From an uncultured Desulfobulbus sp. (GTDB taxonomy: Bacteria > Desulfobacterota > Desulfobulbia > Desulfobulbales > Desulfobulbaceae), in contig NZ_OY760916.1 of the NCBI RefSeq assembly GCF_963664075.1, positions 1,027,501 to 1,091,500 on the forward strand: a DNA stretch of 64,000 bases, given 5' to 3'. Both the position numbers and the translations under genes were made by a program. Under the pieces are notes generated by a model that was not told the DNA's origin, ran no database searches, and saw only the letters and a list, made by a program, of their open reading frames with translations. Shown in pieces: positions 1-64,000 of this stretch. Position 1 is the first letter of the stretch; the number at the start of each line of letters is the position of its first letter.

Positions 1-1
1 G

Positions 2-643
2 CGGCGACTACACGAGCAAGGCGTAGCTGAATTGCGCGGAGCATTGGACCTTATTGCGGCAACTTTAGAGCAGCATCATTTGACGGAAGCAACTGGGATG
101 GCTGTGGTCCAGCTGGTGCGACGGTATGGAATTAGCTGGCGTTTGTTACTCCAATACGATGAAGACCAGCTCGACATACCTGCCGGTATTAACCAGCGGG
201 AATCAGTGCATTTTGATCTGGCGGTTGTCCGTGAGAGTATTGCCTGTCTGCGTTCGGAGCTGGCAGAATGTGGGGAGGTTACAGGGCTGTTTGGGCAAGA
301 ACGAGGGCAGAGCCTAGAGGGAATCCTCGGTGCCATTCATCAAACCTTTGGAGGACAGGATCTTTACGCTTCTCTTGAAGAAAAGGCTGCCCACCTCCTC
401 TACTTTGTGATCAAAGATCACCCCTTCAGCGATGGGAACAAGCGCATCGGTTCTTTTCTTTTCCTGCTCTATTTACAGGAAAATGGCCTGGTGGAGATGG
501 TCCGTTTCGACAATAAGGCGCTTGTGGCCCTGGCCTTGCTGGTTGCAGCTTCCGACCCTGCGCAAAAAGAACTGCTTATTCGACTTATCGTGAACCTTTT
601 GGTTGATCCGACCAGTCCTTCCCAAGGTAGCCCCAATGACTGA
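2..643 (+). CDS. RhuM/Fic-type protein, C-terminal part (5' truncated by window edge)
   Basis: The reading frame is open to the window edge, so only the last ~213 residues are seen. They carry a Fic/DOC domain with the canonical motif HPFSDGNKR (codons from about nt 419), which matches HxFx(D/E)GNxxR of active AMP/UMP/phospho-transferring Fic enzymes. The preceding sequence (LHEQGVAELRGALDL, RRYGISWRLLLQYDE) resembles the linker of virulence RhuM-family proteins that end in a Fic domain; the RhuM part would be upstream. Its stop at 641-643 overlaps the cas4 start at 636, so translation of the two genes is probably coupled. No separate antitoxin is visible, though one could be upstream. Whether it works with CRISPR or is a passenger is unknown. 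Fic assignment is firm; RhuM is inferred from the family pattern. Confidence 0.85.
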   Translation, partial: RRLHEQGVAELRGALDLIAATLEQHHLTEATGMAVVQLVRRYGISWRLLLQYDEDQLDIPAGINQRESVHFDLAVVRESIACLRSELAECGEVTGLFGQERGQSLEGILGAIHQTFGGQDLYASLEEKAAHLLYFVIKDHPFSDGNKRIGSFLFLLYLQENGLVEMVRFDNKALVALALLVAASDPAQKELLIRLIVNLLVDPTSPSQGSPND

Positions 644-1313
644 TCCTGCCACAGGTTTTCAATCTTCTGATAATTCAGGGAAATTATTATACGCCGAAGA
701 CGATCTAGTCATGATTTCAGCCCTGCAGCATTATCTGTTTTGTCCTCGCCAATGTGCGCTTATCCACATAGAGCAGCAGTGGCAGGAAAATAGATTTACT
801 GCCGAAGGGCGTATCCTGCACGAGCGTGTTCATGGCGGTGGTCGTGAATCCCGTCGGACTATGCGGGTGGAGTTTGACGTTCCAATTCGTTCATTATTGC
901 TTGGCATCATTGGGAGGGCCGATATCGTTGAATTTTATTTGCAGGAAGACGAACTTTGGCTTCCGCTCCCGGTAGAATACAAACGTGGGCGTCCCAAAAA
1001 GGATGATTCGGACCGGGTACAACTCTGCGCCCAGGCGCTTTGTCTGGAAGAGATGCTCGGCTGCGAGATCGAAAAGGGGGCTCTGTACTACGGGCAAAAG
1101 AAACGACGTGCCGAGGTGATCTTTGATGCGGATTTGCGAGCAACGACCAGCAAAACAGCTGCAGCTGTCCACATCTTATTAAAAGAGAGGCGGACACCAT
1201 CACCGCACTATAGCAAACGGTGCGAGAGCTGTTCTTTCCTCTCCACATGTTTGCCAAAGGTGGCCTCCCAAAAGCGGGTCAGCAAATATGTGAAGCAAAT
1301 GGTGGAAGGATGA
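636..1313 (+). CDS. cas4: CRISPR-associated exonuclease Cas4 (type I-C adaptation)
   Basis: Cas4 is an Fe-S PD-(D/E)XK nuclease that trims prespacers and helps select the PAM during adaptation. Visible features are an N-terminal Cys pair in YLFCPRQCALIH, the RecB-like motifs GRADIVEF and PVEYKRG, and a C-terminal cluster CESCSFLSTC, which together can ligate a 4Fe-4S cluster. An in-frame TTG at 603 lies deep in the Fic gene; the ATG at 636 gives ~225 residues, near the usual Cas4 size. The gene overlaps the Fic stop by 8 nt and its TGA overlaps the cas1 ATG. Gene order cas4-cas1-cas2-array is typical of type I-C. Confidence 0.95.
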   Translation: MTDPATGFQSSDNSGKLLYAEDDLVMISALQHYLFCPRQCALIHIEQQWQENRFTAEGRILHERVHGGGRESRRTMRVEFDVPIRSLLLGIIGRADIVEFYLQEDELWLPLPVEYKRGRPKKDDSDRVQLCAQALCLEEMLGCEIEKGALYYGQKKRRAEVIFDADLRATTSKTAAAVHILLKERRTPSPHYSKRCESCSFLSTCLPKVASQKRVSKYVKQMVEG

Positions 1314-2338
1314 GAAAACACCTGAATACCCTGTTTGTAACAACCCAGGGGGCGTATCTAGCCAAAGATGGGGAAACCGTGGCTGTGCGTATCGAGAAAG
1401 AAACTGCGCTGCGGGTGCCGGTGCACACGCTGGAATCTGTGGTTTGCTTTGGCAATGTCGGCTGCAGCCCCTTTTTGATGGGGATGTGTGGTGAGCGTAA
1501 TGTTGGTTTAAGTTTTTTGACGGAAAATGGACGATTTCTAGCACGGGTTAAAGGACCGACCTCGGGCAATGTACTGCTCCGCCGTGAACAATACAGGCAG
1601 GCTGATGATCCCGTTTTTTCGGCAAAGGTTGCCGCAGCCTGTGTACTTGGAAAGATCGCAAATTGCCGGACAGTGTTGTTGCGCGGGTTGCGTGATCATG
1701 GGGATAAAGTCGATCAGGAGGCCATGCAAGCGGCTATTGATCGGCTTGGTGCTGCGACCAGGCGAGTACAGGAACCCCTCGACCTTGATTCAGTTCGCGG
1801 CATTGAAGGTGATGCGGCCCGTGTATATTTTAGTGCCTTTGATCACTTGCTTGTGCGCAATAAAGACCATTTTTTCATGCGCCAACGAAGCCGTAGGCCC
1901 CCGCTTGATCGCATCAACTGTCTGCTCTCGTTTTTATATACACTCTTGGTTAATGATATTCGCTCAGCTGTCGAGGCGGTTGGCCTTGACCCGGCCGTGG
2001 GGTATTTGCACCGTGATCGTCCCGGTCGGGCAGGCTTGGCGCTTGATTTGATGGAGGAGTTTCGCCCCCTGGTGGATCGAATGGCAGTGTCCATGGTCAA
2101 TTTGGGACAAATGCGCGAAAATGATTTTGTGTTCAGTGATGGCGGAGCGGTTCGTATGAGTGATAAGGCGCGTAAAACCCTGCTGGTTGCCTACCAGAAG
2201 CGAAAACAGGAAGAGGTGGTCCACCCTTTTCTTGAAGAAAAAATGACATGGGGATTGTTTTTTCATATCCAGGCGCTGTTATTTGCGCGGTTTCTGCGCG
2301 GTGAACTGGAGAGTTACCCACCAATATTCTGGAAATAG
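1310..2338 (+). CDS. cas1: CRISPR integrase Cas1 (type I-C)
   Basis: Cas1 is the metal-dependent integrase that, with Cas2, inserts spacers at the leader end of the array. The chosen ATG at 1310 overlaps the cas4 stop (ATGA) and yields 342 residues, the usual I-C Cas1 length; an upstream in-frame start at 1220 lies inside cas4. The protein begins with a beta-rich domain (LNTLFVTTQGAYLAKDGE) and has a helical domain with the characteristic metal-site segments IEGDAARVYF and YLHRDRPGRAGLALDLMEEF (Glu, His, Asp/Glu ligands). It sits between cas4 and cas2, and no second cas1 is visible in the window. Confidence 0.97.
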   Translation: MRKHLNTLFVTTQGAYLAKDGETVAVRIEKETALRVPVHTLESVVCFGNVGCSPFLMGMCGERNVGLSFLTENGRFLARVKGPTSGNVLLRREQYRQADDPVFSAKVAAACVLGKIANCRTVLLRGLRDHGDKVDQEAMQAAIDRLGAATRRVQEPLDLDSVRGIEGDAARVYFSAFDHLLVRNKDHFFMRQRSRRPPLDRINCLLSFLYTLLVNDIRSAVEAVGLDPAVGYLHRDRPGRAGLALDLMEEFRPLVDRMAVSMVNLGQMRENDFVFSDGGAVRMSDKARKTLLVAYQKRKQEEVVHPFLEEKMTWGLFFHIQALLFARFLRGELESYPPIFWK

Positions 2339-2347
2339 GAGCTAGCC

Positions 2348-2638
2348 ATGATGGTCTTGGTGAGTTACGACGTGCGGACAAGCGAACTGGGCGGGGCCAA
2401 GAGATTGCGCAGAGTGGCTAAGGTTTGCCGAAATCATGGTCAGCGGGTTCAGTTTTCCGTTTTTGAGTGTATCGTCGATCCTGCACAATGGGTCAATTTA
2501 CGGCAAGCGCTTATAAACGAGATTAATCCAGATGAGGATAGCCTGCGCTTTTATTTTCTTGGGGCTAATTGGCGCAATCGCGTTGAACATATTGGTGCCA
2601 AAGAAAGTGTGGACCAGGAAGGTCCTTTGATTATTTGA
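2348..2638 (+). CDS. cas2: CRISPR adaptation protein Cas2 (type I-C)
   Basis: This 96-residue ferredoxin-fold protein forms the structural core of the Cas1-Cas2 integrase. The N-terminal strand MMVLVSYDV with its conserved Asp, then KRLRRVAKVCRNHGQRVQFSVFEC, are diagnostic of Cas2. The start is ATGATG, so 2348 or 2351 may be used; a GGAG-containing Shine-Dalgarno lies just upstream. It follows cas1 after 9 nt and precedes the array leader. Length and context fit type I-C closely. Confidence 0.95.
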   Translation: MMVLVSYDVRTSELGGAKRLRRVAKVCRNHGQRVQFSVFECIVDPAQWVNLRQALINEINPDEDSLRFYFLGANWRNRVEHIGAKESVDQEGPLII

Positions 2639-2811
2639 TTGAGGGCGCGAACCGCCCATAACCAGAAATACCGGGATGGTTCGCGATACACATATATGCG
2701 ATGATTGAGGTATTGTGGTGGGGCAAGAGGAGGTGAAGATACCTGCCATTTATTAGTGATCGCGGATTGTAGTAAATTAGCTGATGAATTTCATTATGTT
2801 ATGATTCAGCA
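2639..2811 (+). promoter_or_regulatory. Putative leader of CRISPR array 1
   Basis: These 173 bases lie between the cas2 stop and the first intact repeat. The array decays at its far end (4517-4536), so the cas2 side is the leader/integration end. The 3' part is AT-rich (tgatgaatttcattatgtta). No clear sigma-70 boxes are visible; the leader call rests on position and array polarity. Confidence 0.6.
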
Positions 2812-4536
2812 GTCGCCCCTTCACGGGGGCGTGGATTGAAACGTGATCGGGTTTGGGTGTGTTACAGAAATCAACCAGTCGCCCCTTCACGGGGGCGTGG
2901 ATTGAAACAGATAGGTGGTCATGGGTGGGGGATTTATCCGACGTCGCCCCTTCACGGGGGCGTGGATTGAAACCGTTCCATCAGAAAACATCGCCGTAAG
3001 GTAAAAGGTCGCCCCTTCACGGGGGCGTGGATTGAAACACTGACACAGCTGGAACGATGTTGGAAAATCATACGTCGCCCCTTCACGGGGGCGTGGATTG
3101 AAACCGGGGAGTGTGCCACAATTGTTTCTGTCCCCGCAATGTCGCCCCTTCACGGGGGCGTGGATTGAAACAATCTTCTGAAGAGTCTGTTGATGATTCA
3201 GACGGTCGCCCCTTCACGGGGGCGTGGATTGAAACTTTTTCGGATTATTGGTAAAAAAAAGGAGAAAATTGTCGCCCCTTCACGGGGGCGTGGATTGAAA
3301 CGGGTATACTAGGTCAAAAGATTTAGCCAAGGCTTTGTCGCCCCTTCACGGGGGCGTGGATTGAAACCGGCTATACTCCATCAAGTGGGCGTAGTCCGGG
3401 GTCGCCCCTTCACGGGGGCGTGGATTGAAACCCCTAGAGTGGTAAATGGTCGATTTTTTATCGAAGGTCGCCCCTTCACGGGGGCGTGGATTGAAACCTG
3501 GATGCGTTTTGCTTTACGGTCACCGGCGATGGTGTCGCCCCTTCACGGGGGCGTGGATTGAAACAAATGGTATAGCTGATAGCGTTGAAGCTGTAGATGT
3601 CGCCCCTTCACGGGGGCGTGGATTGAAACTCCTGAAATTGTTTTAAAGCCTTATATACCTGCAAGTCGCCCCTTCACGGGGGCGTGGATTGAAACAGATA
3701 GGTGGTCATGGGTGGCGGATTTATCCGACGGTCGCCCCTTCACGGGGGCGTGGATTGAAACGGTTTTGTCGGCGTGGATCCGCGCGGCGCTTTAAAGTCG
3801 CCCCTTCACGGGGGCGTGGATTGAAACGTGTCGAAGTAGAGGTGAAAAAACGAAAATTGTCGTCGCCCCTTCACGGGGGCGTGGATTGAAACATCATTTG
3901 ATAAAAAATCATTATGAAGATATTGCTGTCGCCCCTTCACGGGGGCGTGGATTGAAACGTGTCGAAGTAGAGGTGAAAAAACGAAAATTGTCTGTCGCCC
4001 CTTCACGGGGGCGTGGATTGAAACCCCGAGGAGGTGAGCGTGCCATAGGTGCTGGCGTCGCCCCTTCACGGGGGCGTGGATTGAAACAGTTCTTGCGCTG
4101 TCATTATTTTATGATCTGCTTTGGTCGCCCCTTCACGGGGGCGTGGATTGAAACGTGCTGCCAAGTTTATATAAATCAACCCTATCATGTCGCCCCTTCA
4201 CGGGGGCGTGGATTGAAACCCATCTGCTATAAATACCTTGAGACACACCTAATGTCGCCCCTTCACGGGGGCGTGGATTGAAACTTTTTCTGAGATGCGG
4301 AGTTATTTGTTCAAGGCGGTCGCCCCTTCACGGGGGCGTGGATTGAAACATCTATGGGGTTTTCCTCATCTTTTAAAGCAGCAAAGTCGCCCCTTCACGG
4401 GGGCGTGGATTGAAACCCGACCACTTAGAGCACATTAGGAGTTGGCGATGGTCGCCCCTTCACGGGGGCGTGGATTGAAACAATCTGCTTTGGCGCGGCT
4501 TTGAGCATGTTCACGGGTCGCCCCTTCACGGGGGCG
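2812..4536 (+). CRISPR. CRISPR array 1, type I-C repeat, 27 repeats / 26 spacers
   Basis: The 31-nt repeat begins GTCGCCCCTTCACGGGGGCG and ends TGGATTGAAAC, with an internal hairpin (GCCCC...GGGGC), the classic I-C repeat. By eye 26 repeats are intact (first 2812-2842, last intact 4451-4481). The 27th (4517-4536) is cut to its first 20 nt, marking the old end. Spacers are mostly 34-36 nt. Two spacer pairs are near-duplicates: spacers 2 (2909-2942) and 14 (3696-3730) differ at one internal base and by one 3' base; spacers 16 (3828-3861) and 18 (3959-3993) are identical except for one extra 3' base. ATTGAAAC would be the crRNA 5' handle. Short ORFs across the array are artefacts. Confidence 0.98.
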
Positions 4537-4577
4537 CACTTTTTGAGCGGTTAACAATTTGAGGGTATTTAATAGAG

Positions 4578-4610
4578 GCAGATGTTGCAAAAAATGCAAC
4601 ATCTGCTTTT
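4578..4610. terminator. Hairpin between array 1 and the OYE gene
   Basis: A perfect 12-bp inverted repeat (gcagatgttgca / tgcaacatctgc, arms 4578-4589 and 4595-4606) with an AAAAA loop is followed by TTTT on the plus strand. It lies between the array and the convergent minus-strand OYE gene and could end transcripts from the array side. The minus-strand T run is poor. Confidence 0.65.
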
Positions 4611-4651
4611 GCCTGTAAGCTCAGAGGGAAAGACAGAAATCTCCAACCTGT

Positions 4652-5746
4652 TTACAGAGCATACCGCTCCAGCCAATGAGCATAGGAAGGCGGTAACACC
4701 CATGAAGGCTTTTCAATACCCAATTCCTTCGCTGCAAGATAAGGCCAGTGGGGATTTTCTAAATGAGAGCGGCCCACCATAACCAGGTCGAGCTGGTTGT
4801 TTTTGATCGCGTACTCGGCAAGGTCCGGGCGACCAAACCCCCAGGCAGAGGCCACGGGCAGACCGGTTTCCTGGCGAACACGCCCGGCGATCGGCCCCAT
4901 GAAACCTGGTCCCCAGGGGATATTGGCCTCGGGTGTGGAAAAGCCCAGGCTGACACTCAAAAAATCCAGGCCATTGTCTCGGAACTGCTGGGTAAGTCCG
5001 ATGGCTTCTGCCATGGTTTCCTCATCCCGGCCATCAAATTCAATCACCCCAAAGCGGGCGGTTAACGGCAGGTTCTCTGGCCAGACCGTACGGACCGCAG
5101 CCAGGGTTTCCAGCAAAAATCGTCCTCGTCCCTGGGCATCTCCCCCGTATTGATCATCACGTTTATTGGCATGGACACTGAAAAAGCTTTGTCCAAGATA
5201 GCCATGGGCAAAATGGAGCTCCAGCCACTGGTAGCCAGCCTGCAGGGCTCGTTTGGCCGCAACAACAAAATCTTCCTTAACCCGTTCAATATCAGTCTGG
5301 CTCATTGCTTTGGGGACCTTGGGCAGGTTGGCGCCAAAAGCGGTCGCTGACGGTGAGATGGTGTCCCAAGCGCGGGGATCATCCCCTGCGATATGATCAT
5401 CCCCCTCCCAAGGCAGGTTGGCGCTCGCCTTTCTGCCTGCATGGCCAATCTGCAAACCGGGAACGGCCCCGGCTGCTCGAATGCTCGCTGCGAGCTCTGC
5501 GTGAACCTCGGCCTGCGCATCATTCCAGAGACCAAGGCAGGCCGGGGTGATCCGTCCTTCGGGAGAGACTGCCGTGGCTTCGACGATAACCAGTCCCGCG
5601 CCTCCGCGGGCAAGGGTGGGATAATGGACCCGATGCCAGTCATTAGGCATGCCATCGGTGGCCGTGTATTGGCACATGGGCGGAACAGCGATACGATTTC
5701 TCAGGGTGAGGTCTTTGAGGGTGAAGGGGGTAAAAAGTGCAGACAT
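4652..5746 (-). CDS. Old Yellow Enzyme family NADH:flavin oxidoreductase (YqjM-like)
   Basis: This is an FMN-dependent ene-reductase that reduces activated C=C bonds in alpha,beta-unsaturated carbonyls and other electrophiles in the cytoplasm. The ~364-residue protein starts MSALFTPFTLKDLTLRNRI. It shows the YqjM-type Cys in MCQYTA near the N-terminus, the substrate-binding His pair in LHFAHGYLGQSFFS, and GRSHLENPHW near the C-terminus. The ATG at 5746 has AGGAG about 9 nt upstream, better than an in-frame start at 5815. It is the last gene of a minus-strand operon with a nitroreductase and a beta-hydroxyacid dehydrogenase, which suggests detoxification of electrophiles. Physiological substrate is unknown. 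Confidence 0.92.
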   Translation of the reverse strand: MSALFTPFTLKDLTLRNRIAVPPMCQYTATDGMPNDWHRVHYPTLARGGAGLVIVEATAVSPEGRITPACLGLWNDAQAEVHAELAASIRAAGAVPGLQIGHAGRKASANLPWEGDDHIAGDDPRAWDTISPSATAFGANLPKVPKAMSQTDIERVKEDFVVAAKRALQAGYQWLELHFAHGYLGQSFFSVHANKRDDQYGGDAQGRGRFLLETLAAVRTVWPENLPLTARFGVIEFDGRDEETMAEAIGLTQQFRDNGLDFLSVSLGFSTPEANIPWGPGFMGPIAGRVRQETGLPVASAWGFGRPDLAEYAIKNNQLDLVMVGRSHLENPHWPYLAAKELGIEKPSWVLPPSYAHWLERYAL

Positions 5747-5780
5747 AATCGGTACTCCTATTTTTGCTGTGTCTCTGACC

Positions 5781-6290
5781 TTACCAGGTCTCGTGGTGGA
5801 TGCGGCTGGAATCAAACCGATCTGGTGTTTTGACGCTTTGATCCGGCCAGCCCATCACTGCCAGGCCAAAGGGGATGATCTCTTCAGGGAGGTTGAAGAT
5901 TGTCCTACATTGTTTGACCCGATCTTCCACCGGGTAAATCCCTGTCCACACCGCCCCCAAGCCAAGAGCATGGGCGGCGAGCAGCAGGTTTTGCATGGCT
6001 GCAGAACAGTCCTGGACCCAGAATCCCTCGTGCTTTTGCTTGCTCAGATCGCCGCAGATCAGTATGCCCAGTGGTGCATTGACCACCATGCCCGCGTAAG
6101 GGTGGGCGGCCTTGATCTGTTCTTTAATTTCTTTTTCGCTGACAATGATAAATTGCCAAGGCCGTTCGTCTCCTGCGCTCGGGGCCATCATCGCCGCTGC
6201 CAGAATTTGTTGAACCAGCTCTTCTGGAATATCTTTTTGCAGGTATTTTCTGATACTTCTTCTCGTGTGTATTGCTTCTAAGAGTTCCAT
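5781..6290 (-). CDS. Nitroreductase family protein
   Basis: This small (169-residue) FMN-dependent nitroreductase-fold protein begins MELLEAIHTRRSIRKY, the hallmark RRSxRxF/Y motif of the family. It also has MAPSAGDERPWQFIIVS (FMN/phosphate contact) and the C-terminal GLGAVWTGIYP and PFGLAVMGWPDQ. Such proteins reduce nitro groups, quinones or flavins with NAD(P)H as dimers. The ATG at 6290 agrees with the family start; the open frame continues 28 codons further upstream without support. It lies 34 nt before the OYE gene and 10 nt after the dehydrogenase, so co-transcription is likely. Confidence 0.9.
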   Translation of the reverse strand: MELLEAIHTRRSIRKYLQKDIPEELVQQILAAAMMAPSAGDERPWQFIIVSEKEIKEQIKAAHPYAGMVVNAPLGILICGDLSKQKHEGFWVQDCSAAMQNLLLAAHALGLGAVWTGIYPVEDRVKQCRTIFNLPEEIIPFGLAVMGWPDQSVKTPDRFDSSRIHHETW

Positions 6291-6300
6291 TCTGTGTCTC

Positions 6301-7173
6301 TTAAAGATTAAGTTCTTTGAGCTCAAGATAGACCGTGGCCATATCATCTTTACCTTTGCCGTTTTTCGTGGCACGGCTGTAGGTTTCCTGAGCTTTTTGG
6401 GCCAGGGGCAGGGTGAGCGCGGTTTGTTTTGCCTGATCTACGATGAGCCCGAAATCCTTATTCATCAGTTCCAGGGCAAATGCCGGGGGAAAGGCCTGCC
6501 GGGTATACATATCCTTTTTGAGCTGAAACAGTGGGGTGTTGACCGCTGATTGTCCGATCAACTCGAGCATGCTCGCCAGTTCCACCCCGGATTTTTCGGC
6601 AAGCAACAGTGACTCGGCAATCCCCTGGGCGGTAATCCCCAACAGCAGGTTGATAGCAAGTTTGGCGCTGCTGCCCTTGCCGACCTCGCTAAAGGCGATG
6701 GTTTTTTTGCCCATGGCACTGAAAAATGGTTGCAGTTCCACCAGCTCGCTTTCTAAGGCTCCGGCAAGAATGACCAACTGGCCAGCTTCAGCAGCCCCCA
6801 CAGAACCAGAGACAGGAGCATCAATATAGCGACCGCCTTTTTGGGCTACCATCTGAGCGAACGTGCGGGAATCCTCAGGAGAGATGGTGCTCATATCGAC
6901 GATGGTCGTGTCTGCTCCTACCCCTTCAAGAACGCCCGCCTGGGCCTCCAGGACCTCACTGATAGCTGCTCCGTTTGTCAGCATGAGAAAGGTGAGATCG
7001 GAGTGAGAGACCACCGCAGCAGGGGAATCCAACTGCTGGGCTCCAGCCGCCACCAGGGGGGCCGCTTTTTCCGGAGTTCGATTGTAGAGGTTGACGGCAA
7101 ACCCTGCCTTGAGCAGGTTTTGTACCATGGGAATTCCCATTTGCCCTGTTCCTATCCAGCCTGCAGTTTTCAT
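6301..7173 (-). CDS. NAD(P)-dependent beta-hydroxyacid dehydrogenase
   Basis: This is a 3-hydroxyisobutyrate/6-phosphogluconate dehydrogenase-like oxidoreductase, about 291 residues. The N-terminal Rossmann motif GWIGTGQMGIPM and the following NLYNRTPEK (an Arg-containing loop favouring NADPH) are visible. So are DAPVSGSVGAAEAGQL (substrate loop) and GKGSSAKLAINLLLG with the catalytic-type Lys. The family includes succinic semialdehyde and glyoxylate reductases, so the substrate cannot be fixed. The start at 7173 has a gtgagg Shine-Dalgarno; ATG at 7179 or GTG at 7185 are alternatives. It is the first gene of the operon controlled by the palindrome-bearing promoter at 7222-7249. Confidence 0.88.
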   Translation of the reverse strand: MKTAGWIGTGQMGIPMVQNLLKAGFAVNLYNRTPEKAAPLVAAGAQQLDSPAAVVSHSDLTFLMLTNGAAISEVLEAQAGVLEGVGADTTIVDMSTISPEDSRTFAQMVAQKGGRYIDAPVSGSVGAAEAGQLVILAGALESELVELQPFFSAMGKKTIAFSEVGKGSSAKLAINLLLGITAQGIAESLLLAEKSGVELASMLELIGQSAVNTPLFQLKKDMYTRQAFPPAFALELMNKDFGLIVDQAKQTALTLPLAQKAQETYSRATKNGKGKDDMATVYLELKELNL

Positions 7174-7221
7174 ACGCATCCTCACTCAGCTCTTGACAAC
7201 TGGCTGTCGTCATTGCTGTTC

Positions 7222-7249
7222 TTATTAGACCGGTCGTCTAGTTGGTCAA
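7222..7249 (-). promoter_or_regulatory. Promoter with TetR/NemR-like operator for the redox operon
   Basis: On the minus strand TTGACC (7249-7244) and TAATAA (7227-7222) are spaced by 16 nt, a good sigma-70 promoter about 50 nt upstream of the dehydrogenase start. The spacer region contains TAGACCGGTCGTCTA (7226-7240, plus-strand reading), an inverted repeat TAGAC-5-GTCTA with an inner GACCGGTC palindrome. TAGACC...GTCTA arms resemble operators of NemR-type TetR repressors, which control OYE genes in enterobacteria. No tetR gene is present nearby, so the regulator would act in trans. Confidence 0.65.
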
Positions 7250-7404
7250 GGGGGAAAAGAGATAATCTTTATGAGAACCGGCGGCACTATGCATTTTTTG
7301 CATATTGCTTTTGCCTTCTCCGCTGGGGCATTGTAGAAACCGTGCAACTAGGACAACGGCGGCAACGGCAAAAAACAGAGAATAAAGGAAGTTCGTAGGA
7401 CAAC

Positions 7405-8157
7405 ATGGATAGGTTTTCCCGTATAGAAAAATTACTTGGCCCGGAACCCTTTGCCCGGCTGCAGGCCAGTTATGTGGTGGTGGTCGGACTCGGCGCGGTT
7501 GGTGGCTATGTGGTTGAAGGATTAGCGCGTGGCGGAGTCGGTAAGCTGCGGGGCTGCGATTTTGATGTTATCGGCACCACCAACATAAATCGTCAGATCC
7601 TCGCCTTGGAGACCACCCTGGATCGCTGTAAAGCTGAAGTTGCCGAGGAGCGGGTGCTATTGATCAACCCGGCCTGCGAGGTTGAAGGGATGCAGATATT
7701 CTGTGATGAAGAGACCGTACAGACCATTCTTGAGCCGCGCCCGGATATGGTGATCGATGCCATTGATTCTCTGGGGCCCAAGGTACAGCTTTTGAAAACC
7801 TGCCACGAACGGGGGATTCCCACGCTGTCTTCCATGGGGGCGGCCCTACGTACCGACCCAACCAAGATTGGCTTTGCCGACTTGAGCAAGACCCGGGGCT
7901 GTCCCCTGGCAAAACGGGTGCGGAAACGGCTTCGACGAGTGGGGATAGAAGAGGGGATCGGTTGTGTTTTTTCCTCGGAACCGGTCGATTTTACCTACGA
8001 GGGACCGCAGCAAGAGGAGATTCCTACCATGGCATGGCGTGGCTGTCCGCGCAATGTGTTGGGCAGTATGCCGACCATTACCGGGATCTTTGGCCTGACC
8101 CTGGCAAATCAGGCGCTGCTCTTTTTGAGCGGAAAAGACTGTGGATTACTGAAGTAG
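7405..8157 (+). CDS. tcdA: tRNA threonylcarbamoyladenosine dehydratase (TcdA/CsdL-like)
   Basis: This E1-like ThiF/MoeB-family ATPase cyclises t6A37 to ct6A in ANN-decoding tRNAs. The 250-residue protein has the nucleotide-binding GLGAVGGYVVEGLARGGVG, the DFDVIGTTNINRQ segment (adenylation site Asp/Arg), DAIDSLGPK, and GAALRTDPTKIGFADLSKTRGCPLAKRVRKRLR, which is typical of TcdA rather than MoeB. The C-terminus ends in a hydrophobic GSMPTITGIFGLTLANQALLFL. It is transcribed alone and its 3' end overlaps the convergent kinase gene by 12 nt. The sulfur-transfer partners CsdA/CsdE are not nearby. Confidence 0.92.
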   Translation: MDRFSRIEKLLGPEPFARLQASYVVVVGLGAVGGYVVEGLARGGVGKLRGCDFDVIGTTNINRQILALETTLDRCKAEVAEERVLLINPACEVEGMQIFCDEETVQTILEPRPDMVIDAIDSLGPKVQLLKTCHERGIPTLSSMGAALRTDPTKIGFADLSKTRGCPLAKRVRKRLRRVGIEEGIGCVFSSEPVDFTYEGPQQEEIPTMAWRGCPRNVLGSMPTITGIFGLTLANQALLFLSGKDCGLLK

Positions 8158-11100
8158 AACTTCCTTGAGCACCGAGCCCAGCTGTTTTCGGGAGAAAGGT
8201 TTCATTAAAAATTTCTGTATACCTATCTTTTTTGCCTCGTCTGCATCAATGAGGTTGCTGTACCCCGTACAGAGAATCACGGGTAGTTGCGGTCGCAGTT
8301 TCAGCATCTGTTGAGCCATTGCCGATCCGGTCATCTCCGGCATGGTCTGGTCAGTAATAACTGCAGCAAAATCCTCTGGATTGTTGTGGAATAGTTCAAG
8401 CGCCTGGGTGGGAGAGGTACAACAGCTCACTCGATATCCCAGGCGTTTCAACATCTCCTGGACCATTTCAACAAGTATGTGTTCATCATCGACCAACAGT
8501 ATGTGACCGTTTCCGTGGAGATCTGTTGTCACTCCCGGTTTCGTTTCTGTTTTCTCGCCGTCAACGGCGGGGAAATACACGTGAAAAACTGCCCCCGTGC
8601 CGCCTGCACCTGCATAGGTGATGCAACCGCCGATGGCTGTCACAATGCCATGGACAATAGCCAGGCCCATCCCTGTGCCTCGGCCTACCTTTTTGGTGGT
8701 GAAGTAGGGCTCGAAGATTTTGTCTAGAAGCAACGGGGGCACACCCGGCCCGGTATCGGCAACTGTAAGCCGAATAAAGGGGCCAGGTTTCAGCTGCGGC
8801 TGAGAAAGGAGATCGCCAGGGCCCAGGACACAGCGCTCCAGGGAAAGGGTGAGCGTGCCGCCCGTTTTTTCCATGGCGTGGAACGCGTTGGTACAGAGGT
8901 TGAGCACGACCTGCTGCAGCTGGACCGGATCGGCCAGGGTGAACTGTTTATCAGGAGTGATCTGGGTTGCAATGGTGATAGTGGAAGGAATGGTTGAACG
9001 CAGCAGTTTGACAGCCTCCTGCACGATACGCGCCGGTTCCACCATGGTCGGTTTTGCCTCTCCCTGGCGACTGAAGGCCAGAATCTGTTGCACCAGACCC
9101 GTGGCCCGCTGTGCCGCATCAAGCACCATACTCAGATTTTGTTCTATTTTACTGCCTGATTCGGAGGCGTTGTGCGCCATTTCGGCATAGCCAATGACTG
9201 CGGCTAGTATATTGTTGAAATCGTGAGCTATTCCTCCGGCAAGAGTGCCGATTGCTTCCATTTTTTGCGATTGGATCAGTTGTCGCTCCAGCCGTTTGCG
9301 GGCATTGAGCGCCTCTCGCAGTTGCGTGATATCGTTGAGGTACCATAAACGCCCGTAGGGGATATCATCAATGACGATGGGAACGAGATCTCGAAGCAGG
9401 GTCCGATTATTTTTTAGATGAATTTCATCGTTTTGAACCAGAACGTTCATGCCTATGAGTTCTCGCACACGGAGCTTTTCCTTTTCAGGATCTGCAAAGG
9501 CAAGAGAGAACTTGTGGAGCATTTCCTTCCCGGAAATACCGACCAGTTGTGCCGGTGACTCCTCAATGGCCATCAGATCGCAGAAGGTCTGGTTGACGAA
9601 TTCAATCTGATCCTCTTTGTTAACCAAGAGCAGGCCCAGTTGTAGATTGGAGGTAATAATCTGAGTTTGCTGCAGGGCCCGGTGCAGTTTTTTCTCAGCC
9701 TGTTGCCTCTCGGAGAGATCTCGGCAAAAGCTGACAAACTGGCCACCATTATCCGCAAGAAAGGTGACCGAAATTTCAAGGGGAATGGTTGAGCCATCTT
9801 TACGCTGATGGGTGGTGCAGAACAGTTCGCTGCCCTGAGCGATGATGCGGCTGCTGCGCTCGGCAACATGCTCTGTGGTATCATGTACATCGATGGTGCT
9901 CATGTGTCGGCCGATCAACTCGTTTTTTTGATAGCCGATCATGGTGCAGTAGGCTTCGTTGACCTCGATGATGGTGCCGGTGCCGTCAAGAACCACGAAC
10001 CCCTCTGCTGTGGTCTGGAGGATGGCGTTTAAAAAGAGTTCCCGTTCCCGGGCGGTCTGTTCTGCCTGGATTCTGTCGCTGATATCATGAACTATGGAAC
10101 AGAGCAGTTGCCGACCTCCCACCTTCACCGGTCCGGAATGGACCTCAACCTCGCGCAGTTGTCCGTTTGCAAGCCGATGCTGGAACTGAAATACGGAACT
10201 CGTCCCCTCCAGCGCTTCCTCCATGGGCTTTTGCAAATCGGCCATGGGGCGGGTGTTTAAAAACGATATATCCTGGCCTAGCAGCTGTTCGTGAGGGTAG
10301 CCATAAAATCTGCAGGCAGCCGGGTTGATATCTTCAATAATTCCTGTCCGCGGATCGATGAGGTAGATGATCGCCTGGTTGTTATAGAAAAGGCTGGCGT
10401 ATCTGTCTTCACTTTCCACCAGAGCAGCCTGTGTTCTCTTGTTCTTTTGCAGGGTGACAACCAGCACCATGATGATGGCAGACTGCAGCAGGACACAAAG
10501 CGCACCGAGCCAGACCTTGTGTTTATGTTGGTCGTAGAAGGAGATCGGCTTGTTGAGAAAATCTACATTCTGGGGCAGATTTTTTAGAGGAAGATTATAT
10601 TTCTTTAAAATATTGTAATCAATGACCTCAATATTGGGGCTTTGTACACTCACCGGTATTGACTCTGGGGGCGTACCGTTGAGAATCCTGAGTGCCATTG
10701 TGGCTGCTGCCTTTCCCTGCTCAAAATGGGAGATGACCTTGCCTCCCAAAATGCCATCACCCAGGCCGTGGTACCAGAGATGATAGAGGGGGCGATGCAG
10801 GTTGGTAAGGATCAGGTGCAGGCTGTCGCTGAAATCTAACCGACGACCGGTCGCATCCACATAGGCCGAAAGCAGCAGGACACCGGTCTCGTTGTCGATC
10901 TGTTGGAGTTTTTCGGCAAAATCCGCAAAGGTGGATTCGCCAAGATTGAGCGCTGAAAAACGAAGTGCAGGGAAGGAAGGAGCGCTCTGGAAGAAGGTGG
11001 CGAGGTCACCCTGACCGCTTGGCGTTGCATCGACCAGGGCCAGGATACGCTTGATTTCAGGTTGCAGCCTGCGCATCATCGCAATGGTTTCTTGCATGGA

Positions 11101-11634
11101 AACCGCTTCGATGACGCCGGTTATATCCCTCCGTTTATTCTGAGCCTGAGCTGTGGCAATGTTGTTGACCCCAAAAAAGACCACCGGTTGCTTGGGAAAA
11201 AAATCATTTTTGGTTTTAAGCAGGAAGAGCAACGCCGCATCATCTGCGGTCATGACCAGATCGTATGGGAGGGTCTTGGAGAGCTTGTAGCTCAGGCGCT
11301 GATGAAAAAGACGCTCGTTGTCTCTGTCGGCAAATCGTTTTGTATCCATGAACTCGACATCCAGGAGAATGTCGTGTGTTGCAAAGATAGATTTGACGCC
11401 GTTGATCTGTTCAAAAAAAGTTGGAAAACCGGGGCTGTATGAACTTATGAGCAGAACGCGTTGCTGTGCCTTTTGGCTGGCGGCAGCCATGTTTTGTGGG
11501 GAGGCAAGGCTTGCCAGAAAAATAGAAGCGATAAAGGCAATAATGCACCAAAATAAAAAGATTTTTCCCGGTTTACTCAATAAGACTGCGCAAAAATGAC
11601 TCTGATGTTGGCTGGATTTATCGATCATTTTCAT
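8146..11634 (-). CDS. Hybrid sensor histidine kinase: ABC-type sensor, PAS domains, HisKA, HATPase, receiver
   Basis: This is a 1162-residue membrane sensor. An N-terminal TM segment (~residues 26-46) precedes a periplasmic ABC-type substrate-binding-like domain (LLISSYSPGFPTFFEQINGV to about residue 360), then a second TM (VWLGALCVLLQSAIIMVLVV, ~375-397). Three PAS/PAC modules follow (ESEDRYASLFYNNQ, ILQTTAEGFVVLDG, TSNLQLGLLLVNKE). The HisKA H-box is GGIAHDFNNIL with His804. The HATPase has NLCTNAFHAMEKTGG, DTGPGVPP and GRGTGMGLAIVHG. A C-terminal receiver carries the phospho-acceptor Asp1095 (VITDQTMPEMTG) and the Lys of FLMKPFS. No separate output regulator is adjacent. Ligand is unknown. 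A TPR gene follows upstream at 11647 on the same strand. Confidence 0.93.
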   Translation of the reverse strand: MKMIDKSSQHQSHFCAVLLSKPGKIFLFWCIIAFIASIFLASLASPQNMAAASQKAQQRVLLISSYSPGFPTFFEQINGVKSIFATHDILLDVEFMDTKRFADRDNERLFHQRLSYKLSKTLPYDLVMTADDAALLFLLKTKNDFFPKQPVVFFGVNNIATAQAQNKRRDITGVIEAVSMQETIAMMRRLQPEIKRILALVDATPSGQGDLATFFQSAPSFPALRFSALNLGESTFADFAEKLQQIDNETGVLLLSAYVDATGRRLDFSDSLHLILTNLHRPLYHLWYHGLGDGILGGKVISHFEQGKAAATMALRILNGTPPESIPVSVQSPNIEVIDYNILKKYNLPLKNLPQNVDFLNKPISFYDQHKHKVWLGALCVLLQSAIIMVLVVTLQKNKRTQAALVESEDRYASLFYNNQAIIYLIDPRTGIIEDINPAACRFYGYPHEQLLGQDISFLNTRPMADLQKPMEEALEGTSSVFQFQHRLANGQLREVEVHSGPVKVGGRQLLCSIVHDISDRIQAEQTARERELFLNAILQTTAEGFVVLDGTGTIIEVNEAYCTMIGYQKNELIGRHMSTIDVHDTTEHVAERSSRIIAQGSELFCTTHQRKDGSTIPLEISVTFLADNGGQFVSFCRDLSERQQAEKKLHRALQQTQIITSNLQLGLLLVNKEDQIEFVNQTFCDLMAIEESPAQLVGISGKEMLHKFSLAFADPEKEKLRVRELIGMNVLVQNDEIHLKNNRTLLRDLVPIVIDDIPYGRLWYLNDITQLREALNARKRLERQLIQSQKMEAIGTLAGGIAHDFNNILAAVIGYAEMAHNASESGSKIEQNLSMVLDAAQRATGLVQQILAFSRQGEAKPTMVEPARIVQEAVKLLRSTIPSTITIATQITPDKQFTLADPVQLQQVVLNLCTNAFHAMEKTGGTLTLSLERCVLGPGDLLSQPQLKPGPFIRLTVADTGPGVPPLLLDKIFEPYFTTKKVGRGTGMGLAIVHGIVTAIGGCITYAGAGGTGAVFHVYFPAVDGEKTETKPGVTTDLHGNGHILLVDDEHILVEMVQEMLKRLGYRVSCCTSPTQALELFHNNPEDFAAVITDQTMPEMTGSAMAQQMLKLRPQLPVILCTGYSNLIDADEAKKIGIQKFLMKPFSRKQLGSVLKEVLLQ

Positions 11635-11646
11635 AAGAAATACGCG

Positions 11647-13044
11647 CTACCCCTGATCAGCGTTGACTTGCTCAGCAAGCTCATCCAGGGTGATGATGCT
11701 GTCGAACTCGGATTTTTCCCAAAGCGCTCGCAGCACGTTCTGGGTTGTTGTGTCGGCCTGTTGCATGTTTTTCAGAAAGAAGACCATGGCCGTGCTCATG
11801 CGATAGCTGTCTTCCTGATCGGCAAAGCTGTCAATGGCCCGTTTAAACCATTGGCCAGCCTCTTCGTGCCGAGCTTGTAACTGTTTGAGATAGCCCAGTT
11901 GGCCATAGGTGCGGGCGGCGTCAAAGAGTTGCTGTTCCTGCTCAAAGAGGATACGGGAGCGTTCATACCAGGTTTCGGCTTGCTGATACTCCCTTTGGTT
12001 CTGGGCTACACGTCCGAGTTGATTGCAGGTGTTTGCCACGGCAAGAGGCTGTTGCAACTGTTCGTAGAGCTCAAGTGCCTGGGTATAGCAATAGTGGGCG
12101 TTTGCAAAGTCGCATTGTTCCTGGGCCAGGATACCCATCTGGCTTCTGGTATTGGCCAGGCTACGTCGGTCGCCCTGCTGCTGGAAAATCTGCAGCGCTT
12201 TGTGATACCACTGTTCTGCGCTGTCAAAGTAGCGTTGCTCCTGGGCAATGCGACCGAGTTGATGATAGGCAAGGGCGGCATCATGCTCATTGCCCTCTTG
12301 CTCAAATATTTGTAATGATTGTGCATACCAGGTTTGGGCCGCCTCGTAATCCTGCTGTTCCTGGGCTATGCGACCAAGCTGGTGGCAGGTGCTGGCTGCG
12401 GCATGGGCATTGTTTTGCTCTTGAAAAAGGGCAAGTGCCCGAGTGTACCAGCGGTTGGCCAGGGCCTTATCACCTTGGTTTTGAGCGATGCGCCCGAGTT
12501 GGTGACAGGCACCGGCAACCCCCTGCAGGTTGTTCTGCGCTTCAAAGAGTTGCAGTGCCTCTTTATAATAGGCTTCGCTTTGATCGGACTGAGCCTGTTT
12601 GTAAGCAATGGCACCGAGTTGGTGGAGGATTATAGCTCGATCGTGGAGATGTTCTTCCTGGTCAAAGAGTTCCAGGGCCTGTTCATAAAAACTCTGGGCG
12701 CTCTCGAAATTGTTTTGCTGCTGGGCAATACGGCCAAGATGATGGTAGGCGTCGGCCTCGACCTGGGGATACTTCAAGCTGTTTCCGGCGTTGGCCAGGT
12801 CCGTGAAGCGCTGCTCGGCCAGTGAGTAGTGGTTTCTGTCAAAGGCGGCCAGGGCAAGAAACTGGCTCAGGCTCAAGGTCGCTTCCGGCATGTGCAACTC
12901 CCTGGCAAGTTGCAATGCCGTTTGAAAGGGTTTTTCATCTTCTGGTTGACGCATATGCTGGCCAGCGGGATGCTCAGTGCTGAGCAATGCCGCCTGCCTC
13001 GTCATCTGGACAACAAAATCATGCTGTTCTTCACGAGTTGGCAT
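11647..13044 (-). CDS. TPR-repeat protein (kinesin-light-chain-like repeats)
   Basis: This is a ~465-residue cytoplasmic protein made almost wholly of 40-residue tetratricopeptide units. The repeating theme is HQLGRIAQ(N/E)Q...A..WY..AL.(L/I)F..Q, seen about nine times between residues ~95 and 400. The longer unit length is like kinesin light chain-type TPRs and such proteins act as scaffolds. The 13044 ATG has a gtgagg Shine-Dalgarno and is preferred over an in-frame start six codons upstream. It lies 12 nt before the hybrid kinase gene on the same strand, so the two are probably co-expressed and the protein may partner with the kinase. No enzymatic domain is seen. Confidence 0.85.
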   Translation of the reverse strand: MPTREEQHDFVVQMTRQAALLSTEHPAGQHMRQPEDEKPFQTALQLARELHMPEATLSLSQFLALAAFDRNHYSLAEQRFTDLANAGNSLKYPQVEADAYHHLGRIAQQQNNFESAQSFYEQALELFDQEEHLHDRAIILHQLGAIAYKQAQSDQSEAYYKEALQLFEAQNNLQGVAGACHQLGRIAQNQGDKALANRWYTRALALFQEQNNAHAAASTCHQLGRIAQEQQDYEAAQTWYAQSLQIFEQEGNEHDAALAYHQLGRIAQEQRYFDSAEQWYHKALQIFQQQGDRRSLANTRSQMGILAQEQCDFANAHYCYTQALELYEQLQQPLAVANTCNQLGRVAQNQREYQQAETWYERSRILFEQEQQLFDAARTYGQLGYLKQLQARHEEAGQWFKRAIDSFADQEDSYRMSTAMVFFLKNMQQADTTTQNVLRALWEKSEFDSIITLDELAEQVNADQG

Positions 13045-13266
13045 GGTTGCCTCACGTTGCAATAATATTCAGAAACGATACGCCCCATTTCTTGAGATGG
13101 ATGTACTCTATTGTACGCCCCTAAGCAAAATTGTGAAATTCAATCTGCATCGAGTTCCCCGTGCTGGCAGGATTCTGGTTTGCGGCTATAATAAGCTCCT
13201 TTAGATTCTATGATACAAAGGCGCGTTTGCGTTTCTCTTCACAACTCCCTCGCTTAGATAAAGAAA

Positions 13267-13866
13267 ATGGCAAAAGTTGATTGGAAACCCGGAAATATGA
13301 TTTTCCCTCTCCCCGCGGTGATGGTGAGCCTGGGGGAGACACCAGAAGAATATAATATCATTACCATTGCCTGGACGGGAACCATCTGCTCCGACCCGCC
13401 CATGTGCTATATATCGGTACGACCGGAGCGTCATTCCCATGCAATATTGGAGCGGACAAGAGAGTTCGTCATCAACCTCACCACCGGTCCCTTAGCCGTT
13501 GCCACGGACTGGTGTGGCGTACGATCAGGAAGAAAATACCAGAAATTTGAGGAAATGAATCTGACGCCCGCTGCCGCGAGTCTGGTGAAGGCCCCAATCA
13601 TTGAAGAGGCCCCCATCAATATTGAGTGCAAGGTCTTTGAGGTGAAAAAACTGGGGACCCACGACATGTTCATGGCTGAGGTAGTGAATGTCAAGGCCGA
13701 TGAACAGTACATCAATCCCAAAAACGGTGCCTTCATGCTCCATAAATCAGAGCCCCTGGTTTTTGCCCATGGCGGGTATTATGCCATGGGGCGAAAGATC
13801 GGGAAATTCGGCTTTTCCGTAGAGAAGAATTCCGATAAATCACAGAAATCGAGCAAGAAAAAGTAA
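13267..13866 (+). CDS. Flavin reductase-like (DIM6/NTAB) FMN-binding protein
   Basis: This 199-residue protein has the split-barrel flavin reductase-like fold. The segments PGNMIFPLPAVMVSLGE, NIITIAWTGTICSDPPMCYISVRPERHSHA and REFVINLTT match the FMN-contacting core of this family, as found in flavin reductases and flavoredoxin of sulfate reducers. The C-terminal ~20 residues are Ser/Lys-rich. The ATG at 13267 has only a weak purine tract upstream. The gene is divergent from the TPR gene and 1 nt from the next CDS, so the two plus-strand genes form an operon. Whether it reduces free flavin or transfers electrons cannot be told. Confidence 0.88.
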   Translation: MAKVDWKPGNMIFPLPAVMVSLGETPEEYNIITIAWTGTICSDPPMCYISVRPERHSHAILERTREFVINLTTGPLAVATDWCGVRSGRKYQKFEEMNLTPAAASLVKAPIIEEAPINIECKVFEVKKLGTHDMFMAEVVNVKADEQYINPKNGAFMLHKSEPLVFAHGGYYAMGRKIGKFGFSVEKNSDKSQKSSKKK

Positions 13867-13867
13867 G

Positions 13868-15016
13868 ATGGCTGCTGCTCAACGACGTCTTTTGAAGGCC
13901 TGGTATACATCCTGGCTGCTGGTTGGGCTCGTTTGCCTGTTTGGTCCAACAACCATACAAGCCGCTCAGCAAGCGGAAACAGTGACAAGCTTTGCCCAGA
14001 TTTCCCCCTCATTGGTTGAAATCAAGGCAACAGGGCCAGGTGCAGAATCGAGACGGGGAAGTGGGGTAGTTGTTCGCCCCTATCAGGTACTTACGTCCAG
14101 TGCACTTATCACCAAAGAGAGTACCATTGAAGTGTGGGCCTATGGCAAGCGTTTTGCATCCACGCCCCTGGTTGTTGACCAGGCCAGAGAACTATGTCTG
14201 TTGGCAGTGCCTGAGTTGTCTGCACCTCCCGCCCAGCTCGGTAGAGCCGGTTCTCTGGCTCAACAGCAATCAGTCTGGGCTGTTGGGGCAACCGATGCAA
14301 CCAGGAAGATGGAACCCGCAATCGTCACCCAGTTGCGTGGAACACAGGGGCCACTGATTGAAACGACCCTCTTGGCTGCGGAAAATTCGCTGGGGCGTGG
14401 AGTGTTGAATAATCAGGGGCAACTCATCGGCATAACCACTGTATTTACTGAGGGCGAGACGCCGTTGTATTTCACGGCTCCAGTGGAATGGCTGCAGGGA
14501 TTACAGCAAGGCCAGGGAGAGGACGGACCCAGCCGCACTCTCTACTGGTTAAAACGGGCGAGCCTCGCCGAAAAGAATAATGACTGGAAGGAACTGCGTG
14601 CGGTGGGCAGGCATTGGGCCGATGAACGTCCCGACAATGCCACTGCCTGGCATACCTTGGGGTATGCCTGTATTTACCTTGAGTTACGCCAGGAGGCCTT
14701 GGAAGCCTTTCAGCAGACTGTACGTATTGACCCTGATGATATCGACGGCTGGAGTAATATTGGCTTTGCTCAGTCCGACCTGATGCATTACGCCGAAGCA
14801 GCGCAGGCCTATGCGCAGGTGGTCCGGCTGCAGCCAGAGGATGTGGAAGGCTGGTTGAACCTGAGCATGGCCTCTGATGCTGCTGGCGAGCATGCTCTCG
14901 CAAAAAAAGCATTGGAGGCGCTTGCTCAATTGGCACCGCTCAAAGCCGCTGAGTTACGGGACTATTTTGCTAAGAAGGGCTCGCTACCTATGGATACATC
15001 CCACCCACATGATTGA
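13868..15016 (+). CDS. Exported trypsin-fold/TPR protein with degenerate protease triad
   Basis: An N-terminal signal peptide (~residues 12-33, SWLLVGLVCLFG...IQAA) is followed by a HtrA/trypsin-like domain (~40-215) and three or so TPR units (~235-370). The domain keeps the framework RGSGVVV, LGRAGSL, WAVGATD, NNQGQLIGITTVF. However, where HtrA has TNxHV the sequence is TSSALI (catalytic His absent), the Asp segment reads ELCLLAV, and the GNSGG motif is reduced to ENSLGRG. It is therefore probably a non-catalytic binding protein. Proteins of this layout are likely periplasmic adaptors. It directly follows the flavin reductase gene. Function is unknown. Confidence 0.78.
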   Translation: MAAAQRRLLKAWYTSWLLVGLVCLFGPTTIQAAQQAETVTSFAQISPSLVEIKATGPGAESRRGSGVVVRPYQVLTSSALITKESTIEVWAYGKRFASTPLVVDQARELCLLAVPELSAPPAQLGRAGSLAQQQSVWAVGATDATRKMEPAIVTQLRGTQGPLIETTLLAAENSLGRGVLNNQGQLIGITTVFTEGETPLYFTAPVEWLQGLQQGQGEDGPSRTLYWLKRASLAEKNNDWKELRAVGRHWADERPDNATAWHTLGYACIYLELRQEALEAFQQTVRIDPDDIDGWSNIGFAQSDLMHYAEAAQAYAQVVRLQPEDVEGWLNLSMASDAAGEHALAKKALEALAQLAPLKAAELRDYFAKKGSLPMDTSHPHD

Positions 15017-15045
15017 GCCCTCTTGGGGACGTGGAGCGATCTTTC

Positions 15046-15510
15046 TCAGATGATTTCTAATCCCCTGTAGCCCATGCGCCGGGTTTGGCGATAATCGGAG
15101 ATGAATTGTTCGACCTGGGATCGTATCTGATCGCGGATTGTGCGAATCGTGTCGAGTTTGGTGTGCAGGTCGCCCTGCACTCGAGAGGGGGCATCAAAGG
15201 GCCAGTGCAACCAGCCCACCCGCCGGGGGATAAGGGGGCACCCCTTGTCGCTCACCTGGGGAAAGACTGATATCACTATATCGTAGTATCCTACCTGATG
15301 TTTGAGATCGAAGGCTGTTTTGGTGGTGTTTCCTCGTAAATCATAGCCGATCTCATTCATGGTCTGAATGACAAGCGGATTGATTGTGCCTGCCTCGAGC
15401 CCGCAACTATCGACCAAAAAATCTTGTGCTCCTCCCAGCTCTTTGAGAAAGGCCTCTGCCATCTGACTTCGTGCTGAATTAAGCTCGCATACAAAAAGGA
15501 CATGCAGCAT
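15046..15510 (-). CDS. Low-molecular-weight phosphatase/arsenate reductase (ArsC) family protein
   Basis: This 154-residue protein has the LMW-PTP/thioredoxin-linked ArsC P-loop CELNSARS (CX5R(S/T)) at residues 8-15. The family continuation MAEAFLKELGG, VDSCGLEAGTINPLVIQTMNEIGYDL is present. The later segments VISVFPQVSDKGCPLIP and LHWPFDAPSRVQGD resemble ArsC (catalytic Asp region WPFDAP; additional Cys near residue 91). It would reduce arsenate to arsenite. No arsB/acr3 or arsR lies beside it, so a phosphatase role remains possible. The gene is convergent with the protease-like gene. Confidence 0.82.
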   Translation of the reverse strand: MLHVLFVCELNSARSQMAEAFLKELGGAQDFLVDSCGLEAGTINPLVIQTMNEIGYDLRGNTTKTAFDLKHQVGYYDIVISVFPQVSDKGCPLIPRRVGWLHWPFDAPSRVQGDLHTKLDTIRTIRDQIRSQVEQFISDYRQTRRMGYRGLEII

Positions 15511-16106
15511 GAATGGTACTCCATCGTGTTGTCAACGCCGCCTCCCTATCGGTAACAATCCTCTGCTAAAAAGGAAAGCTGCCTCTGATTCGTTTGAAAG
15601 ATGTGCCCTGGAAAATGCGAGGGGGGAGGAAACTCTTGAACATACCTGCGTTGAGAAAAAGATAGTATGGTCTATGCAAAATATGGGGAAGGTTTTTTAG
15701 TTTTGCGTTTTGATGGTGCAAATAGAGTTCGGGAAGCTGTTTTTCAAGGGAGCAGGAAAGAACGGCACCCGGTGATGCAGTGAAAGTTCTGTTTATTTTT
15801 TTCTATATATCAATGTATTGTGTAGATGCTTTAACGCGTTTGAGTCTTGGTGTTGTAAAAAAATGTGCCGTTCACAGGAAGCAGAAATATCTGTTTTGGG
15901 GCAGAGGGGGATTCGTCTGCAGGTACATTACTGTGTCGAAAGAACACATCGCGGGTCAAATAGTCCCGGATTGATACGGTTCCGATCAGGTGATTTCGTC
16001 TGATGGTCGTCACTAGGCCAACCCCTGTGTAAAAATAAACCGCTTTTTTTTACTGGTTGAACCTGAGAATTTTTTTTGAATCTCTCAGGGAGAGGTCGAT
16101 CTGATT
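15511..16106. other. 596-base stretch with no recognised gene
   Basis: This AT-richer region lies between the ArsC-like gene (minus) and the CNNM gene (plus). Only short low-quality frames are present. One minus-strand frame around 16036-15900 reads GLVTTIRRNHLIGTVSIRDYLTRD, which looks protein-like, but I cannot place it in a family and it has no good start; it could be a gene remnant. No tRNA, hairpin terminator or repeat was recognised. Confidence 0.4.
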
Positions 16107-17423
16107 ATGGATATTGTTCTCTTGCTCTGTCTCATCACCCTCAACGGGCTTTTTGCCATGTCTGAGATTGCGGTACTTTCCAGTCGAGAGGCACGGCTGC
16201 GTAAGTTGGCAGGTGATCGTCGACGTGGGGCGCAAGCTGCCCTGCAGCTTAAAAATGCTCCAGCCTCTTTTCTCTCCACGGTCCAGGTGGGGATTACCAT
16301 GGTAGGGATTTTAAGCGGGGCCGTGGGAGAAAAGGCGTTAATCCTTCCCCTGAGTCAGTGGCTTGATGCGATCCCGTTGTTGAAGAATTCCGCCCATAGT
16401 CTGGCCATGGTGCTGGTGGTGGTCGGGCTGACCTATGTCACCGTGGTGATTGGTGAGTTGGTTCCCAAGCATCTGGGGCTACTGCTGCCGGAGCGCATTG
16501 CTTCGCTGATTGCACCTCCCATGCACCTTCTTTCGCGGGTGGCGGGGCCTCTGGTCTGGCTCCTGGCCTCCTCTTCCAAAGGGTTGCTGCATCTGCTTGG
16601 TGCCCGGGATAAGCGGGAAGTGAGTGTCAGTAACGAGGAGATCAGACTCTTGATGGAGCAGGGGGCCAAGACCGGTGTTTTCCATGAAAGTGAGCAGGTG
16701 CTGGTGGCCAACGTGCTCAGGCTCGATGAGTTACCCATTGAGGCGATCATGACCCATCGTCAGGATGTGCAGCCCCTTGACCTGGAATGGACAAAAGATG
16801 AAATTCGCACCTATTTGGCAGACTGTTCCCATTCCCGCATCATTGTTTATCGGGGAGGATGGGGAGATATAGTAGGCCTGCTGAGAACAGCGGATCTGCT
16901 TAAAGGGGCCTTTGCCCGTAGCCCCTTGAATATTGAATCGCATCTCCGGCCGGTCAGTTATGTGCCCGAGCATAACACTATCACCCAGCTGCTGGATCAT
17001 TTTCGTAATGCTCAGCTCCAGTGTGCGCTGGTCGTGGATGAGTATGGCGAGATTCAGGGACTGGTGACTCTGGCGGACGTATTGATCGCCATTGTTGGCC
17101 AGATGCCCATGGAAGACCCTTCCGATTCGCATAGCATTACCTCCCGGGAAGATGGTTCCTGGTTGATTGATGGGCAGGTTGCCATTGATTGGGTCAAACA
17201 GACCCTGGGCCTGCGTGAAGAGTTACCCGGAGAAGAGAATCAGAGTTACCATTCCATCGCCGGGTTTATTATCCATGTGCTGGGCAGAATTCCAGCTGAG
17301 TCTGATCAGGTCAAGGCCTTAGGCTACGTGTTTGAGGTGGTGGATATGGATCTGCACCGGATTGACAAGGTGTTGGTTTATCCGGTAAGCGAAGAAGAGG
17401 GGGAGGCTGAAGAGGCCTGGTGA
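16107..17423 (+). CDS. CNNM/CorC-family hemolysin-like membrane protein with CBS pair
   Basis: This 438-residue inner-membrane protein has the three parts of the CNNM/YfjD/TlyC family. First is a DUF21 transmembrane domain (~1-170) with FAMSEIAVLSSREARLRKL and VIGELVPKHLGLLLPE, typical of Mg2+/Co2+ efflux-related proteins. Second is a CBS pair (~205-330; IEAIMTHRQDVQPLDLE, LVVDEYGEIQGLVTLADVLIAIVG). Third is a C-terminal CorC/HlyC domain (DGSWLIDGQVAIDWVKQTLGL). It starts at an ATG after ctctcagggagagg. The transported ion is not known; Mg2+ or Co2+ efflux is the usual suggestion. It appears monocistronic. Confidence 0.9.
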   Translation: MDIVLLLCLITLNGLFAMSEIAVLSSREARLRKLAGDRRRGAQAALQLKNAPASFLSTVQVGITMVGILSGAVGEKALILPLSQWLDAIPLLKNSAHSLAMVLVVVGLTYVTVVIGELVPKHLGLLLPERIASLIAPPMHLLSRVAGPLVWLLASSSKGLLHLLGARDKREVSVSNEEIRLLMEQGAKTGVFHESEQVLVANVLRLDELPIEAIMTHRQDVQPLDLEWTKDEIRTYLADCSHSRIIVYRGGWGDIVGLLRTADLLKGAFARSPLNIESHLRPVSYVPEHNTITQLLDHFRNAQLQCALVVDEYGEIQGLVTLADVLIAIVGQMPMEDPSDSHSITSREDGSWLIDGQVAIDWVKQTLGLREELPGEENQSYHSIAGFIIHVLGRIPAESDQVKALGYVFEVVDMDLHRIDKVLVYPVSEEEGEAEEAW

Positions 17424-17445
17424 TTTTTTTGTGATGCAGCCCTCG

Positions 17446-17663
17446 GATGTCGCAGGCAAGGCCAGCTCCTTGTATGTGGTGGGTGTGAGATGTTGAAGAG
17501 GGGAGGCTGAGGGGCGGGGACTATTTTCGTTAGCGCAGGTCCTTCCATAAGCTCGAATTGTAGGAGCTGGCCCTGCCTGCGACATCGGGAGTTGATGAAG
17601 AGGAAAACCTTTTTCTTGAGCCCGGAGATATTGCTGTTGGGGTTCGTGCCTCAGCACCAACCC
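17446..17663. repeat. REP-like inverted pair plus unit C (dispersed repeats)
   Basis: Between two genes lies an inverted REP-like copy at 17446-17474 (gatgtcgcaggcaaggccag), a direct copy at 17558-17586 (tgtaggagctggccctgcct), and an inverted copy of a second short repeat at 17636-17663 (ttggggttcgtgcctcagca). The same elements recur at 21433, 28384, 45132, 62765 and 63195. The pair could form a BIME-like cruciform or transcript hairpin. Confidence 0.75.
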
Positions 17664-17677
17664 CTTGCCTAAATCAT

Positions 17678-19585
17678 TCAAAAGCTCAGGTTTACCCCCG
17701 TCATGAACCGAACGCCCTCATCCGGGTAGCCGTAATGAATGGAGTAACCGGTGTCAAAAAGGTTGGTCATGTTGAGAAACCACTCAGCCTGCATTCCAGC
17801 CAAAGTAAAGGGCTGAATGGCCTTACAATCCAGGGTTATGTAGTCATCAAGCCGCTGGTCTTCCAGATTTTCCATCTCGCTGTACTGCTCGCCGGTGTAG
17901 CGCAGGCTCATTTCCAGCCGTGTTTTTGTCTGGGGAAGCGTTGAGAGTAGGGTCAGCTTGCCTTTGACTGTTGGCGTGTAGGTCATCTCATTGCCCGTGT
18001 CTTCCACCTCGGAGTCCTGCAGGATCAGGTTTGCCTCCATGCGTATGTTTTCAGAGAAGGCGTATTTTCCGTTCAGCTCGATACCGTGCCGCCAGGCGCT
18101 GCCGCCGTTGATCGGACTGTAAATACGGGTAATGGCATCACGCTGATAGAGGATGGGATCGTTGGTCTCGCTGCGAAATAGGGTCATCTGCAGCTTGGCC
18201 GTTTTGCCGTAGCTGTATTCCAACCCGCCATCCATGGAGAGGATTTTTTCCTTATCCAGATCAGGATTTCCACGGACCTGGTCAATGGAGCCATGACTTG
18301 GCTGATAGAGCTGACCAAAAGATGGGATGTTGACGCTGTGTCCGATGTTGGCCTTCATTACCCAGCCGCCACCAAGCACATGGTTGATGCCCGCTGAAAC
18401 ACCCGGGTTCCAGTCAAATCCCGTTACCCGATCGCCTCGAACACCAGCGGTCAGGGTCCAGTCCTCCCATTTTCGATCCGCCTGCACACCAACCCCGGCG
18501 GTGATCCGGTTATGTTCGCCGGATATGGTGTGATCCAGATCATCATTTTCAATGAGCCCACTGGTTCTGATGGCCCAGCGATCCTGATCATCGTTCCAGT
18601 TATACTCTGCCTTGATTCCGATTTTGTCGTCATCCAAGGTGGAAATCAGGCCCGACTGGCTCTTGTCTTCCACCTCGATCGTGTCCCCATAGAGGTTGAG
18701 GCTGTAATCTCCGTTCGTTCCAAGCAGACCGCTGAGGCGGCTGTCAAAGGAGACCTTCTCATAACTTTGACGGGCATTGGGGGTGGGGTTGTCCACCGGG
18801 CCGGGAGAACCTGACTCGGAGGTGTAGTAGCGACCGTTGATCTCAAATTGCTGGGTATCGGTGAGATCCCCGTCCCAGTGCAGGGTGAAATTACCGCTGT
18901 CCAGATCCTTGTTCGCACGTTTACCGTCACGATGTTTGCCCGTGGCCGAGGCCATCAGCGAAGAGCCGGACTCCAGGCGTACCTGGTGGCTGGCGCTCCC
19001 TTCAATGGTGCCGTAGGAGCCAACTGCACCACGCAGTTTGCTCACATGGCTTTTTTGCGAGGTGTTTTTCCCCTGTATGCCTTTGGTCATGATGGAAATT
19101 GCACCATCAGTAGCCCCCGAGCCCAGCCAGACAGGGACCGGAGGCTTGAAAACGGTGATCGATTCAATGGTCTCCACCGGAATGCCTGCCAGGTCAACAC
19201 TGCCGAACTGATTGCTGTTGAGCGGCCGTCCGTTGAGGAGTACGAGGACGCCACCTGATTTTCCTGAACCTCGGATGGAGATACGGGAGCCCACTCCGGT
19301 GGACTGTTTGACCTCAACTCCCCCCATACCGTTTAAGGCTTCTTCGACACTGAGCATGTTGCGACTCTCGATCTCAGTGCGCCCCAGGACTTCAACCATT
19401 CCCGGGTTGTTTTCGGCAAATTCACTGAGTCTGTCCGCAGTCACCTCGACCGTGCTCATGACTGTCGGTGCGGAGCTATGGCTGCTGTGCTCCGTACCGT
19501 GATCAGCACAGGCGAGCTGGGGCAAGAAGAGCAATGAGCTGCAGTAAATCAGGGAGGTGGTGCGTATGATGGAGCGTTGGTGCAT
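17678..19585 (-). CDS. TonB-dependent outer-membrane receptor (BtuB-like), end of cobalamin-riboswitch operon
   Basis: This is a 635-residue beta-barrel receptor for energised uptake of a large ligand, probably corrinoid, cobalt chelate or tetrapyrrole by context. A signal peptide (~1-27, ending QLACADHG) is followed by a short His-rich stretch (DHGTEHSSHSS), a TonB-box-like MSTVEVTADR, a plug domain (LNGMGGVEVKQSTGVGSRISIRG, VLLNGRPLN, PVWLGSGATDGAISIMTKG) and a C-terminal barrel ending in NLSF with terminal Phe. The ATG at 19585 has AAAAGGAGTC upstream and agrees with the signal peptide; a longer frame to 19675 is not supported. It ends the operon CbiZ-CobN-DUF2162-MotA-DUF2149. The His tract may bind metal. 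Confidence 0.9.
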   Translation of the reverse strand: MHQRSIIRTTSLIYCSSLLFLPQLACADHGTEHSSHSSAPTVMSTVEVTADRLSEFAENNPGMVEVLGRTEIESRNMLSVEEALNGMGGVEVKQSTGVGSRISIRGSGKSGGVLVLLNGRPLNSNQFGSVDLAGIPVETIESITVFKPPVPVWLGSGATDGAISIMTKGIQGKNTSQKSHVSKLRGAVGSYGTIEGSASHQVRLESGSSLMASATGKHRDGKRANKDLDSGNFTLHWDGDLTDTQQFEINGRYYTSESGSPGPVDNPTPNARQSYEKVSFDSRLSGLLGTNGDYSLNLYGDTIEVEDKSQSGLISTLDDDKIGIKAEYNWNDDQDRWAIRTSGLIENDDLDHTISGEHNRITAGVGVQADRKWEDWTLTAGVRGDRVTGFDWNPGVSAGINHVLGGGWVMKANIGHSVNIPSFGQLYQPSHGSIDQVRGNPDLDKEKILSMDGGLEYSYGKTAKLQMTLFRSETNDPILYQRDAITRIYSPINGGSAWRHGIELNGKYAFSENIRMEANLILQDSEVEDTGNEMTYTPTVKGKLTLLSTLPQTKTRLEMSLRYTGEQYSEMENLEDQRLDDYITLDCKAIQPFTLAGMQAEWFLNMTNLFDTGYSIHYGYPDEGVRFMTGVNLSF

Positions 19586-19619
19586 GGGCTGACTCCTTTT
19601 GTATCTGGGAAGCAAGTTA

Positions 19620-19985
19620 TTATTTAGAGGTGTCGGGGACATAAACCATCGACCCATCTTCCAGCTGATAGGCAACGCCGAGTCGGTTTCCTTTACCTTG
19701 GGCCGTTTCTTTGGTCACACGGGTCGCTGTGATCTGGGTGCCTTTTTTGACGATGATCTCCATCTCGCCGGATGCCTGCTGCTTCATGATGGTCATCTCC
19801 GAGTTCTGGTCAAAGAGATCCTGCAAGCGGTAGACGCTGAACAGGGTAAGGATCAAGCCAACAATAAAGACCAGGCCGATATCAAAGAGATTGGCCACGC
19901 CGGTCATGGGATCGTCATCGCGAAAGGCCATATCGCTGAACCCTTTGCCAGCCTTACTGCTGCGACGTGAGCGAAAATAGCGCAT
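19620..19985 (-). CDS. DUF2149 single-pass membrane protein
   Basis: This 121-residue protein has one TM segment (~32-52, IGLVFIVGLILTLFSVY) after a basic N-terminus (MRYFRSRRSSK) and ends in a small beta-rich domain (IIVKKGTQITATRVTKE...YQLEDGSMVYVPDTSK). This matches the DUF2149 family seen beside MotA/TolQ/ExbB-like channels and CobN in archaea and delta-proteobacteria. Its topology is ExbD-like: short cytoplasmic N-terminus, TM, extracytoplasmic domain. It may therefore be the ExbD counterpart of the adjacent channel (1-nt gap). Family call from remembered pattern; role inferred. Confidence 0.78.
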   Translation of the reverse strand: MRYFRSRRSSKAGKGFSDMAFRDDDPMTGVANLFDIGLVFIVGLILTLFSVYRLQDLFDQNSEMTIMKQQASGEMEIIVKKGTQITATRVTKETAQGKGNRLGVAYQLEDGSMVYVPDTSK

Positions 19986-19986
19986 T

Positions 19987-20592
19987 TTAGTGCTCCGCCT
20001 GGTTGGTCATCATCAGCTCTGTGGCGAGCTCCATGTTCTTGATATCCTCTTCAAGCCAGCGTCTGCGCACGGTGTAAAAACAGAAGGCCACGGTGCCCAC
20101 CGCCAGTCCAACCACTGTGGTGGTAAAGGCGATAACCAAATCCGAGCTGAGCTTGGTCATATCCCCCTGGCCCAGAGCCGCCAGGCCTGTGCCCATGGGA
20201 ATCAAGGTGCCGATGAGGCCAAGGGAAGGGCCGGTGCGGACCAGCAGGCGCAGCTTGTCCATGGATTTCCACAGCTCCAGGGTGGTGGACTGGAGCAGGT
20301 TTTCCACAGCCAGTTCACAATCAGCGGCAGTTTGTTGGGTGGCGTGCAGGGATTTGAGATAGCGTTTGACCCGGTGCGAGACAATATTCTCTGTCTGCGC
20401 CGATTGAAGGGCACCGGGAAGGTCAATGGCCGCACCAGATTTGAGCCGGGTTCGTTCCAGCCATTCGGCAAAGAAGTTGCCCGCCTGGACAATCACCACT
20501 AGCACCAGGATGCTGAGCATCAGGAGCACAGGGTAGAGCAGAGAAGAAGAAACCAGGTAAATAAAGGTTTTAAGCAGGGCGCCGATGTCCAT
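19987..20592 (-). CDS. MotA/TolQ/ExbB-family proton channel protein
   Basis: This 201-residue inner-membrane protein has a first TM near the N-terminus (~10-35, SSSLLYPVLLMLSILVLVVIVQAG). It also has the conserved TolQ/ExbB segment RTGPSLGLIGTLIPMGTGLAAL, and a third TM VIAFTTTVVGLAVGTVAFCFYTV with its Thr/Ala-rich proton path. Such channels convert proton-motive force into work on an outer-membrane or periplasmic partner. Its start overlaps the DUF2162 stop region and DUF2149 follows at once. A complete ExbB/ExbD/TonB set exists in the divergent operon, so this is a second, distinct motor, possibly dedicated to the CobN module. Confidence 0.88.
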   Translation of the reverse strand: MDIGALLKTFIYLVSSSLLYPVLLMLSILVLVVIVQAGNFFAEWLERTRLKSGAAIDLPGALQSAQTENIVSHRVKRYLKSLHATQQTAADCELAVENLLQSTTLELWKSMDKLRLLVRTGPSLGLIGTLIPMGTGLAALGQGDMTKLSSDLVIAFTTTVVGLAVGTVAFCFYTVRRRWLEEDIKNMELATELMMTNQAEH

Positions 20593-21344
20593 TAGCGGGA
20601 ACTCCGAATTTGTTGAAGGGTATGGCCAAAACCGGCCGTAAAGGTAAAAAGGGCGAGCACCACCACCGGCAGCAGGCTGGTGAGGCTTTGCTGGTGGTTG
20701 GCCACGTGGTGCTGGGTCAGGCGGTAGACCTTGTCGATATCGCTGAACTGCGGCAAAACAGCCATGGAGATGAGAAAATAGATACCCAGGAGCAGCATGC
20801 CGCTCCCTAGCAGTGATTCTGCTGATTGTTTTGCAATGGATTTGATCCCCAGCATCATTCCCATGCTCAAAAGACTGATACCCAGGAAAGCGAGATAGAG
20901 GCCGCCCACAACCTGGGGAAAATGTTCAGGAAAGAGAGAGAGGCAAAAGGCGATGGAAAAGATGATCACCGTGGCGCAGACCGGGCAGGGGAGGGTGAGC
21001 AGCAGCCAGCCCCGGCTTTTGCTCATGTGGTGATGCGGTTTGCGAACAAGCAGCAGCCCCCAGCCCACCATGACAGCCGCCAGGATCATATGCACCTGCA
21101 TACCTGAGCGGAGAAAGCTCTGAATGGAGTCAAAATGGGCCAGTGGGTCAAGTAGGTGGAGTCCCAGACCGATTATGGCGAAAAAAAGAGCATAGAGAAG
21201 GGAGAAGGCCAGCAGCTTGAAGAGCTTTGCCTTGAGTGATGAGTGATTGTTGCGGCCTATGAGGTAGGCCATACCAATGCCGCTTTTTCCGGCAAAGATA
21301 CCGATGCTGAAGAGGACGCCCATGATCAGGGATTTGTAGATCAT
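20592..21344 (-). CDS. DUF2162 polytopic membrane protein (putative transporter)
   Basis: This 250-residue protein has about seven hydrophobic segments and resembles DUF2162, a family of predicted transporters encoded next to MotA/ExbB, DUF2149 and CobN. Recognisable pieces are GVLFSIGIFAGKSGIGMAYL at the N-terminus, a His-rich cytoplasmic or periplasmic loop KPHHHMSKSRG and TLPCPVCATVIIFSIAFC with a Cys pair. His and Cys clusters could bind a metal such as cobalt. The gene overlaps the MotA-type gene by one nucleotide. I infer a transport role from membrane topology and context; the cargo is unknown. Confidence 0.75.
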   Translation of the reverse strand: MIYKSLIMGVLFSIGIFAGKSGIGMAYLIGRNNHSSLKAKLFKLLAFSLLYALFFAIIGLGLHLLDPLAHFDSIQSFLRSGMQVHMILAAVMVGWGLLLVRKPHHHMSKSRGWLLLTLPCPVCATVIIFSIAFCLSLFPEHFPQVVGGLYLAFLGISLLSMGMMLGIKSIAKQSAESLLGSGMLLLGIYFLISMAVLPQFSDIDKVYRLTQHHVANHQQSLTSLLPVVVLALFTFTAGFGHTLQQIRSSR

Positions 21345-21432
21345 TGTGCTTTCTCCTTGGGTAGTGTTGTGGATGAATTGTGTTGGTATGTATTTACGTT
21401 GCCTTGACCACTAAGCCTTCCCCAATCTCGGA

Positions 21433-21555
21433 CTGTAGGAGCGCGCCCTTGGCCGCGACCATCGGTGTTGCAGTCAGCTGGGAACTCCCCCTGTCAAATC
21501 ATCGCACCCAACACCCCGGAGCATAGTAGGGTGGGCACGTTTTTTTGTGCCCACC
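21433..21555. repeat. REP-like repeat and hairpin in the cobN-DUF2162 gap
   Basis: A direct REP-like copy (21433-21462, ctgtaggagcgcgcccttgg) is followed by the same downstream sequence seen at 28413 and 63224 (gcagtcagctgggaactccc, caaatcatcg). A 9-bp hairpin, ggtgggcac / gtgcccacc (21530-21538 and 21547-21555), sits just past the cobN stop on the minus strand. It lacks a T tract after it on that strand, so it may be an mRNA-stabilising or processing structure rather than a terminator inside the operon. Confidence 0.65.
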
Positions 21556-21567
21556 GTAATCCCCAGC

Positions 21568-24500
21568 TCACCGCCGTCGGCGCGATCCCCAAATAAACAA
21601 GGCCAGCATAAAGACCACAAAAAGACTCGCGGCCCACTGGATCCCGGACGAACTCAGCTCGGTGGAATCATCAGAGGTTTTGATCTCCTCCATCTTGTAG
21701 CCTTCGACCTTTTCCGCCTTGGTTCCCTCATCGCTCGGCTGCGCGTCGTCCTTTGGTTGTTGTTGGTCCTCTTCTACTTCCTGGCTCTGCTTGTCCTCTG
21801 GCTCCTGCTCCTTTTGCTGCTCTCCCACTGGCACCGCATTGAGTTGAGCAATCAGTTCTGCCCGTTCAGCGGTCTGTTCTGCCAACGTCTTTTGCGCCGC
21901 CTGCTCGATAGCCAGTTTGAACCGCTCGACGATTTTGGGATCGAGCACACCGGGCATGGAGATGATATTGACCACCATCTGGTTGAGCATGGGGTTGTTG
22001 CAGGTATGATCACAGCAGGCTACGCCACGCCGTACCACGTTGGTGGCGTACTCGGCGGCCAGCTTTTTGGTGACCGCCTCATTGGGTTGCCAGTAGCCCT
22101 TGCGCACGGTTTCCAGCATGCGGGCGGTCATGGACTGGTAGGCCCAGGGGGAATTTTTGTCGAAGAACTCGGCCAGGTCCATGTCGTACTTATCTTCCAC
22201 ATAGACCTCGTAGACCTGCTGCCACTTATCCTCGCTGACCGCATCTCGCACCGTGACCTGCCAGCCCCAGAGGTTCTCGGCAAAATCAGCCATCTGGCGG
22301 GCACCGGCGTAATTGTCGCCCTTCATCCCCTCTATCCACTGGGGATTGAGGTAACGGGTGCGCATCTCCCGCCCAACGGTTTTGGCCACATCCTCGACAA
22401 AAAGTTCATTCTTTTTGCGGTGCATGGTCACCAGGGTATCGGGTGCCTCGCCACGCACGTTTTTCACCGCCAGCGACATGCCGCCCAGGTACTGAAAGAA
22501 GTCATCGGTATCGATGACACCAATGACGTTGGTGGAGCGCGAATGCACCGCGGTATCCACCCCGCGCAGGTTCTCCTTGAAAGTATCTTTGACCTTGACC
22601 CCCCACTTGCCCTGGCCGATTGCAAAGCCCACCCGGTTGATGTAGACGTCGCTGACCGACTCATCCGTATCCCAGATGCCTGAAGCCCCGGTCATCTCGG
22701 CAATGCCTGTCCCGTAGGAGCCAACCTCCTCGGTAAAGATGCGGAATCGGGACTGCTCCTCGGCCTCCTTGGCGCTCATCCCCTTGGCCATCAGGGCCTG
22801 TTGAATGGTGGCCTGGTTGCGGGCAAGGAAGTTTTCGATATCGGTCTGGGCCATGGCCTTTTGCACGGCCTCATCCAGGAACAAGAGCTTCTCGGGAAAC
22901 ATATCCCGGTAGAGTCCGGATGGATTGATCAACACATCAATGCGCGGGCGGCCCAACTCCTTACCCGGAATGATCCGGGTATCGATAACTCGGCCACTCG
23001 GATCCCAGACCGGCTCCACCCCCATGAGCGCGAGTACCGTCGATTCATTCACGCCCTCATTACGAGAAGTTTCGGTGGCCCAGAGTACAACCCCGACTTT
23101 TTCAGGGTACTTGCCTTCTTTCTCCATCTTGGCGCGAATCATCTCCTCTGCTGCCTGTTTACCCACGTTCCAGGCGGCCTTGGAGGGCACCTTGGCCGGA
23201 GAAAAGCCGTAGAAGTTTTTGCCGGTGGGAATGGCGGCCAGGTTGCGCAGGGGATCGTTCCCCTCGCCCGCAGGGGCGTATTCACCATCCAGGGCGCGAA
23301 TCAGATTGTTCATTTCCCGCACCGGTGAATCCACCAGATCTTTTCTGATCTGTGCTGGATCCGCACTCGGGTTCTGTTTCTGAATCAGTTCAAGGGTCGA
23401 AGCGGTGGCCTCATTGCTGTAAGCTTTACCAAAGGTGTGGAGACCATAGGGCAGGGAATTGTCATCGATCTCATGGAGGTAGAGGTGAATCTTTTCCATG
23501 GCCGCATCATCCAAGATCTCGAGGCCGATATCCTTGTCCAGGCCCGTCTGCTTCACCAGATCAAAGATCTGTTTCTGGTACTCAGCCGCCGTCTCGCCCC
23601 CCTTGGCGCTGATAATCTCATACTGATGATAGAGGTCATGGATCTGCTTGTACTCGCTGTAGAGATCCGCCTCCTTCATCGGCGGGGTGAGGTGATCGAT
23701 GATCACAGCTCGGCCACGGCGTTTGGCTTGGATGCCCTCGCCCACGTCGTCAACGATGTAGGGATAGATGTTGGGAATATCGCCAATCATGATCTCCGGC
23801 GGATCCGAAGGAGCAAGACCTGCCTGCTTGCCCGGCAACCATTCGTAGGTGGAGTGGGTGCCGAGATGGATCATGGCATCGGCCTGGAATTTCTCTTTGA
23901 GCCAGAGGTAGGCGGCAATGTACTGGTGGTGCGGGTAGAGGGTGGTGTCGTGGTAGAGTTTGAGCGGATCATCACTCCAGCCGCGGGCCGGTTCGGGCAG
24001 CAGCACCACGTTCCCCAATTTGACCATGGGGAAGATCAGGTTACCGTCCTTGGTCATGATGGCGCAGTCCTTGGGTTCTCCCCACTGGGCAATCACCGGT
24101 TTTTTGAAATCGTCGGGCAGGCGGTCAAACCAGGCGGTGTACTCGGCAAGCGAGACCTGCTCCACGCCGCCGGAGGCCAGCAGCGCATCCAGCTCGCCTG
24201 GAGCCCAGGAACCGATGTTACGGCCGCTGGCCATGACCATATCCTGAATGCCACGCTCGGTGAGCTTGTCGGCGTCATCGATCTGATACCCTTCGGCCTT
24301 CATGCGAGCAGTGATGGTCTCCAGGCTGCGAAAGACGTTGAGGTAGGCTGCGGCAATATTCTGTTTCCCCTGGTGGTGGTTGTAGTAGAGGATCGCCACC
24401 TTTTTATCCTTGTTGGCCATGCGCTGTAGTTTGGCCCAGTTGTGCAGGCGGGGGAGGAGAAACTCGATACATTCATCCACGGTCTGACCGACAAAGAGTT

Positions 24501-25527
24501 CGCGCCCGTTGCTTGGGTCGGTCAGCTTTTTCTTGCCCAGAAGGACCGTGGGCTCGATGGCGCCGGAAAATTCGGGAGTCGCTACTGCCCAGGCCGCGGC
24601 AAAGGGGGTAATCCCCACTGGATTTTTGCGCCATTCCTCAACCGTTTCCGCATAGGGATTAATCACGTTAAACAGCGGCAGATTGAGCTCTTCAAGTGCC
24701 AGGCGAATGTCATCGTTGATGGCTGAGGCAAACTTGAGGGTAAAGGCCAGCACCATATCCACCGGTGGTTTGCCGTCTACAGGTTTGAGGTAACTGGCCA
24801 AGACTTTAGGCAGGGAGCCAAAGCAGGGATAGACCGAAAGCCCGCCCGCTTCGAATTTGCGAATCATGTCGTCCACCGCCTCAACCAGGCCAACCTTGAG
24901 GCTGTTGTTATAGAGGAGGATGGCGACCTTGGGATTATCAGCCTTGAAGTCTTTTCGCTGCTCGTACCAGTGCTGATATTCGGCCAGACTGGTAAAATTT
25001 TCAGGATGGTCGGGATGGTGCAGACAGATTTCTGGTTGCACCTGCAAGGGGGCGTAACTGACAGAGGAATCAATATGGCGATGCGCCACCAGCCTAATCA
25101 TGTTGATCAGATTCAACTGACTGGTGTGGCGATGGTAGGCCATGATGTCGGGATCGAAAATAAACCCATTTTTTTGTAACGCTTCAGGATCACTGGAGTG
25201 ATTCATGGCATAGACGCTGCGGCCGGCCATGAGTGCATGATCAACCATATAGGTGGCCAGATCGCCTGCCATGACATTGACCAGCACCACGGAAGAAGCA
25301 CGCACATAGGACTCTGCCTTGGGATCAGTGTTGAGCTCCGCCAGGGTAAAAAAACGGGTCTCAATGGATGCGGGTAACTCCAAGGCGTCAATGGCACGTT
25401 GCAACTGGTAGCCGTTCATGTCGATCTCCAGCAGAGCGACCTTGGCGGTTGTCGCCGCTCGGGCGCTGGAGATCAGGGTACAAAAAAACAGCAACAGAAC
25501 GAGGAAACAGGGGGTTGATCGGTTCAC
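21568..25527 (-). CDS. cobN: CobN-family chelatase with signal peptide and C-terminal membrane anchor
   Basis: CobN is the large ATP-using subunit of aerobic cobaltochelatase, normally cytoplasmic with CobS and CobT. This 1319-residue homologue has a clear signal peptide (FLVLLLFFCTLISSARA, cleavage ~24). It carries CobN motifs such as HLGTHSTYEWLPGKQAGLAPSD-type sequence, GDIPNIYPYIVDDVGEG, WATETSRNEGVNE, and EEVGSYGTGIAEM. The tail is a ~65-residue Gln/Glu/Lys-rich linker, a TM helix (WAASLFVVFMLALFIWG, ~1297-1313) and a final RRRR. It should therefore sit outside the cytoplasmic membrane, where ATP is absent. No cobS/cobT or chlI/chlD genes are nearby. It may insert or remove metal from a tetrapyrrole or corrinoid in the periplasm with energy from the adjacent MotA-type motor. 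Reaction is unproven. Confidence 0.93.
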   Translation of the reverse strand: MNRSTPCFLVLLLFFCTLISSARAATTAKVALLEIDMNGYQLQRAIDALELPASIETRFFTLAELNTDPKAESYVRASSVVLVNVMAGDLATYMVDHALMAGRSVYAMNHSSDPEALQKNGFIFDPDIMAYHRHTSQLNLINMIRLVAHRHIDSSVSYAPLQVQPEICLHHPDHPENFTSLAEYQHWYEQRKDFKADNPKVAILLYNNSLKVGLVEAVDDMIRKFEAGGLSVYPCFGSLPKVLASYLKPVDGKPPVDMVLAFTLKFASAINDDIRLALEELNLPLFNVINPYAETVEEWRKNPVGITPFAAAWAVATPEFSGAIEPTVLLGKKKLTDPSNGRELFVGQTVDECIEFLLPRLHNWAKLQRMANKDKKVAILYYNHHQGKQNIAAAYLNVFRSLETITARMKAEGYQIDDADKLTERGIQDMVMASGRNIGSWAPGELDALLASGGVEQVSLAEYTAWFDRLPDDFKKPVIAQWGEPKDCAIMTKDGNLIFPMVKLGNVVLLPEPARGWSDDPLKLYHDTTLYPHHQYIAAYLWLKEKFQADAMIHLGTHSTYEWLPGKQAGLAPSDPPEIMIGDIPNIYPYIVDDVGEGIQAKRRGRAVIIDHLTPPMKEADLYSEYKQIHDLYHQYEIISAKGGETAAEYQKQIFDLVKQTGLDKDIGLEILDDAAMEKIHLYLHEIDDNSLPYGLHTFGKAYSNEATASTLELIQKQNPSADPAQIRKDLVDSPVREMNNLIRALDGEYAPAGEGNDPLRNLAAIPTGKNFYGFSPAKVPSKAAWNVGKQAAEEMIRAKMEKEGKYPEKVGVVLWATETSRNEGVNESTVLALMGVEPVWDPSGRVIDTRIIPGKELGRPRIDVLINPSGLYRDMFPEKLLFLDEAVQKAMAQTDIENFLARNQATIQQALMAKGMSAKEAEEQSRFRIFTEEVGSYGTGIAEMTGASGIWDTDESVSDVYINRVGFAIGQGKWGVKVKDTFKENLRGVDTAVHSRSTNVIGVIDTDDFFQYLGGMSLAVKNVRGEAPDTLVTMHRKKNELFVEDVAKTVGREMRTRYLNPQWIEGMKGDNYAGARQMADFAENLWGWQVTVRDAVSEDKWQQVYEVYVEDKYDMDLAEFFDKNSPWAYQSMTARMLETVRKGYWQPNEAVTKKLAAEYATNVVRRGVACCDHTCNNPMLNQMVVNIISMPGVLDPKIVERFKLAIEQAAQKTLAEQTAERAELIAQLNAVPVGEQQKEQEPEDKQSQEVEEDQQQPKDDAQPSDEGTKAEKVEGYKMEEIKTSDDSTELSSSGIQWAASLFVVFMLALFIWGSRRRR

Positions 25528-27567
25528 TTACTTCTCCTTGTATGCGGGCTTTTCACTAACGCTTGCCACCAACAGGGCAAAGGCGTTGTCTAGGATGGGC
25601 GGAACGGATGAAGTCGTCATCGAGGGGATTTCGATGACGCGTCCAGCGATATGGGTACTGATTGTGTTGCCCATCTGAGTAAAAAACTGGAGATCACTGA
25701 TCAATCCCTTGTCCGCCTCGTCACTGAGCGCAAGCGCGGTCTCGATGAACCCCGTCACCAGGGGATCTGTGATTGCCTGGGCCAGTTGTTTTCTGAGCTC
25801 TTTTGGGGGCAGGGAAGAGGGGTAATGCTCAACCAGCCAGGAAAGGCTGATGTGCCTTTCATCCAGGCGTTGCAGCAGCGAACGTCCGGCAAGAATGCCG
25901 TTTTGTCGGCTCAGCGCCTCGGTGACACCAGCATGCACCGCCTTGGCGATCAGCTCGCCGATCTTACCGTGACCACCGGTATACTTGACCAGAGGACCTT
26001 CCCCCTGAACCAGAATCATCGAGTCGGTTCCAGTGCCGGTTGCCCGGTAGTCCAGAGGGTATGGTGTACTGCGAATATCCAGATCTAACAGGGCTGCGGT
26101 CTTTGCCTCAGTGGCGGTGATAATAGCCCGAGCCATGCCTTCAGGGGCCAGTTTAAGATTGGTGAGGATAATGATATTGATTGTGCCGTGTTTGCGGCTA
26201 TAGCCAATATCACGTGACATCCGCTGGGCGTTGCCACGGACCCCGGCGGTCACCAGCGCAACCACCTCGATGTCACCATCTCGCTGTACCTGGAGGGAGA
26301 GATTATCCATATTGGCCCCGGTCATGAGGCCGGAATAGCTCTGTGGCGTGTACCCCAAGTTAGTGGCTATGTCGTCTGTGACCTGATCCACGCCAAAGGC
26401 CATGTGGCCGAGGCTGGCGTGCATGGGCACGTAGGTGTTGCCCACCGCCTGGACAGCATCCCGATTGCCGTCAATAGTGGAAAGGATTGCCTGGGACCGT
26501 TTGAAGCTGATCACCAGAGATTTAAAATCCGCATCGTTCACCCGGTGCGTCACCACCTTGGCGGATTGTACGTAGTCCAGATCCAGGGGGAGAGGCCGCT
26601 CGTCCAGGGGCCCATTGGGGCTGACTGCCTTGGTGGTGTCTGCCATGAGCGCAGGGTAGATGGAGGCTGCGAGAAATTGGATGGCAGCGCCGACTTGGGG
26701 TGTCACCTGGCAGACCACCGAGCAGGGAAAGCTGATAATTGTATGCTGCTTGACCGCTGACACCTGCTTGAAGTCTGGTTTGTTGAGCTGTGCCCGAACT
26801 TTGGCCATATTGCGCTTGCAGCCGTAAATGAACTCCGGATTAAATGTCGTCCAGGCAGTGGAATCCACCGGGACAAAGCTTCCGTTTTTCCCCCAATGAG
26901 GAGCGATGCCACCGGCAGCGGTGATCATCTCTTTTTGAAAAGAGTCGTCGCCGGGGCTGGAAAGTCTGTCCTGGCTGGCAATGACCCGAGCAACCCGTTT
27001 ACGCTTTTCGGGTGGCAAGGAATTGAGCCGTTTTTTAACCCGTTCTATCTGTGCCAGGTTCTGATCAATGATGGCTTGTGCCGCCTGCTCCTTATCGACC
27101 AAGCGGCCAATGGTTGCCATGCGGGTAAAGCCCGCAGCGAGGGTGGTTTCCTGAAAAAGCAGGACCTGCGCGGATGCATGCGGAGCATTGAGCCAGGGGG
27201 CAAGCAGTTCTTGCTGACGAGGAGAACCAATAATGAGATCTGGGGAGGCCGCTTTGATGGCCTGGGGATCAGGCTTAAAAAAACTGCCCACACTGGCAAC
27301 TCGTAAACGGGCATGGCTGAGTAAATCCTCTTGGGTGATACCAACCAGAAGATCTTCTTTATTCAGGTGCAGCAATAGATCGCTCACCGAACTGACCAGG
27401 CAGACGATCCGTTGCGGAGCGCGTTCAAAGCTCACTGAGCGGCCTGTACTGTCGGTGATGGTCAGCGGGAACTCGCTCGCTTGACTTACAGAAGTGAGGC
27501 CTAAGAGCAGGAGTAGTATGAGGGCGCAACAGTGAAGAGTGCGAGCACGTCGGGTAACCAAAGGCAT
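25528..27567 (-). CDS. Exported BtuF-like binding protein fused to CbiZ amidohydrolase domain
   Basis: The 679-residue product starts with a signal peptide (~1-30, LHCCALILLLLLGLTSVSQA). A cobalamin-type periplasmic binding domain follows (~32-310; FPLTITDSTGRSVSFERAPQRIVCL, SPDLIIGSPRQQELLAPWL). Next is a CbiZ domain (~330-545; VGNTYVPMHASLG, LMTGANMDNLSL, ALVTAGVRGNAQR, DYRATGTGTDSMILVQG) and a ~130-residue helical tail. CbiZ cleaves the aminopropanol side chain of adenosylcobinamide or pseudo-B12 for corrinoid remodelling, usually in the cytoplasm; here the signal peptide places it in the periplasm. The ATG at 27567 has a GGAG site; an upstream start at 27615 is unlikely. It is 1 nt before cobN. 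Substrate binding and cleavage in one protein is inferred. Confidence 0.9.
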   Translation of the reverse strand: MPLVTRRARTLHCCALILLLLLGLTSVSQASEFPLTITDSTGRSVSFERAPQRIVCLVSSVSDLLLHLNKEDLLVGITQEDLLSHARLRVASVGSFFKPDPQAIKAASPDLIIGSPRQQELLAPWLNAPHASAQVLLFQETTLAAGFTRMATIGRLVDKEQAAQAIIDQNLAQIERVKKRLNSLPPEKRKRVARVIASQDRLSSPGDDSFQKEMITAAGGIAPHWGKNGSFVPVDSTAWTTFNPEFIYGCKRNMAKVRAQLNKPDFKQVSAVKQHTIISFPCSVVCQVTPQVGAAIQFLAASIYPALMADTTKAVSPNGPLDERPLPLDLDYVQSAKVVTHRVNDADFKSLVISFKRSQAILSTIDGNRDAVQAVGNTYVPMHASLGHMAFGVDQVTDDIATNLGYTPQSYSGLMTGANMDNLSLQVQRDGDIEVVALVTAGVRGNAQRMSRDIGYSRKHGTINIIILTNLKLAPEGMARAIITATEAKTAALLDLDIRSTPYPLDYRATGTGTDSMILVQGEGPLVKYTGGHGKIGELIAKAVHAGVTEALSRQNGILAGRSLLQRLDERHISLSWLVEHYPSSLPPKELRKQLAQAITDPLVTGFIETALALSDEADKGLISDLQFFTQMGNTISTHIAGRVIEIPSMTTSSVPPILDNAFALLVASVSEKPAYKEK

Positions 27568-27584
27568 GGTGATCTCCGGGAAAG

Positions 27585-28010
27585 TTAGCGGATGAAATAG
27601 CCGGCAGCTCGCCACGAGCCGTCGGCTTCCTGCTTCAAGGTGAGTGTCTCGATGGCAGATTGCTTGTTGGTATAGGAGGTAAAATATGACTGGATTCGGT
27701 AGTGACCGTCAGGGGCGCCTGGTAAGGTGGTTTGCTCCTGGCTGCTTGTCAGCTGGCGCGAGGTAACCGCCCCCAGGGGGGAACGAACCGCGCTCACGAT
27801 TTTGCTCCAATCATCCTGGCTCACCGCTTCTTGAAAGAAGGTGGAGGCCGTCTGCCAACTTGCGGCATAGTCACCTCTATCTATGAGTGCCAGCCAGGTC
27901 GTCGCTGCACTGTTTATGTCATCTTGAGAGTTTGAGGCCGTTGCAATGGAGGAGAGTAGGGATAAGCCGAAGAACAGTGATATGAGTGCAGTTACGGGAA
28001 ATTTTTTCAT
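27585..28010 (-). CDS. DUF4019-type small exported protein
   Basis: This 141-residue protein has a signal peptide (MKKFPVTALISLFFGLSLLS...ATA) and a compact alpha/beta domain (AATTWLALIDRGDYAASWQTASTFFQ, SPLGAVTSRQL, YRIQSYFTSYTNKQSAIETLTLKQEADGSWRAAGYFI) matching DUF4019, a NTF2-like fold found in periplasmic proteins. The ATG at 28010 has a perfect AGGAGG site 6 nt upstream. An in-frame extension to 28235 is only translation of a dispersed repeat and is rejected. It is the first gene after the minus-strand riboswitch, 18 nt before the BtuF-CbiZ gene. Function unknown; probably a ligand-binding accessory. Confidence 0.82.
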   Translation of the reverse strand: MKKFPVTALISLFFGLSLLSSIATASNSQDDINSAATTWLALIDRGDYAASWQTASTFFQEAVSQDDWSKIVSAVRSPLGAVTSRQLTSSQEQTTLPGAPDGHYRIQSYFTSYTNKQSAIETLTLKQEADGSWRAAGYFIR

Positions 28011-28100
28011 TGATCCTCCTGAAATATTGCAATGCAGTTTAAGGTGATACATTTGGTCCTCTTGTTCCTCCTCGGGAGCATCGAACTGTCTGCTTATTTT

Positions 28101-28502
28101 GGTCTCCTCGCCGGAGTGGCATCCTTTTCTTTGCTTGCCCAAAGAAAAGGACGAAAAGAAAGGGCAGCCACGCCGCTGAGACAACTCCGTTCGGTGAGGT
28201 TTAAATCCGGCGAGGCTAAAACTCGCTGCGCTCAAACAGTTAGCCTCTTGATCCGGTTTTAAACCTCCCCAAACGGCTCAGCGCCGATGGCACCTCTCGT
28301 CCCAGAATGAGGTGAAGAGGGTTTTGCTATATCGATGCTGGAGCTCTTTGTTCTTCTGTACACACCTTGCACTTCGCCTCGAACTGTAGGAGCGAGGCCA
28401 TGCCCGCGACATGGATGAAGCAGACACTAGGGAACTCCCTCAGCCAAATCATCGTGCCACTACTCCCTCACGGTAGGTTGGCGGTGAGGCACGAACCCCA
28501 AC
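28101..28502. repeat. Composite dispersed repeat (unit A + REP-like + unit C) inside a riboswitch leader
   Basis: Unit A (28101-28341) starts ggtctcctcgccggagtggc and contains long internal inverted repeats. It is ~85% alike by eye to 62898-63137 and 63388-63626. A REP-like palindrome (28384-28412, ctgtaggagcgaggccatgc) and unit C (28472-28502, gaggcacgaaccccaac) follow in the same order and spacing as at 63195-63315. The block separates the riboswitch terminator from the first gene, giving an unusually long ~520-nt leader after the terminator. Confidence 0.85.
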
Positions 28503-28533
28503 AAAAAAACAACCGGATGTTACCAATGCAGGA

Positions 28534-28576
28534 CAAAAAAAATCCCGGATCGATTTATGACAAAACGATCCGGGAT
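28534..28576 (-). terminator. Riboswitch expression-platform terminator (minus strand)
   Basis: On the minus strand an 11-bp stem atcccggatcg / cgatccgggat (28576-28566 and 28552-28542) is followed directly by a run of T (plus-strand A run 28534-28541). It lies ~65 nt after the cobalamin aptamer at 28797-28641, the expected place for a B12-responsive attenuator. It is near-identical to the stem of the divergent terminator at 29275. Confidence 0.88.
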
Positions 28577-28640
28577 GTCCCTTGTTTACCCGTGGATATG
28601 TACTGAGCGTGCCTCCGTCCACGAAGCAATCACTCTCTAC

Positions 28641-28797
28641 TTCAGGCAGGTCTTCTGACTTACGGATCTATCTACTGGCTGCGTCTTCCCGATCAAAAAA
28701 GATCAGTGACTCAAATGCAGTTTTCGTCCCCGATTACAGCAGTGGGCCTGTCTCCGAATTGCACGGAGTTCCCAATTAAGCTCAACGAGCGCCTGAA
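28641..28797 (-). ncRNA. Cobalamin riboswitch, minus strand (controls DUF4019-CbiZ-CobN operon)
   Basis: Read on the minus strand, the element opens with ttcaggc (P1) and contains the conserved tract gggaactccgtgcaattcgg, then ggcccactgctgtaatcggg (B12-box-like). It closes with gtcagaagacctgcctgaa, whose gcctgaa pairs with the 5' ttcaggc. These are the hallmark segments of the cobalamin riboswitch. A terminator follows (28576-28534). Binding of adenosyl- or methylcobalamin would be expected to switch off the operon, as in known B12 uptake genes. Confidence 0.93.
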
Positions 28798-28806
28798 ATC
28801 AGTGCT

Positions 28807-28834
28807 TGTTTAGACGTTTTTAGCTGAAAGTCAA
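28807..28834 (-). promoter_or_regulatory. Sigma-70-like promoter of the minus riboswitch
   Basis: Minus strand TTGACT (28834-28829) and TAAACA (28812-28807) are spaced by 16 nt, so transcription would start just before the cobalamin aptamer. Confidence 0.6.
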
Positions 28835-29011
28835 GGAAAAATTGTCAGGAATGATTGTAGAATTGCACTTTTTGATGTCACGCTGTGGTTGTGTGGTCTC
28901 CTTTCTGTTTCTCCAGTAATAATGGTGGTGCTGAGGTTTGTTGAAAGAGGAAGATCCTTTGAATGCATTGATCTGGTGCAATGCTGAAATAGAACATGAA
29001 AAAATTACACC

Positions 29012-29040
29012 TTGACAAAAAATGGTGAATCGGTTCTATC
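29012..29040 (+). promoter_or_regulatory. Sigma-70-like promoter of the plus riboswitch
   Basis: A consensus TTGACA (29012-29017) and a weak TCTATC (29035-29040) are 17 nt apart, immediately before the plus-strand cobalamin aptamer. A minus-10 choice of TATCGA at 29037 is possible. Confidence 0.55.
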
Positions 29041-29048
29041 GAACAGAG

Positions 29049-29205
29049 TTCAGGTGTTTTGCGAAACGTAAAAGGGAACCTCGTGCAAATCGAGGACGGG
29101 CCCGCCGCTGTGACCGGGGACGAACGCTGCTCAGATGTCACTGATCTATTCGATTGGGAAGACGCAGCAAGTAGGATGATCCGGAAGTCAGAAGACCTAC
29201 CTGAA
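29049..29205 (+). ncRNA. Cobalamin riboswitch, plus strand (controls TonB2-receptor-CbiK operon)
   Basis: The element runs from ttcaggtg (P1 5' strand) through agggaacctcgtgcaaatcg, gggcccgccgctgtgaccgg (B12 box region) and gtcagaagacctacctgaa (P1 3' strand). These are the canonical conserved blocks in order. It is followed 70 nt later by a terminator and then the DUF3450-TonB system, receptor and CbiK genes. The aptamer is a closer match to consensus than its divergent partner. Confidence 0.95.
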
Positions 29206-29274
29206 TGGTAATGGTAACGGCTGCGAGGACGGCAGCGTTCCCGGTAAAATATCTCTGCGGATAAATAGGGCTAT

Positions 29275-29307
29275 CCCGGATCGGTGATTCATCGATTCGG
29301 GTTTTTT
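29275..29307 (+). terminator. Riboswitch expression-platform terminator (plus strand)
   Basis: Stem cccggatcg / cgattcggg (29275-29283 and 29293-29301, one G-U pair) is followed by TTTTTT (29302-29307). It sits between the aptamer and the first gene, so ligand binding probably promotes termination. The stem is almost the same sequence as the terminator of the divergent riboswitch. Confidence 0.88.
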
Positions 29308-29384
29308 AGTTTCTAAGCTCTTCTCTCTCGGAAAACCGGCATTCCTCGCATCTTTGTGTTTAACCCTATCTCAGCGAGAAAGCC

Positions 29385-30155
29385 GTGGTTTTTACCCGTT
29401 TTTTTCTTTCCTCCCTTTTGTGTCTGGGGCTTTTTGCAGCCATTGCTCAGGCACAAACCCAGACCCAGCAACGAGTGGAAAAGCCACTTCGTCAGGCTGT
29501 CGATACCCGGCAAGCCGCCCAAAAGACCCTCGATACATGGCAGACGGACCGTGAGCGTCTGACTGCTCAGTATGAACTGCTCCAGGAAGAAATCCAGCAG
29601 CTGCAAGAACGTCAGGATGAACTCCAGAGTTCTGTGGATGCGACGCAGGAACGGCTGGCAGCTAAAAAACATCAGCTGGAGGAGATCGCCCGTATCACTG
29701 GAGAAATCTCTCCCTTCCTCGACCAGCTTTTACAACAGCTGTCCCTTGTCGCTGGATCTGGTCCGCCCTTTTTGCAGCAGGAACGAACTGAACGACTGGA
29801 AAAATTGCAGGGAATGATCAATGATCCATCAGTCACTGTTGGTGAAAAGTACCGTCGCTTGATGGAAGGGCTTCTGGTTGAAGCCGAATATGGTATCTCC
29901 ACCGAAGTCTATCAGGATCATATCGATCTGGATGGGCAATCCATTCTTGTCGATATCTTTCGTTTGGGACGTCTGAATCTTTTTTATCTCACCTTGGATC
30001 AGTCAAGCTGTGGATTCTACAATGAGGCGGCCCAGGCCTGGCAACCCCTTGATCCCAAGGAGCTGCGCCCCTTAAAGGCAGCGGTCGCCATGGCCGCCAA
30101 ACGTCAGCCGGTTGAGCTTGTCAGTCTGCCCATCGGAAGGATGGTGCAGCCATGA
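29385..30155 (+). CDS. DUF3450 periplasmic coiled-coil protein of the TonB2 system
   Basis: This 256-residue protein has a signal peptide (FFLSSLLCLGLFAAIAQA) and a long coiled coil (~25-105, rich in Gln, Glu, Leu heptads: YELLQEEIQQLQERQDELQ). A C-terminal globular domain follows with SGPPFLQQERTERLEKLQGM and LVDIFRLGRLNLFYLTLDQ, matching DUF3450. In Vibrio-type TonB2 operons this protein precedes TtpC. The start codon is GTG at 29385 and no upstream in-frame start fits better. It overlaps the next gene by 4 nt. It is thought to work as a periplasmic accessory for energy transfer to receptors; its exact role is not established. Confidence 0.86.
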   Translation: MVFTRFFLSSLLCLGLFAAIAQAQTQTQQRVEKPLRQAVDTRQAAQKTLDTWQTDRERLTAQYELLQEEIQQLQERQDELQSSVDATQERLAAKKHQLEEIARITGEISPFLDQLLQQLSLVAGSGPPFLQQERTERLEKLQGMINDPSVTVGEKYRRLMEGLLVEAEYGISTEVYQDHIDLDGQSILVDIFRLGRLNLFYLTLDQSSCGFYNEAAQAWQPLDPKELRPLKAAVAMAAKRQPVELVSLPIGRMVQP

Positions 30156-31588
30156 GATTCCAGCATCGATTGATTCAATTTCTTCTGCTCACTCTTTTTC
30201 TTCCCCTGCCGCTGCAGGCCACAGATATGCGGGAACTCCCGCAAAAGGCGCAACAGGTGAGAGATGAGCTGGCACGCAAGGCCCAGGCTGAACAACAGGC
30301 AGCGCAACAAGAGGCTGCTGCCACAAGGGCGCGGGTCTTTGCGGATCGTAAGGCCCTGGAGGCTGCCGTTGCCAAGCTTGAAGCCCAAAAGAAAATCTTG
30401 GCTGGAGCCGTCACCAACCTGGAAGAGACCAGCACCGAGCTTGCCCAAGAGGAAGGTCAGGTCAATGAAGAACTGGCTCAGACCGATGGCATGGTCAAAG
30501 AACTGGTCGGCCAGATTCGAATCAACGCTAAAGACCTTGATACGCTGATCAGTCAAAACCCACAATCGGCTATTGGGGAAGCCCCCACCTCCTTTCTTGC
30601 GTCTGTGGCCGAGGACGAGCGTTTTCCCGGAATGGATGATGTTCAGGCTATGACGGAGGCCCTCCTTGCCCAGATCAAAGGTTCCGCTGAGGTACGCCTG
30701 GAAAAGGGGACCATGGTCGATCGCTCCGGGCGTGAGGTCGAAGCGGATATCTTGTGTATCGGTCCCTTTACCGCCGCCTATCGTCTGGGAGAAGAAACCG
30801 GATTTCTTAATCATTCTCAAGATGGGCGTAAACTTTATGCTCTTTCCCGTCTTCCCTCAAGCAGTGTGCAGAAACAACTCGCCGAATACATGAACGGGGC
30901 AAGTAATTCCGTCCCCGTGGATATCGGTCGAGGGGCAGCACTTCGCCAGCTCAGTCATCAGCTCAGCTTTAAAGATCAGGTCAGCAAAGGCGGCCCCATT
31001 GTCTGGCCTATCCTCGCGATTCTCGTCATTGGTCTGCTCATTGTTGTGGAGCGGACAGTGAATCTGTTGCGTAACCGGCACACAAAACTGGATCTGATCG
31101 AACAGATTCGTGAAGAGAGCCGCAGCGGTGACTGGCAAAGCTGTGAGCAGCATTGTACAGAAGCGGGGCGCAAACCCCTGGGGCGAGTGCTTCTGGCCGG
31201 GGTCAAGGCGCGTGATTTGCAACGAGACGATCTGGAAAATGCGCTTCAAGAGGCAATCCTCAAAGAGATCCCCAAACTTGAACATTGGCTTTCCACCCTG
31301 GGCATGCTCACCGCCATCGCCCCCCTGCTCGGGCTGCTGGGGACCGTGACCGGTATGATCAATGTCTTTCATGTCATCACTCTCTATGGCGCCAGTGATC
31401 CCCGACTCATGTCCGGCGGTATCTCTGAGGCGTTGGTCACCACCATGCTGGGGCTCTCCGTGGCCATTCCCCTGATGCTTCTCCATACCATGCTGACCCG
31501 TGGTGTGGATCGGTTGGTGGGGGATCTCGAAGAGCAGGCAGTCTCTCTGGTCAATATTATTCACAGGCGGCGAGAGCAGGTATGTTGA
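30152..31588 (+). CDS. TtpC-like biopolymer transport protein (ExbB with periplasmic coiled-coil extension)
   Basis: The 478-residue protein has a signal peptide (LIQFLLLTLFLPLPLQA), a periplasmic coiled-coil region (~25-130, ARKAQAEQQAAQQEAAATRA) and an intermediate domain. A C-terminal MotA/TolQ/ExbB channel domain has TMs near ~285-305, ~390-410 and ~430-450 (TLGMLTAIAPLLGLLGTVTGMINVF, ALVTTMLGLSVAIPLMLLHTML). This is the layout of TtpC, the extra component that Vibrio TonB2 complexes need. It overlaps the exbB gene by 7 nt. It acts with ExbB, ExbD and TonB in the inner membrane to energise the receptor at 34688 and perhaps that at 17678. Confidence 0.9.
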   Translation: MRFQHRLIQFLLLTLFLPLPLQATDMRELPQKAQQVRDELARKAQAEQQAAQQEAAATRARVFADRKALEAAVAKLEAQKKILAGAVTNLEETSTELAQEEGQVNEELAQTDGMVKELVGQIRINAKDLDTLISQNPQSAIGEAPTSFLASVAEDERFPGMDDVQAMTEALLAQIKGSAEVRLEKGTMVDRSGREVEADILCIGPFTAAYRLGEETGFLNHSQDGRKLYALSRLPSSSVQKQLAEYMNGASNSVPVDIGRGAALRQLSHQLSFKDQVSKGGPIVWPILAILVIGLLIVVERTVNLLRNRHTKLDLIEQIREESRSGDWQSCEQHCTEAGRKPLGRVLLAGVKARDLQRDDLENALQEAILKEIPKLEHWLSTLGMLTAIAPLLGLLGTVTGMINVFHVITLYGASDPRLMSGGISEALVTTMLGLSVAIPLMLLHTMLTRGVDRLVGDLEEQAVSLVNIIHRRREQVC

Positions 31589-32199
31589 TTGCTGAAGGCT
31601 GGTTCAGCCTCATAAGCTATTTTCGTACCGGTGGTCCGGTTATGGTGCCGCTTTTGCTGGTAAGCCTTGGTATGTGGTTGTTGATTGCAGAGCGGGCCAT
31701 GGTCCTGCGTAGGCTTTCCATTCACACCTTCTCTGGGCCTGTTGCCTTAGAGTGTGTCCAGGAAAGACAGGTGGAGAAAGCTCGGCAGGGTGGGGCGGTT
31801 GGCCTCTTGATTTTGCGCTTTCTGGATCGAGCTTCCGGTGATCTTGAGCTGGATCGCAACATCATTGATGAGCTGGTCCTTTCTCTGAACCGCAGCCTGA
31901 CCCTATATCTGCCTCTCATTGGTGTGTTGGCAGCGATTGCACCCCTGCTGGGGCTGCTGGGCACGGTCACTGGTATGATGTCCACCTTTGATGTTATGTC
32001 CCTCTTTGGTACCGGCGATGCCAAAGGCATGGCCGGGGGAATTTCCGAGGCCCTGATCACCACCCAGACCGGTCTGATCGTCGCCATCCCTGGCTTGTAT
32101 ATGAAAAATTTTCTTGAGCGCCGCGCCCAGGCGCTGCAGCGGCAGTTAACCGCTACGGGTTTTTACCTGCGCCGCCATCTTCAGGAGGCTTCATGCTGA
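31582..32199 (+). CDS. exbB: ExbB proton channel subunit (ExbB2-type)
   Basis: This 205-residue inner-membrane protein has three TM segments. The first is near ~18-38 (GGPVMVPLLLVSLGMWLLIAERA). The core ExbB/TolQ motif is LYLPLIGVLAAIAPLLGLLGTVTGMMSTF, and GGISEALITTQTGLIVAIPGLYMKNFL holds the conserved Thr of the proton path. It forms the pentameric channel around ExbD. It lies between the ttpC-like and exbD genes with overlapping stops and starts, so the operon is tightly coupled. Confidence 0.94.
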   Translation: MLIAEGWFSLISYFRTGGPVMVPLLLVSLGMWLLIAERAMVLRRLSIHTFSGPVALECVQERQVEKARQGGAVGLLILRFLDRASGDLELDRNIIDELVLSLNRSLTLYLPLIGVLAAIAPLLGLLGTVTGMMSTFDVMSLFGTGDAKGMAGGISEALITTQTGLIVAIPGLYMKNFLERRAQALQRQLTATGFYLRRHLQEASC

Positions 32200-32609
32200 A
32201 TATTGGACGCAGCAGACGCACCCGGACCACCCCGGGGCTTGATATCGCGCCTCTGATCGATATGGTCTTCATTCTCCTTATCTTTTTTCTGGTCAATACC
32301 TCCTTTGTCAAGGAGACCGGTATCGAAGTCAGCAGGCCCACCGCTTCCACGGCGACCCTGGAGAAAAAGCGTTCGGTACTGATCGCCATCTCAGCCGATA
32401 ACCGCATCTTCATGGAACAGCGTGAGATCGATATGCGGGCGGTCCGGGCTAATGTAGAACGTGCTCTTGCTGAAAATCCCGAGGCTGCAGTAATTGTCAT
32501 TGCCGACAAGACCAGCGCCACCGGAACCGCCATTGCTGTGATGGATGGCTGCCGTATGGCCGGTGCGGTCAATGTCTCGCTAGCTGCGAGTTTGCCCCAG
32601 GGATCCTGA
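32193..32609 (+). CDS. exbD: ExbD, TonB energising complex
   Basis: This 138-residue protein has a short cytoplasmic N-terminus, one TM (~22-42, LIDMVFILLIFFLVNTSFV) carrying the conserved Asp (IAPLIDMVF) that conducts protons, and a periplasmic ExbD domain (KKRSVLIAISADNRIFMEQREIDM, VIVIADKTSATGTAIAVMDGCRMAGAVNVSLA). It partners with ExbB in the inner membrane. Start overlaps exbB by 7 nt; stop overlaps tonB by 1 nt. Confidence 0.95.
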   Translation: MLNIGRSRRTRTTPGLDIAPLIDMVFILLIFFLVNTSFVKETGIEVSRPTASTATLEKKRSVLIAISADNRIFMEQREIDMRAVRANVERALAENPEAAVIVIADKTSATGTAIAVMDGCRMAGAVNVSLAASLPQGS

Positions 32610-33289
32610 TGACAAGGGTGTGTAAACAGAGACTATCTCGGCCCGGTAGCGGGCGGGGGGATTGGCTCAAGGCGCTGGTTGTTGCGGGGCTTTTGAATCT
32701 GGCCCTCTATCTTCTGATGCCTGTGCTCATTGCCACCACACCGGAAAAGCCCGCCTTTGATACCCTGGTTGCCCAGGTCAATCTGACCCGGCTACGTCCC
32801 CAGGAAGCGCGCAAACAGCCTGAGCCGGTGAAGCCGCCCCAGCCTCAACCCAAACAGCAGCCCAAGCCAACGACCACGCCCCTGCAGCAGCCCAAACTGC
32901 AGATGCCCTTTGAATTGAATACCAGGCTGCCTAGTACCAGTACCACTCTGGACTTACCGCCAATGGAGACCGCATTGCCAAAGGGTGAGTTCACCGACAC
33001 CTTTTCCGTGGGCCAGTTGGATGGGGCCATGATCACTTTGGTGCAGGTACCACCGCAGTATCCACATTCAGCCCGGCGCCGCAATATTCAAGGCTGGGTC
33101 AAGGTGCGTTTTCTGGTGGATGAACATGGAACTGTGAGCAATATCAGCGTGGTGGATGCCAAGCCTGTCGGTGTCTTTGAACAATCTGTGTTGCGCTGTG
33201 TACGAAGCTGGCGCTTTAAACCCGGCACTGTTGGTGGTGTTGCGGTGAAAGCCCTGGTTGAGCAGACCATAACTTTCAAACTGGAGTAG
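32609..33289 (+). CDS. tonB: TonB energy transducer
   Basis: This 226-residue protein has a basic N-terminus with one TM (~23-42, VVAGLLNLALYLLMPVLIA). A periplasm-spanning Pro/Gln/Lys-rich linker (~70-95, PEPVKPPQPQPKQQPKP) and a C-terminal TonB domain follow (~145-226, PPQYPHSARRRNIQGWVKVRFLVDE, SVLRCVRSWRFKPGTVGGVAVKALVEQTITFKLE). The YP motif contacts receptor TonB boxes. It links ExbB/ExbD in the inner membrane to the B12-regulated receptors. The linker is short, which in TonB2-type systems is offset by TtpC/DUF3450. Confidence 0.94.
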   Translation: MTRVCKQRLSRPGSGRGDWLKALVVAGLLNLALYLLMPVLIATTPEKPAFDTLVAQVNLTRLRPQEARKQPEPVKPPQPQPKQQPKPTTTPLQQPKLQMPFELNTRLPSTSTTLDLPPMETALPKGEFTDTFSVGQLDGAMITLVQVPPQYPHSARRRNIQGWVKVRFLVDEHGTVSNISVVDAKPVGVFEQSVLRCVRSWRFKPGTVGGVAVKALVEQTITFKLE

Positions 33290-33293
33290 AACC

Positions 33294-34574
33294 ATGCAAT
33301 CTCGACTCGTCTTTTTGGTCTCAAGTGTGCTCGTGCTGCTGCTCCTCGCCACTGGTCCTGTATCGGCAAGTGACCTACCTGTTCAGTCTCGTCTGGTCTT
33401 GGCCAAGGTGGCGCCTTTGATGAAGGCAAAAGCATACAGCAAGGCCATAGGAATGCTTGAGCCAGCCTTGGCCAAGAAGGAAACACGCCATGCAGAACTG
33501 GCCTTTGCCCTGGGTAACTGCCGAATGCTCAGCGGCCAGATCAAAGGGGCGATCAAAGCCTATTCCCTTGCGGTACAGCTTGACCCCAAACATGCCAGTG
33601 GTTGGTTGAACCTGGCCCGTGCCCAGTATGAGAGCAAGGCCTATACAGAGGCCGGCCAGAGTTTTGCACGGGCCTATGGGCTGGAAAAATCCAAGAAAGC
33701 GCAAACCCTCTATTTCAGTGCAGCCTCCTACCAGCAGGGAGGCAGCTATCAACGGGCCATCGCTGCCTATGAGCGACTTTTTTCCGCTCATAAACGCTCC
33801 CTCAAAGCCCAGTGGCGTGAGCAGTATATCCATGTCCTGGTCGACGGTGGTCAACGCAAAAAAGCCCTGCCGTTGATTCGGGAGCAGATTAGTCGCAGCT
33901 CGGGAGAGCAAAAGACACGCTGGCAGGAGGTGCTGCTCTCGTTGTACATGCGCTTCAACATGCACAAAGAGGGAGCCGAGCTTGCCCGCCAACTCATCGA
34001 AGAACATCCCCAGCAGGCCAAATGGTGGAAGGCGCTGACCCATACCCAGCTTGCGGCCAACAGATACGAAGACGGACTGGCCGCCCTGGTTGGCTACTCC
34101 ATGCTGGAGCCATTAAATACCCGGGAAAAACAACTTTTGGCCGATCTCTATCTGCAAAACGGTATCCCCGCCAAGGCAGCGCCCCTCTACAGCCAGTTAC
34201 TTCGAGCCAAGAGCGATGCCCAAATTGTGCAACGACTCGCCTTGAGCTACCGTCAGTTGGATCAATCCGAAAAGGCGCTTGCGGTCCTGCGCAATTCAGA
34301 CAAGCTGAAGAGCAAACCCAATTTGCTGATGCTGGAAGGAGAAATATGCTACCGGCTGAAACGCTTTGCTGAGGCAAGCACCAGTTATCAGGCAGCGGCA
34401 AGTATCAAAGGGCGGCATCAGGGCCAGTCATGGCTTATGGCTGGGTACTCGGCCATGCAGAACCATGATTATCAGGCAAGTCGCAAGGCGCTAGCGCAAG
34501 CAGTGCACTATGATCGGGCGAAGAAGGCCGCGACGCTGGCGCTTGCGCAGATTGATCAGCAAATGATTCCCTAA
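33294..34574 (+). CDS. TPR-repeat periplasmic protein of the TonB2 operon
   Basis: This 426-residue protein has a signal peptide (LVFLVSSVLVLLLLATGPVSA) and about ten TPR-like helical repeats across the rest (AKAYSKAIGMLEPALAKKE, GAIKAYSLAVQLDPKHASGWLNLARAQY, DAQIVQRLALSYRQLDQSEKALAVL). A TPR protein closes Vibrio TonB2 operons in the same position, after tonB. It probably sits in the periplasm or is tethered there as an assembly or signalling partner. No enzyme motif is present. It starts 4 nt after tonB. Confidence 0.85.
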   Translation: MQSRLVFLVSSVLVLLLLATGPVSASDLPVQSRLVLAKVAPLMKAKAYSKAIGMLEPALAKKETRHAELAFALGNCRMLSGQIKGAIKAYSLAVQLDPKHASGWLNLARAQYESKAYTEAGQSFARAYGLEKSKKAQTLYFSAASYQQGGSYQRAIAAYERLFSAHKRSLKAQWREQYIHVLVDGGQRKKALPLIREQISRSSGEQKTRWQEVLLSLYMRFNMHKEGAELARQLIEEHPQQAKWWKALTHTQLAANRYEDGLAALVGYSMLEPLNTREKQLLADLYLQNGIPAKAAPLYSQLLRAKSDAQIVQRLALSYRQLDQSEKALAVLRNSDKLKSKPNLLMLEGEICYRLKRFAEASTSYQAAASIKGRHQGQSWLMAGYSAMQNHDYQASRKALAQAVHYDRAKKAATLALAQIDQQMIP

Positions 34575-34601
34575 GTATATCGACTTCTCCCAACCGGTGC
34601 G

Positions 34602-34636
34602 GGGGGATTGTGGTTGTGGGAAACCAATCGTCCCCC
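34602..34636 (+). promoter_or_regulatory. GC-rich inverted repeat between the TPR and receptor genes
   Basis: Complementary tracts ggggggattg (about 34602-34611) and caatcgtcccccc (about 34624-34636) can form a bulged hairpin in the 113-nt gap before the receptor gene. No T run follows at once, so a processing or mRNA-stability role is as likely as termination. Confidence 0.4.
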
Positions 34637-34687
34637 CTGGTATAAGGGGAGTTGTTGTTGATTTGAAATAAACAAGGAGAGAGTCCA

Positions 34688-36667
34688 TTGAACCCAAGCA
34701 AAGTGTCCGTATCTGGTGGCCTGTTCTGTGCCTTAGGCCTTATACCATTTGTTGTACCTGGAGTGCATGCTGCAGATGCTCAGGTTGTTGCCCAGGAAAC
34801 GATGGTGGTGACTGCAGGAAGAGTGCTAGAGAAAAAAGAAAACGTCACCACCAATATTACAGTATTCACTGAAGAGGATATTGATAATCTTGGTGTGAAT
34901 GATGTCGGAGATATCTTGCGGAAAGAAGGTTTCGTGGTGCGTGAGTATCCGAATTCACAAACATCGGTGGGGATGCGCGGTTTCAATTCAGACAGCATGG
35001 GGCGTGAACTCAATAGCTATATTCTTATTTTGGTAGACGGGCGGCCTGCGGGAAGCGTGAACCTGGAGCAAATGTCTACAGATAGTGTCGAGCGGATTGA
35101 GGTTATTCGAGGACCGGGCTCCGTTCAGTACGGGACGCGGGCCATGGGGGGCGTGATTAACGTCATTACCAAAAAAGGGAAAAAAGGTGTTCACGGCTCT
35201 TTAGAGACCACTTTGGGGAGCTGGGAATATGATAAACAACGCATCCAGGTTTCGGGTGCTAGCGAAATGTTTGATGCCAGCCTCTCCGCATCCCGGTCAA
35301 ATCAAGACGACTACGATACAGGCTCTGGAGCGCGGTATTACAATAGCGGCTATGATTCGAAAGACAATATCAATTTTAATCTCGGTTTTACCCCGGTGGA
35401 AAATCATCGGCTGGGTTTGGTCTATTCGCATAATGATCATAACGGAGTTGGCAGCCCGAATTACTTAAGTGCAAACGACTTGGACGATTACGTTGAAAAT
35501 AAACAGGATAACTATGACTTTACGTATGACGGCCAGGATTCAGAGGGGTTTCTTCAGTGGAAAGCCCGTTATTACCGAGTGAATGATGACTACCAAAACT
35601 ATGATCCAACAGTATATGGGGGGGCGCCGAGTTATTTTAAAGAGGTCGACAAGCAAGGTGCTCAGGCCCAGATGACGGCAAAATGGGATTTTCTTCAGTT
35701 AACTGGTGGGGTTGAGTGGAATGATCACGAGATCACCAATAGCTATAGTTTTAATAATCGTCCTAGTACATACGAAAATAAGGCAGGATTTCTTTTAGCA
35801 AAAACCTTTCTTTTTGATGATAAGCTCATTTTCTCTGCCGGTAGCCGCTATGACGACTTTACTGTTGAGGGGGATCAAGGGGAATCAGTCAGTGACGAGA
35901 ATATTTCTGTAAGCATTGGTGCCGTCTATAAGATTATTCCTGGACTTTCTGTGCGCGCCAACTATGCAGAAGCATTTAAAATGCCGACCCCGGATGAGCT
36001 TTTTATGTATGACGACTACAGTGCATGGGGGTACGGAATCTATGCAGGCAATGAAGATCTTGAGCCTGAGAGCAGTGAGACCTATGAATTAGGTGTTGAC
36101 TATTCGCAAGGTTCATTTACTGCAGGGTTGACTTGGTTTCATACGAATTTCGAAAATAAAATTTCTACAGTATATAATGCTCTGACCAATGTGACCAAGT
36201 ACGAGAATATTGAAGGAGCAACATTTGAAGGATTTGAAGGCAGTCTGCAAGTTGATGTAGGAGAAATCTTCGACTGGAATTTTGAACTGGTCCCCTATGT
36301 GAACTTTACAGCAATGACGAAGTATGAAGATGATAGCACCGGAATGGATCTCAAATATGTCCCTGACTATAATGTCTCATGGGGATTTCGCTTTGCTCAT
36401 GAGGCCTGGGGATTTTCCTCTCGTTTGAATTGTGTGTACTATGGAGAGCAAAATATAGATGATTACGAGGGGACCGGGGCAAGGACCCTTGGGAAGAATA
36501 CAGTGGTTGATCTTTCTTTTATCAAAAAATTGTACACCTTCGATCAGTATGGAGAACTTTCTTTGAAAGGTGAAATCGCCAACATTTTTGATGAAGATTA
36601 TGCTTTAGTTCAGGGATATCCATCTCCTGGGCGTAGTTTTTATGCCAGTCTGAACTATTCGTTTTAA
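34688..36667 (+). CDS. TonB-dependent outer-membrane receptor (BtuB/vitamin B12-type)
   Basis: This 659-residue receptor starts at a TTG (34688) after an AAGGAGAGAG site. It has a signal peptide (~1-29, GGLFCALGLIPFVVPGVHAA), a TonB-box-like ETMVVTAGR, a plug domain (TVFTEEDIDNLGVNDVGDIL, GMRGFNSDSMG, LILVDGRPAGSVN, IEVIRGPGSVQYGTRAMGGVINVITKKG) and a ~500-residue beta barrel that ends YASLNYSF with terminal Phe. Under the plus-strand cobalamin riboswitch, and between the TonB system and CbiK, it probably imports a corrinoid or cobalt chelate. Codon use is more AT-rich than in the preceding genes, a possible sign of separate ancestry. Confidence 0.92.
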   Translation: MNPSKVSVSGGLFCALGLIPFVVPGVHAADAQVVAQETMVVTAGRVLEKKENVTTNITVFTEEDIDNLGVNDVGDILRKEGFVVREYPNSQTSVGMRGFNSDSMGRELNSYILILVDGRPAGSVNLEQMSTDSVERIEVIRGPGSVQYGTRAMGGVINVITKKGKKGVHGSLETTLGSWEYDKQRIQVSGASEMFDASLSASRSNQDDYDTGSGARYYNSGYDSKDNINFNLGFTPVENHRLGLVYSHNDHNGVGSPNYLSANDLDDYVENKQDNYDFTYDGQDSEGFLQWKARYYRVNDDYQNYDPTVYGGAPSYFKEVDKQGAQAQMTAKWDFLQLTGGVEWNDHEITNSYSFNNRPSTYENKAGFLLAKTFLFDDKLIFSAGSRYDDFTVEGDQGESVSDENISVSIGAVYKIIPGLSVRANYAEAFKMPTPDELFMYDDYSAWGYGIYAGNEDLEPESSETYELGVDYSQGSFTAGLTWFHTNFENKISTVYNALTNVTKYENIEGATFEGFEGSLQVDVGEIFDWNFELVPYVNFTAMTKYEDDSTGMDLKYVPDYNVSWGFRFAHEAWGFSSRLNCVYYGEQNIDDYEGTGARTLGKNTVVDLSFIKKLYTFDQYGELSLKGEIANIFDEDYALVQGYPSPGRSFYASLNYSF

Positions 36668-36714
36668 TGCTGTTTACACATAACCAACCTAATCGATACA
36701 ACAAGGAGAATGAA

Positions 36715-37626
36715 ATGAAAATTACTGCAGTTGTCAGAAAAACACTGCTACTGGCCATGGCAGCACTGATCGGGTTCTGTCTCCAGAGCGTTCCTGCCCA
36801 GGCAGGCCATCATGGCAAAAATAAAGAAGCCAAAAAGGCTATCCTGCTGGTTACCTTCGGCACCAGTGTGGAGCGGGCCCAAAAGTCTTTTGACACCATT
36901 GATAAAGAGGTGAAGGCAGCCTTCCCGAAAACTGAGATTCGTTGGGCCTATACATCGAAGATCATTCGCCATAAGCTGGCCAAAGAGGGGAAAATGATCG
37001 ACTCTCCCGAGATGGCTTTGGCTCGTCTTATGGATGATGGTTATACCCATGTGGCGGTGCAGTCACTGCACATGATCCCCGGTGCTGAGTTTCATGAAAT
37101 CATAACCAATGCCAATCTCTTTGCTCAGATGGCAGACGGATTCAAGGCCCTGCGTGTTTCTATGCCGCTTTTGATTAACGATGCGGCCATGCAACAGACC
37201 TTGGATATTATCTCAGAGCAGTTGGTGCCCAAAGAGCGTACAGCTGATGAGGCGGTTGTGCTCATGGGGCATGGCACGCACCACACCAGCGACGCAATCT
37301 ACAGCGCCATGATGTACAAGGCCCAGAAGATGGATCCCAATATGTACGTGGGCACTGTTGAAGGACATCCGACCTTTGAAGAGGTGCGGGATGCCCTGGT
37401 TGCCAAAAAAATCAAGAAGGTCTATCTGATTCCCTTGATGACCGTTGCCGGTGATCATGCAATGAACGATATGGCAGGTGACGAGCCCGATTCATGGAAG
37501 AGCCAGCTGGCTGCAGTGGGCATTCAATCAGTGCCTGTGATGAAAGGTCTGGGCGAGCTGAAAGCCATTGATGCCATGTGGATTGAGCACCTGAAAATGA
37601 GCATGGGGCCCAAGAAACACCATTGA
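36715..37626 (+). CDS. cbiK: Exported anaerobic cobaltochelatase CbiK (periplasmic CbiK-P type)
   Basis: CbiK inserts Co2+ into sirohydrochlorin in anaerobic B12 synthesis. This 303-residue version begins with a signal peptide (~1-30, LLLAMAALIGFCLQSVPAQA), as in the periplasmic CbiK of Desulfovibrio. The chelatase core is intact: AILLVTFGTSVERAQ, the metal-site SLHMIPGAEFHE, MGHGTHHTSDAIYS, VEGHPTFEEV and LMTVAGDHAMNDMAGDE. His residues flank the mature ends (AGHHGK, KKHH). The ATG at 36715 follows AAGGAG. Downstream is a bidirectional terminator. Its role outside the cytoplasm is unsettled; heme/iron or cobalt handling has been proposed for such forms. Confidence 0.93.
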   Translation: MKITAVVRKTLLLAMAALIGFCLQSVPAQAGHHGKNKEAKKAILLVTFGTSVERAQKSFDTIDKEVKAAFPKTEIRWAYTSKIIRHKLAKEGKMIDSPEMALARLMDDGYTHVAVQSLHMIPGAEFHEIITNANLFAQMADGFKALRVSMPLLINDAAMQQTLDIISEQLVPKERTADEAVVLMGHGTHHTSDAIYSAMMYKAQKMDPNMYVGTVEGHPTFEEVRDALVAKKIKKVYLIPLMTVAGDHAMNDMAGDEPDSWKSQLAAVGIQSVPVMKGLGELKAIDAMWIEHLKMSMGPKKHH

Positions 37627-37654
37627 TTCCTGAGAGCGTTGATACAATAAAAAA

Positions 37655-37680
37655 GCCCCGGTTCTTCCGGGGCATTTTTA
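37655..37680. terminator. Bidirectional terminator after cbiK
   Basis: Stem gccccgg / ccggggc (37655-37661, 37667-37673) with loop ttctt is followed by attttta on the plus strand and preceded by an A run that gives T's on the minus strand. It separates cbiK from the convergent acyltransferase gene. Confidence 0.88.
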
Positions 37681-37688
37681 TTATCGAG

Positions 37689-38729
37689 TTACCAGCCAAT
37701 CAATTGCGAGCTATGCTTTGGAAAGAGCGTTTTGATCCCCAGGGCAACGCCGTAGGAACACAAGATGACCAGGCAGGTCATAAACGGCAATAACCACAGC
37801 CCACCTGTATAGGGATGGCTGATTTTATACAGGGTGACCACCTTGATGACCCAGCCATGAATGAAAAAGAGAGCAAAACTGGAACCTGCCAGGTTGGAGA
37901 GGATGCGACTTTCTCTGTTTTCAAAACGGTGCAGGACCAGCATGGCCAACAGGCATAAAAGAAATTTCTGCAGCAGGTTGATATCTATCCCGTGGAACAT
38001 AAAAAGCGGTTTGTGATAATTACCCGCCCCCATGTAGTAACTGCTTTGAATGAGAGACAGCATAAGCACGCCTGCTCCCAGCCACCAGATTTTAGGCCCC
38101 AACGTCTCGTAGATCCAGTCCCGGTTCATCGAACAAAGCATCCCAAAAAGGTAGACCGGAGTAAAAAAGAGTACCGACTGAATGACCAGGATATTGTTTA
38201 CCGGTCGCTGAATCAAGGCTGCCAGACAAAGCAAGAGGAGGGTGATCAGGATCTGTGTCTGCCGTCTCAACTCAATAAAACCGATAAACAGGGGAGAGAG
38301 CAGAAATATGATCATAATAAAAGGAATATACCAGTAGGCCAGGAAATGACCGCCGGTGATCATGCTCAAGAAAATCGGTTGCAGGTACTGATCCCAGAAA
38401 GAGGTTGTCGGGCCGACAAAGCCACCTGGAAAGGGAATATGATCGGCAAAGGTGAGGAGTAGGGCCAAAGCTGACCACAACACATAGGGCACAAACACCT
38501 TCATCAGCTTTTTTTGCATGAAACGGGTATAGCGAAACCGCGGGTAAAAGACCTGATGAAAGAGAAAACCGGAGATAAAAACAAAGAGCGAAGTGCCCCC
38601 GGTAATGATGTTGGCAAGGACTCGCTCAGGATAGCTTGTAAAGCTCCAGTCGCTTATCCAGTAACAGTGACCGGTAATGATAAGTACAATGGCAATGCCA
38701 CGATAGTATTCAAAGGATTTCAGAAACAT
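37689..38729 (-). CDS. Acyltransferase 3 family membrane protein
   Basis: This 346-residue polytopic protein has about ten TM segments. The N-terminal ESxRG-like segment reads FEYYRGIAIVLIITGHCYW, which contains the Arg and His characteristic of acyltransferase-3 (OafA/WecH) enzymes. GGTSLFVFISGFLFHQVFYPRF is the second conserved block. Such enzymes O-acetylate sugars or lipids at the cytoplasmic membrane. No glycosyltransferase or polysaccharide genes are adjacent, so the acceptor is unknown. It is monocistronic, convergent with cbiK; no strong Shine-Dalgarno is visible at the ATG. Confidence 0.88.
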   Translation of the reverse strand: MFLKSFEYYRGIAIVLIITGHCYWISDWSFTSYPERVLANIITGGTSLFVFISGFLFHQVFYPRFRYTRFMQKKLMKVFVPYVLWSALALLLTFADHIPFPGGFVGPTTSFWDQYLQPIFLSMITGGHFLAYWYIPFIMIIFLLSPLFIGFIELRRQTQILITLLLLCLAALIQRPVNNILVIQSVLFFTPVYLFGMLCSMNRDWIYETLGPKIWWLGAGVLMLSLIQSSYYMGAGNYHKPLFMFHGIDINLLQKFLLCLLAMLVLHRFENRESRILSNLAGSSFALFFIHGWVIKVVTLYKISHPYTGGLWLLPFMTCLVILCSYGVALGIKTLFPKHSSQLIGW

Positions 38730-39120
38730 GTTGGTGACCGAAGGAATTCAGAAAGATGAGTGCCGGGCATTCACTGGTGGCGGGATCGTTGTTCACGGTC
38801 TTCGAAAAGGAGCAAAGGAAGGGTGTCTGCGGGGAGGACGGAGATAAAGTCGATACTCTTTATGAAGCGCTCTTGTGCCAGTGAATGCCGGTCTGATGAT
38901 GGAACTATACAGCGTGTTCTCTGTTTCCGCTCCATCCAAATAAGCGCAAGTGATTTTTTTCTGAGAATAAATTTTTACCTGAAAATGATGGTTTGGGGAG
39001 TTGATGCTTTACCATGCGGTCGTGTCAGACTTGCACAGTTTGATGGGAAATTGTAGGGTGAATCGAGAAGTTTTAGGGCAGCTTGAACCTTCCCATCCAC
39101 CCCCTCTGAAGGAGTTTTAT
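38730..39120. other. 391-base intergenic stretch with long-range inverted repeat
   Basis: Between divergent genes, cattcactgg (38768-38777) and ccagtgaatg (38878-38887) are exact complements about 100 nt apart, with partly matching gcc(g)gg flanks. The stretch might encode a structured leader or be a small mobile-element relic. No ORF of quality and no known RNA family was recognised. The last 20 nt carry the Shine-Dalgarno of the rubrerythrin-like gene. Confidence 0.35.
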
Positions 39121-39612
39121 ATGTTTACCCTCGCCGATGTACGCAATATTGCAGTTCAGATTGAAAAAAACGGGGAAGAAACCTACCGTCGGGTCGCCGA
39201 ACAGGTGGATGATGCGGAGTTGCAGCGCATGTTTCTCTGGATGGCAGAGGAAGAAAAGCGTCACGGTGCCCTGTTTGCCGCTATCATCGATGATCGCAAA
39301 CTCTCTAAAGAACAGGCAGAGCTGGAGGCAATGGGCCGCTCTCTCTTGCAGGATATTGTGCGCAGTCAGACATTCTCGCTTGATGATGAGCAGCTGGCGC
39401 AGGTAAAGAACCTGGATGAGTTACTGACCCAGTCCATCGAGTTTGAGCAGGATACCATCGATTTTTACGAATTTCTGCTTGGCTTTCTCGATGAGGCGGA
39501 TGCGCTGGCTCAGCTTAACGCGATCATTGAGCAGGAGCGAGGGCATGTGCAGCATCTGCAAGAGATGCTGAAAAATGCGGATACTCTGGCTGGATACGAG
39601 ATACATTTATAG
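39121..39612 (+). CDS. Rubrerythrin/ferritin-like diiron protein
   Basis: This 163-residue four-helix protein begins MFTLADVRNIAVQIEKNGEETYRRVAEQ. The pattern E..GE..Y, then WMAEEEKRHGALF (ExxxxH), IEFEQDTIDFYEFLLG and AIIEQERGHVQHL (ExxxH) supplies the carboxylate and His ligands of a diiron site. No C-terminal rubredoxin Cys motif is present, so it is an erythrin-like form. It would scavenge peroxide or handle iron in the cytoplasm of an anaerobe. The ATG at 39121 has AAGGAG 8 nt upstream; an in-frame start at 39001 is not supported. Monocistronic. Confidence 0.87.
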   Translation: MFTLADVRNIAVQIEKNGEETYRRVAEQVDDAELQRMFLWMAEEEKRHGALFAAIIDDRKLSKEQAELEAMGRSLLQDIVRSQTFSLDDEQLAQVKNLDELLTQSIEFEQDTIDFYEFLLGFLDEADALAQLNAIIEQERGHVQHLQEMLKNADTLAGYEIHL

Positions 39613-39808
39613 TTGTTGATTCCGGAAAAATGATTTTGTTTTTCTGTGTATCCGGATTTTCCCCAACCCTCGAGAGAGGAGACAGTATTTCTTTGTATGT
39701 AAAAGTTTGGTTTTGTTTTAGTTTTTATTTTCTTCGAATTTAGGCTTGATTTCTGCAAATATTTGTTAGTGTGCGTTAGGAATGTATAAAGAATACAAGG
39801 AGGGATAT

Positions 39809-40450
39809 ATGAACAAGAGATTTATTGCCACAGTGACATTGGGACTGGTTTTGACAGCAGGAGTTTTTGCTTCTGCCCAGGCGGATACGATAATTGATAA
39901 CAATACCTATGGTTATTATAACGATAATTTAGGAAATATTGATAGCCTCGGAATTACTGATGATACTACTGTGGCCTACTCCACTGCTCCTGACTGGTCA
40001 AGTGCAGCCACTGACCTCGGAGATTGGCTGACTTCCCCCGGATCTTTGAACAGTAACTGGTCTGCTACTGCCGTACTCATTCCAAGCACCTGGTCAGTTT
40101 ATGAGGAGACAGCTGTTATTTATGAGATTAATGCAGGTGTTACCGGACTCAGCAATGTCATCGCCAAGTTTGGTGTCGATAATGGACTTTTTGTTTGGCT
40201 GGATGGTCAGTATCTCTACGGATGGCGCAGTAGCGGCGGATCAACTCAATGGGAATATAGTCTTGATCTTGGCACCCTGAGCGCGGGGACTCATTACCTG
40301 CAGTTACTTCGTGAGGATCATGGGGGAGCGACCGGTTTTGATATCGAGGTTACTGCTGATGCTTCATCTCCTGTTCCAGAACCTGCGACCATGCTGCTCT
40401 TTGGCGCAGGTATTGCCGGACTTTCAGCCGTCGGACGAAAGAAACGTTAA
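39809..40450 (+). CDS. PEP-CTERM sorting domain protein
   Basis: This 213-residue secreted protein has a signal peptide (FIATVTLGLVLTAGVFASAQA), a Ser/Thr/Asn-rich beta domain (~25-185) without enzyme motifs, and a C-terminal tripartite sorting signal: VPEPAT, a hydrophobic helix MLLFGAGIAGLSAVG, and basic RKKR. Exosortase (EpsH/XrtA-type) removes this tail and links such proteins to an exopolysaccharide matrix. No exosortase is in the window, so it acts in trans. The ATG at 39809 has GGAGGG upstream. Flanked by a long AT-rich 5' region and a strong terminator; monocistronic. Confidence 0.9.
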   Translation: MNKRFIATVTLGLVLTAGVFASAQADTIIDNNTYGYYNDNLGNIDSLGITDDTTVAYSTAPDWSSAATDLGDWLTSPGSLNSNWSATAVLIPSTWSVYEETAVIYEINAGVTGLSNVIAKFGVDNGLFVWLDGQYLYGWRSSGGSTQWEYSLDLGTLSAGTHYLQLLREDHGGATGFDIEVTADASSPVPEPATMLLFGAGIAGLSAVGRKKR

Positions 40451-40475
40451 TTGAATAATATTTTGAAATAAAAAA

Positions 40476-40505
40476 AGCAGGGCTTTAAAGCCCTGCTTTT
40501 TTTAT
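40476..40505. terminator. Bidirectional terminator between PEP-CTERM and FmdE genes
   Basis: A perfect 11-bp palindromic stem, agcagggcttt / aaagccctgct (40476-40497), is flanked by A6 on the left and T7 on the right, so it can stop transcription from both converging genes. Confidence 0.92.
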
Positions 40506-40523
40506 TTCAATGGTTTAATTGTA

Positions 40524-41135
40524 TCAGACCTTCTGCTCAACTTGTTCAAAACATGGAATACACATTGTCTTGCCGCCATAACGTCGGGTACGTGATTCCA
40601 TGGTCGATTCTCCGCAATGCTCGCAGACCAGACTCTCAAGCACGCGGGCTGGTCGTGGAATCTGCCCCTGCCATTCTTCGATGGTAAACAATTCTTCTGC
40701 TTCCAGGCTGAAGATTTGCTGCTGAATCATTGTACGCAGTTCCTGCAACCGCTGTTGCCCCGCCGTGTCGAGTTCTCCTGTGGTATTCTCTGCCATCAGC
40801 CGGGTGAATTCTTCCTTGTGTCCCCAGGCGTTGGGGTTGAGCAGAAGGCGAATGCCCCGACCACCTGCCCGGTCATGAAAGCGGAAGGCCATTTTTCCGT
40901 AATCCAGATGAATCAGGTTGCCCTTACCCAATGTGCAACTGGTCAGGAACTGAATGGCATCCACGCCACACATATCGGTTTCGGTGACGCAAACCAGGTT
41001 GCCCGGTTGTACGTCGGCAAATCTCTCCAAAGCAATTTCTGCTGCGCGAATACCGATGGCGAGCCCCGGACAGCTGTGCCCGTGAAAGGCTATAGTTTTA
41101 TTGATTGTTTCCTGGTCAAGCGTACATCCCATCAT
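40524..41135 (-). CDS. fmdE: FmdE-family protein with C-terminal zinc ribbon
   Basis: The 203-residue protein starts with the FmdE domain (FHGHSCPGLAIGIRAAEIAL, CVTETDMCGVDAIQFLTSCTLGKGNLI), the family first named from a gene next to tungsten/molybdenum formylmethanofuran dehydrogenase. A C-terminal four-Cys ribbon follows (LVCEHCGESTMESRTRRYGGKTMCIPCFEQ), as in many delta-proteobacterial FmdE proteins. The HGHSCPG and GVD segments are thought to bind metal or cofactor. A start at 41132 is equally possible. It follows a FecBCD-like ABC transporter in the same operon, suggesting a metal-loading or Mo/W-related role. Biochemical function is unknown. Confidence 0.88.
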   Translation of the reverse strand: MMGCTLDQETINKTIAFHGHSCPGLAIGIRAAEIALERFADVQPGNLVCVTETDMCGVDAIQFLTSCTLGKGNLIHLDYGKMAFRFHDRAGGRGIRLLLNPNAWGHKEEFTRLMAENTTGELDTAGQQRLQELRTMIQQQIFSLEAEELFTIEEWQGQIPRPARVLESLVCEHCGESTMESRTRRYGGKTMCIPCFEQVEQKV

Positions 41136-41165
41136 TGTTCTCCAAAAAATTATATTCGTGTGCGT

Positions 41166-41933
41166 TTAAGCTGCCATCTTTTCAACCGGAACAACCAGGG
41201 GAAACCCGTTAATTCGGTGGATTTCTACTGCGAGTCCGTAAGCCGCTGCGATCATTTCTGCGGTTATATCGCAGCTGCGTCCCTGGCTCAATACTTTGCC
41301 CTCTTTCAGCAACAGCACGGTATCCGCATAGCGAAGCGCTTTGTTTAAATCATGCATGGTCATGATGGCTCCCACCTGGTGTTCGTCCACTACCCGTCGT
41401 AATAAACTCATGATTTCTACCTGGTTTTTGAAATCAAGGGCGCTGGTTGGTTCATCTAGAAGCAGAAGCCGTGGTTCTTGGACAAGCGCACGGGCGATAC
41501 AGACCTTTTGCAATTCGCCTCCGCTGAGTTGATCGATGCGACGCAGGGCCATGTCTTCCAAATGGAGATGGTTGATGGCAGCGTTGACGATTTTCAAGTC
41601 GTGCTCGGCTGGCTTCCAGCGGATATGGGGGATGCGGCCCATGAGGACAGCATCAAAGAGCGTTAATTGTGCTGTCTGGCTCTGCTGGGCCACGTAGCCA
41701 ATACGGGTGGCGATCTCGCTGGGCGAGAGTTGCAATACATCACGGTTTTCCACCTCAACCACGCCCTGCTGGGGGCGGTGCATCGCGTTGATGCATTTGA
41801 GGAGTGTGGTCTTTCCCACGCCATTGGGCCCGAGGATAGCCATGAGCTCTCCCGGTTGAACTTCAAAATTGACATCTTTGAGAATGTTTCTGCCGTTATA
41901 GGCGAAGTTCAGCTGTACACCGCGGGTAATCAT
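41166..41933 (-). CDS. ABC transporter ATP-binding protein (FecE/BtuD type)
   Basis: This 255-residue ATPase has Walker A GPNGVGKTT, Q-loop GYVAQQSQ, signature LSGGELQKV, Walker B LLLLDEPTSALD and the switch His in MTMHDLN. It powers the FecCD-type permease at 41930, which it overlaps by 4 nt. Transporters of this class move iron chelates, cobalamin, heme, or in the MolBC group molybdate/tungstate. With an fmdE gene in the operon, Mo/W or an unusual metal chelate is possible. No TonB receptor is adjacent. Confidence 0.93.
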   Translation of the reverse strand: MITRGVQLNFAYNGRNILKDVNFEVQPGELMAILGPNGVGKTTLLKCINAMHRPQQGVVEVENRDVLQLSPSEIATRIGYVAQQSQTAQLTLFDAVLMGRIPHIRWKPAEHDLKIVNAAINHLHLEDMALRRIDQLSGGELQKVCIARALVQEPRLLLLDEPTSALDFKNQVEIMSLLRRVVDEHQVGAIMTMHDLNKALRYADTVLLLKEGKVLSQGRSCDITAEMIAAAYGLAVEIHRINGFPLVVPVEKMAA

Positions 41934-43003
41934 CGTCTTTTGCCTCCCTGAATAATCAGTGCGAGAAATACCGGTGCGCCCATAAATGCAGTGACCACAG
42001 AAACCGGAAGTACATGTGGGGCCAGAATCAAGCGGGCCAAGGTATCGGCAGCCAACAGTAAGAGTGCTCCCCCCAGGATTGCTCCCGGAAGGAGGAAACG
42101 GTGATCTGAGCCAAGGACTCGGCGGATCATATGAGGCACTGCCAGGCCGACAAAGCCGATGATGCCCAAAAAAGAAATAATCACTGCGGTGAGCACAGAG
42201 GCCAGCACCATGCCGAGCATACGCACACGCTCTACCCGAATGCCGAGTCCCCGGGCGGTCTCATCGCCTGCGTCAATGGCGTTGTACTGCCAGCTGCTGG
42301 CAAAGAAGAGTGCCGAAGTCAACAGGGTGACCAGACTCAGATAGCCCAGCTCCGCCCAGCTGGCCCGGGCGGTATCGCCAAAGGTCCAGAAGACCATGGC
42401 CGCAAGTTGGACATCATCGGCAAAAAATTGGAGCAACATGGTGCCGGCAGTGAAAAAAGCGCCCAGGGCCACGCCAGTCAGCACCATAACCTCGGGAGAG
42501 GCCCCGCGAAATCGGGCGACAGCCACAATGATCAGTGAGGCGGCAACGCTGAGCACAAAGGCCGCACAGGTGGTCAACCAGGGATTGGTGATTTCAATGG
42601 CGCAGGTGGCTGCGGAACTCATGACGCCGCCACCAAGGATCATCACCGCCAGGGCAGCACCAAAGGCAGCGGCATGGGAAATTCCCAAGGTGAAAGGGGA
42701 ACCCAGCGGATTGCGTAAAATAGATTGCATGGTTGTACCGGCTGCAGCCAGCCCCGCACCTGCCACCATGCTTGTCAGGGCCTGGGGCAGGCGAATGTTC
42801 CAGATGATGGTCTCTACCCTGGGGGTGGTCTCCAAACAGAGCAGACTGCGAACCACTGAGCTGAGTGGAATCTGGGCCACACCCAGGGAAAGTGCCAGGA
42901 CAAGGGTTGCAAGAAGACAGAAGCCGAGCAGCAAGAGAAAGAAAAGTTTTCTACCAATATACCGCTGATACGTCAGGGGGATTTCCCCGTGATCAAAGTG
43001 CAT
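41930..43003 (-). CDS. FecCD-type ABC transporter permease
   Basis: This 357-residue inner-membrane protein has about ten TM helices and the FecCD family blocks RLPQALTSMVAGAGLAAAGTTMQSILRNPLGSPFTLGISHAAAFGAAL, VMLTGVALGAFFTAGTMLLQ, GLGIRVERVRMLG and GIIGFVGLAVPHMIRRVLGSDHRFLLPG. The ATPase-contact loop GLAVPHMIR is intact. It forms a homodimer with two copies of the ATPase at 41166 and receives substrate from the binding protein at 43005. Substrate undetermined. Confidence 0.93.
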   Translation of the reverse strand: MHFDHGEIPLTYQRYIGRKLFFLLLLGFCLLATLVLALSLGVAQIPLSSVVRSLLCLETTPRVETIIWNIRLPQALTSMVAGAGLAAAGTTMQSILRNPLGSPFTLGISHAAAFGAALAVMILGGGVMSSAATCAIEITNPWLTTCAAFVLSVAASLIIVAVARFRGASPEVMVLTGVALGAFFTAGTMLLQFFADDVQLAAMVFWTFGDTARASWAELGYLSLVTLLTSALFFASSWQYNAIDAGDETARGLGIRVERVRMLGMVLASVLTAVIISFLGIIGFVGLAVPHMIRRVLGSDHRFLLPGAILGGALLLLAADTLARLILAPHVLPVSVVTAFMGAPVFLALIIQGGKRR

Positions 43004-43004
43004 T

Positions 43005-44114
43005 TTAGTGGAGCGGAATCTGCTTGAAGGCGAGACCTTGGAACATATCGCTCATTTCTGAATAAAGAGGTCTTCCTACAAGAAATTCGTAGATATGATC
43101 CGCCTGTTTGACCGGGTCAATGTCGGTAAAGCAGCCAGGAGAGAGCAGCTTGCCAATAAAGTAGGCGTCTGCCAGAATGGAGCCGAAATTTTTGTTGTAC
43201 CAGTTGTAGGGCAGCACCCCGTAGACGCGTCCCTGCTGGACAGCCGTCAGCATCTGGTAGGCAGGATCATTCTTCAGCTCATGCAGTCCACCTGCGGCTT
43301 CACCGAGTTGGAGGGTAGAGAGGTCCAGAAAGAGATAGGCAGGATCCCATGCAACAATCTGCTCCTTGCCGACCTCGGTGGCTGTTGTCGTCTGAGAACG
43401 GGAAGTCAACTGTGGGACAAGGTTACGTGCATGAACAAAGGCAAAGGGAGGATAGCCCGCCTCGGTTGCCTGAAACCCATGGGGACCCGCATACGCCACT
43501 CCACCAATGTAGACCTTGGCTTGTTTATCTGGTTCAACTGCTGCTGTGCGTTGTTTGAGATCGGCGATAGTCTGCTCAAAAAAGTCAATGAGCGCCTGCG
43601 CCCGTTGGGCACGGCCCAAAACGTCGCCCATGATGCGCAAGGCTTGATTGAGATCATTTTGTAAGGGGCCCAGGTTCCCATAAGGAAGTGCTACAACCGG
43701 TATCCCCGTTTTCATTTGCAGGGCATCCGGGGCCAGGCCAGAGGTCCCTTTGCCCGTGCCCACCAGCTTGAAGATAACCTGAGGAGCTGGATCAAGGGTG
43801 AGGATGCGTTCCGGATTGTCCTGGCCTCGAAAGGAGCCAAACACTGGCAGTTTTTTAAATTGTGGGTTAGCCAGTGCATAGGGGCGAGCGTCAAAGCGGC
43901 GACGTTTTCCCTCGATATCATCCACCGCAACCACCAGGTCTTGTGCCTGGAGATAGGTGAGCAGGCGTAGGCAACCGGCCCCTGAACAGATGACCCGTTC
44001 AACGTGTTCTGGGATTTCTACAGCTCTTCCCAGGGTATCGATGATGGTCCGGGCGTAGGTGGGGCCGGCCCAAAGCCAGCTCAGACAGAGGGAAATTGTT
44101 ATCAGTAACCGCAT
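43005..44114 (-). CDS. Periplasmic substrate-binding protein of the FecBCD-type transporter
   Basis: The 369-residue protein has a signal peptide (~1-20, LLITISLCLSWLWAGPTYA) and a TroA-like cluster binding fold (IIDTLGRAVEIPEHVERVICSG, LTLDPAPQVIFKLVG, PYNWYNKNFGSILADAYFIGKLLSP). The segment PERILTLDPAPQVIFK and the C-terminal YNWYNKN resemble binding proteins annotated as iron ABC components that accompany FmdE in delta-proteobacteria and methanogens. ATG at 44114 begins the signal peptide; a frame extending to 44375 crosses the upstream regulatory region and is rejected. First gene of the operon binding protein-permease-ATPase-FmdE. Confidence 0.9.
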   Translation of the reverse strand: MRLLITISLCLSWLWAGPTYARTIIDTLGRAVEIPEHVERVICSGAGCLRLLTYLQAQDLVVAVDDIEGKRRRFDARPYALANPQFKKLPVFGSFRGQDNPERILTLDPAPQVIFKLVGTGKGTSGLAPDALQMKTGIPVVALPYGNLGPLQNDLNQALRIMGDVLGRAQRAQALIDFFEQTIADLKQRTAAVEPDKQAKVYIGGVAYAGPHGFQATEAGYPPFAFVHARNLVPQLTSRSQTTTATEVGKEQIVAWDPAYLFLDLSTLQLGEAAGGLHELKNDPAYQMLTAVQQGRVYGVLPYNWYNKNFGSILADAYFIGKLLSPGCFTDIDPVKQADHIYEFLVGRPLYSEMSDMFQGLAFKQIPLH

Positions 44115-44206
44115 AGTTTCTCGCAAAAAAATAAGGGAGGATATGACTAAAAAAATGAAGCATCCTACTTGTGTACATTTCCCTTCGCAAGGATAAAGTG
44201 TTACTG

Positions 44207-44222
44207 AATTATATTCCGTGTG
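44207..44222. promoter_or_regulatory. Motif shared upstream of the binding-protein and fmdE genes
   Basis: aattatattccgtgtg (44207-44222), ~95 nt before the binding-protein start, nearly repeats aattatattcgtgtg (41148-41162), which lies just before fmdE; they differ by one inserted C. A shared operator for a metal regulator is possible, but the sites match no operator that I know. Confidence 0.3.
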
Positions 44223-44347
44223 AATAATTGCGCATTTGTTATTTTTACGTAATACTACAGTGTGTGAGTGTGAGAGAGGGCAGGCAGTTGAAAGACAATG
44301 GAGCGGGGAGAGGAAGCAATGTTCGATATAATCAATGAGGAGGGATA

Positions 44348-44758
44348 ATGAACAAGGGCTCGGTGCAGCAGGCATGCAGCAACCCGGATTGTCTATTTTG
44401 TTACCACAATATCAAGCCGTTGATCGTCGCAGAATACGGAAGTGTCGTTGCCATCAAAGATACATTTCCGGTCAGCGAAGGACATCATCTTCTCCTTCCC
44501 AAACGGCATGCGGAGGATTATTTTTCTTTGACAGAGCGGGAGAAGCAGGATGCAGATTGTCTTATCGCTCTTTTACGGGATCGAATTTGTGCTTTGGATG
44601 CAAGCGTTACCGGATTTAATCTTGGCGTCAACTGCGGAGCTTCAGCGGGCCAAACCATCTTCCATTGCCATATTCATCTGATTCCCCGGCGCAATGGGGA
44701 TACCGCCAATCCTCGAGGCGGTGTCCGAGGCGTGATACCCCATAAAATGAACTATTGA
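44348..44758 (+). CDS. HIT-family nucleotide hydrolase/transferase
   Basis: This 136-residue protein has the histidine-triad signature HCHIHLIP near residue 110 (HxHxHxx) preceded by NCGASAGQTIFHCHIHL, as in diadenosine polyphosphate hydrolases and HinT/Fhit relatives. An N-terminal Cys cluster (CSNPDCLFCYHN) could bind zinc. The KDTFPVSEGHHLLLPKRH block is also typical. It acts on nucleotide-phosphoramidates or ApnA in the cytoplasm. Start at ATG 44348 with GAGGAGGG upstream. Followed after 9 nt by a small unknown gene. Confidence 0.93.
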   Translation: MNKGSVQQACSNPDCLFCYHNIKPLIVAEYGSVVAIKDTFPVSEGHHLLLPKRHAEDYFSLTEREKQDADCLIALLRDRICALDASVTGFNLGVNCGASAGQTIFHCHIHLIPRRNGDTANPRGGVRGVIPHKMNY

Positions 44759-44767
44759 TCCTTGCGT

Positions 44768-45019
44768 ATGAAACTCGACCCCAAGCAGTTTGGCCTCAAT
44801 GCTCGCGTGCAGCTTGAGCAACTTGATCCCACAACTATTGCCCTGATCATGGATCGAAAAAGTAGAATCATCATGGCTGACGGCCGCAAGATTGAGGAAA
44901 AGGTGCGGAAAATTCACCGGGTGGTGCCCGATATGATGATCGTTCTCAAAACCACCGCCCCTGTCTGTAGCAAGACAACAGCCTATCTCAAAGAATTGGG
45001 AGTTGAGGTATCTCCCTGA
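44768..45019 (+). CDS. Small conserved-looking protein of unknown function
   Basis: This 83-residue protein (MKLDPKQFGLNARVQLEQLD...) lies 9 nt after the HIT gene. I do not recognise the family. The sequence alternates short hydrophobic strands and basic helices (TTIALIMDRKSRIIMADGRKIEEKVRKIHRVVPDMMIVLKTTAPVCSKTTAYL), consistent with a compact alpha/beta domain, and has no signal peptide. A TTG at 44762 is an alternative start; neither has a good Shine-Dalgarno, so translation is probably coupled to the HIT gene. Coding quality is good; function unknown. Confidence 0.65.
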   Translation: MKLDPKQFGLNARVQLEQLDPTTIALIMDRKSRIIMADGRKIEEKVRKIHRVVPDMMIVLKTTAPVCSKTTAYLKELGVEVSP

Positions 45020-45037
45020 ATCCGTGAGGGGGCTCAG

Positions 45038-45160
45038 GCCTGGCTGCATCCTCGCTCCTACACTTTTTGCTCTTACCACCTTCCTCACGGAGGCGAATAC
45101 AACAGCAGCAAACACACAGCCACCTGGGAGCCTGTAGGAGTCGGGCCTTACCCGCGACCA
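45038..45160. repeat. Inverted REP-like pair upstream of the sigma/protease operon
   Basis: A weak inverted copy (45038-45062, ctgcatcctcgctcctaca) and a clear direct copy (45132-45160, ctgtaggagtcgggccttac) of the dispersed REP-like palindrome flank ~70 nt. The arrangement is the same as at 17446-17586, and it separates the HIT gene pair from the accessory immune island. Confidence 0.65.
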
Positions 45161-45321
45161 AGCCTTGCCTCCAGCTCGAAATTTTGTCTACAATTTGCGA
45201 AATCGGGTGGGCAGAGCGTTGTTTTCTCCCCATCGGTTCATTGGTAATCATGTAAAAAAATGTAAGTTATTTTGAAAGAACTCGCTATGATAGAAAAAAT
45301 ACTCAAATCAGGGGTTCCTTC

Positions 45322-45777
45322 ATGCATACCGACGCAGACCCACGCACCGCGCTCACCCAGTTCCTCCGGCAGCCGGATCTCAGCATACTGGGGGATGCTA
45401 TCCGCAGCCTGCCTCCTGCTCAGTGGCAGACCAATATGTTTTTTACCGGCGCCGCCGATAAGGAATTGCGTCGCCAAACCAAATCCTTCCCGGCCACTCT
45501 GAGAAAAGACAAAACCACCCACCCGGTCTTTCTGCTCCGCGCAAGCCCAACGGGCCATCTCCTCTGCCCCTGCTCCTCAAAAGGGCATCCACGAAAATTT
45601 CGTTTCATCGCCTCCGGTTGTGCCATGGAAATGAAGGACCAGGTCATGGATCGTGATTCCTACCTGATTGAACAGTACCCCTTCACCATCCCCCTGGACT
45701 ATCGTTTCCAGAAACAGCTACGGTTTTTTGGGCAGGTCCCTCAGACCTGCATCCGCGATATGAGGCCTCGCCCGTGA
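45322..45777 (+). CDS. Unknown protein, first gene of sigma/anti-sigma/Lon operon
   Basis: This 151-residue cytoplasmic protein has no family I can name with confidence. Its second half, THPVFLLRASPTGHLLCPCSSKGH...SGCAMEMKDQVMDRDSYLIEQYPFTIPLDYRF, is a run of short strands with a GHLLCPCSSK turn. It faintly resembles the SH3-like barrel of PemK/MazF toxins, but no catalytic residues can be assigned. A CPCSSK motif and a second Cys could bind metal. It overlaps the sigma-like gene by 4 nt, so both are probably made together. The 5' region is AT-rich; the ATG at 45322 has only a weak ggggtt tract upstream. Confidence 0.7.
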   Translation: MHTDADPRTALTQFLRQPDLSILGDAIRSLPPAQWQTNMFFTGAADKELRRQTKSFPATLRKDKTTHPVFLLRASPTGHLLCPCSSKGHPRKFRFIASGCAMEMKDQVMDRDSYLIEQYPFTIPLDYRFQKQLRFFGQVPQTCIRDMRPRP

Positions 45778-46835
45778 CTGACTTGTCTGAAAAGGCCCTC
45801 AAACCGTTTCATGATTGGCTCAACACCCCGGAAACTGTCTCCTACGTTCTTCACTATGTTGCGGTGAAAAGGCAACAGGCCTCGGCAAGTCCGACGGTCA
45901 GTGCCACAGATACAGAGGATCTCTGTCAGGATTTCACCCTCTTTCTTCTCGAGCGTTTCCTTGCCCCGGATCGGATGCAAACTGACCTCCTGGCCCTGAT
46001 CCAAAATGGCCAATTTCGGCGAATACTTGATTTGGCCTGGGGCCGCTTTTCCTGGATGCAGCGTGATCTGGAGCGCAACAAGGAGCTCAACCCGCGTGGC
46101 TACCTGTACCGTCGTCTGCGTGAAGTGCTCCGTCAACATGAGGACCGCTTTAGTGTCACCATAAGTGCCCAGGGCTATCCTCTGTATGCACCTGTTCAAC
46201 ATAAAAACGACGACTTGCCATTCTTTGCAGCCATGGACCAGTACCCAACTTCATTTAACCAGTGGCAGCCTCCGCGGGCACTGGGAGACCGTCCGGCACA
46301 GGACTATGTATTTAACGAGCAGTGGCTTCTTGGTGCCGCCGATGAATTCTGGCACCAGGTGATGCGGGAGACCGGCGTCCCGTCACGCATTGCAGTCCGC
46401 GACCTCTGCCGTTACCTGGCCTGCCATTATCCCTGGCTGAACAGGCCGGTCTTTGAGCAGGAACCGGAAGGGCGCGCACTCGATACGCCTGGCGGGGTTC
46501 GACATGCACCAGAGGAGCAGCTCCTGCTCAATACAGGCCTGCGCTCCATTGCCCCCCTGGCTGAGCAACTGGTTGCGACCTGGTCCTCCACCCAACAACA
46601 GGTCTTTGCCCTGCGCCTGGCCGACCCGCCGGTTACGCTGAAAGAAGTCGCTTCCCGGATCGGGCTGAGCGATCATAACAAGGCCCACGCGCTCTACCAG
46701 AAGGCGGTGCAGTCGTTGCGGAATTTTTCCAGCAACTGGCCTGGTTCGCCGTTGTCTGACCTGCCCGAAGAGGTGGCTCAAACATTCATTGAAGAAGTGC
46801 ATCGGCTCTGCAAAAAATCGCTGCCCTGTCCGTAA
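45774..46835 (+). CDS. Sigma-70-family-like protein (ECF-like region 2 and region 4)
   Basis: This 353-residue protein has a region-2-like helix pair near residues 46-62 (TDTEDLCQDFTLFLLERFL, matching the ECF pattern DxEDLxQ) and a following basic helix. A ~130-residue middle segment is unassigned. A clear region 4 lies at ~256-318 (APLAEQLVATWSSTQQQVFALRLADPPVTLKEVASRIGLSDHNKAHALYQKAVQSLRNF) with its helix-turn-helix. The size is larger than most ECF sigma factors because of the insertion. It overlaps the 151-residue gene by 4 nt, and the zinc-motif protein follows 29 nt later. It probably directs RNA polymerase to an unknown target promoter when freed from an inhibitor. Confidence 0.72.
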   Translation: MTDLSEKALKPFHDWLNTPETVSYVLHYVAVKRQQASASPTVSATDTEDLCQDFTLFLLERFLAPDRMQTDLLALIQNGQFRRILDLAWGRFSWMQRDLERNKELNPRGYLYRRLREVLRQHEDRFSVTISAQGYPLYAPVQHKNDDLPFFAAMDQYPTSFNQWQPPRALGDRPAQDYVFNEQWLLGAADEFWHQVMRETGVPSRIAVRDLCRYLACHYPWLNRPVFEQEPEGRALDTPGGVRHAPEEQLLLNTGLRSIAPLAEQLVATWSSTQQQVFALRLADPPVTLKEVASRIGLSDHNKAHALYQKAVQSLRNFSSNWPGSPLSDLPEEVAQTFIEEVHRLCKKSLPCP

Positions 46836-46864
46836 GAAGATATAAACACTTTTCCCCTGCAAGA

Positions 46865-47992
46865 ATGATGAAATCCTATCCACGCCACATAAGCGACCAC
46901 CCGGCCTGGCAGCAGGCATGGCGACTGCGATGCTGCCCCCCCGACAGTCTGTTGACCTCGCCGCCTTCTCCAGCTTTGTTGCAACATCTGGAGTTCTGTC
47001 CCTGGTGCCGAGAGGCCATGGCGGTTGCCGAGCATCTCCCCCCCTGTCCTCCAATGCCTGAAAATCCAGATGATTCGCACCCGCCAGCCAACAAACCGAT
47101 TCCCGGCCAACTCTATAGCCTGCGTCAGGATCTGGCGGGCTGGGGAGAAAAAGGGCGATATTACAATCCTCCCGTAGTACTGCTGCTTGCCTGTCCGGAT
47201 ACGGATGCGGTTTTAGTCTGCCAGACCTACGGCGACCCGGCTTTCGCTGGTCCCGGAGATGTCGCTCTGGGCGCCCTCTTCACAGGTTTTGCTCAACTCT
47301 GGAACCGTTACACCCTGTTGCGAACCGATCTCGACACCTACCTGGGGACTGTCGATGCCCCCATTCTGGCAACCATTGATCAGGCGGGCGAACAGGATGC
47401 GTTGCCCCTACAGCCAGGAACCCTGCTCTGGTTTTTTCGGCAGATGGAAGTCGAAACCGGCTATTTCTTCAGTCGCCGTGCTGTGGAACAGTTGATGACT
47501 GCCCACGAAGACCAAAGCCTCTCTTTCCTGGCCTCGGCAAAAATTCCTATCATTCGACAGGATCTCGACAAACTGCCCGTGCACTTTTCTGCCGATACCC
47601 TGGGCGAGATCTCCGTGCTTGAGCTGTTTTTGCACACCGAACCCGACGATCGTCTCCTGCCTCTGGCCGCAGCGGATTGCGAAACCCAGCCAGCGCTGCG
47701 TTTTAGCCTTCAGGGCGACCGCATCATTGCCGCAGAACTCCAGCAAATCTCGATTTCTTCCTTTGACTATGCCCAGGGGATTCTGACCATAAGCGGGGCA
47801 ACTGATGCCCCTTATGCTTGCAAGCAGACCTGGATTTTTGGCTGGCGAGTAGGGGGGCATTGTATAGAACCACTGCCCGAGCTGACCGGACAGGAAGGAA
47901 AATATTTCTGGGTGGCCTTTGCCCTGAGCCCCGACCAACTTCTGCCACCCTCGCAGTTGGTTGTCCGTATTCTCTCTGAGGAGGAGGAATGA
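46865..47992 (+). CDS. Putative anti-sigma-like protein with HxxxCxxC zinc motif and barrel-like domain
   Basis: This is a 375-residue cytoplasmic protein. Near the N-terminus, C23/C24 precede LLQHLEFCPWCREAM, where His41-x3-Cys45-x2-Cys48 is the motif of zinc-binding anti-sigma (zf-HC2/ZAS) domains. After a Pro-rich linker (~55-80), residues ~80-135 (IPGQLYSLRQDL...RYYNPPVVLLLACPDTDAVLVC) resemble the PemK/MazF-like SH3 barrel opening PGxIxx...RPVLVL. The remainder (~140-375) is beta-rich and unassigned. The gene follows the sigma-like gene and overlaps the Lon-like gene by 4 nt. I infer that it holds the sigma factor inactive and may be cleaved by the protease. The barrel match is tentative. 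Confidence 0.62.
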   Translation: MMKSYPRHISDHPAWQQAWRLRCCPPDSLLTSPPSPALLQHLEFCPWCREAMAVAEHLPPCPPMPENPDDSHPPANKPIPGQLYSLRQDLAGWGEKGRYYNPPVVLLLACPDTDAVLVCQTYGDPAFAGPGDVALGALFTGFAQLWNRYTLLRTDLDTYLGTVDAPILATIDQAGEQDALPLQPGTLLWFFRQMEVETGYFFSRRAVEQLMTAHEDQSLSFLASAKIPIIRQDLDKLPVHFSADTLGEISVLELFLHTEPDDRLLPLAAADCETQPALRFSLQGDRIIAAELQQISISSFDYAQGILTISGATDAPYACKQTWIFGWRVGGHCIEPLPELTGQEGKYFWVAFALSPDQLLPPSQLVVRILSEEEE

Positions 47993-50073
47993 GCAGTGCC
48001 AGTGATGAACATTGGCATGAACTGTTTCTGCACCTGCAGCGCGCGCCCCTGCTTGCCGAGCGCCGACTTTGCTGGCCATGCCCGGTTGGTTTGCCCTCGT
48101 CTTCAATGCTGCACTCGCTCCAGCACCTCTCCGAGCAACATAACCTGCATGATCTGCTGGCCCGCCACCTCCTCTCCAGTCTCGCTTTAGCAAAACACCT
48201 GCAACCCGAGCTAGCGCAACTGCCCCAGAGTGCACGGGCGATTTTATCTACATATACAAATGAGCAGCTTCAGCACATTCATTGGTGCTGTCTGCCAGTG
48301 CTGACCCGGCAAGGAACGGACGCACGGATTCTCTGGATGCTTCTGGGGCGGGTTTCGGGGGGATCCGGTCTCCACTTTATCGGTGATCCACAACCGGCAA
48401 CTCCATGTCTGCAGGCAGTGGAGACAGTACTGGAAGTAATGGGTTCGCCTGGTCAGGTAGAGCATGGATATCTGGCCCTCCTGCTCCAGCATCCTGCCGG
48501 TCCGCAGCTGACCGGCGGATCCCTGGCTCTGCCGCTGGCCCTGGGGCTGCGCCTGCTGGATCAGGGGAAGCCTTGGCCGTTGCATGTGTATGCAAGCGGT
48601 TGTCTTGCGCCCGGCGGTCAAGTCACTGCCGTTGCCGGTGAGACCGACAAATACGCGTTGGTGGCCGGTCACGTGCGCCTGTTGCTCTTTCCTGAAACCG
48701 GCCTGCCGGCAAGGGAAGCCGATCCTCGGATTGTTCGTTGTTCCAGCCTGGAGCAGGCCGAATTTTCCCTTGATTGCCTGCTGGAGGAGGGAGATCCGGA
48801 AAAAATCTATCAGTATCGAGCCTGCCTGGCCAACCCTCGTCTCTTCCTTGATCAGTTGACAGCCTTGCCCCTGGGGTTACTTCATTCTTCCAGCGGATGC
48901 GAGCAGTTCGACCGGATACGGCAGGACAGGCACGCATTGTTGCCTGTGCTTGCCCGTGCTTTATCGGGTTGCTGTGATGTTCCGGAGCGGGCCGCACTGC
49001 TGGCCGACACCTTCAGTCGCGAAGAAATCGACCACATCGGCCGCAGTGATCATGAAGACGCCCCGGCCGCCCATCGTTGGTGCGTGGCCCGCATCGCCTG
49101 TGCCAATCGCATGGGGGCGGTGGGGGAGGGGCAGCAATGGGTGCAGCTGGCGTGTGCTCTCGATGCGGCCATGGATGTTGATAAGCGGGTAGATTTTGTC
49201 AACCATGCCTTTGTCACCACCCGTTTTAACCGCTACCGCTTTCTTGCCGATTCCCCGCCTGAGTTTTCCCGGTATCTGGAGATCGAACAACGAAGATACG
49301 AGATCGACCAGCGGGAAAATCGCAATCTCGGGGCCATGTACGGTACCCTGGCGCAGAATTACGCTTTTTGCGGATCCGAGTTCCAGCAGCAGTTTGACGT
49401 GTGCATTGAACGGGCCGAAGCCGCCTTTGGCCGGAAGTACCGGCGAGAACAACTGCGTCTTCTGGCATACCGGGTTTACCGACAGCTGGATGAGGGGAAC
49501 ACATCTCAGGCAGCTGTATCGCTTAACAGGTATCTCAACCTGGCCGACGACCGTTCTCCGGAGGAATGGATAGAGGTGCTCCCGGCGCTTTGGCAGCGTC
49601 CCACGGAACATGCCCCCTTTCAGACCGCTCTGATCTGTCGTCTGCTTGCAGAGCAGACCCAGGCTGGATCCCTGCAGCCAAAACCTGGTTGGTGCAGTGC
49701 TTTGGCTGCCGTGGTTCCGAAACGTCTGTCCCACCCCTGGCAACTGACCGCCTATAACCTCGGCAGGCTCTGTATTGCCGCCGGGCTTCCCGGTGAAGGG
49801 CAAACCTGGCTTCATCGCTCCGCTGCTGCCTGCAGGGGGGGAGGCCCGACCATGCTCCCCATGACTTTGCTGCCGCTGGCCGCACTTTATGCAGCCACAC
49901 CCGGTGACACGGGCCTGCTTGCGTCCTGCGGTGAGATCGTTGCAGCGATGCGGAGGGATTGTTTTCTTGAATTAGCCCATTTTCAGATGATTCTGGACGC
50001 ATCTTCCCCAAGGCGGGTTTTGGAATTGGTATCGGCAGAGTCTGGGCGGTTTTTTCCTTTCAGTTATCGGTAA
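47989..50073 (+). CDS. Lon-type (S16) Ser-Lys protease domain with large helical C-terminus, no AAA+
   Basis: The 694-residue protein has a Lon proteolytic-domain match at ~115-238. RVSGGSGLHFIGDPQPATPCLQAVETVLEV aligns with the first Lon strands; the rest fits E. coli Lon without gaps. Ser178 (LTGGSLAL) and Lys221 (VAGETDKYALVAG) are 43 residues apart, as are Ser679 and Lys722 of E. coli Lon, and the Gly residues between match. No Walker motifs exist, so it is ATP-independent. Residues ~1-110 and ~270-694 are helical, partly TPR-like, with no SAVED or CARF domain recognised. It overlaps the anti-sigma-like gene by 4 nt and ends 204 nt before csx20. Substrate, most plausibly the upstream gene product, is inferred. 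Confidence 0.75.
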   Translation: MSSASDEHWHELFLHLQRAPLLAERRLCWPCPVGLPSSSMLHSLQHLSEQHNLHDLLARHLLSSLALAKHLQPELAQLPQSARAILSTYTNEQLQHIHWCCLPVLTRQGTDARILWMLLGRVSGGSGLHFIGDPQPATPCLQAVETVLEVMGSPGQVEHGYLALLLQHPAGPQLTGGSLALPLALGLRLLDQGKPWPLHVYASGCLAPGGQVTAVAGETDKYALVAGHVRLLLFPETGLPAREADPRIVRCSSLEQAEFSLDCLLEEGDPEKIYQYRACLANPRLFLDQLTALPLGLLHSSSGCEQFDRIRQDRHALLPVLARALSGCCDVPERAALLADTFSREEIDHIGRSDHEDAPAAHRWCVARIACANRMGAVGEGQQWVQLACALDAAMDVDKRVDFVNHAFVTTRFNRYRFLADSPPEFSRYLEIEQRRYEIDQRENRNLGAMYGTLAQNYAFCGSEFQQQFDVCIERAEAAFGRKYRREQLRLLAYRVYRQLDEGNTSQAAVSLNRYLNLADDRSPEEWIEVLPALWQRPTEHAPFQTALICRLLAEQTQAGSLQPKPGWCSALAAVVPKRLSHPWQLTAYNLGRLCIAAGLPGEGQTWLHRSAAACRGGGPTMLPMTLLPLAALYAATPGDTGLLASCGEIVAAMRRDCFLELAHFQMILDASSPRRVLELVSAESGRFFPFSYR

Positions 50074-50277
50074 CGAAATTCACAGAGGGCGTGCTGCATC
50101 ACCGGGATGTCATCTCGACCCAAGGGAGAGATCTCGTCTTTTCCAGCTGAGTATTGGCGATAATCAAAAAAAAATGAACAATTTTTCAAAAAAAGAAAAT
50201 CTTGGCCGTAAGAGGAAAGAGAACAACGAGTGATGTACGCTCAATGCACCTGATACCAGCCAAGGATTAGACCAACC

Positions 50278-50667
50278 ATGAAGAAACTGTTTTTGATATT
50301 CAACCATGTCTTTACCCTCAGTCAGCAGGATAACGCCCGCCACGAGCTGGGAGTCGGCACCATCGTCGAACTGCCGCTCGAGCTGCGCGAGCGCTGGGCC
50401 AACATCCCCCCCGAGGAACCCGGGCTCTGGCTCTGGCTGCAGCCGCTCTGCGACTGGCTAGCCGACCATGCCCACCCCGGGGATTATGTCCTGGTGCAGG
50501 GCGATTTCGGTGCCTGTTATCTGCTGGTTCGCTTTGCCCGCAAGCACGGCCTGATCCCGGTGTATTCCACCACCGAGCGGCACGCCCACGAAGAACGGCT
50601 CTCCGATGGCCGGGTGAAACTGACCCACACCTTTGAGCATGTGCGGTTCCGGCGGTATGGGGAGTGA
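50278..50667 (+). CDS. csx20: CRISPR-associated Csx20 (putative ring nuclease)
   Basis: This 129-residue protein matches Csx20: MKKLFLIFNHVFTLSQQDNARHELGV, IVELPLELRERWANIPPE, the GDYVLVQGDFGACYLLVRFA block and IPVYSTTERHAHEE with FEHVRFRRYG at the end. Csx20 proteins are CARF-like enzymes that degrade cyclic oligoadenylate second messengers and so switch off type III signalling. Its presence with two CARF-HEPN nucleases and a GGDD-bearing Cas10 implies an active cyclic-oligoadenylate pathway. The ATG at 50278 has a distant AAGGA tract. It opens the CRISPR operon, ~34 nt before cas6. Confidence 0.88.
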   Translation: MKKLFLIFNHVFTLSQQDNARHELGVGTIVELPLELRERWANIPPEEPGLWLWLQPLCDWLADHAHPGDYVLVQGDFGACYLLVRFARKHGLIPVYSTTERHAHEERLSDGRVKLTHTFEHVRFRRYGE

Positions 50668-50701
50668 GAGGCAATTGTCGGACGACTAGAGGAGAGTTTT
50701 C

Positions 50702-51664
50702 ATGAGCATACTTTGCCAAGACCTTAAAATTCACTGTCGCTGGGTGACGGAAGCCAGGCTACCCGATTATGCGGGATCTGCCCTGAGGGGGGCATTCGGC
50801 TGGGCGCTCAAAAAAAGCAGTTGTGCCCTTCGCAGGCAGGACTGTACAGCCTGTCTTTTACGGCAGCGATGCGCCTATGCCTGGATATTTGAAACAGAAC
50901 GGTATACCGACGCCAACTCCCGCCCCGTCAATGTTCGTCCCCATCCTTTTGTTGTCCGTCCCGGTATCGGTTGTGCCGGGTCTGGAAAGGAAGGGGAGGC
51001 TTGGGAATTCTCGATGCTGCTCATCGGCGAGGGGGGCGAATACCTCCCGCACATCGTCTACAGTATCAGGCTCATGGGAGAATCGGGTATCGGCTCCAGT
51101 AAACGGAACGGTCTTGGCCGCTTTCAGCTTGAACGGATCGTTGCTGGTACAAATGTAATATACGATGGCTCCAGTGGCATGCTGCTGAACAACAACCCGG
51201 TAGCGGAACTTTGTATGGGAGAACAGGGGCAGAGGAGGGAAACGAAACGAATCCGTATCCATTTCCACACGCCGCTGCGGTTGAAGTATAACAACGGCCT
51301 GCTCCGTGACCTCCCTTTTCATGTTCTCATTCGGGCGTGCCTGCGACGTATTTCGTCTTTGGAAGAGGTTTATGGTCAGGGCGAACCCAAACTCGATTAC
51401 ATAGGACTGATTAATCGGGCGGAACGGGTACAGACCGTGACCTCGACCCTGCGTTGGCAAGAGATGCTGAGGTACAGCAACCGCCAAAAGCAGAAGACTT
51501 CGCTCAGTGGCCTTGTTGGCGTTGTCGAATATCGTGGAGATCTGACGGAATACCTGAATCTGCTTGAATACTGTGGCTTGGTCCATATCGGCAAACAGAC
51601 CGTGTTCGGCCTAGGGTGGATGAGCGTACAGCGGCTTGACGAAGACAACAGTATTGACAACTGA
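50702..51664 (+). CDS. cas6: Cas6 pre-crRNA endoribonuclease (RAMP superfamily)
   Basis: This 320-residue RAMP protein has the N-terminal segment LPDYAGSALRGAFGWALK, a Cys cluster (CTACLLRQRCAYAWIFE) and the C-terminal Gly-rich YRGDLTEYLNLLEYCGLVHIGKQTVFGLGW loop. These are typical of the Cas6 family that accompanies type III systems. It would cut transcripts of array 2, leaving an ATTGAGAC 5' handle. The Cys cluster may hold zinc. The ATG at 50702 follows GAGGAGAG. It precedes the CARF-HEPN gene by 20 nt. Catalytic residues are not assignable by eye. Confidence 0.88.
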   Translation: MSILCQDLKIHCRWVTEARLPDYAGSALRGAFGWALKKSSCALRRQDCTACLLRQRCAYAWIFETERYTDANSRPVNVRPHPFVVRPGIGCAGSGKEGEAWEFSMLLIGEGGEYLPHIVYSIRLMGESGIGSSKRNGLGRFQLERIVAGTNVIYDGSSGMLLNNNPVAELCMGEQGQRRETKRIRIHFHTPLRLKYNNGLLRDLPFHVLIRACLRRISSLEEVYGQGEPKLDYIGLINRAERVQTVTSTLRWQEMLRYSNRQKQKTSLSGLVGVVEYRGDLTEYLNLLEYCGLVHIGKQTVFGLGWMSVQRLDEDNSIDN

Positions 51665-51684
51665 AGAGATAGAGGAGGGTTGCT

Positions 51685-53127
51685 ATGGCAAGGATATTCA
51701 TCAGTTTTCTCGGTTTGGGAAACCCGCGTACCGAATTCGGCTATGACCTGGCAAAATACAACTGGCCGGGAAAATGCGAGGATGAAGTGGAGGTGTATTT
51801 CGCCCAGACGGCCATTCTGAAATTTTTGGAAGAGAGCCGTGGTATCGATGGGGCGGTGGATAGGGTGGTCTTTCTTTGTACGGAACAGTCACGGAAGAGG
51901 CTTCCGCTTTTGGAAGCAGAAATGAAAAAATATCTGGCCGTTCCACCCAACTATCTTGTACCCAGGCCTTATATACCAACGGATATGAAGGCCGAGAATC
52001 AATGGGGTTGGTTCGAGCAGCTCCTGGGGATAATCGACCATAACGATAGCCTCATTCTTGATTTCACCCACGGTATGCGTCCGGTGCCGATCGTCTTTTC
52101 GAGTGCCATCGGCTTTCTGCGGCGGGCTAAGAACATCACGCTCAGCCACGCCCTCTACGCCTGGTACGACCAGAATGACAAAGACCGTGTTCACCCCATC
52201 GTCGATATGCGTGGTTTCTATGTGATAAACGACTGGACGGAATCGGTCTCGCGGTTGACTGACGACGCCGATGTCAGGCAACTTGCACAACTGGCCGGAG
52301 ACACCGAGATCGAACCGCTCAAGCCTCTTGCCGATCCAGGCCTGGTGCGCGCCTTCCAGGAGATGACCGACTGTATCCGCAATGTGGACGTGAACAACAT
52401 CACCGCGAAAGTCAGCGGCACCCTAAAGATGGTACAGGCGGCAAGGGAAAATGCCTCGGGTTCCGCCAAGGTGATGCTTGATCTGGTTTGGGAGAAGTTC
52501 AGTACCCTGGCCTCCAACCACCCGCTCAGCGGCAGGTATGACGCCCCTTATTTTGAAAGCCAACTGCGGATTATAGAGGTGCTGCTTGAACACCGGTTGT
52601 TCATGCAGGCCTTTACCGCCATGCGGGAGATGGTTGGGTCGTTGGGAATGGTCGGAGTGACCGGGAAATATCGTAAAAATATGAGAAGTAGTAAGGGAAA
52701 AAAATACCGGCGAATTGCAGACGTTTTTATCAATATGTTGCAGTTTCCCGAAACAAAATGGGATTTTTCCAACCAGGCGCAAATCGACAAAGAAATGCTC
52801 AAGGACTGGTACCGAACCTTGCAAGAAACGGGAATCGAACAGCAGCTCAGAAAAATTGTCACTCCCATGGTTGCAACCCGTAACGGTTTTGACCACGCTT
52901 GGACCTCAAAGACGTCGGCTCACGATAATATTCAAGAAGAAGGACAAGCATATCTTATAACCCTGAAGACGGTTGTTGACCTAATGGCCAATGAAAAATT
53001 GTTTGAACAGACAGCAAGGCAGTCACATAGAATTTATTTCAAAATATTAAATAAATGTAAACTTTCAGCGTTGCGTATCTTTACCTGGATTCGAGCATGT
53101 ACTTATTCTGGGCCCCCCAGAGGGTGA
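51685..53127 (+). CDS. CARF-HEPN ribonuclease, TM1812/Csx1-like (first copy)
   Basis: This 480-residue protein begins with a Rossmann-like CARF domain (MARIFISFLGLGNPRTEFGYDLAKY) carrying the family signature LDFTHGMRPVPIV (Asp126 to Gly130). A helical linker and a C-terminal HEPN domain follow, with the active-site motif R399-NGFD-H404 (Rx4H). Family members are activated by cyclic oligoadenylate made by Cas10 and then degrade RNA non-specifically, giving abortive or dormancy-type immunity. It lies between cas6 and cas10. The related gene at 59788 has a different sequence, so the locus has two such effectors. Ligand size (cA4 or cA6) cannot be told. Confidence 0.88.
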   Translation: MARIFISFLGLGNPRTEFGYDLAKYNWPGKCEDEVEVYFAQTAILKFLEESRGIDGAVDRVVFLCTEQSRKRLPLLEAEMKKYLAVPPNYLVPRPYIPTDMKAENQWGWFEQLLGIIDHNDSLILDFTHGMRPVPIVFSSAIGFLRRAKNITLSHALYAWYDQNDKDRVHPIVDMRGFYVINDWTESVSRLTDDADVRQLAQLAGDTEIEPLKPLADPGLVRAFQEMTDCIRNVDVNNITAKVSGTLKMVQAARENASGSAKVMLDLVWEKFSTLASNHPLSGRYDAPYFESQLRIIEVLLEHRLFMQAFTAMREMVGSLGMVGVTGKYRKNMRSSKGKKYRRIADVFINMLQFPETKWDFSNQAQIDKEMLKDWYRTLQETGIEQQLRKIVTPMVATRNGFDHAWTSKTSAHDNIQEEGQAYLITLKTVVDLMANEKLFEQTARQSHRIYFKILNKCKLSALRIFTWIRACTYSGPPRG

Positions 53128-53176
53128 TAATGTGAATAAATTGTAAATGATATCGGAACAATATAAGGAAGATTAA

Positions 53177-55738
53177 ATGGATCAAGCTATTCTCCAATAT
53201 TTGACAGTCGGTGCTTTCCTGCATGATCTCGGAAAATTTGCTGAACGAGCCTATGCTGTGGAAGTTGGCGACAAAGACGAGGTGCAGCAGGTCTATCATT
53301 ATGCCCATGCCTATCACACGGAACTCGCCTTGTTGTCTCTTTTTCCAAAAGAAAGACTGGAGTCGGAGGCTGCCGGACTGCCGGGGTTGACAATTCTCAA
53401 CCTTGCCAGTCGCCACCATAACCCCCGTTCAGATTTTGAATTCATTGTGGCGGAAGCAGATCGAATTGCTTCAGGGCATGACCGGGCTATAGGTGATGCT
53501 GTTTCTCAATTTGATACAGGCAGCCGTGAGAAAAAGAGCCGTACGCCTATGATTTCCGTGTTGTCACGGGTTCGGCTCGAAAATTTGAAGAATGAGCCAG
53601 TGTATGACTGGCGTTACCGCCTGAAAAAAGCATCGGTTATGTATTCCGATGCATTCAAGGAGATTTATCCAGTTCCGAAGGACGGCTACACAGCCGACGA
53701 GGTTCAAGGTGACTATAAAGAACATTGGCGGCAATTTAGTGAAGCGATAAAGCCTGGGGCGGGATTTGGACTGGATATTTTCGACCATTTCCCAACATTG
53801 GTGGCAATATGCCGAGAATATCAATGGTGTCTCGCTGCCACAACCAGACTGCAGGATCTGGCGGACACATCCCTCTTTGATCATCAGAAGATCAGCGCGG
53901 CCCTAGCGGCCTGTATGTATATCTACCACGCGGACCAAAACCATGAACTGGCCTCGGATGGGATAACCCGAAAAGGTATCATCGCGAACCGAGGCCTGAA
54001 AAAATATCTGCTCTTCTGTGGTGATATCAGTGGAATACAAAATTTCATATATTCCATTTCGTCAAAAGGCGCCTTTCGCACCCTCAAGGGGAAATCGTTT
54101 TTCATCCAGTTGTTGGCCGAAATCATTGCCCAGGAATTTATAGATTCCCTCGGTCTGACGGTTACCAATATTCTGTACGCCAGCGGCGGCAAATTCTATT
54201 TATTGCTGCCAAACACCAATTCGATAAAGACCATTATAAGCAAACTCGCAGATGATATTAACCGGGATTTTTTCACGGACTATGCTGGCAATCTGTTTAT
54301 CCGAACAGGCTATAGCGAACTTTCGGGAGATGATTTGACCGGTCAAGGCACAAGCCTTTACCAAGCATGGGACGATCTAGCCCGCTCGCTTGTCTTTGAA
54401 GACCGCAACCGTTATTCACAGCTGGCGATTGACAATTACGAACAAATTTTTGGGATTAATCTGGACGGTGCAAGAGCGACTTGCCCGGTATGCAGCGCGA
54501 CTATACAAGGTGAGACAAATCATATCTGCCGTTCCTGTAGGGAAATGGAGGAAATTGGTCGTTTCCTTCCCAAGGCCAGGTACCTTATCGTCAGTAAAGA
54601 TAGCCATGCAATGGGTTCCGACGGCTACCTCATGCGTATTCGCGACTATTGCATCTGGTTCTCCAGCGACAAGCCAGCCAAAATTTCAAGAAAACCGGCA
54701 ATGATTTTGGTCCTGAATAACGGTGATTTCAGTGCTATTCCGAAACAATTTCCCTACCCAAACGTAGTTAACAGCATGCCCTTTACCGTTGGCTCGAATG
54801 TGAGTTTTGATCGTCAGACCTTTGACGAGATTGCAGAACAGGCAAGAGGCGTTAGGCGCCTTGGGATTCTCCGTATGGATGTGGACAATCTTGGCAAAAT
54901 ATTCAGCCAGGGGCTGGAGCATTACAAGCATGAGCAGATAAAAGAGAGTGAACGGTTCCATTCACTTGGCCGTATTACCACTATGAGTTGGCAACTCTCG
55001 ACATTTTTTGGAGCGGTCCTGCCAAACCTCATCAGCAGTGATCCTGACTGGGGACAACGGGCAACCGTGGTCTATTCGGGAGGGGACGATCTGTTTTTAC
55101 TGGGGGCATGGGATACCCTCCCCCGCATTTCCTTGAAAATCGTAGATGAATTTGCCGAGTTCACCTGTCGTAATATGTCATTTTCCTTGTCTGGTGGACT
55201 GGTGCTCACCGGCGGTAAATTCCCGATTTATAAAAGCGCACAGATGGCTGGCGAAGCAGAAGAGGCGGCTAAACACAATAATACCACGTTTACCGGCACC
55301 AAAAATATGGTGGGGAAAAATTCGTTCACCTTTCTCTCCACCCCTATGCATTGGGCGGAGTTCAGAGAAATTGCCGCTCTACAGGCCGGTCTCAAGTACA
55401 TCCTGCAAGACAAGAAAAATCATGCCCTGCTTAGTCGACTGCGGGTCATAAGCGCTTCATGGGAGGACAGCAAAAACGGCCTGAGGCAAACCATGACCAT
55501 GCCCGAGGTGGAGAAAAGACTGTCGGCGGAAAAATGGCGTTGGCGGATGGTGTATTCTCTGGCCCGTTTTGTTGAAGGCCACGCAAGGCTTCAAGAAACA
55601 ATCAATGCTCTCCAGGTAATGACTCTCAACCCGGTCGCAGGTACGGATAGGCAGGGGATAGCCCTGCTTGGCGTACTGGCTCGATGGTGTGAGTTGGAAA
55701 TTCGAAATCAAAAAACGGGGGAATCGTATGTTGGATGA
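53177..55738 (+). CDS. cas10: Cas10/Csm1, type III-A signature subunit with HD and GGDD
   Basis: Cas10 is the large subunit of the Csm complex; on target RNA binding it makes cyclic oligoadenylates and cuts ssDNA. This 853-residue protein has an HD motif at the N-terminus (GAFLHDLGKFAERA, His16-Asp17), a Palm 1 region (FCGDISGIQNFIYSISSKGAF), a zinc finger (CPVCSATIQGETNHICRSC) and the cyclase motif GGDD (635-638) in Palm 2. Both catalytic sites look intact. ATG at 53177 has AAGGAAG upstream. It overlaps csm2 by 11 nt. With csm2-csm5 downstream, subtype III-A is secure. Confidence 0.96.
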   Translation: MDQAILQYLTVGAFLHDLGKFAERAYAVEVGDKDEVQQVYHYAHAYHTELALLSLFPKERLESEAAGLPGLTILNLASRHHNPRSDFEFIVAEADRIASGHDRAIGDAVSQFDTGSREKKSRTPMISVLSRVRLENLKNEPVYDWRYRLKKASVMYSDAFKEIYPVPKDGYTADEVQGDYKEHWRQFSEAIKPGAGFGLDIFDHFPTLVAICREYQWCLAATTRLQDLADTSLFDHQKISAALAACMYIYHADQNHELASDGITRKGIIANRGLKKYLLFCGDISGIQNFIYSISSKGAFRTLKGKSFFIQLLAEIIAQEFIDSLGLTVTNILYASGGKFYLLLPNTNSIKTIISKLADDINRDFFTDYAGNLFIRTGYSELSGDDLTGQGTSLYQAWDDLARSLVFEDRNRYSQLAIDNYEQIFGINLDGARATCPVCSATIQGETNHICRSCREMEEIGRFLPKARYLIVSKDSHAMGSDGYLMRIRDYCIWFSSDKPAKISRKPAMILVLNNGDFSAIPKQFPYPNVVNSMPFTVGSNVSFDRQTFDEIAEQARGVRRLGILRMDVDNLGKIFSQGLEHYKHEQIKESERFHSLGRITTMSWQLSTFFGAVLPNLISSDPDWGQRATVVYSGGDDLFLLGAWDTLPRISLKIVDEFAEFTCRNMSFSLSGGLVLTGGKFPIYKSAQMAGEAEEAAKHNNTTFTGTKNMVGKNSFTFLSTPMHWAEFREIAALQAGLKYILQDKKNHALLSRLRVISASWEDSKNGLRQTMTMPEVEKRLSAEKWRWRMVYSLARFVEGHARLQETINALQVMTLNPVAGTDRQGIALLGVLARWCELEIRNQKTGESYVG

Positions 55739-56234
55739 CAAGCACGAGTTGGCAAATCACCAAGCTCTGGGAAAAGAGCATGTTGTATCGTGGATAAAAA
55801 ATGGTCCTGACCCGAAATATGTCAATGAGGCAGAAGACTTTGGGCGGTATCTCGCTAGTGAATTAAGAAATGCTATTAAAAAAGATAAGTTTGGTAAACC
55901 GCAACAAGACAAATGGGGTAACACAAAAACCGTGGACGAATCTGTTACCACCTCACAGATCAGACAAGTTTTTTCCAAGCTAAAAACTATCGAGGCAAAA
56001 GGGTTTACATCTGCAAAGCAGCGGACTGAATTTATGATGCTGAAACCATATTTTGCCTATGCTGCGGGAAGGCAGAATAAAACTGGTCTTGACCGTTTGA
56101 AGGAACGGGTAATCTGGGGTATCGATGCTGTTTTAGCTCCGGACTCCGAAACCAGTGAAGAACAGCGATTTTATAATTTTTGTAAATTTTTTGAAGCGGT
56201 TTTGGCCTATCATCGGGCAGCCGGTGGCAAATAA
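55728..56234 (+). CDS. csm2: Csm2, small subunit of the III-A effector
   Basis: This 168-residue, mainly helical, basic protein sits between cas10 and csm3. The C-terminal half (VTTSQIRQVFSKLKTIEAKG, MMLKPYFAYAAGRQ, FYNFCKFFEAVLAYHRAAGG) carries the Csm2 signature: SQIR(K/Q)..., LKPKLAYAAGR-type helix, and the F..F.EA..AYH ending. Csm2 lines the target strand within the Csm complex. Start chosen at ATG 55728, inside the cas10 3' end; an in-frame start at 55668 would overlap cas10 more deeply. Confidence 0.93.
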   Translation: MLDDKHELANHQALGKEHVVSWIKNGPDPKYVNEAEDFGRYLASELRNAIKKDKFGKPQQDKWGNTKTVDESVTTSQIRQVFSKLKTIEAKGFTSAKQRTEFMMLKPYFAYAAGRQNKTGLDRLKERVIWGIDAVLAPDSETSEEQRFYNFCKFFEAVLAYHRAAGGK

Positions 56235-56245
56235 AGGAGAACGAG

Positions 56246-57037
56246 ATGAGTGACGAAAAAAGATTGCAGCTGGATAGGAAACTCTTCATCCAAGGGGAAA
56301 TAGAGGTGCTCACCGGTCTGCATATCGGTGGCTCTTCCCTGGGGCTCGCCATTGGTGGCGCCGACAAGGTCGTTATCCGCAATCCCATCACCAACTTGCC
56401 GTATATTCCTGGGTCGTCGCTGAAAGGTAAAATGCGTTCGCTTTTGGAAAAAGCCCATGGATTGGTCGAAATATCCGAGAGAGAAGATGGACAGGGAAAA
56501 AAAATATGGGTGGGATCGCTTTGCCAGAAACCGCAAGAAGATGTTGTGCAGCTTTTCGGCCTTGCCGCCGACCAGACCAACTTCAGCCCTGATTTTGCTC
56601 CAACCAGATTGATGGTGCGGGATGCCACGCTGTTGAATGAGCAGGAATTGGCCAATGCGGAAAACACGGATATGTATTGCACTGAAATCAAAACCGAGGT
56701 GTCCATCGATCGTCTGACTTCAGCCGCCAATCCCAGGCAGTTCGAACGTGTGCCGGCAGGTGCACGTTTTAAACTTGATCTTGTTCTTGATCTGTACAAC
56801 GTCGATGCGAAAGAGGCACGGCAGGAAAGATTTGTTTCCTTAGTGAATCAGGCTCTTTGTCTGGTTGAAGACGATTATATCGGTGGGCAGGGGACCAGAG
56901 GTTACGGACAGGTCAAATTCAAGATTAACTCGGTCATGGAACGAACCGCCGACGACTACCGTAGTGGGGATCTCACAGGGCGAACATCAGCCTATGAGAA
57001 AGAATTTGTTTCATTCATTCCTAAACCCGAGGCATGA
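56246..57037 (+). CDS. csm3: Csm3, backbone Cas7-type RAMP nuclease
   Basis: This 263-residue protein forms the filament backbone of the Csm complex and cuts bound target RNA every 6 nt. The sequence ITNLPYIPGSSLKGKMRSLLE is the Csm3 hallmark. GLHIGGSSLGLAIGGADKVVIRNP aligns with the catalytic loop, and Asp40 occupies the place of Asp33 in S. thermophilus Csm3, so the target-RNA cleavage site is kept. YIGGQGTRGYGQVKFKI is the Gly-rich loop. Twelve nt separate it from csm2; its stop overlaps the region before csm4 by a near junction. Confidence 0.96.
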   Translation: MSDEKRLQLDRKLFIQGEIEVLTGLHIGGSSLGLAIGGADKVVIRNPITNLPYIPGSSLKGKMRSLLEKAHGLVEISEREDGQGKKIWVGSLCQKPQEDVVQLFGLAADQTNFSPDFAPTRLMVRDATLLNEQELANAENTDMYCTEIKTEVSIDRLTSAANPRQFERVPAGARFKLDLVLDLYNVDAKEARQERFVSLVNQALCLVEDDYIGGQGTRGYGQVKFKINSVMERTADDYRSGDLTGRTSAYEKEFVSFIPKPEA

Positions 57038-57038
57038 A

Positions 57039-58043
57039 ATGCGTATCGCCTATCATCTATTTTTTTACCAGCCGGTTCATTTCGGTCTTGAGGGGATTGG
57101 CCAGGAAAATATCGAACAGACTGTACGTTCCGACACGCTCTGGGGCGCAATCATCCAGAAGTGGATTCTGTTGTATGCGGATGATCCTTCCGAACTGTGC
57201 CGGAACATGCCCTTTACCCTCAGTTCCTGCTTCCCGCTGGTTAGCGGACAACGTTACTTTCCGGTTCCTCTTGGCGCACTTGACAGGCTGATGGATCTCG
57301 CAGCCATGGGAAAAATTGCTGCAGGTCGCATCACGGTCAAGGATATAAAAAAAATCCGCTATATCGCGGAGTCCCTGCTGGCCGATATCCTTGATGGTCA
57401 ACCGATTGAAGATAAAATCAGTGCGGATAATGTATTGCCTCGAATAAAGGAAGGGCAACAGCAGCCAGATGAAAAGGATATTTTTACCAGGCAAGAACAG
57501 CGGCCAAGGCTACGGACCAATCAACTCGCCGGTGGCGTTGATGCAGAGGGGTTCTTTTACTGCACGGACCAATTCTTTGCCCGTGAATCCGGTCTCTTTT
57601 TCCTTGCGGAATTTACCGAGCGCCAAACACAGCATAAATTTGAGGCAGCCCTGCGCCTTCTCGGCGATTCCGGCTTGGGAGCGGACCGTTCCGTTGGCAG
57701 GGGATGCTTCACTTTCAGCCGTGAATCCGTTCATTTTCCCCAAACAAAGAACAGAGGGCGTCAGCTTCTGCTTTCCCTTTATCATCCGTTGCCAGAGGAG
57801 GTGAACAGGGGCGTCATGGCAAAAGGGGCAAGTGCATATTCACTCATTCGTCGTTATGGGCATGGCGGCTCGACATTAGTGAGTCGTTTTCGCAGGGCGG
57901 ATTGCTGGATGCTCTCCGAAGGCAGTATCCTTCCTTTCGCTCCTGTAGGTCATTCCCCAGTTGTACTGAAGGCAGATGCACAGATACCCCATGATATATA
58001 CCGAAATGGCCGAGCCTTTTGTCTCGCCATGGGAGGAGTATAA
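57039..58043 (+). CDS. csm4: Csm4, Cas5-type RAMP subunit
   Basis: This 334-residue RAMP protein begins MRIAYHLFFYQPVHFGLEGIGQENIEQTVRSDTLWGAI, the strand-plus-helix start common in Csm4, and has LGDSGLGADRSVGRGCFTF, the Gly-rich loop. Csm4 caps the crRNA 5' handle and bridges Cas10 to the Csm3 filament. The start is ATG at 57039, just after the csm3 stop (57035-57037); an upstream in-frame ATG at 56865 is inside csm3. An ATG at 57034 is in another frame. Its stop overlaps the csm5 ATG (TAATG). Confidence 0.95.
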   Translation: MRIAYHLFFYQPVHFGLEGIGQENIEQTVRSDTLWGAIIQKWILLYADDPSELCRNMPFTLSSCFPLVSGQRYFPVPLGALDRLMDLAAMGKIAAGRITVKDIKKIRYIAESLLADILDGQPIEDKISADNVLPRIKEGQQQPDEKDIFTRQEQRPRLRTNQLAGGVDAEGFFYCTDQFFARESGLFFLAEFTERQTQHKFEAALRLLGDSGLGADRSVGRGCFTFSRESVHFPQTKNRGRQLLLSLYHPLPEEVNRGVMAKGASAYSLIRRYGHGGSTLVSRFRRADCWMLSEGSILPFAPVGHSPVVLKADAQIPHDIYRNGRAFCLAMGGV

Positions 58044-59782
58044 TGGGTACCGAAACTCGGAGTATCCGATCTGTTTATCAATGTGAACTGACGACTCTCA
58101 CCCCGGTTCATATCGGTTCGGGAGACAAGTATCTCAGGAATTTTGATTTTCTTTATCAAAATAATAAGGTGAGTATTTTTGACCGGAGGAAACTTTTTAG
58201 CCTGATCGAGCAGGGTGGGGTAAAATTGATCACGTCCTATACCTTGGCCATTGAAAACGACACCCTCGAACAGTGGTTTACTGAAAATCACATTAAAATT
58301 CAGGATATCCTTGTCCATACATTCATAGCGAAAAAACCACCAAAAGATATCAGCATTCAGCAGCGTGACGGGCAGGGTAACCCTTATATACCGGGATCTT
58401 CCTTGAAAGGAGCTATTCGAACGGCAGTGCTGGCAAAACTTTCCCTGGAAGATGAAAGGAAAACTGTAGATGCTTACCTTCAAAACCTAAAAAAAAGACG
58501 TAAAATCGATCCGAAAATTGCCGACCAGGATATAACGCAAAAGTTTCTGGGGCGTGATGCCAAACAGAGTTTCATGCGCAGCCTGACAGTTGGCGATTTC
58601 CGTTTTCCGTTAAGCAGTGTCGGGGTTCAGCAGGTTTGGCTTGGCCGATTGACGGGTGAAGAGGAGTTTAAGAATAAATTTCCGGTATCCCCAATCAGCA
58701 TAGAGCAGCTGAAAAGAGAGGAAAAAGTGCTCGGCCAGGTATCATTTGATGATTTTTTAGGCATGGAAGCAACAGAAGGCAAAGGCAGCTCTTATTTTAA
58801 TTTTCCGCATATGTTATCCCTCTCCTGGCTTCTAGAGGCAATGCGTGAAAAAACCGTGAAAACCATAGCTTCCGAACTTGAGTTTCTCAAAGATAAAAGC
58901 GGCAATACAATCAAGGGATTACAGAATTTTTACCATCAACTACGGACGAGTTGTGAGCAGTTGGCAACGGATGAGGCAGTTGTCCAACTGGGGTGGGGCA
59001 GCGGTTGGCGCGGCATGACGGGCCAGTTGTTGGAGCCTGAGGATTTGACAACTGAGCTTCGCAAGCAGCTGAAGCTTGCCCCCAATTATATGGAATTTCC
59101 TTTCCCAAAGAGTCGACGGTCAACAGAAATACATAATCAAACCATGCCTATGGGGTGGGTAAAACTGAAGTTTATCCCAAAGGCTGAAATCATTCGGCGG
59201 CAGAAACAGGAAAGAGCGGAACAGGAGGCCTTAGAGATAGCCAGGCAGGAAGGTTGGAGAAAATTTCTGGAAGCCATTCAATCTGCTGAAGTGAATTGGG
59301 GTTATTTCGACACCCATATTCTCAACTACCAAAGTAGAAAAGAATGGCAACAATTTGAAAATGTAGCGGATTGGCAGGCAAGAAAAGATGTTGCCCAGTC
59401 AGCCAAAAATTTAGCTTGTCAAATCCGGGAGTCTAATCTTCAGAAATGGGATACGCAACGGGATGAACAGTTACAGTCTTGGCTTGCAGTCTCTGGAGTA
59501 AATTGGGAATTAAGCAGTAATAATGACACCACCTCGTCCTCAGAATCAGAGCAGCAACTCATTCAACAGATGCAAGTCTATTCCGACTGGAACCAGTTTA
59601 AAATCAAACCCCCTGATTTAGTAGGGATGCCGTTAAAGGCACTTCAAGCACTTCAAGCTGTCTTTTTTAAACAGGGGTGGCACAAGAAACCACCTAAAAA
59701 GAAAGCCAAACAGGCCCAGGTGGAAAAATACGAGGCGTGGCAGAAAATCCAGCAGCGGGTCAGAGATCTGGGAAATAACTGA
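58043..59782 (+). CDS. csm5: Csm5, Cas7-type RAMP subunit with long C-terminal extension
   Basis: Csm5 ends the Csm filament at the crRNA 3' side and helps maturation. This protein shows VYQCELTTLTPVHIGSGDKY, the typical start, and GNPYIPGSSLKGAIRTAVL, the RAMP core. At 579 residues it is longer than most Csm5 (about 350-450). Residues after ~375 form a charged, Gln/Glu/Lys-rich, coiled-coil-like extension (EIIRRQKQERAEQEALEIARQEG) with a TSSSESEQQ linker, then a basic KKPPKKKAKQAQVEKYEAWQ tail. ATG at 58043 follows GGAGGAG and overlaps csm4. The tail's role is unknown. Confidence 0.92.
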   Translation: MGTETRSIRSVYQCELTTLTPVHIGSGDKYLRNFDFLYQNNKVSIFDRRKLFSLIEQGGVKLITSYTLAIENDTLEQWFTENHIKIQDILVHTFIAKKPPKDISIQQRDGQGNPYIPGSSLKGAIRTAVLAKLSLEDERKTVDAYLQNLKKRRKIDPKIADQDITQKFLGRDAKQSFMRSLTVGDFRFPLSSVGVQQVWLGRLTGEEEFKNKFPVSPISIEQLKREEKVLGQVSFDDFLGMEATEGKGSSYFNFPHMLSLSWLLEAMREKTVKTIASELEFLKDKSGNTIKGLQNFYHQLRTSCEQLATDEAVVQLGWGSGWRGMTGQLLEPEDLTTELRKQLKLAPNYMEFPFPKSRRSTEIHNQTMPMGWVKLKFIPKAEIIRRQKQERAEQEALEIARQEGWRKFLEAIQSAEVNWGYFDTHILNYQSRKEWQQFENVADWQARKDVAQSAKNLACQIRESNLQKWDTQRDEQLQSWLAVSGVNWELSSNNDTTSSSESEQQLIQQMQVYSDWNQFKIKPPDLVGMPLKALQALQAVFFKQGWHKKPPKKKAKQAQVEKYEAWQKIQQRVRDLGNN

Positions 59783-59787
59783 CTGAT

Positions 59788-61029
59788 ATGGCCCATAAAC
59801 TCATCAGCTTTCTCGGCAAAGGACGCAAAGGCGATAGCGGGTACCGTCGGACCCGCTACCATTTTAAGAACAGTGGTCGCGAGTATCATACTCCGTTTTT
59901 CGGCCAGGCATTGCTGGCGGAGCTGGGCCATGAAACCCCGATCGACCACTTTATTCTCCTTGGCACCGCTGCTTCGATCTGGGATGTCCTGTTTGAAGAA
60001 CCGTTGGGGCTCTCCGAGCTGTTGTTGCCTTTGATTGATCGGGTGGATACGCAAACCGTGGATGATGCACTCTTGCAGGAGATCGAGCCTATTATCGAGG
60101 CGGATTTTGTCCGCCGTAAGCTGGCCAAGAAAGTCTCCTTGCGCACCATCCCCATGGGGTGCGATCTTGAGGAACAGGTGGCCCTGCTGCAATGCATGGC
60201 CCAATTTGCCGAACCCGGCGATACGTTCAGCATGGACGTTACCCACGGGTTTCGCAGCCTGCCCATGCTTGGCCTGACCTGCGCCATGCTGCTGCAGCAG
60301 CTTCAGGGAGTGGAGATCCTGGGGTTGTACTATGGGGCCCTGGAAATGGCCGATGCGGACAACCGGACCCCGGTGGTGGAGTTGACCGGTCTGCTCCGGA
60401 TAACCCAGTGGCTAGGGGCTTTGAGCGCCTTCCACTCCAGCGGCGATTATGGGTTGTTCAGCCATCTGTTGGATGATAAAGAATCGGCGGTCCACCTTGC
60501 ACAGGCAGGGTTTCTTGAAAAGACCATGAAAATTAGCGAGGCCAGAAGCCATGTGCAAAGCGCTCGAAGGAAATTTGCCGAACTGGCGGATGCGGATCCT
60601 CTCTTTGCCCTGTTTCACGACCGGCTTGTTCAGCTGACAAACTGGAGCGATGAACCGACCTATGCCAGGCGTCAGTTGGCCGCTGCTGAAAACGCCCGTC
60701 GTCACAGAGATTACGTGCGGGCATCTTCACTGGCCATCGAAGCGCAAGTCAGCAGCGAGGTCGGAAAAAATGGTAACCCGACCAATTTCAAGGACAGGCA
60801 GGGGGCAAAGGAAAAACTCAATGCTGCATGCAGAATGAGCCGAAAACAATCATCACCAGATGTCGCCACCTATGATGAATTGAATATTCTCCGTAACTCC
60901 TTGGTGCATGGGACGACCCCCACCCGTAACGATTACGGCCAACAGAGTACTCTCAAAGAGAGGGGGAAACTGGAGAGACGGTTGGACGAGCTGCTCCTCT
61001 TGCTCCATGCTCACATGATGTCCCCGTAA
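59788..61029 (+). CDS. CARF-HEPN ribonuclease, TM1812 family (second copy)
   Basis: The 413-residue protein starts MAHKLISFLGKGRKGDSGYRRTRYHF, typical of TM1812-type Csx effectors. It carries the CARF signature SMDVTHGFRSLPMLG (Asp150-THG) and ends in a HEPN domain with R369-NSLV-H374 (Rx4H) in ILRNSLVHG. It should be a ribonuclease activated by cyclic oligoadenylate. Sequence identity with the protein at 51685 is low by eye beyond the motifs, so this is not a recent duplication. It starts 6 nt after csm5 and is the last protein gene before array 2. Confidence 0.92.
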   Translation: MAHKLISFLGKGRKGDSGYRRTRYHFKNSGREYHTPFFGQALLAELGHETPIDHFILLGTAASIWDVLFEEPLGLSELLLPLIDRVDTQTVDDALLQEIEPIIEADFVRRKLAKKVSLRTIPMGCDLEEQVALLQCMAQFAEPGDTFSMDVTHGFRSLPMLGLTCAMLLQQLQGVEILGLYYGALEMADADNRTPVVELTGLLRITQWLGALSAFHSSGDYGLFSHLLDDKESAVHLAQAGFLEKTMKISEARSHVQSARRKFAELADADPLFALFHDRLVQLTNWSDEPTYARRQLAAAENARRHRDYVRASSLAIEAQVSSEVGKNGNPTNFKDRQGAKEKLNAACRMSRKQSSPDVATYDELNILRNSLVHGTTPTRNDYGQQSTLKERGKLERRLDELLLLLHAHMMSP

Positions 61030-61403
61030 AAGATCCGGCCTTGGAGCTCCTTGAATAATGGCTGGGAGGATGGAGTGGTGGATATGATCTTGCTTGCCTC
61101 CAGCTTGTTCACACCGGGCGTGCTGTTTTGGACGCTGGAGCAACGCCTCGCAAAATCAGCATCTCATTATTGTGTCGATTTTGCAGCTGTTTAGCTTAGT
61201 TGTCTGTTGCTTCGCGAGTGTCTTTTCGATGTTTGGAGCGGCAAGGAGATGCTCGAATCTGTTTTTATTTTGTATTATAAGGAGGTTATGATGGTTTTAT
61301 CAGGGCTGGACAGCCCTTTGAAATTTCCCGGACGCCGTTTTGGGGGAGGTGCTCGAATTTGCCTGTGTAACACCTTGTTAACCCTAGTGAATTTAGAGTA
61401 AGG
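61030..61403 (+). promoter_or_regulatory. Putative leader of CRISPR array 2
   Basis: This is a 374-base stretch between the second CARF-HEPN gene and the first repeat of array 2. The array decays at the far (62.6-kb) side, so this end is the leader. It is AT-rich towards the array (tgtaacaccttgttaaccct). No confident promoter boxes or ORF were found; small frames here are not supported. Confidence 0.5.
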
Positions 61404-62611
61404 GTTGGAAGGAATGCCCCGATTAGAGGGGATTGAGACAATTTCATGTGCCATTATAAAACCTCCAATTTTTTGTTGGAAGGAATGCCCCGATTAGAGG
61501 GGATTGAGACTCTATCGGTTCCCCTTCAAGGAAGTACTCAACTTTAGCGTTGGAAGGAATGCCCCGATTAGAGGGGATTGAGACATCACTGCTGCAATGT
61601 CGAGCCAATGTTGTGGTTTAGTTGGAAGGAATGCCCCGATTAGAGGGGATTGAGACTTATAATTATTTGGTGAAGGTGTATGCTTTGGTAGGTTTAGTTG
61701 GAAGGAATGCCCCGATTAGAGGGGATTGAGACGCTATAGATGTTATCCCCGCTTGATATATCTATATCGGTTGGAAGGAATGCCCCGATTAGAGGGGATT
61801 GAGACTCTTTTAATGATTTTTCCCTGTTGTGGATTTTTTTTCGTTGGAAGGAATGCCCCGATTAGAGGGGATTGAGACTCATCTTCACACTCTTTCAGGA
61901 AATTCTCAACATCTGTTGGAAGGAATGCCCCGATTAGAGGGGATTGAGACTAACTTGCATGGGTTGCAAGTCGTTTAAAATTTACGGTTGGAAGGAATGC
62001 CCCGATTAGAGGGGATTGAGACGCAATAACGAATCCCGAGTCAACCCCAAGGAGACGCAGTTGGAAGGAATGCCCCGATTAGAGGGGATTGAGACATTAA
62101 AGGTTGCTCCTGTGCCATTAACCCATATATCGTTGGAAGGAATGCCCCGATTAGAGGGGATTGAGACTTCTCAGGCTGGGGAACGGTCGCCACGCCTGAA
62201 ATGACCGGTTGGAAGGAATGCCCCGATTAGAGGGGATTGAGACATTTTTTGGGAAATTATCCGACTGAAATAAAACGTTCGCGTTGGAAGGAATGCCCCG
62301 ATTAGAGGGGATTGAGACCTCGTTGTCTCAGATATGGCCATGCCCAATCTCACCGTTGGAAGGAATGCCCCGATTAGAGGGGATTGAGACAAACGTGGGT
62401 TTGACCTTTTCCCGGTAATGACATTGTGGGTTGGAAGGAATGCCCCGATTAGAGGGGATTGAGACTAAATCTCAACTGCTGCCGCAACCTTTACGTTTTT
62501 GTTGGAAGGAATGCCCCGATTAGAGGGGATTGAGACCAGATCGAACACCTTGTAGGTGCAGTATTCAGCGTGCCAGTTGGAAGGAATGCCCCGATTAGAG
62601 GGGATTGTGTT
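61404..62611 (+). CRISPR. CRISPR array 2, type III-A associated, 17 repeats / 16 spacers
   Basis: The 36-nt repeat begins GTTGGAAGGAATGCCCCGAT and ends TAGAGGGGATTGAGAC, with a CCCC...GGGG hairpin and an 8-nt ATTGAGAC handle expected from Cas6 cleavage. First repeat 61404-61439; last intact 62501-62536; the 17th, at 62576, loses its 3' end after 32 nt (attg then tgttttg). Spacers are 35-39 nt and show no duplicates by eye. The repeat differs from the I-C repeat of array 1. No cas1/cas2 lies with this locus. Orientation puts the leader at the csm side. Confidence 0.97.
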
Positions 62612-62675
62612 TTGTTGGCCGCATCCATCATTTTTCACGGAAGAATTTGTTTGAACCTCTACCAGCTTGTCCGTG

Positions 62676-62793
62676 TTGGGGGGCGTACCTCACCGCCAAC
62701 CAACGGGTTCCGGGTGTTTGGTGATGTTGAGGTTGTGGGTTGATTGTTTGTGGTGCCAGACTCGGATGTCGCAGGCATGGCCAGCTCCTACAA
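62676..62793. repeat. Inverted unit C and REP-like copies
   Basis: Inverted unit C (62676-62704, gttggggggcgtacctcacc) and an inverted REP-like copy (62765-62793, gatgtcgcaggcatggccag) lie just past array 2. They are in the opposite orientation to the composite at 62898-63315, so together they form a large imperfect inverted arrangement. Confidence 0.7.
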
Positions 62794-62897
62794 TCTGAGG
62801 TCAAGGAAAGAGTAGTGGTACGGGGGGCTGAGCGTTGTTTTTTGCCCACCGTGAAATCGACATCTTGCAAGCAACCGCTGTACTGTTTGCTCATTTG

Positions 62898-63315
62898 GGT
62901 CTCCTCGCCGGAGCGGCATTCATTTTTTGCTTGCCCAAAAAACGAATCAAAAAAGGGCAGCCACGCCGCTGAGACTAACCCCGTTCGGCAAGGTTTGAAT
63001 CCGGCGAGGCCAGAACTCGCTGCGCTCAAACAGCTGGCCTCTTCTTCCGGATTCAAACCTCACCGCCCGGCTCAGTGCCGACGGCACCAGTCGTCCCAGG
63101 ATGAGGTAAGGTGGCGTTTGGTTATATCGAGACTGGTCTCATCAGCCAGATTCAACACATTTTCTTATTTTCTCGAACCTTCCATCACCTCGAACTGTAG
63201 GAGCGTGGCCATGCCCGCGACATCATTGTCGCAGTCATCTGGGAACTTCTCCTGCCAAAATCATCGTGCCAAATCACCAGGAGCGGTAGGTAGGTGGTGA
63301 GGCACGAACCCCAAC
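62898..63315. repeat. Composite dispersed repeat, second copy (unit A + REP-like + unit C)
   Basis: Unit A 62898-63137, REP-like 63195-63223 (ctgtaggagcgtggccatgc) and unit C 63285-63315 occur in the same order and close to the same spacing as at 28101-28502. Unit A has strong internal inverted repeats (gtttgaatccggcgaggcca versus its complement nearby), so it can fold extensively. Open frames across it recur with the repeat and are not genes. Confidence 0.88.
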
Positions 63316-63387
63316 GGGATTGAGTTGTTTCAAACGGTTTCAATCCGTTTTTATTGATCACTCAACACCGAGTTATTTGCTTGTTTT

Positions 63388-63626
63388 GGTCTCCTCGCCG
63401 GAGTGGCATTCATTTTTTGCTTGCCCAAAAAACGAATCAAAAAAGGGCAGCCACGCCGCTGAGACTAACCCCGTTCGGCAAGGTTTGAATCCGGCGAGGC
63501 CAGAACTCGCTGCGCTCAAACAGCTGGCCTCTTCTTCCGGATTCAAACCTCACCGCCCGGCTCAGCGCCGATCGCATTTGTTGTGCCAGGATGGGGTGAG
63601 GGGGTGTTGAGTTATATCGAAGCTGG
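63388..63626. repeat. Dispersed repeat unit A, third copy (tandem with second)
   Basis: This copy is nearly identical to 62898-63137 over the central ~170 nt (attcattttttgcttgccca onward), and less like the copy at 28101. It lacks the REP-like and unit C parts. The closeness suggests recent duplication or gene conversion between the two copies, ~490 nt apart. Confidence 0.88.
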
Positions 63627-63702
63627 TTGTATTGATCCGATTGTAAGAAATTTTCTTTTTCTCGCACCTACTTGACCTCGTGTATCTGAATTGGAGTGTG
63701 CA

Positions 63703-63879
63703 ATGATGCAGGAAGATCAGGACAATGAACCGTTTTTTGACGACGATCCCGCCTTGGATTACATCCTCTATGAAGAGATGACCAACGAACGGCAACCGCA
63801 ACACCGTCCGGGCTGTTTCGGTGTGGTGTTGCTGTGCTGGGTGATTCCGGCAAGCTGGGTGTGCTGGATGATCTTGTAA
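63703..63879 (+). CDS. Possible small single-pass membrane protein
   Basis: A 58-residue frame starts at ATGATG (63703) with GGAG 8 nt upstream. It has an acidic N-terminus (QEDQDNEPFFDDDPALDYILYEEMTNERQPQHRPG) and a hydrophobic C-terminal helix (CFGVVLLCWVIPASWVCWMIL). No family is recognised. Composition and Shine-Dalgarno suggest a real small membrane protein. It follows the repeat cluster and precedes an intergenic stretch that ends in a new Shine-Dalgarno (aggaggg, ~63989-63998) for a gene beyond the window. Confidence 0.5.
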   Translation: MMQEDQDNEPFFDDDPALDYILYEEMTNERQPQHRPGCFGVVLLCWVIPASWVCWMIL

Positions 63880-64000
63880 CCTGCTCTTTTTTTCCACCAT
63901 TTCAAAAAAACTTCTTTTTTTACCTCCCTTCGTTTCAAAAAATCCCATTCCTGGCCGTACCCCTCTTTAGAAACAAACAATTTCTTTGCAGGAGGGAATA

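Follow-up and report, generated by a model that had tools for sequence, protein, structure and literature searches.

Within a window of 64,000 nucleotides, the whole stretch of DNA from an uncultured Desulfobulbus sp. that was analysed here, a four-gene operon beside a type III CRISPR locus on balance probably encodes a Calp-like sigma switch worked by proteolysis, of a second kind that lacks SAVED and has another sensor. Its parts, found by computation, recur in the same order in other genomes, carry a conserved Ser-Lys pair in the protease (LON) as well as a zinc motif and a MazF-like fold in the candidate anti-sigma protein (ZAS), and are linked to type III loci. As the original prediction had described, four overlapping or nearly abutting open reading frames are present at 45322-50073, and the csx20 and two CARF-HEPN genes adjoining them were identified by NF040559 and PADLOC matches:

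45322-45777, + strand: P1, 151 aa, the gene that opens the cassette
45774-46835, + strand: SIG, 353 aa, GTG start, overlapping the preceding P1 frame by 4 nt
46865-47992, + strand: ZAS, 375 aa, starting 29 nt past the SIG stop
47989-50073, + strand: LON, 694 aa, overlapping the ZAS frame by 4 nt
50278-50667, + strand: Csx20 (NF040559, E 4e-44)
50702-51664, + strand: Cas6 (PF10040, E 8.4e-17; PADLOC)
51685-53127, + strand: first Csx1-type CARF-HEPN protein (PADLOC CARF_HEPN, E 1.5e-149)
53177-55738, + strand: Cas10/Csm1 (TIGR02578, E 1.8e-169; GGDD at residue 635)
56246-57037, + strand: RAMP protein, Csm3 by position (PF03787, E 1.5e-18 at G000:C1:1083797-1084417)
58019-59782, + strand: Csm5 (TIGR01899, E 3.5e-27)
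59788-61029, + strand: second Csx1-type CARF-HEPN protein (PADLOC CARF_HEPN, E 5.5e-106; TIGR02221)
61392-62611, no strand assigned: CRISPR array following the type III genes, with a degenerate final copy among its 17 repeats

None of the four operon proteins exceeded the cut-off of any Pfam or NCBIfam model or matched PADLOC-DB at E <= 1. Of 395 genomes in the phylum, 20 have a relative of LON, the own genome included; the nearest relative met, at 53%, is that of Desulfobulbus elongatus. The orthologues recur jointly: across 19 loci outside the own genome, LON is always present, SIG and ZAS were each found in 16 and P1 in 14. Cas10 is present in 16 of the 20 genomes with LON and in 103 of the 375 without it (Fisher p 3.2e-6), and in 11 genomes it lies on the LON contig, 4.8-33 kb apart. 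At 19 of 20 distinct loci on contigs longer than 12 kb whose LON ends in a C-terminal part of the window type, the contig also bears type III genes or an array (the window excluded, six duplicate loci removed, same-contig Cas10 and RAMP distances included). The predicted linkage to type III loci is upheld: a majority of orthologous operons far from CRISPR loci, which would have spoken against it, was not observed, nor was an absence of Lon or sigma folds, though of the sigma regions only region 4 is supported. The neighbouring Cas10 proteins are of types III-A, III-B and once III-C, and 17 of the 18 examined (neighbouring or on the same contig) retain GGDD; the III-C Cas10 adjoining the LON of locus L048 lacks it, and L048 could therefore not rely on cyclase activity of its own Cas10. 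In two genomes with a window-type LON, G233 and G255, no Cas10 was found at E <= 1e-3; their LON contigs are 5.8 and 8.6 kb long. A motif upstream of csx20, noticed by eye in three loci, was dropped, the long pattern giving no matches and a short one 6 against 2.42 expected, exact at the original site only.

The S16 protease domain predicted for LON was confirmed by profile and by model. A profile of 17 members hits Lon protease domains of known structure (1xhk, E 2.4e-14), and the AF2 model (mean pLDDT 91.6) finds Lon proteolytic domains as its top Foldseek matches. The protein consists of a helical start, a Lon/S16-like domain (residues ~98-265) and a helical C-terminal part (~266-694) ending in FPFSYR. 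Ser178 and Lys221, the Ser-Lys dyad, are invariant in the 17 as well as in 21 aligned members. The helical part has a conserved core of its own (GTxAQNxxFCG, R490, Y494, D501, R551, H582, H664 and the tail FPFxYR), its invariant positions being only modestly denser (15/429) than those of the Lon domain (4/168). L046 stops at a contig end, and its last aligned residue is therefore not a true C-terminus. The near copy L024 of L023 was left out of alignments A1-A4; L035 and L038, whose LON has another C-terminal half, were left out of A4, and both count towards the 20 LON-bearing genomes in the Fisher comparison. As to the sensor, the LON model contains no SAVED or CARF domain and no known cyclic-nucleotide fold, only helices past residue 265, and neither the own genome nor any of the other 19 with LON gave a SAVED match at E <= 1e-6, in agreement with the prediction of an operon distinct from CalpLTS.

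For SIG, the sigma-like helices predicted earlier divide: region 4 is supported by a match to FliA sigma (E 9.9e-5) and by Sigma70_r4, which appears for 10 of the 14 members at E <= 0.5 (3e-5 at best), whereas the resemblance to region 2 is weak, a single one of the 14 members matching, at E 0.057. On sequence grounds SIG is therefore taken as a sigma-like protein with a region 4 helix-turn-helix; the overlong frame L036_11649 was left out of its profile, and L126 and L128, read in the wrong frame, carry no weight in the comparison.

ZAS bears the expected zinc motif at its N-terminus (C24, H41xxxC45xxC48), C24, H41 and C45 being invariant and C48 nearly so among 16 members, and HxxxCxxC stands in the protein directly upstream of LON at 25 of the 33 distinct loci left once six duplicates are removed (29 of 39 rows with these included). 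It is zinc anti-sigma-like judging from this motif; the Pfam family zf-HC2 was matched by 1 of the 16 members, at E 0.07. The motif is followed by a barrel (~82-162), helices and a C-terminal beta-sandwich (~274-372). By fold, not by sequence, the barrel is that of MazF (best Foldseek E 5.3e-5), all 50 listed matches being labelled MazF, endoribonuclease or MoxT, of which we take the latter two to be MazF-type as well. Gaps in the model at 67-73, 216-218 and 268-271 are read as weakly ordered linkers, and no known cyclic-nucleotide fold was seen in it; L047 was left out of A6 to A8, the alignments behind this model.

P1, with conserved HP and CPC motifs, is possibly MazF/PemK-like: its 14 members gave no Pfam match, and hhalign against PemK yielded a weak match which is not significant (P 0.011-0.015). 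That P1 and ZAS form a single family was likewise considered and dropped, hhalign of their alignments (A3 against A1) giving no support.

In the resting cell, SIG would be kept inactive by ZAS, presumably through the zinc domain at the ZAS N-terminus. An encounter of the type III complex with foreign RNA would lead Cas10 to make a cyclic oligoadenylate, probably cA4 since Csx1 and Csx20 adjoin; the Csx20 family is reported as a cA4 ring nuclease (PMC12409355). This signal, directly or via a partner, may act on the C-terminal helical part of LON, the candidate sensing region, and so switch on the Ser-Lys protease, which could then cut ZAS in a weakly ordered linker. SIG, set free, would redirect RNA polymerase towards a putative regulon, and Csm signalling would in this way be coupled to transcription, as the original prediction proposed; its interpretation is, overall, partly supported. 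Several observations speak against a SAVED-less switch: the weak region 2 of SIG, the LON and ZAS models with no known cyclic-nucleotide fold, the lack of significant similarity of SIG, ZAS and P1 to their Calp counterparts, the L048 Cas10 without GGDD, G233 and G255 without Cas10, a sister version adjacent to curli genes, and the only modestly denser invariant positions in the helical part of LON.

LON might instead be switched on when its helical part docks on the type III complex itself, as Csx29 does on Cas7-11, and not by a diffusible nucleotide. We consider this unlikely: the helical repeat part beside a protease does recall the TPR-CHAT protein Csx29, as PMC10028731 describes it, and docking would suit the GGDD-less III-C neighbour of L048, but window-type LONs adjoin Cas10 of types III-A, III-B and III-C, so that different complexes would have to serve as docking partners, and homology of LON to Csx29 was rejected, no Csx29 chain being among the best 60 profile-search matches listed. 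It is more doubtful still that RNA cleavage is the main output, proteolysis freeing a MazF-like RNase (P1 or the ZAS barrel) while SIG regulates the cassette only; the fold of ZAS and the weak PemK-like profile of P1 would fit, yet the latter match is not significant and 5 of the 19 loci gave no P1. That the operon is a general envelope or stress switch merely residing in defence islands, as the position of the sister LON might suggest (~4.4 kb from the curli gene csgG in all three genomes carrying it), is very improbable given the different C-terminal half of that sister (read in two genomes) and the type III or array evidence at 19 of 20 window-type loci.

The SAVED-less sigma switch proposed here is, with its version beside curli genes, therefore not confined to CRISPR, and the sister, the same protease with a changed C-terminal half, lends itself as a built-in comparison for telling which part responds to CRISPR. 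A bolder proposal, which we put forward tentatively and would not expect to hold in full, is that the C-terminal helical part of LON constitutes a sensor of a new type, distinct from CARF and SAVED alike, which might bind the type III messenger via its conserved core and drive an immune response at the level of transcription; exchange of this part would then have re-wired the same sigma/anti-sigma/Lon core to curli control.

In the literature searched, two CRISPR-linked protease-to-sigma circuits were met, CalpL/CalpT/CalpS and type III-E CASP. A further circuit that shares the part order of CalpL/T/S and lacks its sensor would, if true, mean that sigma switches have been taken up by type III immunity on repeated occasions, and would hint at a novel mode of perceiving the type III signal. 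Like the window, the Calp system, which cA4 activates, combines a Lon-type protease, a MazF-like anti-sigma candidate and a sigma-like gene beside cas10, and the gene order of the operon is that of three Lon-SAVED (CalpL-type) loci in the same phylum. The Lon domains of LON and of these three CalpL-type proteases are significantly similar (hhalign, E 4.6e-7 over 72 columns). According to PMC9704534, the 23-kDa fragment of CalpT resembles MazF, and ZAS, because it holds a MazF-like domain, is more CalpT-like than was first noticed.

LON differs from CalpL in the long helical C-terminal part which stands in place of SAVED, ZAS from CalpT in the zinc motif, which was not seen at the start of the three CalpT-like sequences, and SIG from CalpS, a sigma factor of ECF type, in its size (353 aa against 232-234 aa); the larger protease and the zinc motif thus persist as distinguishing features. 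The supposed extra gene may not be one, as the three Lon-SAVED loci also open with a gene of 147-150 aa, which has no significant similarity to P1. Profile comparison by hhalign gave no significant match of SIG, ZAS or P1 to the Calp counterparts, each Calp profile consisting of three sequences only; the PemK profile (30 loci fetched, 14 translated, 12 aligned, L065 and L066 dropped as apparent wrong frames) missed the CalpT-like proteins too (P 0.15), and the comparison is therefore blunt here. With zinc anti-sigma factors of the zf-HC2/RskA type, ZAS shares HxxxCxxC, the upstream Cys and an adjacent sigma-like gene, and it differs from them in its fusion to a MazF-like barrel and a beta-sandwich. 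Type III-E CASP (Cas7-11, Csx29, Csx30, Csx31, CASP-sigma) likewise joins a CRISPR-linked protease to a sigma-factor inhibitor and a sigma factor, and according to PMC10028731 it also has a further small conserved gene, another likeness to the operon; the window, in contrast, has Lon in place of CHAT and a multi-subunit Cas10/Csm locus in place of Cas7-11.

The four reading frames originally predicted at 45322-50073 are real and tightly packed:

45322-45777 (+), P1, 151 aa
45774-46835 (+), SIG, 353 aa, sigma-like
46865-47992 (+), ZAS, 375 aa, with an HxxxCxxC motif
47989-50073 (+), LON, 694 aa

LON carries a Lon/S16-like domain, as had been predicted: its profile (17 members) gave E 2.4e-14 for the best of the solved Lon proteases and a weaker match (E 1.5e-4) to CalpL, the Lon-SAVED protease of the known type III pathway, Ser178 and Lys221 are invariant in alignments of 17 and of 21 members, and Foldseek placed Lon, RadA and ComM Lon-type domains among the best 50 rows. 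The AlphaFold2 model, built from the window sequence and 20 relatives (mean pLDDT 91.6, pTM 0.82), begins with helices, continues with the Lon-like domain at about 98-265 and from there to the C-terminus contains helices only; no SAVED- or CARF-like alpha/beta sensor was seen in it, in agreement with the prediction as regards SAVED. Nineteen positions are invariant in 21 sequences (the last counts one incomplete row), 15 in the helical C-terminal part and four in the Lon domain, a modest excess per length (3.5% vs 2.4%). Of 31 distinct loci, 29 have the tail FPFxYR; the exceptions are L047, which reads FPFSHR, and L046, which is cut.

The predicted zinc motif of ZAS is conserved among 16 members: C24, H41 and C45 are the same in all of them and C48 in nearly all, an arrangement typical of zinc anti-sigma factors. 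The ZAS model (mean pLDDT 83.9; domain arrangement uncertain because pTM is only 0.56) consists of N-terminal helices, a beta barrel (about 82-162), further helices and a C-terminal beta-sandwich. Its best Foldseek match has E 5.3e-5, and the best 50 rows are labelled MazF, endoribonuclease or MoxT, the latter two being MazF-type. P1 gave no match over the cut-off in profile database searches; in a weak profile match to PemK, its HP...CPC(S/T) pattern aligns with RP...PIT(S), and P1 is possibly MazF-like as well. A structural likeness to MazF has been described for the 23-kDa fragment of CalpT, the anti-sigma protein of the CalpL pathway (excerpts of PMC9704534). As for the sigma regions expected in SIG, region 4 is supported by profile matches, while region 2 is weak.

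A LON relative occurs in 20 of 395 phylum genomes, the genome of the window counted, and the four genes do recur together: the other 19 loci contain P1 in 14, SIG in 16 and ZAS in 16 cases. Scanning genome contigs with a single peptide pattern, which cannot speak for absence elsewhere, yielded 20 LON loci (six duplicating loci already in the set), all titled as sulfate-reducer-type Deltaproteobacteria, the nearest relative being Desulfobulbus elongatus (53%). Upstream partners of LON relatives seem to be exchanged. Loci L022, L032, L047, L050 and L052 have other partners, a protein upstream again containing HxxxCxxC; ahead of this gene, weak sigma-like matches were obtained in L032, L047 and L050 and none for L052. 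Altogether, of 33 distinct loci, 25 have HxxxCxxC in the adjacent upstream protein (29 when all 39 rows are counted); those without it include genes cut by contig ends, and also L027, L048 and L029. Different upstream partners were noted at L022/L049, L027, L032/L054, L047, L050 and L052, several of these loci having an HxxxCxxC protein together with a weak sigma-like gene; at L022 the partners also include a protein of 713 aa that weakly matches DUF3800.

At E <= 1e-10, Cas10 was detected in 119 of the 395 genomes, that is, in 16 of the 20 LON-bearing genomes vs 103 of the 375 others (Fisher p 3.2e-6). Eleven genomes have both on one contig, 4.8-33 kb apart, for which chance nearness amounts to 0.2-3% per genome. 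Among fetched window-type loci (LON with a C-terminus like that in the window, duplicates removed), 21 of 31 show cas/csx genes or an array; on contigs >12 kb these are 19 of 20, L026 (14.8 kb) having neither, and recurrence beside type III loci is supported, with thin evidence at some (Csx1 only at L028, an array only at L057). PADLOC typed the neighbouring Cas10 as III-A (L044, L045), III-B (L041) and III-C (L048). GGDD is kept in 13 same-contig Cas10 ORFs (L114-L125) and in Cas10 of the window, L041, L044 and L045, and is absent from the III-C Cas10 of L048; this survey covered neighbouring and same-contig Cas10s, those of G074, G103, G117, G184 and G316 and extra copies lying on other contigs. 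Two genomes, G233 and G255, gave no Cas10 at E <= 1e-3 despite a window-type LON (contigs of 5.8 and 8.6 kb), and count against a strict link.

A sister LON was found in three of 20 genomes searched from the family of G172 and G282, in each case with a strong match to CsgG (curli) about 4.4 kb away:

L035:2656-4371 and 11710-12363, sister cassette near csgG
L038:13149-15626, sister cassette near csgG
Genome G430, contig C541, sister cassette near csgG

In G172 and G282, P1, SIG and ZAS are present and LON retains Ser and Lys (read by eye), with a different C-terminal half lacking GTxAQNxxFCG and FPFxYR; in G282, CsgF lies between LON and CsgG. A Cas10 match is absent from G282, and those of G172 (E 2.3e-6 and weaker, one above the family cut-off) were taken for GGDEF cross-hits, because the E. 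coli control, which gives no match at 1e-10, also matches at that looser threshold. The third genome, G430 (71% complete), gave no RAMP match. Since the curli-linked LON differs there, the C-terminal half is a candidate sensing part. A LuxR/GerE-type regulator follows the sister cassette in L035.

By analogy with CalpL/T/S (as outlined in parts of PMC11417357 and PMC12751052) and with the type III-E protease system CASP (parts of PMC10028731), SIG would be held by ZAS in the resting state; LON, acted on by a type III signal, would start ZAS proteolysis, and SIG would be freed. As signal, a diffusible cyclic oligoadenylate is favoured over docking on one complex, because LON lies beside both III-A and III-B Cas10s with GGDD, and Csx1 and Csx20 are near; the III-C case, however, speaks against it. 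Csx20 is reported as a cA4 ring nuclease (excerpt of PMC12409355).

Other features of the window should also be noted. TATGATA, resembling a sigma-70 -10 element, lies at most about 45 nt upstream of P1 (45280-45322; also in L041 and L042; by eye). A short motif precedes csx20 at 50180-50222, with GGCCGTAAGAGGAAAG at 50204-50219 and no second exact copy within the window; L041 and L042 have a similar motif upstream of csx20. A second CRISPR array (2812-4536) has another repeat, GTCGCCCC...ATTGAAAC, in at least 26 copies. The distant sites 28092-28502 and 62886-63627, one of them directly after the type III array, share a 252-nt repeat family (three copies, 62% and 92% to the reference) as well as 75-nt and 32-nt repeats.

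None of the four proteins gave a match over the cut-off in Pfam or NCBIfam, or at E <= 1 in PADLOC-DB 2.0.0. Among the papers listed, which covered CalpL/T/S and CASP and included reviews, we saw no description of a Lon protease whose C-terminal part is helical accompanied by genes for sigma and zinc anti-sigma proteins, and the passages found in two surveys (PMC10910872, PMC12669027) do not mention the cassette; the search did not extend to supplements, bioRxiv or the majority of subscription papers, and an earlier table entry is possible.

At E <= 1e-6, SAVED was detected in 13 of the 395 genomes, none of which belongs to the 20 that carry LON. Three of these SAVED genomes, G028, G100 and G327, encode a 490-502-aa SAVED protein that also matches the LON profile and lies by cas10, separated from it in G327 by one 133-aa ORF. 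Ahead of it are genes of 147-150, 232-234 and 272-277 aa, and these loci fit CalpL, CalpT and CalpS (the sigma factor) by size and order. The first gene is conserved (L106:6700-7152, L107:6310-6753, L108:13184-13630), and the single one scanned had no Pfam match. Profile matches of P1, SIG and ZAS to their counterparts in the three loci stayed below significance, whereas the Lon domains of LON and the Lon-SAVED proteins match each other (E 4.6e-7) and the gene order is identical to P1-SIG-ZAS-LON.
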